From: Bryobacter sp. CoA8 C33
GTDB taxonomy: Bacteria > Acidobacteriota > Terriglobia > Bryobacterales > Bryobacteraceae
Reading direction: 5' to 3'
Length of the DNA stretch: 36,278 nt
NCBI GenBank assembly: GCA_019931185.1
Contig: JAINDK010000082.1
Coordinates: 1-36,278, forward strand
Numbering within the stretch: the first letter of the stretch is position 1; each line of letters starts with the position of its first letter. Below the pieces are notes generated by a model. That model was not told the DNA's origin, did no database searches, and saw only the letters and a program-made list of their open reading frames with translations. A program made the translations under genes and the position numbers. Positions 1 to 36,278 of this stretch are shown here, in pieces.

Positions 1-163
1 CCCCACGCCATTCGGATAGGCAAACGATGCAAGTTGATTCGTCGCGTCGTAAGTGTAGGTCGTCGTCCCGGCCGTCCGGTTATCCACGACGCTCGCCAAA
101 CGATTGTTGGCATCGAAGGTATAGCTCACATCCGTGCCATTTGCGTTCGAAGACACCATGCGG
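1..163 (-). pseudogene. RHS/YD-repeat protein fragment, cut by IS3 element
   Basis: The minus strand reads through without a stop from the IS boundary to the window edge. It carries YD-type repeat segments such as YTFDANNRLASV and YTYDATNQLASFAYPNG, which are diagnostic of RHS/YD-repeat proteins (large secreted or toxin-carrying shells). Only about 54 residues are visible, and the 3' part of the gene lies outside the window. The 5' side ends abruptly at the IS3 terminal repeat, and the sequence beyond the IS is unrelated to RHS, so the gene is interrupted or truncated here. Whether a toxin domain follows downstream cannot be seen. Confidence 0.75.
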
Positions 164-185
164 TGGACCCCAACTGTTAGACACC
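164..185 (+). repeat. IS3 terminal inverted repeat, downstream (OrfB) end
   Basis: Begins TGGACCCC with TAGACACC at its inner end. It matches the inverse of 1580-1601 at 18 of 22 positions, with the differences confined to the middle six bases. A further G at 163 and C at 1602 would extend the match by one base pair. Confidence 0.85.
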
Positions 186-325
186 AAGTTATCGATTTTT
201 AGGTGGCAAGGCAGATGGTTTCGGTTAAGGCCAGCTTCGCATACTGCGCGAGGATTGGCTAGAGTAAAAGCGGCGAGCCGGAGGATAGGGCAACGCTGGG
301 AAGCGACCTGAGCGCCGGACTCGCT

Positions 326-418
326 GCTGGCAGGCTCGGGGCTCTTGCGAGCCCTGAGCTTGGCAAAAGCCTGCCAGCGGTAAGGCGTTAAATCCCGGGG
401 TGCGGGGCAGCGCCCCGC
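326..418 (-). terminator. Nested hairpins after the transposase stop codon
   Basis: Two strong structures follow the OrfB stop. The first, 402-418, pairs GCGGGGC with GCCCCGC around a 3-base loop and directly abuts the stop codon (418-420). The second, 326-378, has perfect 11-bp outer arms (GCTGGCAGGCT at 326-336 with its complement at 368-378) enclosing an inner hairpin GGGCTC-TTGC-GAGCCC (339-354). There is no clear T-run on the transcribed strand, so this is not a textbook intrinsic terminator. It may stop or stabilise the transposase mRNA or block read-through into the element. The structure is seen directly; the role is inference. Confidence 0.4.
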
Positions 419-1176
419 TAGCTGGACCGATAGACCGTCGCTGGCGATTGGTAGCTGAGATGTTGATGTGGTCGTTGTTCGTTGTAGTAGCGGAAGTACG
501 TTTGGAGACCACGCCAAAGAGCACCGCCGTCCGGATGATCGAGCAAGTAGACGTGCTCGTATTTGACGCTTCGCCACAACCGTTCGATGAAGACGTTGTC
601 GAGCGCACGACCGCGGCCATCCATGCTGATTTGAATGTTGCGTTCTTTGAGCGGGGCCAGAAAGTTGGCGCTGGTGAACTCGGAGCCCTGATCGGTATTG
701 AAGATCTCCGGCTGAGCCCCAGTCTGGAGTGCTGCGTCGAGAGCCGTGCGGCATAACCGGCTTTCGCGGGTGTTGGACAGCTCCCAACTGAGAACGTAGC
801 GGCTGTGCCAGTCCATAACAGCGGCGAGATAGAAATAGCTGCCCTTCATCCGCACATAGGTGATGTCGCTGCACCAGACTTGATTGCTGCGTACAACGGC
901 GAGACCGCGAAGCAGATAGGGATAGTGCTCGTGGTCCGGTGCCGGTCGGCTGGTGGCGGGCTTGGGGACGATGCCTTGAATGCCCATGACGTCCATCAAG
1001 CGCTGCACTCGTTTCCGGTTGATGGGCTGACCCAGTCGGCGGCTGGCCTCCCAGGCCAGCTTGCGAGAGCCATACCATGGGCACTCGGTATAGATCTCGT
1101 CGAGCTGACGCATCAGGGCCAGGTTGGCGGTCGTTTCCGCCTTCGGCTTCCAGCAATACCAACTGGCGCGTCGCAC
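418..1176 (-). CDS. IS3-family transposase OrfB (DDE catalytic subunit)
   Basis: This is the integrase-core part of the IS3 transposase, which cuts and joins the element ends. The catalytic acids are visible: D in WCSDITYV, D in NTDQGSEF and E in NVFIERLW, with 35 residues between the last two, giving the canonical DD(35)E. An N-terminal HTH_21-like stretch (YGSRKLAWEASRRLG...INRKRVQRLM) precedes it. A GTG at 1176 gives 252 aa, but the same frame stays open upstream to the poly-A tract at 1265-1273 and encodes conserved OrfB sequence there (TREDRRVWIDPHH). The natural product is therefore probably an OrfAB fusion. The frame differs from OrfA by +1/-2 rather than the usual -1, so this copy may be mutated or may depend on slippage at the A9 run. 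Confidence 0.85.
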   Translation of the reverse strand: MRRASWYCWKPKAETTANLALMRQLDEIYTECPWYGSRKLAWEASRRLGQPINRKRVQRLMDVMGIQGIVPKPATSRPAPDHEHYPYLLRGLAVVRSNQVWCSDITYVRMKGSYFYLAAVMDWHSRYVLSWELSNTRESRLCRTALDAALQTGAQPEIFNTDQGSEFTSANFLAPLKERNIQISMDGRGRALDNVFIERLWRSVKYEHVYLLDHPDGGALWRGLQTYFRYYNEQRPHQHLSYQSPATVYRSS

Positions 1177-1246
1177 CTCGAAGGCCCGGCATTGCTCCGC
1201 GATGCTCAGGTCGGAATGATGAGGGTCGATCCATACTCGTCGGTCT

Positions 1247-1537
1247 TCACGCGTCCAGGCCTGATTTTTTTTTGATCAAGTCCAACTCCATGGTGAGTTG
1301 GCCGATCTTGGCCAAGTAGGACTCCTCGCGCTGCGCCGAACTCCGGTCCGGCAGGTCGCTCGCCGATCCGAAGAAATCTGGCAAATTGTCCAGAACCTGG
1401 TTTTTCCAATGGCTCACAAGGTTGGGATGTACACCGTGTTCCAAGCCCAATTCTCGGATCGTCTTGCGCCCCTCAATGGCTGCTAGCGCCACCTTCGCTT
1501 TGAAGATGGCACTGTGTTCTCTTCGCTTTCTTGGCAT
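1247..1537 (-). CDS. IS3-family transposase OrfA (HTH subunit)
   Basis: A 96-aa protein starting MPRKRREHSAIFKAKVALAA with the HTH_Tnp_1 pattern (TIRELGLEHGVHPNLVSHWK) that binds the IS ends. A leucine-zipper-like segment near the C-terminus (YLAKIGQLTMELDLIKKK) is where IS3 OrfA normally dimerises. The last codons run through a minus-strand tract of nine A residues (plus-strand T at 1265-1273) and stop at 1247 within the beginning of OrfB. Its promoter would lie between 1538 and the terminal repeat. Confidence 0.85.
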   Translation of the reverse strand: MPRKRREHSAIFKAKVALAAIEGRKTIRELGLEHGVHPNLVSHWKNQVLDNLPDFFGSASDLPDRSSAQREESYLAKIGQLTMELDLIKKKSGLDA

Positions 1538-1579
1538 TGACTTCGCCTCCTTTGGCGCTGTCTGCCTTCACCTTAGCAA

Positions 1580-1601
1580 GGTGTCTAAAAAACGGGGTCC
1601 A
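1580..1601 (-). repeat. IS3 terminal inverted repeat, upstream (OrfA) end
   Basis: Read on the minus strand this begins TGGACCCC and contains TAGACACC, mirroring 164-185. It lies 42 bp upstream of the OrfA start, where the IS promoter would be expected. Confidence 0.85.
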
Positions 1602-1604
1602 CTT

Positions 1605-1663
1605 CAAAAGCGAATCATTATGCGGGTCCCCAATCCCGCTCCGGCCTAATTTGGACAGGAGTG
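1605..1663 (+). repeat. 59-bp dispersed repeat, copy 1
   Basis: This stretch matches 23592-23650 at 53 of 59 positions in the same orientation. The shared core includes CGGGTCCCCAATCC and TTGGACAGGAGTG. The match begins 3 bases outside the IS3 end and stops just where sequence related to the receptor gene begins. It may be the terminal part of another mobile element that was joined to the receptor gene before or during the IS3 event. Its nature is unknown. Confidence 0.7.
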
Positions 1664-4248
1664 GTTACGGGCAGTCCCGTGCCAACACTGCCGACAAGGA
1701 GGTGTCAGTCGCTGCCAGCAAGGCCGCACCCACCAATGAAGCTACGGTCCCGAATGCGACGAGAACCCAGTTGAACTTATTGGGACAGACGGACAGTGCG
1801 GCGGGAGAGTCGCGGCGGAACGAGAACATACAGTTCAACCTGATTGATAACAACGCGTTGAAGGAGTTGAACACGCGGCTGGGGGTGACGGCGACGTTTG
1901 TGAGTGTGTTCGAGGTGAACCGGAATTACTTTGGCGCGGAATATGGGACGCCGCCGACGACACCGCATCCGCTGATGACGGCGATGCGGAACGCCTGGCA
2001 CGGGAATGTGCACTACACGCACCAGAACTCGATTCTGACGGCGCGGGCGTTCTTTCAGGTGGGCGGCGTGAAGCCGGCGCGGGAAAACGACTATGGGTTC
2101 AATGTGGGCGGGCCGGTGTGGCGCAAGGGGTCGTTGCAGGTGGAGGGGAGCCAGAAGAAGGTGAGGGGGCAGGTGAATGGCAATGTGCTGGTGCCGCGGG
2201 CCAATGAGAGGACGCCGCTGGCGACAGACCCGGCGGTGCGGCGATTTGTGCGGCAGATTCTCGACCTGTACCCGGAGGGCACGCCGAACCGGACGGACAT
2301 CGACCCACGGATGATGAATACGAATGCGCCGCAGACGATCGATAATGATTCGCTGGCCGGGCGGCTCGACCAGCGGCTGGGGAGCCGGGACACGCTGGTG
2401 GCGCGGCACGCGTTCCTGACGCAACGGGTGAAGGCGTTTCAGTTTGTGAAAGGGCAGAATCCGGATACGACGACGATGTCGCACAATTCGAACCTGACGT
2501 GGAACCGGGCGTGGTCGGCGGCGACGGTGACGAGCTTTGCAATGGGGTTTGAGCGGGTGCATACGCTGATCGTGCCGGAGAAGAATAACCTGGGGCCGCA
2601 GATCGTGGTGTCCAATGCGTTGACGGCGATTAACCCGCAGAATTCCGTACCGATCGACCGGGTGGAGAACAAGTTTCGCTATTCGGGGAACTGGCGGCAG
2701 GTGCGGGGGCGGCATCAGTTGACGGCGGGGTTTCTCGTGATGCGGCGGCAGTTCAACGGCTATGAGGGAGATGCGCAGTTGGGGGGGCTGCAATTTAACA
2801 ACAATCTGGGTAATGATGCGATCACGAATTTGCGGCTGGGTTTGCCGCTGTTCTACTACACGTCGATTGCGATTTTGCCTTTGCAGCGGGGCTTTCGGAA
2901 CTGGGATAGCTTCTTCCATGCCGGGGATGTGTGGCAGGCGCACCGGAAGTTGACGGTGAGCTATGGCTTGAACTGGCGGCCGATTACGAGACCGGTGGAG
3001 GTGAACCGGCTGAATGATGTGGGTTCGCCGTCGGACTTGAACAATGTGGGGCCATCGCTTGGGCTGGCGTGGCGGCCGAGGGAGGACGCGCGCTGGGGCG
3101 TGGTGCGAGTGGCTTACGGGATGCATTACGGGGAGGTGTTTCCGGTGACCTATCAGTCGGTGCGCTTCAATGCGCCGAACAACATCAAGCTGGTGATACC
3201 GGATCCGGAGATATTGAACCCCTTGTCGAAGCTGCCGGCGGATATTACGAAGGCGGGGCGGACGGTGTTCTATGAGTTTGCCAAGGATCTGGCGACACCG
3301 TATTCGCATCAATACAACCTGAAGTGGGAAGTGCCGGTGGCGAAGGCGCTGCGGGTGGATGCCGGGTATGTGGGGTCGCGGGCCTCGAAGCTGTTGCAGC
3401 GGTGGTATCTGAACCGGGCGCGGCAATTGCCGGGGATTGTACCGAGCTCGGGCAACATCGATGCGCGGCGGCCGGTTGATCAGTTTGCCGATATACGGTA
3501 TACGACCAGTTCGAGCCGCGGTTACTATGACGCGATGAAGTTGGGGCTGATCGTACCGCGGTGGCGGGGGCTGTCTTTGGAGAGTGCGTACACGTGGTCA
3601 AAGTCGATGGACCTGGGGTCGAGCTACACGAATACGGCCTATGACGTGGATGGCACCAACAACCGGAGCCAGACTGAATTTGAGACGCATAAAGATCTGA
3701 AGGGGCGGAGTGATTTTGATCAGCCGCATGCATACCTGTCGCGGGGCACGTGTACTCTTCCGTGGGGTGGGCGGAAGTGGGGGAGGTGGTCGCTGAATGG
3801 GGTGTTTTTGGCGAAGGTAGGTACGCCCTTTAACCTGAAGACGGGGAGTGATGCGCCGGGCTTCGGGAATGTGGATGGGATCCTGTCGGACCGGCCGAAT
3901 GTGCTCGACCCGAGCGTGTTGGGCCGAACGGTGGGGCACCCGGACATCTCGCGGCGGCAGTTGCCGCGGAGTGCGTTTGGCTTCATTCCGTTGGGTGAGT
4001 TACGGGGCAACCTGGGGCGGAATGTGTTTCGCCGCGGTGGGATCCGCAATCTGAACGCGAGTGTGGCGAGCGACTGGACGCTGAAAGGGGATGTTCGGCT
4101 GAATTTTCGGGCGGAGTCGATCAATTTAACGAATACGGCGCAGTTTGCCGAGCCGGGGACGGCGCTGACGGACCCGAACTTCGGGGTGATCACGAATACG
4201 CTGAATGATGGACGGGCGTTTCGGTTTCAGTTGCGGCTGAGTTTTTAG
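1664..4248 (+). pseudogene. TonB-receptor-like outer-membrane barrel protein, lacking its signal peptide
   Basis: Upstream paralogue of the intact gene at 4286-6898. From NATRTQLNLLGQ (codon at 1753) to the terminal FRFQLRLSF the two proteins align almost without gaps and are mostly identical. The barrel part has no internal stop and keeps the C-terminal Phe used for BAM-dependent assembly. The signal peptide is missing: the intact paralogue has a hydrophobic start about 39 residues before the shared NATRTQ, but here that position is occupied by the 59-bp repeat and the IS3 end. The open frame does run back to an ATG at 1531, but those residues are antisense IS3 and repeat sequence. Export is therefore unlikely and it is scored as a 5'-truncated pseudogene. 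A fusion promoter from the IS remains possible. Confidence 0.75.
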
Positions 4249-4285
4249 CCACCACGCTGTTTTGCGTTAACATAAAGTTTCTGTA

Positions 4286-6898
4286 ATGCGCCTGATTGCT
4301 CTGTTGCTCCTGGCGTGGGTCTGTTGTGCGCAGACAAGCGCGAGTGCCCCGAGCAAGGAACCAGCAGCCCCCGCCCCGCCAAATTCTGAAACCGCCGCCC
4401 CCAATGCGACACGAACCCAACTGAATCTTCTGGGGCAGACGGACAGCGCGGCGGGCGAGTCGCGGCGGAACGAGAACATCCAGTTCAACCTGATTGATAA
4501 CAACGCGTTGAAGGAGTTGAACACGCGGCTGGGGGTGACGGCGACCTTTGTGAGTGTGTTCGAGGTGAACCGGAACTACTTTGGGGCCGAGTATGGAACA
4601 CCGCCGACAACGCCGCACCCGTTGATGACGGCGCTGCGGAACGCCTGGCACGGGAATGTGTACTACACGCACCAGAACTCGATTCTGGCGGCGCGTGCGT
4701 TTTTTCAGGTGGGGGGAGTGAAGCCGGCGCGGGAAAACGACTATGGCTTCAATGTGGGCGGGCCGGTGTGGCGCAAGGGTTCGCTGCAAGTGGAGGGAAG
4801 CCAGAAAAAACTGCGGGGCCAAGTGAACGGCAATGTATTGGTGCCGCGGCCGGGCGAGAGGACGCCGCTCGCGACGGACCCGGCGGTGCGGCGCTATGTG
4901 CAGCAGATTCTCGATCTCTATCCGGCGGAGACGCCGAACCGGCCGGACATTGATCCGCGGATGCTGAATACGAATTCGCCGCAGGCGATCAACAACGATT
5001 CGCTGGCCGGGCGGCTCGACCAGAGTCTGGGGAGCCGGGACACGCTGGTGGCGCGGCATGCATTTTTGACGCAGCGGGTGAAGGCGTTCCAGTTGGTGAA
5101 GGGGCAAAACCCGGACACCTCGACGATGTCGCATACTTCGAACCTGACGTGGAACCGGGCGTGGTCGGCGACGACGGTGACGAGCTTCGCGGTGGGATTC
5201 GAGCGGGTGCACACGCTGATCGTGCCGGAGAAGAATAACCTGGGGCCGCAGATTTTTATCTCGAATGCACTGACGGCGATCAACCCGCAGAATGCCGTGC
5301 CGATCGACCGGGTGGAGAACAAGTTTCGCTATTCGGGGAATTGGCGGCAGGTGCGGGGGCGGCATCAGTTGACGGCGGGATTCGCGCTGCTGCGGCGGCA
5401 GTTGAACGGCTACGAGGGGGACTCTCAGTTGGGGGCGATACAGTTCAACAACAATCTGGGCAACGATGCGATCACGAATTTGCGGCTGGGCTTGCCGATT
5501 TTTTACTACACCTCGATTGCGATTCTGCCGCTCGAGAGAGGCTTTCGCAATTGGGACAACTTTTTCTATGCCGGGGATGTGTGGCAGGCGCACCGGAAGC
5601 TAACCATCAGCTACGGAGTGAGCTGGCGGCCGATTACCAGACCCATGGAGGTGAACCGGCTCAATGATGTCGGCTATCCGTCGGATTGGAACAATGTGGG
5701 TCCGTCACTCGGGCTGGCGTGGCGGCCGAGGGAGGACGCGCGCTGGGGCGTGGTGCGGCTGGCCTACGGGATGCATCACGGGGAAATCTTTCCGGTGACT
5801 TTTCAGTCGATCCGCTTCAATGCGCCGAATAACATCAAGCTGGTGATACCGGATCCGGATCTGCTGAACCCACTGTCGAAGCTGCCGGCGGACATCTCGA
5901 AGGCGGGACGGACAGTGTTGTACGCCTTTGCCAAGGATCTGGCGACGCCCTATGCGCACCAGTACAACCTGAAGTGGGAAGTGCCGGTGGGGAAGGTGTT
6001 GCGCGTGGAGGCAGGCTATATCGGCTCGCGGGCCTCGAAGCTGTTGCAGCGCTGGTATCTGAACCGGGCGCGGCAGGCGCCCGGGCTGGCGCCGACGTCC
6101 GGCAATATCGACGCGCGGCGGCCGTTGGCGCAATATGCCGACATACGGTACACGACGAGTTCGAGCCGCGGCTATTACGATGCGATGAAGCTCGGTTTGG
6201 TTGTGCCGCGGTGGCGTGGCATTTCCCTCGAGAGTGCCTATACCTGGTCGAAGGCGATGGATTTGGGCTCAAGCTACACGAACACGGCCTATGACCAGGA
6301 CGGGTTCAACAACCGCAGCCAGACCGACGATGAGACGCACAAGGATCTGAAGGGCCGGAGTGATTTCGACCAGCCGCACGCGCTTCTGGCGCGAGGTACT
6401 TATGCGCTGCCGTGGGGGGGGCGCAAGTGGGGCAGATGGTCGATCAACGGCGTGTTTCTGGGCAAGGTCGGCACGCCCTTCAACTTGAAGACGGGCAGTG
6501 ATGCGCCGGGCTTCGGTAATGTGGACGGAATCTCGGGAGACCGGCCGAACCTGCTCGACCCGAGCATCCTCGGCAATACGGTGGGGCATCCGGACCGGTC
6601 GCGGCAGCAGTTGCCGCGGAGTGCGTTTGCCTACATTCCGGTGGGGCAGATGACGGGCAATCTGGGGCGCAACGTGTTTCGCCGCGGCGGTATCCGCAAT
6701 CTGAATGCGAGCGTGGCGAGCGACTGGACGCTCAAAGGGGATTTGCGGTTGAACTTCCGCGCCGAGTCGATCAATCTGACGAACACGGCACAATTCGCCG
6801 AGCCGGGCAGTTCGCTGACAGACCCGAATTTTGGCGTGATCACGAACACGCTGAACGACGGGCGGGCGCTGCGGTTTCAGTTGCGGCTGAGTTTTTAG
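4286..6898 (+). CDS. TonB-dependent-receptor-like outer-membrane beta-barrel protein
   Basis: An 870-aa protein with a clear signal peptide (MRLIALLLLAWVCCAQ), a short Ala/Pro-rich linker, then a long barrel rich in alternating aromatic/polar strands. Motifs such as YGFNVGGPVWRKGSLQ and the final LRFQLRLSF with terminal Phe are typical of the large Oar/SusC-like receptors of acidobacteria. It lacks the N-terminal carboxypeptidase-regulatory domain common in that group, and I see no TonB box or obvious plug signature, so the ligand and energy coupling are unknown. It starts 37 bp after the stop of its near-identical upstream paralogue, a tandem duplication. Its stop overlaps the stop of the convergent vWA gene by 4 bp. 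A role in importing polymer breakdown products is inference. Confidence 0.75.
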   Translation: MRLIALLLLAWVCCAQTSASAPSKEPAAPAPPNSETAAPNATRTQLNLLGQTDSAAGESRRNENIQFNLIDNNALKELNTRLGVTATFVSVFEVNRNYFGAEYGTPPTTPHPLMTALRNAWHGNVYYTHQNSILAARAFFQVGGVKPARENDYGFNVGGPVWRKGSLQVEGSQKKLRGQVNGNVLVPRPGERTPLATDPAVRRYVQQILDLYPAETPNRPDIDPRMLNTNSPQAINNDSLAGRLDQSLGSRDTLVARHAFLTQRVKAFQLVKGQNPDTSTMSHTSNLTWNRAWSATTVTSFAVGFERVHTLIVPEKNNLGPQIFISNALTAINPQNAVPIDRVENKFRYSGNWRQVRGRHQLTAGFALLRRQLNGYEGDSQLGAIQFNNNLGNDAITNLRLGLPIFYYTSIAILPLERGFRNWDNFFYAGDVWQAHRKLTISYGVSWRPITRPMEVNRLNDVGYPSDWNNVGPSLGLAWRPREDARWGVVRLAYGMHHGEIFPVTFQSIRFNAPNNIKLVIPDPDLLNPLSKLPADISKAGRTVLYAFAKDLATPYAHQYNLKWEVPVGKVLRVEAGYIGSRASKLLQRWYLNRARQAPGLAPTSGNIDARRPLAQYADIRYTTSSSRGYYDAMKLGLVVPRWRGISLESAYTWSKAMDLGSSYTNTAYDQDGFNNRSQTDDETHKDLKGRSDFDQPHALLARGTYALPWGGRKWGRWSINGVFLGKVGTPFNLKTGSDAPGFGNVDGISGDRPNLLDPSILGNTVGHPDRSRQQLPRSAFAYIPVGQMTGNLGRNVFRRGGIRNLNASVASDWTLKGDLRLNFRAESINLTNTAQFAEPGSSLTDPNFGVITNTLNDGRALRFQLRLSF

Positions 6899-8190
6899 AG
6901 GTCGCGGACCTGCTGGCCGAGGCCGGGGCGGGCCGTGACGCGGGTGTCTTTTTCGCCGCGGCGGGAGTGGAAGGCCGACAGAGTTAGTTCCTTGCGTCGG
7001 CGTTCGTCCCAGTGACGGTGGGCGGATTGGTGGAGGTGTGTCAGATTTTCGAGAAACGCTTCGCCCCCAGGCAGGCCGTCGACGTAGCGGCGGAACCCTT
7101 GGAGTTCATTGCGGAGCAGGGTGCTGATTTCCTCGAATTCACCGCGGCGATTGAGATCGACGGCCCGCTCGATGAGCGAGTTCTGCCAGGTTTCAGCGAC
7201 GCGCAATGAGGTGGGGATATCGCGGGGCTGGGCGCGATTGTCCTTGCTGGAGGCGAAGGTGAGCGACAGGGGTGGGGAATCGAGCGTTTGCTTTCGTCCT
7301 TCGTGGCCGGTCCAGGAGAGGCGGAGCGAAAACGGCAGCGATTCTCCAGGCAGGCCCGGGGGGAGTTTGAGCAGGAAGATGCAGTCCCGCTGGCGGGTGT
7401 GGGGCAGGAGACCGAGTTGGGCACGGAGGCGGCCGAGCGTGAGGCGGGAGGGGAAGTTGGAGAGGCATTCGGCCTCGACATCGGGGGGCGTGGTGAGGGT
7501 GAGTTCGAGGTCGCGGGCGGCGGTGAAAAGCAGGTCGGTGAGTTCAGCGGAGACGACTTCGAGAATTTCGTGGGTGTACTGAGCGTCGTGGAGGCGGCCG
7601 CCTCCCTGCTCGGCAATGGGCTTGAGCTGGGTTTGCGCATAGCCTTCGCCGATGCCGATGGCGGAGGAAGTGAGGCCGCGGGCGCGGAGTTCGGCGGCGT
7701 GTTGGCCGAGCGCGTCGGGGTTGAGTTCGCCTTGGTTGGCCTGGCCATCGGAGAGGACGAGGATGTGGTGGTGATGAGCGGGGAAAGACTCCATGGCACT
7801 GGCGGCGCAGCGGGCCGCCGAGAGCCAGCCGTGGCTGAGGTTGGTTTGCGAGGTGGCCTCGAGGCGGCGGAGTGAATCGAGGATGAGCGCGCGGTTGGCC
7901 CCGGTGAGGGGCAGGGCATTGGCAAGGATCGTGACGTCGCTATTGAAGGCGGCCAGGGAGAAGATGTCATCGGGGCCGAGAAGGTCGAGCACGCGCGTGA
8001 TGGCCGTCTTGGCGGTGGACAGCGAAGGGCCCTGCATGGAGCCGGAGTTATCGAGGGCGATGGCGAGATTGCGCGGGGTGGGGGTGGTGTTGTCCGGCGC
8101 GGGGGGAGCGCTGATAAGGGCGCGGAGATAGCGTACGGAGCCACCGCGGCCCCAGGCGAGAGAGCGGTCGAGAGAGAGGTCAATTTTCAT
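6895..8190 (-). CDS. von Willebrand factor A domain protein
   Basis: A 431-aa cytoplasmic-looking protein without signal peptide or membrane segment. The vWA domain (about residues 40-215) has the metal-ion-dependent adhesion site DNSGS (D47, S49, S51), a conserved Thr region and the LVLSDGQANQGELN strand. The rest is a mainly beta region (LELTLTTPPDVEAECLSNFP...) and a helical C-terminus. vWA proteins usually act as metal-dependent protein-interaction modules; no enzymatic motif is present. The ATG (8188-8190) lies inside the end of the upstream MerR gene, an 11-bp overlap implying translational coupling, so the two probably work together. Larger open frames that extend upstream on this strand are out-of-frame artefacts over merR. 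Confidence 0.8.
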   Translation of the reverse strand: MKIDLSLDRSLAWGRGGSVRYLRALISAPPAPDNTTPTPRNLAIALDNSGSMQGPSLSTAKTAITRVLDLLGPDDIFSLAAFNSDVTILANALPLTGANRALILDSLRRLEATSQTNLSHGWLSAARCAASAMESFPAHHHHILVLSDGQANQGELNPDALGQHAAELRARGLTSSAIGIGEGYAQTQLKPIAEQGGGRLHDAQYTHEILEVVSAELTDLLFTAARDLELTLTTPPDVEAECLSNFPSRLTLGRLRAQLGLLPHTRQRDCIFLLKLPPGLPGESLPFSLRLSWTGHEGRKQTLDSPPLSLTFASSKDNRAQPRDIPTSLRVAETWQNSLIERAVDLNRRGEFEEISTLLRNELQGFRRYVDGLPGGEAFLENLTHLHQSAHRHWDERRRKELTLSAFHSRRGEKDTRVTARPGLGQQVRDL

Positions 8191-8725
8191 GGGATGGTTC
8201 TCCGGGTGGTTGGGATAGTTGCTTGCGCAGGAGTTCGGCCATCTGGTCGAGCAGGCGCAGGTATTCCGCGGTGGCCGGGCCCTTCCAGATGAGTTCGAGG
8301 TCGGGGGTGACCTCGAGGTGGAGACGGGATTCGGCGCGGGGGCGGCCGCGCGACAGCAGCGGCTGCGGTTTTGTTTCCGGATTGCCTCCGAGGATGGAAT
8401 CGAGGTAGGCGAGGGCGGAGGATTTCGGGTTGGGATGAGACAGGGTGGCCGAGGCGCGGGCGAGATCGCCGGCGTTGAGCAGGGCGAGCCGGTGCCGGAT
8501 TTCGCGCAAGCTGAGATTTTCGCGTTCGCGGAAGTCGCGGATGAGGATGAGGCGCTGGCGGTCGGAATCGGAGTAGCGGGCGCCGCGGCCGTGCGAGGAG
8601 GGGCCGGCCAGCAGGCCGTTTTCGATGTAGTTGCGGATCGTGCGGGGCTGCAGGCCGGTGAGTTCGGCGAGTTCCATGAGCGAGTAGGTAAGATCCGCGG
8701 CCACGAGACCAGTGTAAGAAAACAT
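8180..8725 (-). CDS. MerR-family transcriptional regulator
   Basis: About 181 aa. The N-terminal winged HTH is clear: YSLMELAELTGLQPRTIRNYIENGLL followed by an RYSDSDRQRL helix and the dimerisation helix region. The C-terminal part (about 85-181) is an unassigned effector region ending in a helical segment (TAEYLRLLDQMAELLRKQL); no Cys metal site is visible, so it is not a metal-sensing MerR. The start is uncertain: ATG at 8725 overlaps the palindrome at 8724-8745, and GTG at 8704 would give 174 aa and still keep the whole HTH. It is translationally coupled to the vWA gene and divergent from sbcD, so it is the obvious candidate to control both directions. Confidence 0.8.
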   Translation of the reverse strand: MFSYTGLVAADLTYSLMELAELTGLQPRTIRNYIENGLLAGPSSHGRGARYSDSDRQRLILIRDFRERENLSLREIRHRLALLNAGDLARASATLSHPNPKSSALAYLDSILGGNPETKPQPLLSRGRPRAESRLHLEVTPDLELIWKGPATAEYLRLLDQMAELLRKQLSQPPGEPSHEN

Positions 8726-8745
8726 AAGTAGCCATGGCAACTTAT
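8724..8745. promoter_or_regulatory. 22-bp near-perfect palindrome, likely MerR operator
   Basis: The site has arms ATAAGT and ACTTAT around the symmetric core GCCATGGC, and 10 of 11 base pairs are self-complementary; only positions 8730 and 8739 break the symmetry. It sits in the short divergent region between merR-vWA and sbcD-sbcC. MerR-family regulators typically bind such dyads between -35 and -10 elements. The symmetry is observed; binding is inferred from position beside a merR gene. Confidence 0.6.
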
Positions 8746-8764
8746 TTTTGGTAATCTCGGGAGC

Positions 8765-9961
8765 ATGAAGCTACTGCACACGGCGGACTGGCATCTGGGG
8801 CAGATCCTGCGGGGGTATGGGCGGGCGGAGGAGCAGCGCGAAGCGATGGCGCAGGTGGTGGGGATTGCCGGCGAGGAGCAGGCGGATGTGATGGTGGTGG
8901 CGGGGGATGTGTTTGACACGGGGAATCCGCCGGTGGAGGCGCAGGAGCTGTATTTTGAGACGCTGGTGCAACTGCGGCGGCAGTGTCCGCGGATGGAGAT
9001 TGTGGTGGTGGCGGGCAATCATGATGCGGCTGGGCGGCTGGAGGCGCCGCGGGAGGTGTTGCGGTTTGTGGACGTGCATGTGGTGGGCAATGTGAAGTGG
9101 AAGAACGGGCAGATGGAGACGGCCGGGCGCCTGGTGAAGGTAAGTAACCGGGAGGGGGTGAGGGTGGGGAGCGTGTTGGCGGTGAGCTATCCGACGGCGC
9201 GGTGTCTGCCGGCGATGAACGACGAGGATGGGGAGCGGCGGCTGCCGCGGATGGTGGCGCGGCTGTATCAGGAGATGGCGGAGCGGACGCGGGGAGAGTG
9301 GGAGCCCTGGCCGCTGGTGGTGACGGGGCATTTGCACGTGCGGGGGGGAGAGGAATCACCGGGGGCGGAGCGCGGGATTCTGATTGGGGGTGAGGACGCG
9401 GCGCCGGTGACGGTGTTCCCGCCCGAGGCGGCCTATGTGGCTCTGGGTCATCTCCATAAGGCGCAGCGGATGGATGGCGAGCGGCTGCAGTATTCCGGCT
9501 CGCTGATTCCGCTGAGCGCGACAGAGGCGGGCTATGAGCATGGGGTGACGGTGGTGGAAATCGCGGGGCGGACGGTGGTGAGCAGGAGGCGTGTGCTGCG
9601 GCGGGGGACGGGATTTTTCCGGATTCCGGAGCGGGGGTTTTTGCCGTGGGGTGAGGTGGAGGGGGCGTTGGCGGGGTTGGGTGGGGGCATGCCGTTTGCG
9701 CAAGTGAAGTTGCGGCGCGAGGGCTTGCCGGTGGGATACCGGGAGGAACTGGATGCGATGGCGGAGCGGGCGGGCGTACGGCTCGTGGAGGTGAAGCTCG
9801 AAGAGACGGAGAGGGGGAAGAGTGCCGGGTTTGGCGAGAGGGTGACGGAGTTGCAGCCCGGGGAGCTGTTCCGGCGGGCGTTTTTTGACAAGCACGGCAA
9901 GGAGCCGGAGGAGCGGCACCGGAAAGTGTTCGAGCGGGTGAAAGAGGAGGTGGAGGCATGA
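8765..9961 (+). CDS. sbcD: Exonuclease SbcCD, nuclease subunit SbcD
   Basis: A 398-aa metallophosphoesterase that is the nuclease half of the Mre11/Rad50-like SbcCD complex, which cleaves hairpins and processes blocked DNA ends. Phosphoesterase motifs appear in order: HTADWHLG (residues 5-12), VVAGDVFDTGN, VVVAGNHDAAG, TGHLHV and ALGHLHKAQR, which supply the two-metal site. The C-terminal cap region is normal in length. GGGAG lies just upstream of the ATG. The stop overlaps the sbcC start (ATGA), so the subunits are co-translated. The gene is divergent from merR-vWA across a palindrome. Confidence 0.95.
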   Translation: MKLLHTADWHLGQILRGYGRAEEQREAMAQVVGIAGEEQADVMVVAGDVFDTGNPPVEAQELYFETLVQLRRQCPRMEIVVVAGNHDAAGRLEAPREVLRFVDVHVVGNVKWKNGQMETAGRLVKVSNREGVRVGSVLAVSYPTARCLPAMNDEDGERRLPRMVARLYQEMAERTRGEWEPWPLVVTGHLHVRGGEESPGAERGILIGGEDAAPVTVFPPEAAYVALGHLHKAQRMDGERLQYSGSLIPLSATEAGYEHGVTVVEIAGRTVVSRRRVLRRGTGFFRIPERGFLPWGEVEGALAGLGGGMPFAQVKLRREGLPVGYREELDAMAERAGVRLVEVKLEETERGKSAGFGERVTELQPGELFRRAFFDKHGKEPEERHRKVFERVKEEVEA

Positions 9962-12900
9962 AGCTGTTGAAGATCCGGGGAAAGAATCTGGCGAGTCTTG
10001 TTGGAGAGTTTGAGTTGGACTTTCGCGAGGGCTTGCTGGCTGAGGCGGGGTTGTTCGCGATTACGGGTGAGACGGGGGCGGGCAAGTCGACTTTACTCGA
10101 TGCGTTGTGTCTTGCGTTGTATGGGCGCTATCCGCGGCAGGCGCTGGTGGCGGGAGACCGGATCGAGGATGTGAACGGGGATGAACTGAAGGGAGATCAG
10201 GCGGGCCACATCTTGAGCAAGGGGCAGGGGCATGGTTATGCCGAGGTGGAGTTTTGCGGGCAGGATGGCGTCGAGTACCGGGCGCATTGGGAGATCAAAC
10301 GCGCCTACGGAAAGCCGAATGGAAAATTGCAGGCGCCGAAGCGGAGCCTCGAGCGGATCGGAGACGGCCGGATGCTGGCGAACAAACTGGAGGCCGTGGA
10401 GGCGGAGATCCGGCAGCGGGTGGGGCTGAGCTATGACGAGTTCCGGCGGACGGCCTTGCTCGCGCAGGGGCAGTTTGACGCGTTTCTGCAAGCCGGGGAG
10501 AACGAGCGCGCGGCGTTGCTTGAAAAGATCACGGGTACGGATTTGTATCAACGGATCTCGGCGCGGTTGTTTGAATTGACGAAGGAAAAGCGGGAGGCGG
10601 TGGAGGCGAAGAAGGCTCTGATCGGCAACGTGGAGGTGCTGGGGGAGGTAGCCAAGGCCGGGATACTCGCCAACAAACGGGAATGGGAAGCGAAAGCGGC
10701 GGGTGCGCAAGGCAGGCAAGCGGAGGCTGGGCGACAACTGGCAATGAGGGAAGATCTGACGAAGCGCGAGGTGGAGTATGGCCGGGCGGAGGAAGAAGCG
10801 GGGCGCGTGCGGCAGTGCGACGCCGCTATCGCCGGAGAGCGCCAGCTACTGGCGCGGCTGGATCGCGTCGACCCGCTGCGGGGCAAGTTGCACGATTGGC
10901 GCCAGCGGCGGGATGCTTGGCGCGCGGCGGAGGAGAATCTGACTACGAAGCGGGAGCAGGCCGAGGCGGCGGCCGGGGCAGCGAGGCGGGCCGGCGAGGA
11001 AGAATTGCGGAGCCAACAGGAGGCGGCAGCGCGGCGGAGCGAAGTCGAAGCATGGGAGCCGTTGTGGAAAGAGGCAGCGCGGCTGGACGAAGCGGTGAGG
11101 CTGGCGCGGCAGGAACAGATATCGGCCACCAGCGAGGCGAATCAAGCAGGGCGGAAATGGCGTGAGCAGGCGGCGAAGCTCGAGCAGGCGCGCCAGACGA
11201 TTGACGGCGCGGAGCGGGAAGTGGCGGCGCTTGGCTCGCGCCTCGAGCAGGAGCAATGGTGCGCCGAGGCGGCTGCGAACCGAGCCTGGATCGAAAATCT
11301 GGTAAGGGAGCGGCTGCGGATCGAGGCGCAATGGAATGGGCTAGAGGACCGTACGCGGGAACTGGCAGAGTGCCAGAGCGAGTTGGAGCAAGTGTCCAGC
11401 AAGATCGGGGAAGGAGGCACTGTATGGAGTGCGGCGCAACTGGCGGAGCGCGAAGACCGCCGAATGGAATTGAGTAAATGGGAAGCCGAGGGGAGGCAGT
11501 ACCAGGAGGCGCTGCGGCAGCGGAACGAAGCGGCGGGGCAGTTGGCCCGCGAGCAGGAAAAGCTGGCGGGATGGATAGCGGAGTTAAGTGATGTGGAGAA
11601 GCGGGGCGCGGAGCTGCGGGCGCGCGTGGAGGAGACCTCGGCGTCGGCGGGCAGCGCCGCGCTGGCGGCGGAGGAAAGCGTGGCGCGGTTGCGCGAACGC
11701 TTGCGAGCGGGCCAGGAGTGTCCGGTGTGCGGGTCGAGGGAGCATCCCCATCACGATGCCGATGAACGGTTGCGGCAATTGGCCGATGACTTTCGCGGGC
11801 GGGAAGCGGCCTTGCGGCGGGAGAGCAACAGCCTCGAAGAGAAGCGAATGAGCCTGCAAACGCTGGCGAGCCAGGCGCAGGGGCAGATGCAAGTACTGCG
11901 GGAGCAACAGAGCGCGGCGGAGAAGACACTGCGGGAGAACCGGGAGGTGGATGAGGCAACGCTGGCCGGATGGCAGGCGGAGTTGCAACGTGCCGGGGAG
12001 GAGATCCGGGAACAGGGGGTTTTGATCGCGGAGCGGCAAAGACTGGTGCAGTTGCAGGTGGAGTTGACTCAGCGGGCGAGCACGCTGGGCCAGCAACAGC
12101 AGCAGCGTAATGCATTGGGGGAGGAACTGAGTGGGAACGAGCGCTTGCTGCGGCCGCGGGTCGAGTTGTGCCGGGGCGAGTGGGACGTAGTGCGGAAGCA
12201 GTTAGAGGCGTGGTGGGGTAGCGTGGGCAGGCAGATCGACGAATGGACGTCTGCCCGGCAGGAGTATGACCGCAAGCAGCAGAGTTTGACCGAACAACGC
12301 GCGGGCGCCGAACAGATGAGCCAGACGGTGGAGGCGGCCGGACGGGAAGTGGGCGATCGTGAGAGGAGGCGAGCGATGGCCGATGAAGAGCTGGAGGAGA
12401 GGCAGAAAGCGCGGCGGGAATTGTTGGAAGGTGAGGAAACGGAAGCGCACCGGGAACGTTGGAACCGGCAATTGCAGGCGGCCGAGCATGCCGCCGGCGA
12501 GCGGAAACAGGTAGCGGGAATTGCGCGGGAAGGGGAACGGCAATTGCAGGCGCAGGTGGCTGAGCTTGAGGGCGAGCAGGAACGCCGGCGGGAAGCGGCT
12601 CTCGCGGCCGAGCGGGTTTGGGAGGAGGCCTCCGCGGCGGCGGGCGTGAGTAGCGTCGAGGCGCAGCGCTTGCTCGATGAGGTGGACGCCATGGCGCTGA
12701 GAGGGCGCGTGGCGGCGGTGGATCTTGAATTGGCCCAGGCACAGGCAAGGCTGACGCAGGCGCGGAAAGCCTGGGAACAGGCCGGGCGGGAATGCGTGGG
12801 GCTGCCGGAAAGCGAGGAATTGGCGCGGCGCCGGGACGCGGCGGCGGAGGTTCTGCAAGAGGCGCTGAGGGAGGTGGGGGCTATTAGTAATGCGCTTGCG

Positions 12901-13518
12901 GAAAACGCGAAGCGGGAGCAGTGCCGGGCGGAACTGGGTGAGGAACTTACCCGGCTTGAAGAGGCCTGGTTGCTGTGGGATGAGGTGAACGAGGCGATCG
13001 GCTCGAAGGAGGGCGATAAGTTCCGGCGCTTTGTGCAAGCGCTGACGATGGATCAATTAACGGCGTTGGCGAATCATCATCTGCGAAATCTGGCGCCGCG
13101 GTTTGAACTGGAGCGATCGAAGGTGGGCCCGCTGGGCTTGCAGGTCCGGGACGCCGAGTTGGGCGGGGAGGTGAGGGCGGTGGCGGGATTGTCGGGCGGG
13201 GAACGGTTTCTGGTGAGCTTGGGATTGGCGCTCGGGCTCTCGGGTTTGGAGGGTAAGGAGTCGTTTGTCGATTCGCTGTTTATTGATGAGGGTTTTGGGA
13301 CGCTCGACCCGGATCATCTGGATCTGGTGATGAGCGGACTCGATGCCTTGCGAGGGGGCGGCCGGCGCGTGGGAATCATTTCGCATGTGGAGGCGATGAA
13401 GGAGCGAATCGCGGTGCAGGTGAGGGTGAGGAAGAAGGGGAGCGGCCGGTCGGTGGTGGAGGTGGCGGAACGGATGGCGGGCAAGCGCTGCATGCGCGGA
13501 ATGAGAATCAGCGGCTAG
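9958..13518 (+). CDS. sbcC: Exonuclease SbcCD, ATPase subunit SbcC
   Basis: An 1186-aa SMC/Rad50-type ATPase. The Walker A motif is GETGAGKS (residues 37-44) and the Q-loop is in LLAQGQFDAFLQ (about 168-178). There are two very long Glu/Arg/Gln-rich coiled-coil arms. The zinc hook CPVC (about 588-591) sits at the apex, the ABC signature LSGGERF starts at 1078, and the Walker B motif is FIDEGFGTLD with D1110 and E1111. The D-loop/H-loop IISHVEAM follows. The hook lies almost exactly mid-protein, as expected for antiparallel arms. It overlaps sbcD by 4 bp. The two proteins form the M2R2 complex that senses and cuts DNA ends, hairpins and protein-blocked ends. Confidence 0.95.
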   Translation: MKLLKIRGKNLASLVGEFELDFREGLLAEAGLFAITGETGAGKSTLLDALCLALYGRYPRQALVAGDRIEDVNGDELKGDQAGHILSKGQGHGYAEVEFCGQDGVEYRAHWEIKRAYGKPNGKLQAPKRSLERIGDGRMLANKLEAVEAEIRQRVGLSYDEFRRTALLAQGQFDAFLQAGENERAALLEKITGTDLYQRISARLFELTKEKREAVEAKKALIGNVEVLGEVAKAGILANKREWEAKAAGAQGRQAEAGRQLAMREDLTKREVEYGRAEEEAGRVRQCDAAIAGERQLLARLDRVDPLRGKLHDWRQRRDAWRAAEENLTTKREQAEAAAGAARRAGEEELRSQQEAAARRSEVEAWEPLWKEAARLDEAVRLARQEQISATSEANQAGRKWREQAAKLEQARQTIDGAEREVAALGSRLEQEQWCAEAAANRAWIENLVRERLRIEAQWNGLEDRTRELAECQSELEQVSSKIGEGGTVWSAAQLAEREDRRMELSKWEAEGRQYQEALRQRNEAAGQLAREQEKLAGWIAELSDVEKRGAELRARVEETSASAGSAALAAEESVARLRERLRAGQECPVCGSREHPHHDADERLRQLADDFRGREAALRRESNSLEEKRMSLQTLASQAQGQMQVLREQQSAAEKTLRENREVDEATLAGWQAELQRAGEEIREQGVLIAERQRLVQLQVELTQRASTLGQQQQQRNALGEELSGNERLLRPRVELCRGEWDVVRKQLEAWWGSVGRQIDEWTSARQEYDRKQQSLTEQRAGAEQMSQTVEAAGREVGDRERRRAMADEELEERQKARRELLEGEETEAHRERWNRQLQAAEHAAGERKQVAGIAREGERQLQAQVAELEGEQERRREAALAAERVWEEASAAAGVSSVEAQRLLDEVDAMALRGRVAAVDLELAQAQARLTQARKAWEQAGRECVGLPESEELARRRDAAAEVLQEALREVGAISNALAENAKREQCRAELGEELTRLEEAWLLWDEVNEAIGSKEGDKFRRFVQALTMDQLTALANHHLRNLAPRFELERSKVGPLGLQVRDAELGGEVRAVAGLSGGERFLVSLGLALGLSGLEGKESFVDSLFIDEGFGTLDPDHLDLVMSGLDALRGGGRRVGIISHVEAMKERIAVQVRVRKKGSGRSVVEVAERMAGKRCMRGMRISG

Positions 13519-13548
13519 AGGAGGGCAGCCAAAGGTCGAATAACCCGG

Positions 13549-14406
13549 TCAGCCCAGTCTTTTCGCGGTTTGGGTTGGCGCCTCGGATTGCTTCAGGCCA
13601 ACGGCGCGCACCAGGTTTATCAGAGAGGGGTCATTGACGGTCAGTTCCCGTTGCTCTGGACTGCGACCCTCCTCCGGCCGCCAGGGGGTTCTGTCTCGCT
13701 TGACCAGGCCAAGCCGGTACTTCCAAACGAGAAAGATCATCTGCCAGCCAAGCAGCCAGGCTTTCCAGAAACTGCCCGTCACGCTCGACTCGCCTACCCG
13801 GCTCTTGTAGTTCACCGGAATCTCGACGAACGGGATCCCGTGCGCTACGACTTCCATCAACAGTTGGGGCCCGAAATGCGAGCCGCCGATTGTCAGGTGC
13901 GGGCGAATCCTGCGAATCGCTGCGGTGTCGAAGAGCCGCAGTGTGCAACCCATGTCGGTCAGGATGGTCGTGTTGAACAGCAACTCCGTCATCTTCGCCA
14001 CCGCCCAGTTGCCCCAGCGCAAGAAGCGACCCATGTTCGCCCCGGCCCAGATGAACTCCCGGCTTGTTCGCGTGCCAAAGACCACCGGCACGTCGTCGCT
14101 ATAGGCGAGCAGCTTGACCAGGTCGTTGGGATTGAAAGTACCATCGGGCTCGGAGAGCACAATCAGGTCGGCATCGCAGTGATCGATGCCACTCAGCAAG
14201 GCGTTGCCATAACCCTGGCGAATCTCAAAGATCTCGCGGGCACCGGTGCCGGCCACTTCCTCGCTCGTCCCCGGGGCGGCATTATTGTTGACGACGATGA
14301 TTTCGTCGGCGAGTCCGGTCGCGAAATAGCCCAATACGGCGGCGCGAATCGAGTCTTTTTCGTTATATGTCGGGAAGATGACGGCGACTTTTTTTCCATG
14401 CCACAT
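13549..14406 (-). CDS. Family 2 glycosyltransferase (polyprenyl-phosphate sugar transferase type)
   Basis: A 285-aa GT-A protein without an N-terminal membrane anchor. It begins with the nucleotide-binding strand VAVIFPTYNEKDSIR, followed by DEIIVVNNNA, the acidic metal-binding segment LSEPDGTF (the usual DxD area) and a GNWAVAKM.../GCTLRLF acceptor-side region, as in dolichol/polyprenyl-phosphate mannose synthases. It is the last gene of a three-gene operon, starting 7 bp after the methyltransferase stop. The neighbouring GT-C-type membrane protein would use a lipid-linked sugar of the type such an enzyme makes. The sugar is unknown. It converges on sbcC. Confidence 0.85.
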   Translation of the reverse strand: MWHGKKVAVIFPTYNEKDSIRAAVLGYFATGLADEIIVVNNNAAPGTSEEVAGTGAREIFEIRQGYGNALLSGIDHCDADLIVLSEPDGTFNPNDLVKLLAYSDDVPVVFGTRTSREFIWAGANMGRFLRWGNWAVAKMTELLFNTTILTDMGCTLRLFDTAAIRRIRPHLTIGGSHFGPQLLMEVVAHGIPFVEIPVNYKSRVGESSVTGSFWKAWLLGWQMIFLVWKYRLGLVKRDRTPWRPEEGRSPEQRELTVNDPSLINLVRAVGLKQSEAPTQTAKRLG

Positions 14407-14413
14407 AGGCTGC

Positions 14414-15064
14414 CTACCTTTCTGCCACTATGAGGAATTGTCCGGCCAGAGGACGCCAGGGTAAAACGAGATAAAGTCGAATGAGCCACTCCGCTACAGG
14501 AATCCGCGACTTCATGCTGAAGGGTGTGAAACGGCCTTCAACCCGCAGCAGGTGAAATCCGCTCGACTGAAGAAAATCGGCAAAGCCGGTTTCGGTGTAA
14601 GCCGTGCGGTGTGTGTAGTCATCGAAATAGCGTCGCGGCTCAAGCCGGAAGTTGGGCTGTACGACGATCAGACGGCCTCCCGGCTTCAGCAAGCGATGGA
14701 TCTCGGCAAGAATCACCGCGCCTTGCTCCAGAGTAAAGTGTTCGAAGAAATTGGAGGCGAAGACGGTATCGAGGCTACCGGAGGCGAGCGGGAGAGGATC
14801 AAGAGCGGACTGGATCAGCGGATGGATGGAGGGTCCCCAATAGCGAACCAAGTCGGGGTTGATATCGAGAGCCCATTTACTGGCGGCTGTGATGGAGCGG
14901 GAGAATTCTCCGTAGCCTGCGCCCAACTCGAGTAATGCCCCATCGGGCTGAATCCAAGCCTGCAGATAGCCGGCGAGCACGCGCCAGACGCGGAGACGCT
15001 TGGGGTCATGTTGGAAGCGGACTTCGTGGTAGCTGGCCAATTGTGTCTCTAAAGCTTTGACCAT
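14414..15064 (-). CDS. Class I SAM-dependent methyltransferase
   Basis: A 216-aa Rossmann methyltransferase. Motif I is LLELGAGYGEFS (about residues 44-55), the acidic ribose-binding position lies in WALDINPDL, and the motif IV region is LDTVFASNFFEHF, followed by LKPGGRLIVVQPN. This is a Methyltransf_11-like layout with a C-terminal cap. The ATG overlaps the TAA of the upstream membrane protein by one base (TAATG), so expression is coupled. In this setting it probably methylates a sugar, lipid carrier or polyketide-like acceptor; the substrate cannot be told from sequence. Confidence 0.85.
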   Translation of the reverse strand: MVKALETQLASYHEVRFQHDPKRLRVWRVLAGYLQAWIQPDGALLELGAGYGEFSRSITAASKWALDINPDLVRYWGPSIHPLIQSALDPLPLASGSLDTVFASNFFEHFTLEQGAVILAEIHRLLKPGGRLIVVQPNFRLEPRRYFDDYTHRTAYTETGFADFLQSSGFHLLRVEGRFTPFSMKSRIPVAEWLIRLYLVLPWRPLAGQFLIVAER

Positions 15065-16539
15065 TACTTTGCTCCTTGCGGCTGGTAGACGTAGAGTCCG
15101 GCCAGATTTGGGCCGGGTACGTGCTTGACGAGTTCATATCGGCGGCGAATGGCTTCGCGCTGCTCCCGGGTGAGCCGAGGGAATTCCGGGTTGGGATCAA
15201 TTGCGGCGCGGACGTCGTCATAGAGGATCACTGTGCTAAACCGCCCCTGGTCAAGATCCTGCTCGAGGCGGCGGCCGTCGATGCGGCCGGCTTCAACCAG
15301 CAGGCGGTAAATCAGCGGCTCGACCTCGAAGGAGCGCTGGGTTCGCATCAGACTATTGGAATCGGCCGACAGAACCCGGCCAGGTACCGCCAAGAAGGGT
15401 TTGACGGCGACGACCTGCTCAGCAAACCGCTGTTCTCGAGCCCAGCGTGTTTCCATGTCCATTACGGCGACCCGCACATTCTGAACGACAAACAAGGCCA
15501 ACGGCAGAACCAGCAGGGTCACCCAGCCTTGGCTGCCCCGGGCAAACAAGTCGAAGAAGCCGAGGCGGTTGAGCCCGATCATGGCGGCAAGCACGAGCAG
15601 GATGGAGGATTCAATCAGGTAGTTCGAGTCGGCGCCCACCTTGGGGGCCGTCAAAAGAAAGACTGCGGCCGCTAGCCCCAAGTAAAGATAGGGAGCCAGA
15701 ACTCCATCGCGACGGGCTGCCGGCAGGCTTGTCAGCACTGGCAGCAGGAGCGGTGAGAGCACGATTGCGAAATACTCAAGGGGCAAGCGCAGTTTGTAGA
15801 GAGCAAAAGGATTGATATTGGCGAAGACGGTATTGGTAAGAAAGCGGCCATCGAGCATTGTGTTGAGAGCCAGCACGAGCGCCGCGCCCAAGCCGCCGAC
15901 GAGCAGGGCAAAGCGTAACGCCGCGCTCCGATGGCGGGGCAGCAGGAGCAGGAAGATCGCCATCGGCGCCGCAATGACGGTTTGCTTGGTGAGCAAGCCG
16001 GCGAGAGCCCAGCCAGCAGCCCAATCGAGGGAAGCTGCCCCCAAGCGCTCAAAACGAGCGTAATGGTAGAAGGCCGCCAGCGAGAAAGCAATCGCCATTG
16101 TATCTACTTGGCCGACCGTGCCCCAGCCTAGAAGAATCTGCGTGAGCCCCGCCAGAGCCATCGTTAGCCTCTGCTCGCGGCGTGGCAGACCGTATACGGC
16201 GCCAAGGCGTCCAACCAGCCAGAACAGCGCGATTAAGGAAACAAAACTCAACGAACGGTCCGCGAGCAGTACAGGAATTCCCAGCTTTACCAAGCCAGCA
16301 GCCAGAGAGTAGAACAGCGGCATGTAGGCGCAGACCGTATAGGGGTATTGATCGAGGCTAAAGTATAAGGCTCCTGTCTGAGCGAAGTGCAGAATCTGGG
16401 TGGCGACAATGCCCTCGGGTTGGGTAAACTCATTACTCGCCCAGAGCGCCAAAGCGAGATGCAGCCCTACTAGTACTACAGCTAAAGCGATGCAAAAAAA
16501 GGGAATTGCCTCAATCTTGCCAAGCCTTAGTACTCGCAT
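15064..16539 (-). CDS. Polytopic membrane glycosyltransferase-like protein (GT-C type)
   Basis: A 491-aa inner-membrane protein with roughly ten hydrophobic segments starting at IPFFCIALAVVLVGLHLALAL. The first periplasmic loop carries acidic residues (NEFTQPEG) and an aromatic-rich stretch (DQYPYTVCAYMPLFY), as in ArnT/PMT-like GT-C enzymes that use polyprenyl-phosphate sugars. A soluble tail of about 130 residues follows the last membrane segment. An in-frame GTG at 16557 exists, but the ATG at 16539 is preferred because a GATAAT -10 box ends 7 bp upstream of it. It is the first gene of the operon with the methyltransferase and GT2. The GT-C assignment is from layout, not from a strict motif. 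Confidence 0.65.
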   Translation of the reverse strand: MRVLRLGKIEAIPFFCIALAVVLVGLHLALALWASNEFTQPEGIVATQILHFAQTGALYFSLDQYPYTVCAYMPLFYSLAAGLVKLGIPVLLADRSLSFVSLIALFWLVGRLGAVYGLPRREQRLTMALAGLTQILLGWGTVGQVDTMAIAFSLAAFYHYARFERLGAASLDWAAGWALAGLLTKQTVIAAPMAIFLLLLPRHRSAALRFALLVGGLGAALVLALNTMLDGRFLTNTVFANINPFALYKLRLPLEYFAIVLSPLLLPVLTSLPAARRDGVLAPYLYLGLAAAVFLLTAPKVGADSNYLIESSILLVLAAMIGLNRLGFFDLFARGSQGWVTLLVLPLALFVVQNVRVAVMDMETRWAREQRFAEQVVAVKPFLAVPGRVLSADSNSLMRTQRSFEVEPLIYRLLVEAGRIDGRRLEQDLDQGRFSTVILYDDVRAAIDPNPEFPRLTREQREAIRRRYELVKHVPGPNLAGLYVYQPQGAK

Positions 16540-16546
16540 ACAGTAA

Positions 16547-16552
16547 ATTATC
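16547..16552 (-). promoter_or_regulatory. -10 box of the GT-C/methyltransferase/GT2 operon
   Basis: Minus-strand GATAAT (5 of 6 to consensus) lies only 7 nt before the ATG at 16539, so the transcript would start at or next to the start codon. No convincing -35 is seen 17 bp upstream. This is the same geometry as at lexA and the Gfo/Idh gene. Confidence 0.45.
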
Positions 16553-16664
16553 GGCACTTTGGAGGCCTAGCTTTATCATCCAAGTACTGGGAAAAAGCGC
16601 ATCTTTTGGCTTGGGATGTACCATAGACGGGCTACTCCATGACTGGATAATCTCTGGGAAGCAT

Positions 16665-16976
16665 ATGACGCTTCTTCTGGCACTCGTCCAATCCAGCCAA
16701 TTTATACAGTTTGCCTACCTGCAGGTGCTGGACCTGCTGAGTACCGTCGCCTTCTTGATCCATGGGGTGGGCGAAGCGAATCCAATTGTGTGTTGGAGCA
16801 TGCAAATGGCCCCGCATCCGGTAGCGGGACTTGCTCTCGTGAAGTTGTTTGGACTCTTTCTGGCGCTTTATTGCGTTCGAATGGACCGGAGAGTGTTGCT
16901 CTCCCGAATCAATCTGTTCTATGCGGGGCTGATCGCCTGGAATTTGGTGTGCCTGATCTTGGCATTCGAGTTCTAG
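16665..16976 (+). CDS. Small DUF5658-like membrane protein
   Basis: A 103-aa protein starting MTLLLALVQSSQFIQF with GGGAA placed about 5 bp upstream. Three hydrophobic segments are visible. The pattern FAYLQVLDLLSTVAFL...GVGEANPIV, with D in the first helix and E-A-NP after it, is characteristic of DUF5658, a family of unknown function. It is divergent from the glycosyl operon and its stop overlaps the convergent oxidoreductase-partner gene by 3 bp. An upstream in-frame ATG at 16506 would read through the promoter of the divergent operon and is rejected. Confidence 0.6.
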   Translation: MTLLLALVQSSQFIQFAYLQVLDLLSTVAFLIHGVGEANPIVCWSMQMAPHPVAGLALVKLFGLFLALYCVRMDRRVLLSRINLFYAGLIAWNLVCLILAFEF

Positions 16977-17569
16977 ACCGGGCTTCGCTGGATTGCGTAT
17001 TGGAGGCTTTCGACGGGAACCTCGAATTTTGTCATTCCCTTGTTTCCCATATAGCCGACATCGGCGATGCCGATTTTGCTGGTGTAGAAGGCGTCGACGG
17101 TCATGCGCCGCAGCAGTTCAAAGAAGCGGATTGCGGCGGCGAGATCCGGGGAGTCGTTGCGGCGGTAGGCGATGCGGTCGAGCAGCGCGGTTTGCTGCTC
17201 GGGGCTGGCGCTCATGAAGGGTTTGCCATGGGCGCCACGGGCCATGGAGTCGAGCCACTGGATGCCGCCGGCGAGTATCATGGCCAACTCCGAGGAGCCG
17301 CTGGCGAGCAGGTCGATGTACTGTGGGCAACCTGCTTCGATGGCGCCGCGGGAAACCTCGTCGGCCGGCAGGATGAGGTCACAGAGATGGCGCAGGGTTG
17401 CCCATTCTCCGGTGGCGAAGGCCTTGGGCTGATAAACGCCGCCGGAGGCGGCCTGATCAAATTCGGCCATCAGGTGCACTTCGGCCATCAGGTCGTCGCT
17501 GATGCCGCCGAGAACGGCGCCCAAGGCGGCGTTGCGGAGTAAATCCCGCCGGGTGTAATTGCTAGACAT
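16973..17569 (-). CDS. Gluconate 2-dehydrogenase subunit 3-like protein (Tat-exported GMC partner)
   Basis: A 198-aa protein with a Tat signal ([18 protein letters not shown]) followed by the short helical domain of the gluconate_2-dh3 family ([23 protein letters not shown]). In characterised three-subunit dehydrogenases this small subunit carries the Tat signal and escorts the FAD subunit to the periplasm. The ATG overlaps the end of the GMC gene by 8 bp, matching that partnership. The third, cytochrome c, subunit is not encoded next to it. Confidence 0.9.
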
Positions 17570-19277
17570 TGCCTTTCCTCATTTCTTCGGCCAGATATTC
17601 GCTTGTGCGCCAGGCGAGGGCGCAGATGGTGAGAGTCGGGTTCTTGTCGGGGTTGCTGACAAAGGGCGCGGCATCGGCGACGAAGAGATTCTTGACGTCG
17701 TGAGCCTGATTGTAGCCATTGAGAGCGCTCTTTTTGGGATCCTTACCCATGCGGACGGTGCCGAGTTCGTGAATGATGGAGCCGCCGGTGGAGATACCCT
17801 GGCCTTCACGCTCGGGGTTGCGGAGACCGATCACGGTGCCGCCCATGGTCTCGATGATGCTGGTGAAGGTCTTATGCATGTGGCTGGCTTGTTTCAGTTC
17901 GTGCTCGCTCCAGCGCCAGTGGAAGCGCAGCACGGGGATCCCGAAGCGGTCGACGACATTGGGATCGATTTCGCAGAAGCTATGTTCGTTGGGGATCATC
18001 TCTCCGCGGCCGGAGAGGCCGACGAAGCAGCCGTATTCTTCGCGGATATGCTTTTTCAGGGCGCGGCCATAGCCTTCATGGCGGCGAACGACGCCGCCGA
18101 AGCTACCGACCTGGGGCATGCCGAAGCCGCCGCCGATTTCGACGTGGTAGCCTCGGGGGAAGTCTTTGTTCTTCTTGTCGAACTCCCACCAGGGGATATA
18201 GAGATGCATGCCGCCGATGCCATCGCTGTCGTATTTGCGCATGCCGGCGAGAGCGGGAATGTAGCCGGAGAGTCCGTAGCCGACGGTATCGGTGAGGTAG
18301 CGGCCGACGACGCCGCTCGAGTTGGCGAGACCGTTGGGGTGGCGGGGTGACTTCGAATTGAGCAGGAGGCGGGCGCTTTCGCAGGCACTGGCGGCGACGA
18401 CGACGGCGCGGCAGCGGACTTGCTTTTCCTGTTTGGTGACTTTATCGATGTAGCTGACGGCGGTGACTTTGCCGTCGGGTCCGGTGATCAATTCGCGGAC
18501 CATGGCATTGTTTATAAGGTTGACGTTGCCGGTTTTCATGGCCGGGAAGATCTGCACCTGGCTCGAGGAGTAGTTGGATGCGGTGATGCAGCCGCGGCCG
18601 CACTGGCCGCAGTAGTGGCAGGCGGGGCGGCCGTTGAGCGGCTTGGTGAGAATGGCCATGCGCGAGGGAATGACGGGAATGCCGAGTTTGCGGCCGGCGC
18701 GTTGGACGAGAACTTCATGAACGCGAGGCGGCGGAGCGGGCTGAAAGATGCCGTCCGGGGCGGTGCGCAGGCCTTCCTTGGTGCCGAGAACGCCGATGAA
18801 TCGTTCGGCCTTTTCGTAATAGGGGACGACGTCCTCGTAGGTGATTGGCCAGTCGTCGCCGAGCCCATCGGTCGAGTAAGGCTTGAAGTCATAGTCGGAG
18901 AAGCGCAGCGTGATGCGGCCGTAGTGGTTGGTGCGTCCGCCGAGAATGCGGGAGCGGAACCAGCGGAAGTTGGTACCCGGGGCGGTGGTATAGGGCTCAC
19001 CCTCAATTTCCCAGAAGCCATTGGGGGCATTGAACCAGCCGAATTTCGGGCTGAGGCGGCCGAGGTAGTAATCAGCGGACTCGGCGCCGCGGTGGTCCAC
19101 CTGGTGGGGCCACATATGTTCCTTAAAGTCTTTGGCCGGATTGAGGCCGGGGCCGGCCTCGAGGAGGGTGACCTTGATGCCGAGATTTGCCAGGACGTGA
19201 GTGACGGTACCGCCGCCGGCCCCGGAACCGATGACAACGACATCGGCCGGAGAGCTGGAACGCATGACTTGAGCCAT
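17562..19277 (-). CDS. GMC-family FAD oxidoreductase with a Cys cluster
   Basis: A 571-aa flavoprotein of the glucose-methanol-choline family. The N-terminal dinucleotide fold is [20 protein letters not shown] (about residues 13-32). The C-terminal GMC domain ends [10 protein letters not shown]...[17 protein letters not shown]. At about residues 218-229 it has a CxxCxxCxxxC motif ([11 protein letters not shown]), consistent with an Fe-S cluster like the one that relays electrons in bacterial FAD-glucose/sorbitol dehydrogenases. It lacks its own signal peptide and would be carried out by the Tat-bearing subunit 3 encoded next. The likely reaction is oxidation of a sugar or alcohol in the periplasm with electrons passed to a cytochrome encoded elsewhere. 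The substrate is unknown. Confidence 0.85.
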
Positions 19278-19307
19278 GCGAAATAGCTTATCTCAGTGGA
19301 TCGGAGC

Positions 19308-19946
19308 TTAGTATTTACGGAGGACAGCGAGGACGCGGCCCTGGACACTGACGACGTTTTGGGGGACCCGGATGGGGTCCATGGAGGAGTTGGCCGGCTG
19401 GAGGCGGACCATCTCACCGGGCTCGCGATAGAAGCGTTTGAGTGTAGTTTCCATGCCATCGACGAGGGCCACGACAATATCGCCATCGCGGACGGAGTGG
19501 ACTTTTTCGACCAGGACGAAGTCACCGGAGCAGATATGGTCTTCGATCATGGAATCGCCGCGCACCTGGAGGGCATAAGTGTCCTCGTTGCCAAGGAAAT
19601 CGCGGAAGGCGAGGGTCTCCTGGTTGGCGACGCTTTCGACGGGGGCGCCGGCGGCGATGCGGCCCAGCAGCGGCACCTGGAGGGCGGGGGTGGCGAGGGC
19701 AGGCGCGGCGGCGTAGCTACGGCGTTCTTCGAGGTATTTGGGGGAGATCTCGAGGGAGCGGCTCTGGTTGAAACCGCGCTTGAGATAGCCTTTAGTCTCG
19801 AGGGAGTGGATGTGCTTGTGAACAGTGGCCAGAGAAGTGAGATCCATGCCGGAGGCGATCTCCTCATAACTGGGGGAGTAACCGTGCCGTTCGATGAAGC
19901 TGGCAAGGAAGTCGAGCAGATCTTTTTGGCGACGGGTCAGAGCCAT
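19308..19946 (-). CDS. lexA: LexA repressor
   Basis: A 212-aa SOS repressor. The N-terminal winged HTH (SPSYEEIASGMDLTSLATVHKHIHSLETKG, about 24-53) binds the SOS boxes. The self-cleavage site is Ala99-Gly100 in GRIAAGAPV, and the catalytic dyad is Ser132 (GDSMIED) and Lys170 (ETTLKRF), all at canonical spacing. RecA-nucleoprotein-stimulated autocleavage would release DNA-repair genes. The ATG lies 6 nt after a -10 box with a dyad over it, which suggests autoregulation. It is 50 bp downstream of the serine hydrolase and 30 bp upstream of the GMC gene, all on the same strand. Confidence 0.95.
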   Translation of the reverse strand: MALTRRQKDLLDFLASFIERHGYSPSYEEIASGMDLTSLATVHKHIHSLETKGYLKRGFNQSRSLEISPKYLEERRSYAAAPALATPALQVPLLGRIAAGAPVESVANQETLAFRDFLGNEDTYALQVRGDSMIEDHICSGDFVLVEKVHSVRDGDIVVALVDGMETTLKRFYREPGEMVRLQPANSSMDPIRVPQNVVSVQGRVLAVLRKY

Positions 19947-19994
19947 AGCCTGATTTTAGGCGAAGAAAGACCGAATTTCAAGCGAAGATTTCGC
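19947..19994 (-). promoter_or_regulatory. lexA promoter with candidate operator dyads
   Basis: On the minus strand TTGAAA (19976-19981) and TAAAAT (19953-19958) are separated by 17 bp, each 5 of 6 to the sigma-70 consensus. The -10 ends 6 nt before the ATG, so the mRNA would be leaderless. Two dyads could be LexA sites: GCCT-N6-AGGC (19948-19961), which straddles the -10, and GCGAA-N3-TTCGC (19982-19994), just upstream of the -35. The -10 dyad is the better operator candidate because binding there would block RNA polymerase. No acidobacterial SOS-box consensus was available to compare with. Confidence 0.6.
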
Positions 19995-19996
19995 CT

Positions 19997-21121
19997 TTAG
20001 TTCGCTGCGGCGGAAGCCATGGCAATGAAGTTTGCTTTTGCTTCGGCATTGCCGGAGCCGCCCTGCACGAGGAAGACGCCGACGAGTTGCTTTGCGCGGT
20101 CGATCCAGCCGTGGGTGCCGAAGGCGCCGCCATGGCCGAATGTGCCGATGGACCAGAGCATGGCGGCGGCGGCGGGATCCTTGGCGACCTCCCAGGTGAG
20201 GCCGAAGGCGGTACCGGCGTTGTGGCCGGCTTTGATGTCACCGGTCTGGACCATGGTCATGGCGGCGACGGAGGCTTTCGAGAGGAAGCGTTTGCCTTTC
20301 CAGGAGCCGCCGGCGAGCATCATCTGATAGAACTCGGCGAGATCGGCGGCGGTGGAATACAGGCCGAACTCGGGGGCCGGGTAGGTGGCGCCGGCGCGGA
20401 GGTTACGCGAGTCCCCGCCGAGGGTCGTGTGGGGGCAGGGGGAGAGTTTTCCGTCCTTGGTGCAGTAGTTGACGACGATGCGGGACTTCTTGTCCTCGGG
20501 GGGGAAGAAGAAGCTGTCCTTCATGCCGAGGGGGGCGAGGATGCGCTGGTGGATGAAATCTTCGTACTTCAAGCCACTGGTGACTTCGATGAGCCGGCCG
20601 AGGGTAGCGATTCCCATATTGGAGTAAACCCATTTCGTACCGGGATCGTAGATAAGCGGGACGGTGGCGTAGAACTTGACGGCGTCCTCGAGGCTGACCT
20701 TCATCGAGTAGTACCAATCGATGTTGGCGCCGATGGGATTGGAGGCCATGCCGGAGGTATGAGTCATGAGTTGGCGGACGAGGACATTGGGTTTGTCGCG
20801 GAATTCGGGGAGGTACTTGGCGACGGGGTCATGGAGGTTGAGTTTTCCTTCCTCGACCATCATCATGATGCCGACGCCGGTGAAGGGTTTGGTCATGGAC
20901 ATGATCTGAAAGATGGAGTCCTTGCGCATGGGCTTATTGTTTTCGCGATCGGCCCAACCGGTGACGGCGGAGTGAACGAGTTGACCTTTCTCGATGAGGA
21001 GTGTGACGGTGCCGTGGATATGGCCCTTGTCGACGTGAGCCTGCATGCGGGGTTCGATGCGGGCCAGCACGCTGGGATCGGCCGACTGAAGCAGGGCGAG
21101 GGAGAGGATCGCGTGGAACAT
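19997..21121 (-). CDS. Serine hydrolase, beta-lactamase class C/DD-peptidase fold
   Basis: A 374-aa secreted or periplasmic protein with a short hydrophobic start (MFHAILSLALLQSADP). The Ser-x-x-Lys catalytic tetrad is S75-M-T-K78 in IMSMTKPF; YSN (in KWVYSNMG) supplies the Tyr, and HGG (GTFGHGGAFG) replaces KTG near the C-terminus, as in esterase-type members. This beta-lactamase-related family includes esterases, peptidases and a few true AmpC enzymes; HGG rather than KTG favours an esterase. It is divergent from the gene at 21188 with 66 bp between them, and upstream of lexA on the same strand. Confidence 0.85.
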   Translation of the reverse strand: MFHAILSLALLQSADPSVLARIEPRMQAHVDKGHIHGTVTLLIEKGQLVHSAVTGWADRENNKPMRKDSIFQIMSMTKPFTGVGIMMMVEEGKLNLHDPVAKYLPEFRDKPNVLVRQLMTHTSGMASNPIGANIDWYYSMKVSLEDAVKFYATVPLIYDPGTKWVYSNMGIATLGRLIEVTSGLKYEDFIHQRILAPLGMKDSFFFPPEDKKSRIVVNYCTKDGKLSPCPHTTLGGDSRNLRAGATYPAPEFGLYSTAADLAEFYQMMLAGGSWKGKRFLSKASVAAMTMVQTGDIKAGHNAGTAFGLTWEVAKDPAAAAMLWSIGTFGHGGAFGTHGWIDRAKQLVGVFLVQGGSGNAEAKANFIAMASAAAN

Positions 21122-21187
21122 GAGAGGTATCGTATCGCAAGAAAGACCGGAGAGCGGCCGGGATGTCGGTTAGCCTGGAAGAGTAGC

Positions 21188-22843
21188 ATGATGACACGTC
21201 GAGACTTAATGGCGGTTGCTTTGGCGGTGCCGGCGCCGGGGCAGGATGGGGGCGGGGATCCATTGGAAATTGCCTTGGGGCACAGCAATGCGGCAGTGGA
21301 ATCTCTGTTGAAGCAGCAGATCCTGGATCCGGCGAGCCGCTGGCGGGGAGCGGTGTTGAACGGCTATGGCATACCGCTGCCGAGTTCGATGTGCGGGATG
21401 CTGGAGCACTATGGAGCGGCGCTGATGCACTCGAAGTCGAAGCACTACGGGAGCAGTGAACTGTTTGAGCGGATGAAGTTGACTGCGGCGCAATTGATGA
21501 AGAATCTGAGTGCGGAAGGCAATTTTTCCAATCTCGAGACGAATTTCAATTCGCCGGCGGACACTGCGTTTGGGGTGAGGGCGGCGGCCGTGGCGTTGTT
21601 GATCGCCAAGCAGAGAGGGAACCGGGAGGTATTCGAGCTACTGCGCCCAGTGATCGAGAGGATGGCTGGGGGGCTGGCGGTTGGGGGGATTCATACGCCC
21701 AACCACCGGTGGATCCTGAGCGCGGCGCTGGCGCAGGTGAACGAGTGTATTCCGAAGGAGTCATATGCGCGGCGGATCGACCAATGGCTGGCCGAAGGGA
21801 TCGACATCGATGAAGACGGGCAGTACACAGAGCGATCGACGGGGGGCTACAATCCGCTAGTGAACAATGCGCTGATCGCGATCGCGGAAAAGCACAAGCG
21901 GCCGGAATTGTTCGATGCGGTGGCGGCGAATCTGGAGGCGCTGCTGTATCTGATCCAGCCGAACGGGGAGGTGGTGACGGACTTTTCGCGGCGGCAGGAC
22001 CAGTTCACGATTGTGAAGCCGACGGCGAATTACTTTGCGTTGCACTATATGGCGCTGCGGCGGGGGAACCGGGCGTGGGGGAAGTTGGCCGAGGCGTTCC
22101 GGCCGGAGGCGTTGACGTTATCGACGGCGATGGTGAATCCGGAGTTTCTGAAGCCGATCGCGACGGGGCCGTTGCCGGAGAACTACCGGCGGGACTTCCG
22201 GCACAACCGGCTGACACGGATTCGGCGGGGCGATCAGGCGGCGACATTTTTCTATAACGGTTCGACGCGGGTGATGAATCTGGTGAAGGGTGAGGCGGTG
22301 GTGACGACGGTACGGTTTATCAGCGCGTTTTTCGGCAAGGGCCAATTCCGCAGCGAGAAGTACCGGAAGGAAGGGGCGCGGATTGATGCCTGGCAGAATT
22401 TGGAGGGGCCGTACTATCAGCCGTTTACGCCGGCGCGGAAGATCGATAGCGAGATGTGGGATTCCACGCAGAAGCAGCGGCCGCGTTCGGAGCTTTGCCG
22501 TTTTGAGCAAGGTGTGAGTTTTGAAGAGGCCGAGGGCGGCTACAACCTGAAGGTGCGAGCCGGGGGTACGGAGGATGTACCGGTGACGATTGAGATAGCG
22601 TTTCGGCCGGGCGGAGAGTTGACGGGGGTGAAGCCGGTGGCGAACGCGCCGGAGTCCTATCTGATTGATGGGCAGGAGGCGCGCTACCGTGTGGGGCGGG
22701 ATGTCATCAAGGTGAGCCCGGGGCGGAGCGAGCACTGGTGGACGCGCGAGATGCGGTACATCGAGCCGAAGCTGCCGGGGCCGACGCTATACCTGACGGG
22801 GTTTGCGCCGCTCGAGCATACAGTGAAGTTCCGGTTTGAATGA
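21188..22843 (+). CDS. Tat-exported protein, possibly heparinase/polysaccharide-lyase-like
   Basis: A 551-aa protein with a Tat-like start (MMTRRDLMAVALAVPAPGQ); GGAAGAG lies a few bases upstream. The N-terminal 300 residues are helical with repeated Trp/His/Asn-rich turns (TPNHRWILSAALAQVN, TERSTGGYNPLVNNAL) resembling an alpha/alpha-toroid. The C-terminal 250 residues are beta-rich (DFRHNRLTRIRRGDQAATFF ... EHWWTREMRYIEP). Toroid plus beta-sandwich is the layout of heparinase II/III-type lyases, but I cannot name a family or active-site set with confidence. In-frame coding upstream of 21188 is antisense to the serine hydrolase and is not part of the gene. Confidence 0.6.
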   Translation: MMTRRDLMAVALAVPAPGQDGGGDPLEIALGHSNAAVESLLKQQILDPASRWRGAVLNGYGIPLPSSMCGMLEHYGAALMHSKSKHYGSSELFERMKLTAAQLMKNLSAEGNFSNLETNFNSPADTAFGVRAAAVALLIAKQRGNREVFELLRPVIERMAGGLAVGGIHTPNHRWILSAALAQVNECIPKESYARRIDQWLAEGIDIDEDGQYTERSTGGYNPLVNNALIAIAEKHKRPELFDAVAANLEALLYLIQPNGEVVTDFSRRQDQFTIVKPTANYFALHYMALRRGNRAWGKLAEAFRPEALTLSTAMVNPEFLKPIATGPLPENYRRDFRHNRLTRIRRGDQAATFFYNGSTRVMNLVKGEAVVTTVRFISAFFGKGQFRSEKYRKEGARIDAWQNLEGPYYQPFTPARKIDSEMWDSTQKQRPRSELCRFEQGVSFEEAEGGYNLKVRAGGTEDVPVTIEIAFRPGGELTGVKPVANAPESYLIDGQEARYRVGRDVIKVSPGRSEHWWTREMRYIEPKLPGPTLYLTGFAPLEHTVKFRFE

Positions 22844-22989
22844 GCTTTGCTGACTTTCGCGCCTTCCCGGTTCCGTCGGCTTTTCTAAATAGGGGCCGTA
22901 CAATGCAATACGGACTTGGCATCGGTTGCCTAGTGTCTGGTTGATTTGTTCGTGGCGGCGGGCTGCCTGTCCTCAATCACGCTGCCAGA
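22844..22989. other. Intergenic, no gene seen
   Basis: No convincing reading frame. It holds one short dyad, CCGTA-N8-TACGG (22896-22913), without a T-run. The base composition here begins to change from G-rich to balanced on the + strand. Confidence 0.4.
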
Positions 22990-23349
22990 ACTGGCTGGCG
23001 GTGGCAAGGACTCGATTTCCACAATCCGCCATGGCGACGGCTGTGGGAAACCCTATCTCAAACCTTCTCCTTTGGAGAAACTATGAGATTAAATTGCTGG
23101 CTGGCGCTGTTTGAGCGCGAAGAGTCGCTCACCGTACCCGAGTTGACGCATCGGACTGTTGCCACGAATCGCTTGCGCCTGCTGTATCTGGCCGCCAGGA
23201 TTACCCGTCACGGCGGGCGAACCAAAATCCACTTTGGGGCCCAGTATCGGGAACGCAATCGCTTCGACCAACTCATGGCGCGATGGCGGGCCATTGCAAG
23301 AAGCCTCCCTGGCTTCGCGCCGGTGATCCACACGCCGCTGCGCGCATAG
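22990..23349 (+). pseudogene. Transposase C-terminal remnant (IS1380-like)
   Basis: One frame stays coherent from about 22990 (RWQGLDFHNPPWRRLWETLS) through an ATG at 23083 to a stop at 23349. The segment TNRLRLLYLAARITRHGGRT resembles the C-terminal end of IS1380-type DDE transposases, in which a Leu-rich helix is followed by an RHGR motif. A stop lies in frame upstream (22962-22964), and neither the catalytic domain nor recognisable IS ends are present. It is therefore a decayed fragment of an insertion sequence. The family call is from memory of the motif and is moderate. Confidence 0.5.
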
Positions 23350-23862
23350 GAGTCTATGCCCGGCGCGATGGCCCGGCGCCAAACGGGGCCAAAAGGAGAG
23401 ATATCGAAGACTAAATTATTGGCACAATCACCGGATGCCGATGGCGGATGCGCTGTTGCTACATAGCGTAGCGGTCAGCCTGTGTCTTGCTGTGCATGAT
23501 TTAGACCAACCAGATCAGCTGCTACTATTTACACCATCTGGTGAGCCTTCGGAAGGCCAACCTCGTTAGAGCAAAAAGGAAAAGCTACGCCAAAAGCAAA
23601 TCATTATACGGGTCCCCAATCCAGCTCCGGCTCAACTTGGACAGGAGTGACAAAAAGTATAGGGGCTACCTGATTGTCCAGCTAAGAAAATCTACTCTGG
23701 TGCGCCGATGCGACTGGTATTGTTTAATGGATCCAAACGGTAAGATGATGAACCCGATTGGCAATGATAAAGATGTCGAGGAATTCTTGTCCAGCCAATA
23801 ACCTGAAATCAGCGGGATATCAGCGGAAACACATCGTGTCGTCTCCAGCAGCCCCCACTCCC
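23350..23862. other. Gene-poor stretch with repeat copy 2
   Basis: This 513-bp stretch is noticeably lower in GC than its surroundings and contains no gene I can support. An 86-codon open frame (23541-23801) runs through the 59-bp repeat and has no recognisable family; its C-terminal half (MDPNGKMMNPIGNDKDVEEF) could be a decayed gene end. The + strand changes from G-rich to C-rich across this interval. Confidence 0.5.
23592..23650 (+). repeat. 59-bp dispersed repeat, copy 2
   Basis: Direct repeat of 1605-1663 with six mismatches, some 22 kb away and in the same orientation. Sequence on either side of the two copies is unrelated, so the unit is a defined element or element end rather than part of a larger duplication. 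Confidence 0.7.
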
Positions 23863-24039
23863 TTACTTCCCCCGCCCCGCCTGCCTCTGCTCAAAGCACA
23901 CACAGCAATCCGTACACCGCTTGCACCGCTCGCACAAGTGCAGGTCACAAGCGTCCTTCGTGCAGTGCACACAGATCGCTGTCGACCGTTCCCGGCATAT
24001 GTGACACACAAAAGGCTTGCCCGCCCCGGCCGCCGTCAT
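23863..24039 (-). CDS. 58-aa Cys-rich zinc-finger protein (B-box-like)
   Basis: The ATG overlaps the upstream stop (ATGA), giving 58 aa, of which 11 are Cys: C12, C15, C23, C26, C31, C36, C39, C42, C45, C46 and C48, with His at 13, 25 and 34. Consecutive CxxC pairs (CHIC, CVHC, CERC, CTDC) can bind two or three zinc ions in a B-box/double-zinc-ribbon arrangement. There is no signal peptide, so it should be cytoplasmic, unlike the two secreted proteins encoded upstream in the same operon. Function unknown; protein-protein or RNA binding are possibilities. Confidence 0.65.
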   Translation of the reverse strand: MTAAGAGKPFVCHICRERSTAICVHCTKDACDLHLCERCKRCTDCCVCFEQRQAGRGK

Positions 24040-24590
24040 TTCTTCTTCACCGGCGCCACCGCCGCCGGCCTCGGCGGCAATTGCGGCATATTCCGCTCCA
24101 CGCGGCATCGCTGCGCTTCCGTCTGCAACACCTCATACTCTTTATCCCGCAATGAAGCCAGATCGAGCAAATACGAGCGAAACTGATTCCGCCCCGGCGC
24201 ACTCGCCACAAAACTCTCTTCAATCGCCGCCACCGTACCCTCCGGTTCATACTTCCGGACCGCTTCCATCAATGACCTCTGCATGGAATCAAGTGCGTCA
24301 AACCGCAGAAAAATCTCCAATGCTACCGCCAGCTTTTCCGGCGTCTGCCGCAATTCCCCAATCGCCAGCGAAAGACTCTTCAACTGCGACACCATTCCCT
24401 CGTATTGGCTCAGATAAGCTACCGCCACACCCTGTTCCTTCCAGCGGTTCAAATCCACTTTGGCCAACTGTGGCGGGATCGCTTCAAACTTTGCTTTGAG
24501 TTCGTCCAGTTGCTGCCGCACATTCCACTCCGCGGGCACACCCTGTGCTCCCAGAATGGCCACAGTCAGCAGCAAAACAATCAGACGCAT
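24036..24590 (-). CDS. Secreted helical protein of unknown function
   Basis: 184 aa with a clear signal peptide (MRLIVLLLTVAILGAQG) and then an almost entirely helical, heptad-like sequence (VRQQLDELKAKFEAIPPQL ... LRDKEYEVLQTEAQRCRVER) ending in a Pro/Lys tail. No known domain recognised. The ATG overlaps the TAA of the FecR gene (TAATG) and its own TGA overlaps the zinc-finger start, so the three are translated as a unit. A periplasmic coiled-coil partner of the FecR-domain protein is a plausible inference. Confidence 0.7.
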   Translation of the reverse strand: MRLIVLLLTVAILGAQGVPAEWNVRQQLDELKAKFEAIPPQLAKVDLNRWKEQGVAVAYLSQYEGMVSQLKSLSLAIGELRQTPEKLAVALEIFLRFDALDSMQRSLMEAVRKYEPEGTVAAIEESFVASAPGRNQFRSYLLDLASLRDKEYEVLQTEAQRCRVERNMPQLPPRPAAVAPVKKK

Positions 24591-25393
24591 TAGAACCCGG
24601 GCGGCGGAGGAGGCGGCGGAGCACTGGGCGGTGGCGCCGGGGCGCCGGTATCTCCCGGTAATCCCACTCCGGGCGCACCCGTCGTCGGACCAGGCACAGG
24701 CAGGGGACTCGCCGCACCGGCACCCGCCCCACCAGTCCGCGGCGTGTTCAGCCAAACGTCGGCCATCACCCGCATCATCTTCTGCAACACATTACCCTTA
24801 TCGAATTGCTTCTGCGCCAGCGGTTGGTTCTTATACACACGAAGATAGTCACCACCGTTCAGAATCTTCGCGTCCGAAAACGGCATCAATGCATGCTGCA
24901 CAGCCACTTGGCCTTCTTCCACCAGCACCAGCGTCATTTCTTGTTCGTCCACCGTCACGTCGAACGTCGTTCCCCGCACCGAAATCACCGCTGACGGCGT
25001 CTGGATCCGGTTCGGGTTCGGCTTGCCGTTCAGCTTTTCAATGTGTACTTTGATGCGCCCGACCCAAAGGTCGATCAGCTCACGCAGATTGCCCTGGTTG
25101 GACCGGAACGTCGCCCGCGAATTCGGAAAGATTTCAAACACACTGCCATCCGGCACCTGTATCTTCGCGTATCCATCCGTACCCGTCAGAATTTCCTGCT
25201 TCGGGTTTACCGTGTCGCCCACATTCAACGCCCACGGCACTTCATCCTTGAGAACCTGCACTTGCCCCTGCGCATGCACAACCTTACCCGTGGCGGCGGG
25301 GTTGGCGGGAAACATCTGCGCCATACACACCACCCCGCTCGCCATGGCCATAACCATAACCGCGAAACCGAGTTGGAAGACAGTTCTCAACAC
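24590..25393 (-). CDS. FecR-domain secreted protein with proline-rich tail
   Basis: 267 aa. A signal peptide (RTVFQLGFAVMVMAMASGVV...AQ) is followed by a FecR-type beta-rich domain (about residues 35-165: GKVVHAQGQVQVLKDEV, LTGTDGYAKIQVPDGSVFEI, TPSAVISVRGTTFDVTV). The C-terminus is Gly/Ala/Pro-rich and ends in a run of seven prolines before GF. No TonB-receptor/sigma-factor pair is adjacent, so it is not a classic FecR anti-sigma factor; stand-alone periplasmic FecR proteins of this kind are common in acidobacteria. The start is probably GTG at 25393, because the frame upstream has no usable codon; the Shine-Dalgarno is weak. It is the first gene of a tightly overlapping trio. Confidence 0.8.
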   Translation of the reverse strand: MLRTVFQLGFAVMVMAMASGVVCMAQMFPANPAATGKVVHAQGQVQVLKDEVPWALNVGDTVNPKQEILTGTDGYAKIQVPDGSVFEIFPNSRATFRSNQGNLRELIDLWVGRIKVHIEKLNGKPNPNRIQTPSAVISVRGTTFDVTVDEQEMTLVLVEEGQVAVQHALMPFSDAKILNGGDYLRVYKNQPLAQKQFDKGNVLQKMMRVMADVWLNTPRTGGAGAGAASPLPVPGPTTGAPGVGLPGDTGAPAPPPSAPPPPPPPGF

Positions 25394-25564
25394 TACTTGG
25401 TCTTCAATCTTAACACCAAATCGTCTACCCCAAAAATTCCTTGCAATTCACCTTCCGTCGTCGAATCTCCGGCAACGATTAGCGAAACATCCCGTCCTAA
25501 CAACAGTTCGGCAAATGTTCGGCCGATCTTGAGCCTGAGGGTAAAGATTACAATGGAGAAACGA

Positions 25565-27283
25565 ATGTGTCGCTTTGACACAAAACGCCTTCCGCGCCTG
25601 GCCGCTCTCGCCGGGTGGGCCCTGCTGCTTCCGCTGGCCGCCCAACCCCCGGAGTACTCCCTCAATTGGCGCGGCATCGGCACAACCGTTGTTTTCAATT
25701 CGCGCGCCGGCTTTTCCTCCGGTCCCGTCGATGCCCTCTGGTTCTCCCCCGATGGTGCTGCCCTCGAAGTCCGCCTCCGCTCCGGTAAGCTCTACCGCAC
25801 GGTCGATTTCGACTCCTGGTCCCCGCTGGCCGAGCCCGGCCCGCGCTCTCCCCTCACCGCCGCCATCGTCAATCGCACCCCCGAGCCCGGTCTCACTGCT
25901 TACACCCCTCCCGGTAATGGCTATCGCGCCTACGCCGCCGGCCGCTTCCTTTGGCGCTCCGATGATTCTGGTAACACTTGGCAGAACCTGATCGCTCATG
26001 ACGACACCCGCCTCATTGGCGAAAATGTCCGAGCCCTCGCCCTCTCCCCACGCGACCCGGACCGTCTCGCCGTCTCCACCGACGAAGGCCTCTGGCTTAG
26101 TGCCGACGGCGGCCTCTCCTGGCTCAGCTTGAACGCCGGCCTCCCCAATCTCCGCCTCACTCGCCTTCTCGCCGCTCCCCAGGCCGGCCGCGGCCTCCTC
26201 GCCCAGTGGGAAAACGGCTCGCTCCTCGAATGGGTGCCCGGTTCCCGCGCCGCCTGGCAGGTTCTTCCCGCCGCTCCCCCCGTCCGGTACTCCCTCCGCT
26301 GGTCCGACAACGCTTCCCCCCAACTCCTGCTCGAAGTTCGTGATTCCCGCCTCTGGCGCTCCCTCGACGGCGGCCTCCGTTGGGATGACCTCACCGGCGA
26401 TCTCCCCGCTCAAACCCTCTCCGGCCTCGCGGCCGATCGTGACAGCGGCACCATCTACCTCGCCACCGATCGCGGCCTTTTTTACACTCTTAATTCCTTC
26501 TCCACCCTCAGTGCCCCGGCCTCCTGGATCCGCCTCGGCGGCAATCTCCCCCGCGCTGCCGCTCTCGATGTTCTCTTGAACGATGGCGGCAACTTTCTCT
26601 ATGTCTCTCTCGCCGACGAGGGCGTCTTCCTCACTCATGCCCCCCACCGCCGCCGCAACCCCTCTCTAGTCTCCGCCGCCGACCTCCAAACCCGTTCCGC
26701 CGCTCCCGGCGCTGTCCTCAGCGTCGTCGGCCTCAAGCTCGACCAAGCCCAGTTCGCCGGCCGCTCCATTCCCATCCTCTCCGCCTCCGACGACGAATCC
26801 CAGCTCCAGATTCCCTATGACGCCCCCCTCGGCGCCCCCGCCCTCGATCTCGCCGGCCCCGGCCACAACCTCCGCCTCGATCTCGACTTCGCCCCCACGG
26901 CCCCCGCCATCTTCACCGACCGGGACGGCGCACCCCTCCTGCTCGATGCCGCCACCGGCGAACTCCTCGAGCCCTCCGCCCCACTGCGCTCCGGCATGCG
27001 CGTCCAAATCCTCCTCACCGGCCTCGGTCGCGTTGAACCCTCCTGGCCCGCCGGCCTCGCCGCCCCCGATCAGAATCCCCCTCGCGTCGTCGCCCCCGTT
27101 CGCGTCTGGCTCAATGGTCAAACCCTCGAAGTCTCCCGCGCCGAACTCGCCGCCGGCTACGTCGGCTTCTACGCCGTCGAAGCGAAAATGCCCCCGGTGC
27201 TCGATACCGGCCTCGCCCAACTCCGCGTCGAAGCCGCCGGCCGTTACTCCCAGCCCATACTCGTCCGTACCTCCCTCGATTAG
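25565..27283 (+). CDS. Secreted beta-propeller protein with C-terminal TIGR03437-like domain
   Basis: 572 aa. GGAG lies 6 bp before the ATG at 25565, so that start is preferred to the ATG at 25553. A signal peptide (ALAGWALLLPLAAQ) precedes a propeller built of BNR/sialidase-like blades, each with a SxDGGxxW-type turn: RSDDSGNTWQNL, LSADGGLSWLSL, RSLDGGLRWDDL. The last 200 residues (APGAVLSVVGLKL ... LLTGLGRVEP ... AGYVGFYAVEAKMP) match the TIGR03437 pattern found in great numbers in Solibacter-type acidobacteria. The protein is extracellular; propellers of this type bind ligands or partners, and no sialidase catalytic residues are evident. It is divergent from the FecR operon. Confidence 0.8.
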   Translation: MCRFDTKRLPRLAALAGWALLLPLAAQPPEYSLNWRGIGTTVVFNSRAGFSSGPVDALWFSPDGAALEVRLRSGKLYRTVDFDSWSPLAEPGPRSPLTAAIVNRTPEPGLTAYTPPGNGYRAYAAGRFLWRSDDSGNTWQNLIAHDDTRLIGENVRALALSPRDPDRLAVSTDEGLWLSADGGLSWLSLNAGLPNLRLTRLLAAPQAGRGLLAQWENGSLLEWVPGSRAAWQVLPAAPPVRYSLRWSDNASPQLLLEVRDSRLWRSLDGGLRWDDLTGDLPAQTLSGLAADRDSGTIYLATDRGLFYTLNSFSTLSAPASWIRLGGNLPRAAALDVLLNDGGNFLYVSLADEGVFLTHAPHRRRNPSLVSAADLQTRSAAPGAVLSVVGLKLDQAQFAGRSIPILSASDDESQLQIPYDAPLGAPALDLAGPGHNLRLDLDFAPTAPAIFTDRDGAPLLLDAATGELLEPSAPLRSGMRVQILLTGLGRVEPSWPAGLAAPDQNPPRVVAPVRVWLNGQTLEVSRAELAAGYVGFYAVEAKMPPVLDTGLAQLRVEAAGRYSQPILVRTSLD

Positions 27284-27336
27284 CAACCCCGCCGCCCGCC
27301 ATGTTAATCTTAGAGTCTCCCCAGTAGGATTGCCCC

Positions 27337-28023
27337 GTGGATAAATCACTTCACAATGTCATCAAGCACGACTCGTTTGTAGAAACGGTTGGCGAAGCTT
27401 CCGGATACGTCTCCTCCCACCGTAAACAGGTCGCCACCTACGTCGGCATTGCCCTCGTCGTGGCGGCTCTCGGCTATGGAATCTATTGGTTCATGCAGAA
27501 CAAGAAAGCCGAGCGCCAGCAGGCCCTCGGCGCTGCCATGGCCATTGCTCAAGCCTCCACCAGCCGCACCACCGAAGAGGAAAAGAAGATCGTCGAAGCC
27601 TTCACCAAGGTCAGCACCAATTACTCCGGCTCCCGGGAAGGCAATCTCGCCCTCTACATGCTCGCCATGCTCGACATCGAACGCGGCGATATGGCCGCCG
27701 GCGAGAAAAAGCTCAACGCGGTCCTCTCCGGCGATAAAGAACCCGCTTCTCTCGCCCGCTTCACCTTGGCTGAGATCTATCTCGGCCAGGGTAAATCCGC
27801 CGAAGCAGAAAAAATTCTCCGGCAACTCCTCGACGATCCCACTTATATGCTCCCCAAGGAACAGGCTACCCTCCAACTCGGCCGCGTCCTCGCCAAGTCC
27901 AAACCCGAAGAAGCCCGCAAGCTCCTCGAACCCCTGCGCACCGCCCGCGCTCCCATCTCCACCCCCGCTATCGAAATCCTCGGTACTCTTCCCCCCGCCC
28001 CCCCAACGGCTCCCAAGAAATAA
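27337..28023 (+). CDS. YfgM-like membrane-anchored TPR protein
   Basis: A 228-aa protein starting GTG at 27337 with AGGA upstream. A cytoplasmic N-terminus is followed by one membrane helix (about residues 33-52, VATYVGIALVVAALGYGIYWF) and then TPR-like helix pairs (NLALYMLAMLDIERGDMAAG, ARFTLAEIYLGQGKSAEAEKI) and a Pro-rich end. This is the layout of YfgM/ancillary SecYEG translocon proteins (PF09976-like), which assist periplasmic folding. It ends 2 bp before the dGTPase start, so the two are co-transcribed. Confidence 0.75.
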   Translation: MDKSLHNVIKHDSFVETVGEASGYVSSHRKQVATYVGIALVVAALGYGIYWFMQNKKAERQQALGAAMAIAQASTSRTTEEEKKIVEAFTKVSTNYSGSREGNLALYMLAMLDIERGDMAAGEKKLNAVLSGDKEPASLARFTLAEIYLGQGKSAEAEKILRQLLDDPTYMLPKEQATLQLGRVLAKSKPEEARKLLEPLRTARAPISTPAIEILGTLPPAPPTAPKK

Positions 28024-28025
28024 TC

Positions 28026-29156
28026 ATGTCCGCCATCGGCGCCCTCGCCCCGCTTCGCTTCCCGGTGGAATCGACGCGGGGCCGCCGCTTTCCGGAGTCC
28101 CTCCCCTCCTTCCGCAACGACTTCCAGCGCGACCGTGACCGCATCGTCCATTCCCGCGCCTTCCGTCGCCTCGAAGCCAAGACCCAGGTCTTTCCCCCCG
28201 GCATCTCCGATCACTTCCGCAACCGCCTCACCCACACCCTCGAGGTCGCCCAGCTCGCCCGTACCGCCGCTCGCGTCCTCGGCCTCGACGAAGACTTCGC
28301 CGAAGCCCTCGCCCTCGCTCATGACATCGGTCATCCCCCCTTTGCCCACTCCGGTGAGCACGCCCTCAACGCCGTCCTCTCCCGCCACGGCGAGCGCTTT
28401 GAACACAACCTCCACGCCCTCCGCATCGTCGAGGTCTACGAACACCGCTACGCCCTCTACCCCGGCCTCAACCTCACCTTCGAGGTCCGCGAAGGCATCG
28501 TCAAACACTCCCGCGATCTCCCCCCCGGCACCACCGGCCCCCTCGCCGAATACCTCCCCGGCCTCAAGCCCCCCATCGAAGCCCAGCTCATCGACCTCGT
28601 CGACGAAATCGCCTACAACACCGCCGACACCGACGACGCCCACGAAGCCGGCTTCTTCCGCCTCTCCGAACTCGGCGCCGCCGTTCCCCTCGCCGCTGAA
28701 CTCATCGACGAAGTCGAAACCCACTTCCCCGCCGCCGAAGAACGCATCCACCTCCACGAAGTCCAGCGCCGCCTCATCGACCATCTCATGCGTGGCCTCA
28801 TGCAAGGCACTATCGAAGCCTGCCACTCCGCTCAGGTCCACGATGTCGAAGCCGTCCGCGCCCACCCCGATCGCCTCGTCCGCTTCACCCCTCAAGCCGC
28901 CGAAACCTCCCGCCTCCTAAAACAATTCCTCCACGCCCGCGTTTACCACACCCCCATCCTCGTCGAGGAACGCGATCAATCCGCCGCCGCCATCGAACTC
29001 CTCTTCGAGTTCCTCCTCGCCCACCCCGATCAACTCCCCCCCGGCCAGCCCGGCGACTCGCTCCCCCGCCGCATCTCCGATTACATCGCCTCCATGACCG
29101 ACCCCTACTTCCGCCGCGTCTACGCGAGCCTCGCCCCCCAGTTCACCTCGCGCTAG
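28026..29156 (+). CDS. dgt: dGTPase-like HD-domain triphosphohydrolase
   Basis: A 376-aa HD-superfamily hydrolase that splits dNTPs to nucleoside and triphosphate. The metal-binding set is visible: H70 (NRLTHTLEV), H99-D100 (LAHDIGHPPFAHSGE) and a later Asp in LIDLVDEIAYNTAD; FEHNLHALRI is the family-specific nucleotide-pocket motif. The length is that of the short dGTPase-like class (about 370-400 aa) rather than E. coli Dgt, so activity on dGTP specifically is not certain. It follows the YfgM-like gene by 2 bp, and its stop overlaps the end of the decayed DinB gene on the other strand. Confidence 0.9.
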   Translation: MSAIGALAPLRFPVESTRGRRFPESLPSFRNDFQRDRDRIVHSRAFRRLEAKTQVFPPGISDHFRNRLTHTLEVAQLARTAARVLGLDEDFAEALALAHDIGHPPFAHSGEHALNAVLSRHGERFEHNLHALRIVEVYEHRYALYPGLNLTFEVREGIVKHSRDLPPGTTGPLAEYLPGLKPPIEAQLIDLVDEIAYNTADTDDAHEAGFFRLSELGAAVPLAAELIDEVETHFPAAEERIHLHEVQRRLIDHLMRGLMQGTIEACHSAQVHDVEAVRAHPDRLVRFTPQAAETSRLLKQFLHARVYHTPILVEERDQSAAAIELLFEFLLAHPDQLPPGQPGDSLPRRISDYIASMTDPYFRRVYASLAPQFTSR

Positions 29157-29602
29157 CCGATCTCCTCGAGATGCTGTTTCAGATGCCTTGCTTAATCCCG
29201 TGCCAGCCGCTCAAGCGTCACCGCCGCCTTGCCCCCGATCACGCACGAATACTGCATCTGTTCCGCATTCATCTGCTCCATCACATCGGCTAAGTGCAGG
29301 TTCAGCGCTTCCCATAGCCGGACCACCTGATGCGCCTCCGTCCGCGAAAATGCCTGCACCTGAACCATATCGTCCTGCGCGTAGCCGGGCCACTTCACCC
29401 CGCCCTCTACCAGCGCGCGCACAAAGCGCTGATGATTGTTGATCGCTGAATCACACAGATGACCGGGAATCTCAATCGCCACCCATCGCCGCTCTCACCG
29501 GTCCGCGGTCCAGAATGCTGCCTGCCGCCCCAACAGCCTCTCGGCCCACTCCTGGCTCAGTTGCCGTAATTCTTGCGCGAGTTCAGTCAGCCGTAACGTT
29601 CG
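29153..29602 (-). pseudogene. DinB-superfamily protein, inactivated by nonsense codons
   Basis: A single minus-strand frame carries DinB_2-like sequence: GHLCDSAINNHQRFVRAL with the metal-ligand His residues, and the C-terminal VTLERLARD...ARHLKQHLEEI. It is broken by TGA at 29495-29497 and TAA at 29192-29194. Homology continues on both sides of each stop, so these are true nonsense mutations and not frame errors. The N-terminus beyond about 29602 is missing and overlaps another small gene. DinB-type four-helix proteins are thiol transferases or hydrolases. Only the central 96 codons remain open. Confidence 0.65.
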
Positions 29603-29738
29603 TTACCTCGGCCACCTTCACCCCATACATCTTCTCCAGTTGCCGCGTAATCTCCCGCGAATACCGGTCCGGATTCACTTCCCCCTCCTCTTGCTCCACC
29701 ACCAGCACTTTCACATAAAAATTGTATTTTTTCGGCAT
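29583..29738 (-). CDS. Small conserved-looking 51-aa protein
   Basis: MPKKYNFYVKVLVVEQEEGE... followed by NPDRYSREITRQLEKMYGVK and a Val/Thr-rich end. Alternating strand-helix-strand with charged helix; no known domain recognised. An upstream in-frame extension to 29864 would run through the tRNA gene and is rejected. It lies 35 bp downstream of tRNA-Leu on the same strand and may be transcribed with it. Confidence 0.5.
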   Translation of the reverse strand: MPKKYNFYVKVLVVEQEEGEVNPDRYSREITRQLEKMYGVKVAEVTNVTAD

Positions 29739-29773
29739 TTCGGGTTCTCGGCCTCGGAGGAAGGAAAGAATGG

Positions 29774-29862
29774 TGGTGGCGAAAGTCGGGGTCGAACCGA
29801 CACGTACAGTGAAGTACGGCAGATTTTGAGTCTGCTGCGTCTGCCAATTCCGCCATTTCGCC
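29774..29862 (-). tRNA. tRNA-Leu (anticodon CAA)
   Basis: Minus-strand 89-nt cloverleaf including encoded CCA. The acceptor arms are GGCGAAA and TTTCGCC with discriminator A. The D-arm GCGGAATTGGCAGACGC is typical of tRNA-Leu. The anticodon stem GCAGA/TCTGC closes loop CTCAAAA, giving CAA. A long class II variable arm (CGTACTTCACTGTACG) and the T-arm GTCGGTTCGACCCCGAC follow. It reads UUG codons. Downstream is a 51-aa gene; no integrase or att repeat is seen next to it. Confidence 0.97.
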
Positions 29863-29882
29863 ACGGCTTGGCCTTCTCAAAG

Positions 29883-29911
29883 TTTATCACTTGGCGTATA
29901 GTTCTCTGCAA
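29883..29911 (-). promoter_or_regulatory. Candidate promoter of tRNA-Leu
   Basis: On the minus strand, TTGCAG (29906-29911) and GATAAA (29883-29888) are 17 bp apart, and the -10 ends 20 bp before the mature tRNA 5' end. Spacing is ideal; the hexamers are only partly consensus. Confidence 0.4.
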
Positions 29912-29969
29912 TGCCCTTTCGCACGATCATCCTTTCTCCCTTCCTCGCCTGGCAGCTCCGTAAATCCCG

Positions 29970-30920
29970 ATGACCCGCCGCCAACTCCTCGCCGCCCTCG
30001 CCCCCCGCCCCTCTCTCCGCGAGCAGTGGCGCCTCATCCTCGGCAAACTCGAACCCGCCCCCACCGACCTCCGCTGGTTCGCCAATCCCCTCACCGAACG
30101 CATCCTCTCCACCTCCGACGCCGGCCCCTACCTCCGCCACCACGTCGAACTCCCCCTCGAAATCGATTTCTTCCAGCCCGGCCTCCTCCTCGTCCCCAAA
30201 CAACCCCACCCCCGCCGCGCCGCCGTCATCTGCTGGTCCTCCACCTCCCCCGACTGGCGCAAACCCGAAGACTGGTGGGGCGCCTGGCTCGCCTCCCACG
30301 GCTTCACCGTCTTCTGCTCCTGGTCCCACATCCGCCACTACCGCGACAACACCAATTACTCAAACGGCGTCAGCGAAAAAGTCTATGCCCGCTTCGGCCG
30401 CTGGGCCGCCCTCTCCCGCATGGTCTGGGATGTCCGCCAACAGGCCCGCTGGCTCGCCCGCCGCCACCACGTCCACCCCCGCCGCATCGGCTTCATCGGC
30501 AGTTCCCTCAGCGCCAAAACCGCCCTCTACGTCGCCCCCTTCGCCCCCGAAATCAACGCCGTCGTCTCCATCGATCCCCACGTCCCCCTCTGGGACGGCG
30601 GCACCAACTACCTCGCCCCCTGGTATCTCGACGCCGACCGCGTCTTCCCCGATATCCCCACCCCCGAGCGCACCGTCCGCAGCCTCCTCCACGGCCACGA
30701 CCACGACGAACTCCTCACCCTATCCACCCCCAAACCCCTCCTCATCATCGGCGGCAACGACAAGTCCCACTCCGACGGCCCCTCCACTCTCCCCCTCCTC
30801 CAAAAAGCCGCCCGCCCCCACCTCCAGTTCCACCTCCTCAACACCGGCCACACCGCCACCCACCCCGAAATCGAAGCCCTCTGGCAACCCTTCTTCTCTC
30901 GCTATCTCCTCGCTCAATGA
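29970..30920 (+). CDS. Alpha/beta hydrolase (esterase/acetyl-xylan-esterase-like)
   Basis: A 316-aa protein beginning MTRRQLLAAL; the hydrophobic stretch after RR is too short to be sure of Tat export. The alpha/beta-hydrolase core shows RRIGFIGSSLSAKTAL as nucleophile elbow (Ser in G-S-S-L-S, a variant of GxSxG), LLIIGGNDKSHS for the acid and LNTGHTATH for the catalytic His. A long loop with WSSTSPDWRKPEDWWGAW precedes the elbow. This is the arrangement of dienelactone-hydrolase/acetyl-esterase relatives; the substrate is unknown. Codon use is extremely C-ending, like other genes right of 24 kb. Its stop overlaps the convergent CDF-like gene by 7 bp. Confidence 0.7.
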   Translation: MTRRQLLAALAPRPSLREQWRLILGKLEPAPTDLRWFANPLTERILSTSDAGPYLRHHVELPLEIDFFQPGLLLVPKQPHPRRAAVICWSSTSPDWRKPEDWWGAWLASHGFTVFCSWSHIRHYRDNTNYSNGVSEKVYARFGRWAALSRMVWDVRQQARWLARRHHVHPRRIGFIGSSLSAKTALYVAPFAPEINAVVSIDPHVPLWDGGTNYLAPWYLDADRVFPDIPTPERTVRSLLHGHDHDELLTLSTPKPLLIIGGNDKSHSDGPSTLPLLQKAARPHLQFHLLNTGHTATHPEIEALWQPFFSRYLLAQ

Positions 30921-31480
30921 CACCCGCACCCCTTGCCCTCCCACGCCTTCCGCGCCTCCCATCCCATCAACGGCGTCATCGCCAGCGCCGCCACCCGGTC
31001 CACCCACCCCCACCCCACCAGCCACTGCGCCCCCATCCCCACCAGCAGGATCACCGATAAGTAGAAGCAGAAATCCGTCTGCTTCGCCTCGCTCTCGAGC
31101 GCGCACGACCCCAAGCTCCCCGCCACCTTCCGCTTCTCCCGCGCCAGCCACGGCATCACCACCACACTCAACGCCGCTATCGCCAGCCCCGCCTCGCTCC
31201 GCTCCGCCTCCCCCGCCTTGCTCAACGCCTGCCACGCCGTCCCCACCGCCAGTAACCCCAGGCTCACCCCCACCCACCGGCCCGCCGTCCGCTCGCTCGT
31301 CCGCGACAACAACAGCCCCAGCGCCGCCACGCTCGCCATCAACTCCACCACGCTGTCCAATCCAAAACTCACCAGCGCCACCGAACTCGCCACCGCCCCC
31401 GCGCCCACCGCCACCACCGCCTCCACCGCGTTATAGCCCAGCGTTAAATACTGCAGTTGTTTGCCTCGCTCTATGCTCAT
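30914..31480 (-). CDS. CDF-type cation transporter-like membrane protein, no cytoplasmic domain
   Basis: 188 aa with five or six membrane helices. The segment VSFGLDSVVELMASVAAL matches helix 2 of cation diffusion facilitators, including the metal-binding Asp position, and CALESEAKQTDFCFYLSVILL matches the second metal-site helix. The usual C-terminal cytoplasmic domain is absent, replaced by a short tail ending GCGCH that could bind metal. It starts 3 bp after the xerC stop, third in trmFO-xerC-CDF order. Truncated CDF-like proteins of this length occur in many genomes; transport activity and metal are unproven. Confidence 0.7.
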   Translation of the reverse strand: MSIERGKQLQYLTLGYNAVEAVVAVGAGAVASSVALVSFGLDSVVELMASVAALGLLLSRTSERTAGRWVGVSLGLLAVGTAWQALSKAGEAERSEAGLAIAALSVVVMPWLAREKRKVAGSLGSCALESEAKQTDFCFYLSVILLVGMGAQWLVGWGWVDRVAALAMTPLMGWEARKAWEGKGCGCH

Positions 31481-31483
31481 CTC

Positions 31484-32416
31484 TCACGCCTTCGGGTGCG
31501 CCTTCTGGTACACCCTCTCCAGATCCTCAATCGCCACCTTTGTATAAATCTGCGTCGTCGACAAGCTCGCATGCCCCAACAACTCCTGTATCGCCCGCAG
31601 GTCCGCCCCCGCGTTCAACAAATGCGTCGCAAAGCTATGCCTCAATTCATGCGGATGCACGCTCGGATCTCCTAACAGCATCTTTCCATAAAACTTCACC
31701 GTCTGATGCACCGCCCTCGTCGTCAGCCGCTTCCCCTTGTAATTCACAAACACCGCCTCCTCCCCCGCCGCCCCCCGCCGCTCCCGCAAATACCCCGCCA
31801 GCGCCTCCACCGCCGTCCTCCCCATCGGCGCCACTCTCTCCTTGTTCCCCTTGCCCACCACCCGCAACCACCTCTCCTCCAAATCCACATCCCCCACATC
31901 CAACCCCACCACCTCGCTCACCCGCAACCCACACCCATACATCAGCTCAAACAGCGCCCGGTCCCGCGCCGCATACGGCCTCTCCAGCGTCCCCGCCCCC
32001 ACCTCATCCACCAGATAATTCACCGCCTCCGCATCAAGCACCTGCGGCACCTTCTTCGGCGTCCGCGGCAGCTTCAGATACTTCGCCGGATTCTTCTCAC
32101 ACCACTCCCGCTTCCGGCAATAGTGAAAGAAACTCCGCACCGCGCTCACCTTCCGCCTCACACTCACCGCCGCCAGCCCCTTCTCATACAGCCCCGCCAT
32201 CCACTCCCGCAATTCATTCACCCCAATCCCCCCCGGTCCCACCCCCATCCCCGCGAAGTGCTCCAAAAACTGCTCCAGATCAATCGCGTAATTCCGCAGC
32301 GTATGCTCGCTCCGGCTCTCCACCGCCCGCGCCGCCAAAAACTCCAGCACCGCCTCCTTCAGCGGCCCCGGCCCAAACCGCCCCAGCCTCTCAGACGCCG
32401 ACGCCGAAATACTCAT
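31484..32416 (-). CDS. xerC: Tyrosine recombinase XerC/XerD type
   Basis: 310 aa from ATG 32416. An N-terminal SAM-like core-binding domain (SEHTLRNYAIDLEQFLEHF) precedes the catalytic domain with the full pentad and Tyr: R165 (CGLRVSE), K189 (GKGNKER), H256-x-x-R259 (HELRHSFATHLL), H282 (LGHASL) and Y291 (TTQIYTK). Xer recombinases resolve chromosome dimers at dif. The gene follows trmFO, overlapping its end by 26 bp, the same order as in Firmicutes (trmFO-xerC), which supports the xerC name and a housekeeping rather than phage role. A further upstream in-frame ATG at 32452 is less likely. Confidence 0.9.
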   Translation of the reverse strand: MSISASASERLGRFGPGPLKEAVLEFLAARAVESRSEHTLRNYAIDLEQFLEHFAGMGVGPGGIGVNELREWMAGLYEKGLAAVSVRRKVSAVRSFFHYCRKREWCEKNPAKYLKLPRTPKKVPQVLDAEAVNYLVDEVGAGTLERPYAARDRALFELMYGCGLRVSEVVGLDVGDVDLEERWLRVVGKGNKERVAPMGRTAVEALAGYLRERRGAAGEEAVFVNYKGKRLTTRAVHQTVKFYGKMLLGDPSVHPHELRHSFATHLLNAGADLRAIQELLGHASLSTTQIYTKVAIEDLERVYQKAHPKA

Positions 32417-33716
32417 CGATCTTCTCCAGCGCTCTCCGGCACACCTCCGCATGCCTCGCCTTCTTGTCCTTGCGCAGCCGCCGCGCCGTCTCCTCTCCTA
32501 ACTTCGGCAATAAGTCGAACGTGATGTTCGCCGGTTGATAATTCTCCGCGTCCGCCCCCGCGATATACGCGCACAAACTCCCGATCGCCGTCTCCCGCGG
32601 AAACTCCCGCGCCGTCTCCGCCCCAGCAAATTGCGCCGCCGCAAACCCCGTCGCAATGCTCTCCACATACCCCTCCACCCCCGAGATCTGCCCCGCGAAA
32701 TACACCCGCTCCTCCCCCTTCAATTGCAAGGTCCGCGTCAGCAGCTCCGGCCCGTTGATGTACGTGTTCCGGTGTATCTGCCCATAGCGCAGAAACTCCG
32801 CTTTCTCAAGCCCCGGTATCATCCGCAGGATCCGCTGCTGCTCCCCAAACCGCAAATGGTTCTGAAACCCCACCAGGTTGTAGCTGTCGCTCCGGCAGTT
32901 CTCCTTTCTCAGTTGCACCACCGCGTGCGGCCATCTCCCCGTCCGCGGATCATCGAGCCCCGTCGGCTTCATCGGCCCAAATCGCAGCGTCTCCCGCCCC
33001 CGCCGCGCCAGTTCCTCAATCGGCAGACACGCCTCGAAGAACGGCGTGTTCGGATCATCCTCCGCGATGTGATACGGCACACTCTCCCCCCGCAACAGCT
33101 CATCCACAAACCGTTCATACTCCTCCCGGTTCATCGGGCAGTTCAGGTAATCATCCGTCCCGTCCAGGCTCTTGCCCCACCGCGAAGCCGCAAAGGCAAT
33201 CGTTGTATCAATCGTGTCCGCATCCACGATCGGGCTGATGCTGTCGTAAAAGTACAGCCGCCCGCTCCCCGTCAGCCGCGCGATCTCCCCCGCCAGACCG
33301 TCCGAGGTCAGCGGCCCCGTCGCCACAATCACTCTCCCCTCACCCGGCAACTCCTTCACCTCCTCCCGCACCACCCGGATCCGCGGCTCCCCCTCAATCC
33401 GCTCCGTCACCCGCCGCGCAAACTCCACCCGGTCCACCGTCAGCGCATGCCCCGCCGGCACCCGCGTCTCCCGCGCCACCTCGAGCAGCATCGACCCCCC
33501 ACGCCTCAGCTCCTCCTTCAACAACCACGGCGCCGTATTCTCGCTCTCGCTCTTCAGCGAATTGCTGCACACCAGCTCCGCCATGTCCGCCGTCTTGTGC
33601 GCCGCCGTGCTCGCCTCCGGCCTCATCTCATACAGCGTCACTTCATGGCCCTGCCGCGCCAGTTGCCAGGCCGCCTCCGTCCCCGCCAACCCCGCGCCGA
33701 TCACCGTGATTCTCAT
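32391..33716 (-). CDS. trmFO: Methylenetetrahydrofolate-tRNA-(uracil-5-)-methyltransferase TrmFO
   Basis: A 441-aa FAD/folate enzyme that makes m5U54 in tRNA. The start is ATG 33716: RITVIGAGLAGTEAAWQLA is the FAD-binding fold at residues 2-20. ELVCSNSLKSES contains conserved C50, and ACLPIEELARRG holds the second catalytic-region Cys. The C-terminal QISGVEGYVESIATGFAAA segment is the GidA-family FAD contact. Length and motifs are normal. It is first in trmFO-xerC-CDF. Only 36 bp separate its start from the divergent Gfo/Idh gene. Confidence 0.95.
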   Translation of the reverse strand: MRITVIGAGLAGTEAAWQLARQGHEVTLYEMRPEASTAAHKTADMAELVCSNSLKSESENTAPWLLKEELRRGGSMLLEVARETRVPAGHALTVDRVEFARRVTERIEGEPRIRVVREEVKELPGEGRVIVATGPLTSDGLAGEIARLTGSGRLYFYDSISPIVDADTIDTTIAFAASRWGKSLDGTDDYLNCPMNREEYERFVDELLRGESVPYHIAEDDPNTPFFEACLPIEELARRGRETLRFGPMKPTGLDDPRTGRWPHAVVQLRKENCRSDSYNLVGFQNHLRFGEQQRILRMIPGLEKAEFLRYGQIHRNTYINGPELLTRTLQLKGEERVYFAGQISGVEGYVESIATGFAAAQFAGAETAREFPRETAIGSLCAYIAGADAENYQPANITFDLLPKLGEETARRLRKDKKARHAEVCRRALEKIDEYFGVGV

Positions 33717-33752
33717 GGAAATTCCGATTTTACCAAGTGATAAAATCCGGCT
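33717..33752. promoter_or_regulatory. Compact divergent promoter with mirrored extended -10 boxes
   Basis: The 36 bp between trmFO and the oxidoreductase hold a perfect 7-bp inverted repeat, GATTTTA (33726-33732) and TAAAATC (33741-33747). Each arm is the -10 of one gene: TGATAAAAT to the right and TGGTAAAAT to the left, both with the TGn extension. They end 6 nt before the oxidoreductase ATG and 10 nt before the trmFO ATG, leaving almost no 5' leader. No good -35 is seen, as expected for extended -10 promoters. Confidence 0.6.
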
Positions 33753-34945
33753 ATGTCTTCCACCCGTCGTGACCTCCTGCGCCTCGGTGGCGCCGCCTTC
33801 TCCGCTGCTTCCTATTCCCGCATCCTCGGCGCCAACGACAAGATCCATCTCGGCCTCATCGGCGCCGGCGGCCGCGGCGTCTATGTCACCAGGGTCTTCG
33901 CCGAAACCAAACAGGTCAACGTCACCGCCGTCGCCGAAGTCTGGGGCGACCGCCGCGACAAGGTCATGACCACCTACCCCGGCGCCAAGGGCTTCGTCGA
34001 CCACCGCAAGCTCCTCGAGGAAAAACAGCTCGACGCCGTCCTCATCGCCACCCCCGACCACTGGCACGCCGGCTGCACCATCGACGCCCTCAATGCCGGT
34101 AAAGATGTCTACGTCGAAAAACCCCTCACCCTCAAAATCGAAGAAGGCCCCGAGATCGTCAAGGCCGCCCGCGTCAACAACCGCGTCTGCCAGGTCGGCA
34201 TGCAACAACGCTCCGGCAGCCACTATCTGCAGGCCAAAAAAGAATACTTCGACACCGGTAAGCTCGGCAAAATCACCCTCGCCCGCACCTGGTGGCACGG
34301 CAACGGCGCCCACCTCATGCCCGTCCCCGAACCCCTCAAGTCCCAACCCTCCAACCTCGACTGGGCCCGCTTCCTCGGCCCCGTCAAGTACCGCGATTAC
34401 GACCCCAAGCAATACGCCAACTTCCGCGCTTACCTCGAATACGGCGGCGGCCAGGTCACCGACCTCTTCACCCACTGGATCGACGTCGTCCATATGTTCA
34501 TGGATCAGGACAACCCCATCTCCGCCGTCGCCGCCGGCGGCATCTACCACTACAAGGACGGCCGCACCGCCCCCGATACCATCCACGTCCTCCTCGAATA
34601 CCCACAGGAATGGACCGCCACCTTCGAGGCCACCCTCGCCCCCGGCATCAAAGGCGCCGCCGTCGAAATGTGCGGCACCCAGGGCCGCCTCTACATCACC
34701 CGCGGTGAGTTCCAGTTCTGGCCCAACGAAAAGAACGCCCAACCCACCATCGTCAAGGCCCCCAAGGAACAAACCATCGAACACGTCGAAAACTTCCTCG
34801 ACTGCATGCGCACCCGCAAGCGCCCCAACGGCGACGTCTACATCGGCCACCGCTCCGCTCAGGCCAGCCACCTCGGCAACCTCGCCTACCTCCAGAAGCG
34901 CCGCCTCAAATTCGACCCCCTCCGCGAAGAAATCCTCCCGCTCTA

Positions 34946-34946
<1 letters not shown>
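33753..34946 (+). CDS. Gfo/Idh/MocA-family oxidoreductase, Tat-exported
   Basis: 397 aa. A Tat signal (STRRDLLRLGGAAFSAASY) precedes a Rossmann fold (IHLGLIGAGGRGVYVTRVF). The VEKPLT motif of the family, supplying the catalytic-region Lys, sits near residue 125, and the C-terminal domain includes GGQVTDLFTHWIDVVHMF. Such enzymes oxidise or epimerise sugars with bound NAD(P); the Tat-exported kind in acidobacteria and planctomycetes is tied to glycan breakdown. Its stop overlaps the sulfatase start (TAATG), so the two act on the same kind of substrate, probably a sulfated or decorated sugar polymer. Confidence 0.88.

Positions 34947-36278
<1,332 letters not shown>

Follow-up and report, generated by a model that had tools for sequence, protein, structure and literature searches.

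The window, a contig of 36,278 nucleotides analysed over its whole length, changes its strand composition between positions 22,844 and 23,862, with a G-rich + strand to the left (1–22,843, GC skew +0.21) and a C-rich one to the right (23,863–36,278, −0.34). This kilobase is probably a lineage-specific rearrangement seam. A piece with positive skew, ending after the last gene of the left side, would have been joined amid truncated repeats to a piece with negative skew that starts before a gene for a FecR-domain protein, two pieces that are distant from each other in relatives. The polarity itself probably stems from a strong regional strand-asymmetric substitution that exchanges C and G at synonymous sites. 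Mutation differing between leading and lagging strand would be its simplest origin, in a genome that presumably rearranges faster than its composition re-equilibrates.

Base composition of the window

The window is the entire contig C40 of an assembly of 5.05 Mb in 138 contigs that is 97.7% complete. GC skew was calculated to be +0.211 for the left side, −0.007 for the seam and −0.345 for the right side. The cumulative G−C walk peaks at position 23,781 with a value of 2979, compared to a largest value of 933 in 5000 shuffles of 100-bp blocks. The flip noted in the preliminary description is therefore real, the skew changing sign across 22,844–23,862 for genes of both strands, and the four 60-base counts given there are exact (7381–7440, G30/C15; 9001–9060, G31/C11; 30,001–30,060, C32/G12; 33,301–33,360, C30/G10).

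Fourfold skew, defined as (G−C)/(G+C) at fourfold sites and read on the + strand, was determined for eight Pfam-supported or conserved genes. Its sign follows the side and not the strand of the gene, as had been claimed. On the G-rich side, values of +0.72 were obtained for a LexA-like repressor (19,308–19,946, − strand; PF00717, PF01726), +0.81 for a beta-lactamase-family protein (19,997–21,121, − strand; PF00144) and +0.75 for the last gene of this side (21,200–22,843, + strand), which is without a Pfam match and is referred to as the left gene. On the C-rich side, the values are −0.56 for the FecR-domain protein used as anchor of this side (24,590–25,393, − strand; PF04773), −0.81 for a TPR gene (+ strand), −0.90 for an HD-domain phosphohydrolase (28,026–29,156, + strand; PF01966, PF13286), −0.86 for a GidA/TrmFO-like gene region (32,391–33,707, − strand; PF01134; within an ORF at 32,391–34,871) and −0.97 for a GFO/IDH/MocA oxidoreductase (33,753–34,946, + strand; PF01408). 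The gene caller was crude and chose an ORF at 25,043–27,280 (+ strand) in place of the FecR gene, which has Pfam support on the opposite strand; the Pfam-supported genes alone reproduce the result.

The glycosyltransferase and GMC regions had been described as weaker yet still G-leaning, which agrees with skews of +0.05 over 13.5–16.5 kb and +0.16 over 16.9–19.3 kb. The glycosyltransferase and methyltransferase genes at 13,500–16,600 have a fourfold skew of only +0.09 to +0.18 within the G-rich side, and this stretch is possibly a younger insert. The same side holds a tandem duplication of adjoining outer-membrane beta-barrel genes (PF25183; 1749–4248 and 4399–6898), the copies of which are 85% identical over 2501 bases.

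Synteny across the seam

Homologues of the left gene were found in 28 of 81 genomes and homologues of the FecR gene in 59 of 81. Among the same-genus genomes that hold both, the two genes are close to each other in none. In the near-complete genome G006 they are located on C3, a contig of 4.26 Mb, at 602 kb and 1889 kb, 1.29 Mb apart, and the corresponding two sides are without a comparable flip. In G001, G003 and G004 they are found on separate contigs; these genomes are drafts, so that a contig change is not always a break. Each side is conserved in itself. The left gene is followed by a conserved block, here called X, in all four relatives fetched (G001, G003, G004 and G006). The C-rich side forms a collinear block in relatives and is preceded by a block Y in all four relatives with contigs reaching far enough (G003, G004, G005 and G006). 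The contigs of G001 and G002 begin 0.9–1.2 kb before the right block, hence the adjacency to Y is not readable there. An adjacency that is missing in relatives, between two sides that are both conserved, is the pattern of a rearrangement breakpoint.

The former neighbours of both sides are located elsewhere in the same genome. Block X lies at C64:65.8–74.6 kb, with homology to G001 reaching to within 0.1 kb of the end of the left gene there. Block Y is split between C122:28.9–32.8 kb, at the contig end, and C1. The skew of X is about +0.15 (read in the ancestral direction) and that of Y about −0.3, so each block retains the sign of its former partner. The position of X inside C64 indicates that, in this assembly, the ancestral adjacency of the left side was broken independently of the join in the window. 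The reciprocal product of an inversion, Y joined to X, was not found: in C64, different sequence comes after X, and in C122 the contig ends after Y. In the absence of a simple reciprocal product, more than one event is needed. Of the inversion junction considered in the preliminary description, the rearrangement junction is supported, the adjacency being broken with respect to four same-genus relatives, while a simple reciprocal inversion was not found.

Structure of the seam

The seam is a composite of pieces of at least three truncated repeats. The first (22,930–23,096) has copies at C72:481–648 (91% identity) and C111:225,295–225,449 (82%). It is followed by a transposase relic on the + strand, truncated at its 5′ end (23,092–23,502). 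An ORF at 23,083–23,349 matches the end of PF13701 (DDE_Tnp_1_4) with 23.2 bits over 64 residues only, which is below the curated cut-off of 34.7 and marks it as a relic rather than a family member. Transposases of PF13701 are presumably those of IS1380. Further copies of the relic are present in C4, C24, C54, C71, C92, C94 and at the start of C118, and the relic in the seam is cut on the 5′ side at the point where C24 and C118 carry on. Positions 23,092–23,196 are identical to C4:1–105, where contig C4 begins, and the first 54 bases of C118 are relic sequence in the opposite orientation.

The third piece is the end of a multi-copy element (23,505–23,650, + strand) with 11 aligned copies, two of them within the window. 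All 11 stop at the same letters (...ACAGGAGTG), several at contig ends, which indicates that the element breaks assemblies. The second copy in the window (1604–1666) shares 60–63 identical bases with the end copies of C50, C71, C109 and C122. An ORF of 86 amino acids with no assigned function (23,541–23,801, + strand) spans the end of the element. Searches with Rfam and ARAGORN detected neither an RNA nor a tRNA at the seam, the only hit in the window being a tRNA-Leu at 29,774–29,862. It is conceivable that repeats of this kind caused the joins.

Repeats may also have misled the assembler, which could have crossed between repeat copies and so created a flip that is absent from the cell. This reading has to be weighed because the 105-bp exact repeat that forms the start of C4 sits inside the seam. 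The starts of both C4 and C118 fall in the relic, a sign of branching, the repeat copies have differing neighbours, and the assembly graph was probably branched at this place. In the alternative pairing skew would be continuous: the left side (+0.24) would go with the start of C4 (about +0.3), and the right side (−0.22) with the reversed C118 (−0.25 at 2–3 kb). In addition, block Y, the ancestral neighbour of the right side, ends C122 within a copy of the element end. However, read pairs usually span more than 105 bp, and the remaining exact matches through the seam are at most 62 bp in the contigs fetched. With the whole assembly considered, the closest other copy matches at 94% identity over 411 bases, the reversed C118 has a longer transposase and thus a fuller copy of the element, and X lies inside C64, where it is already joined to other sequence. 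A misjoin is therefore regarded as unlikely, and the rearrangement join would be present in the cell and not merely in the assembly.

Other skew steps in the genome

Fifteen stretches on 14 contigs, 954,034 bases in total, were searched for steps, defined as skew changes of at least 0.22 with 6-kb flanks. These 0.95 Mb of the 5.05-Mb assembly contain 16 steps, rising as well as falling. Five were tested for synteny, including the one in the window at 23.7 kb, and all five are located at synteny breaks, two of them less clean. At C111 99.3 kb, the left flank is collinear in G001 and G003 and partly in G006, and the right flank lies elsewhere in all three. At C111 249.0 kb, each of these three relatives has its break at 248.9–249.5 kb, with one left-side piece sharing a contig with the right side in G003. 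The less clean cases are C71 36.1 kb, where the left is collinear and the right maps only as short or multi-copy pieces, and C71 51.9 kb, where the surroundings are broken to the left and to the right and G006 shows a local swap of order. The idea that a flip of C71 and the flip of the window, which share the relic, are of one kind was wrong, since the type of a flip is strand-invariant and one rises where the other falls.

Breaks were also observed in flip-free controls. For C131 60–80 kb, G003 is collinear (across contig ends), G001 changes contig at 3.8 kb and G006 shows a 68-kb jump without turning at 10.1 kb, with no break common to all three. For C111 120.6–139 kb, one order is kept in all three relatives, which then all break at 139.1 kb with the sign unchanged. 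Another ancestral break without sign change is C64 74.6 kb. Breaks are therefore widespread, and some occur without a flip; because flips defined the places tested and breaks are so numerous, a certain degree of coincidence is to be expected. Within 1.5 kb, 6 of the 16 steps have 60 or more repeat bases, compared to 1.2 expected (p 0.002), and the other 10 stay below this number.

Strength of the strand bias

Where the bins are most strongly skewed, the + strand carries 80–81% C and 7–10% G at fourfold sites, or 77–84% G and 5–9% C. Fourfold A and T shift little between domains, and both gene strands behave alike (501 called genes). Third codon positions follow the region, as previously stated, with a correlation between + and − genes per 10-kb bin of r 0.90 and the same sign in 48 of 53 bins. 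The sign belongs to the region and not to the gene: LexA has +0.72 in the source genome and −0.53 in G004, and the HD gene −0.90 in the source genome and +0.44 in G002. Large differences in skew occur between orthologues that share up to 91% protein identity, and other orthologues reverse sign.

Taken over 5-kb bins, the absolute skew has a median of 0.166 in the source genome and of 0.055 in G006. The two contiguous outgroup genomes G015 and G052 are nearly skew-free: 12 samples, all within the initial 3.42 Mb of G015 (6.69 Mb), have a median of 0.015, and 8 samples spread across 6.19 Mb of G052 one of 0.020. In other genera of the family, 37 loci gave a median of 0.026 and a maximum of 0.134. 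The gene dnaA is intact in 55 of the 61 genomes searched, including the source genome. With DnaA of G006 as query, in a search from which records close to the window may be missing, the nearest named relatives are metagenome-assembled genomes of Bryobacterales and Acidobacteria with 59–62% identity. Skews on the two sides of dnaA in four named loci of Bryobacterales or Acidobacteria are +0.04/+0.16 (L229), 0.00/+0.04 (L230), −0.01/+0.05 (L231) and −0.15/−0.14 (L232), with no clear switch at dnaA in any of them. Two of these named relatives reach about 0.15, hence skew is not confined to the genus. In G006, the means left and right of dnaA are −0.025 and +0.025 (p 0.03, 39 evenly spaced samples), a weak trend, and the best split at any place gives p 0.06.

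Gradual changes of skew

Outside the seams, skew drifts over 80–150 kb, with an apparent tendency to fast rises and slow falls. On C131 (L120–L126 and L172), per-gene fourfold skew passes from +0.97 to −0.79 over 153 kb on both strands and without a sharp step. A single step was rejected here. A quadratic with four parameters (BIC −305.6) or a line fits better than models of up to six steps, and a staircase of seven steps is slightly better (−310.8). At C111 17–97 kb, a five-step staircase (BIC −163.9) beats a line (−148.0), and at C111 104–209 kb line and staircase tie (−263.2 and −261.8). In G006, skew falls slowly at 560–680 kb from about +0.04 to −0.24 and then climbs to +0.16 in about 15 kb. 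Contrary to the pattern, the rises on C72 and C94 are slow.

The distribution of slopes was tested post hoc. With nine sharp steps removed, the slopes of the source genome have a skewness of 1.33 (p 0.007), corresponding to few fast rises and many slow falls; with all steps kept, the skewness is 0.13 (p 0.35) and the share of falling slopes gives p 0.014. Contiguous stretches of relatives yielded a skewness of 0.92 (p 0.007) and p 0.093 for the share falling. When the fast rises were searched for a common origin-like sequence, only repeats were found, and rise zones hold 0 or 1 DnaA boxes each compared to a mean of 1.6 per 18 kb. A repeat (C111:8341–8510) occupies the centre of the best fast rise, at C111 8.6 kb. 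It has copies of 97–99% identity in C94, C64, C122, C1, C24, C54 and C38, several of them at contig ends. On L172 (11,789–11,879), ARAGORN predicted a 91-base tRNA-Ala with anticodon agc, which is unusual and perhaps false.

Origin of the skew domains

A replication terminus, the other option of the preliminary description, would be the turning point of a chromosome with two replichores. At a terminus, the + strand is expected to turn from G to C, as it does in the window, and the cumulative maximum lies at the flip. In contrast to such a terminus, the flip is not unique, being one of 16 steps of both signs, synteny is broken at it, and the counterpart sides in G006 are without a flip. The best dif-like match within 22.8–23.9 kb reaches 16 of 28 positions, compared to 19 of 28 elsewhere, for four consensus strings that may not be those of the lineage. 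The option is thus not supported by the steps and the broken synteny, and a terminus is extremely improbable. Lack of a global turning point together with intact synteny had been named beforehand as refuting a terminus or inversion junction; the 16 steps in the sampled 0.95 Mb correspond to the former, and synteny is broken. Transcription or codon selection as the source of the skew is hardly credible. A gene-strand effect on fourfold skew exists but is small (0.08–0.22), both strands share the regional sign, and orthologues differ or reverse as described above. An effect of gene direction was rejected, as both strands agree per bin and per side.

Dispersed replication, with many starts and broad ending zones, would leave slow falls of skew between fast rises, into which the seam of the window would have been cut. 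The C131 ramp, fitted about as well by a curve as by seven steps, points in this direction, as do the slow fall and fast rise in G006 and the skewed slopes of the source genome (sharp steps removed) and of its relatives. Some cyanobacteria with multiple origins show irregular skew as well (PMC7198777). However, the skewness of the slopes vanishes when all steps are kept, and the test was post hoc. C111 17–97 kb is better described by a staircase, C72 and C94 rise slowly, a repeat lies at the centre of the rise at C111 8.6 kb, and the rises share no DnaA-box cluster and no common sequence other than repeats. The widely intact dnaA and the weak two-sided trend at dnaA in G006 also argue against it. 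Dispersed replication is therefore considered quite unlikely. Strand-asymmetric mutation together with shuffling of the genome is the most likely explanation of the seams, although the ramps would not result from inversions alone, and replication would be the source of the asymmetry.

Comparison with known systems

In the SkewDB description, inversions, integration and assembly faults are named as causes of skew discontinuities, and the typical skew amplitude is 2.5% (PMC8941118). The flip resembles discontinuities at rearrangement breakpoints in its sharp sign change, broken synteny and repeats at the joint, but the amplitude in the source genome is far higher than this typical value and there are many steps per megabase. 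Cyanobacteria with irregular GC skew have multiple origins and no DnaA dependence, as stated in the study cited above (PMC7198777). They share with this genus the lack of a clear two-replichore skew despite dnaA, whereas the skew of the source genome is locally very strong. Candidatus Solibacter usitatus is also acidobacterial, with many mobile elements and inferred rearrangements; the sections of its genome account used here report no skew domains (PMC3174227).

Human skew N-domains (PMC3320577) may have in common with the ramps a fast rise, a slow and approximately linear fall and independence from gene direction. The ramps of the source genome differ in being bacterial, about 10 times shorter and cut by rearrangement seams. 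By analogy, the chromosome of this Bryobacterales-related genus might have many preferred start zones and dispersed ends, so that a bias exchanging G and C would record the average fork direction at nearly every synonymous site. It would be a bacterial counterpart of N-domains, with the flip of the window as one of many seams cutting it; we put this forward as a speculation with little chance of being correct. A literature search for 'sawtooth' with GC skew found no paper, and neither did a six-term query on inversions; no wider claim is made.

Implications

Skew flips are often used to locate replication termini and to flag inversions. The flip of the window would mislead if it were used to place a terminus. 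It is the unusually strong strand-bias domains around it that need explanation. The synonymous choice between G and C is almost fixed by domain, can change sign for one and the same gene between close species and is seen beside nearly skewless relatives, which offers a way to time rearrangements. The same system allows one to ask which mutational process turns C into G in a strand-specific manner. If it is true that the ramps reflect fork direction, the replication programmes of uncultured bacteria would become readable from their assemblies.
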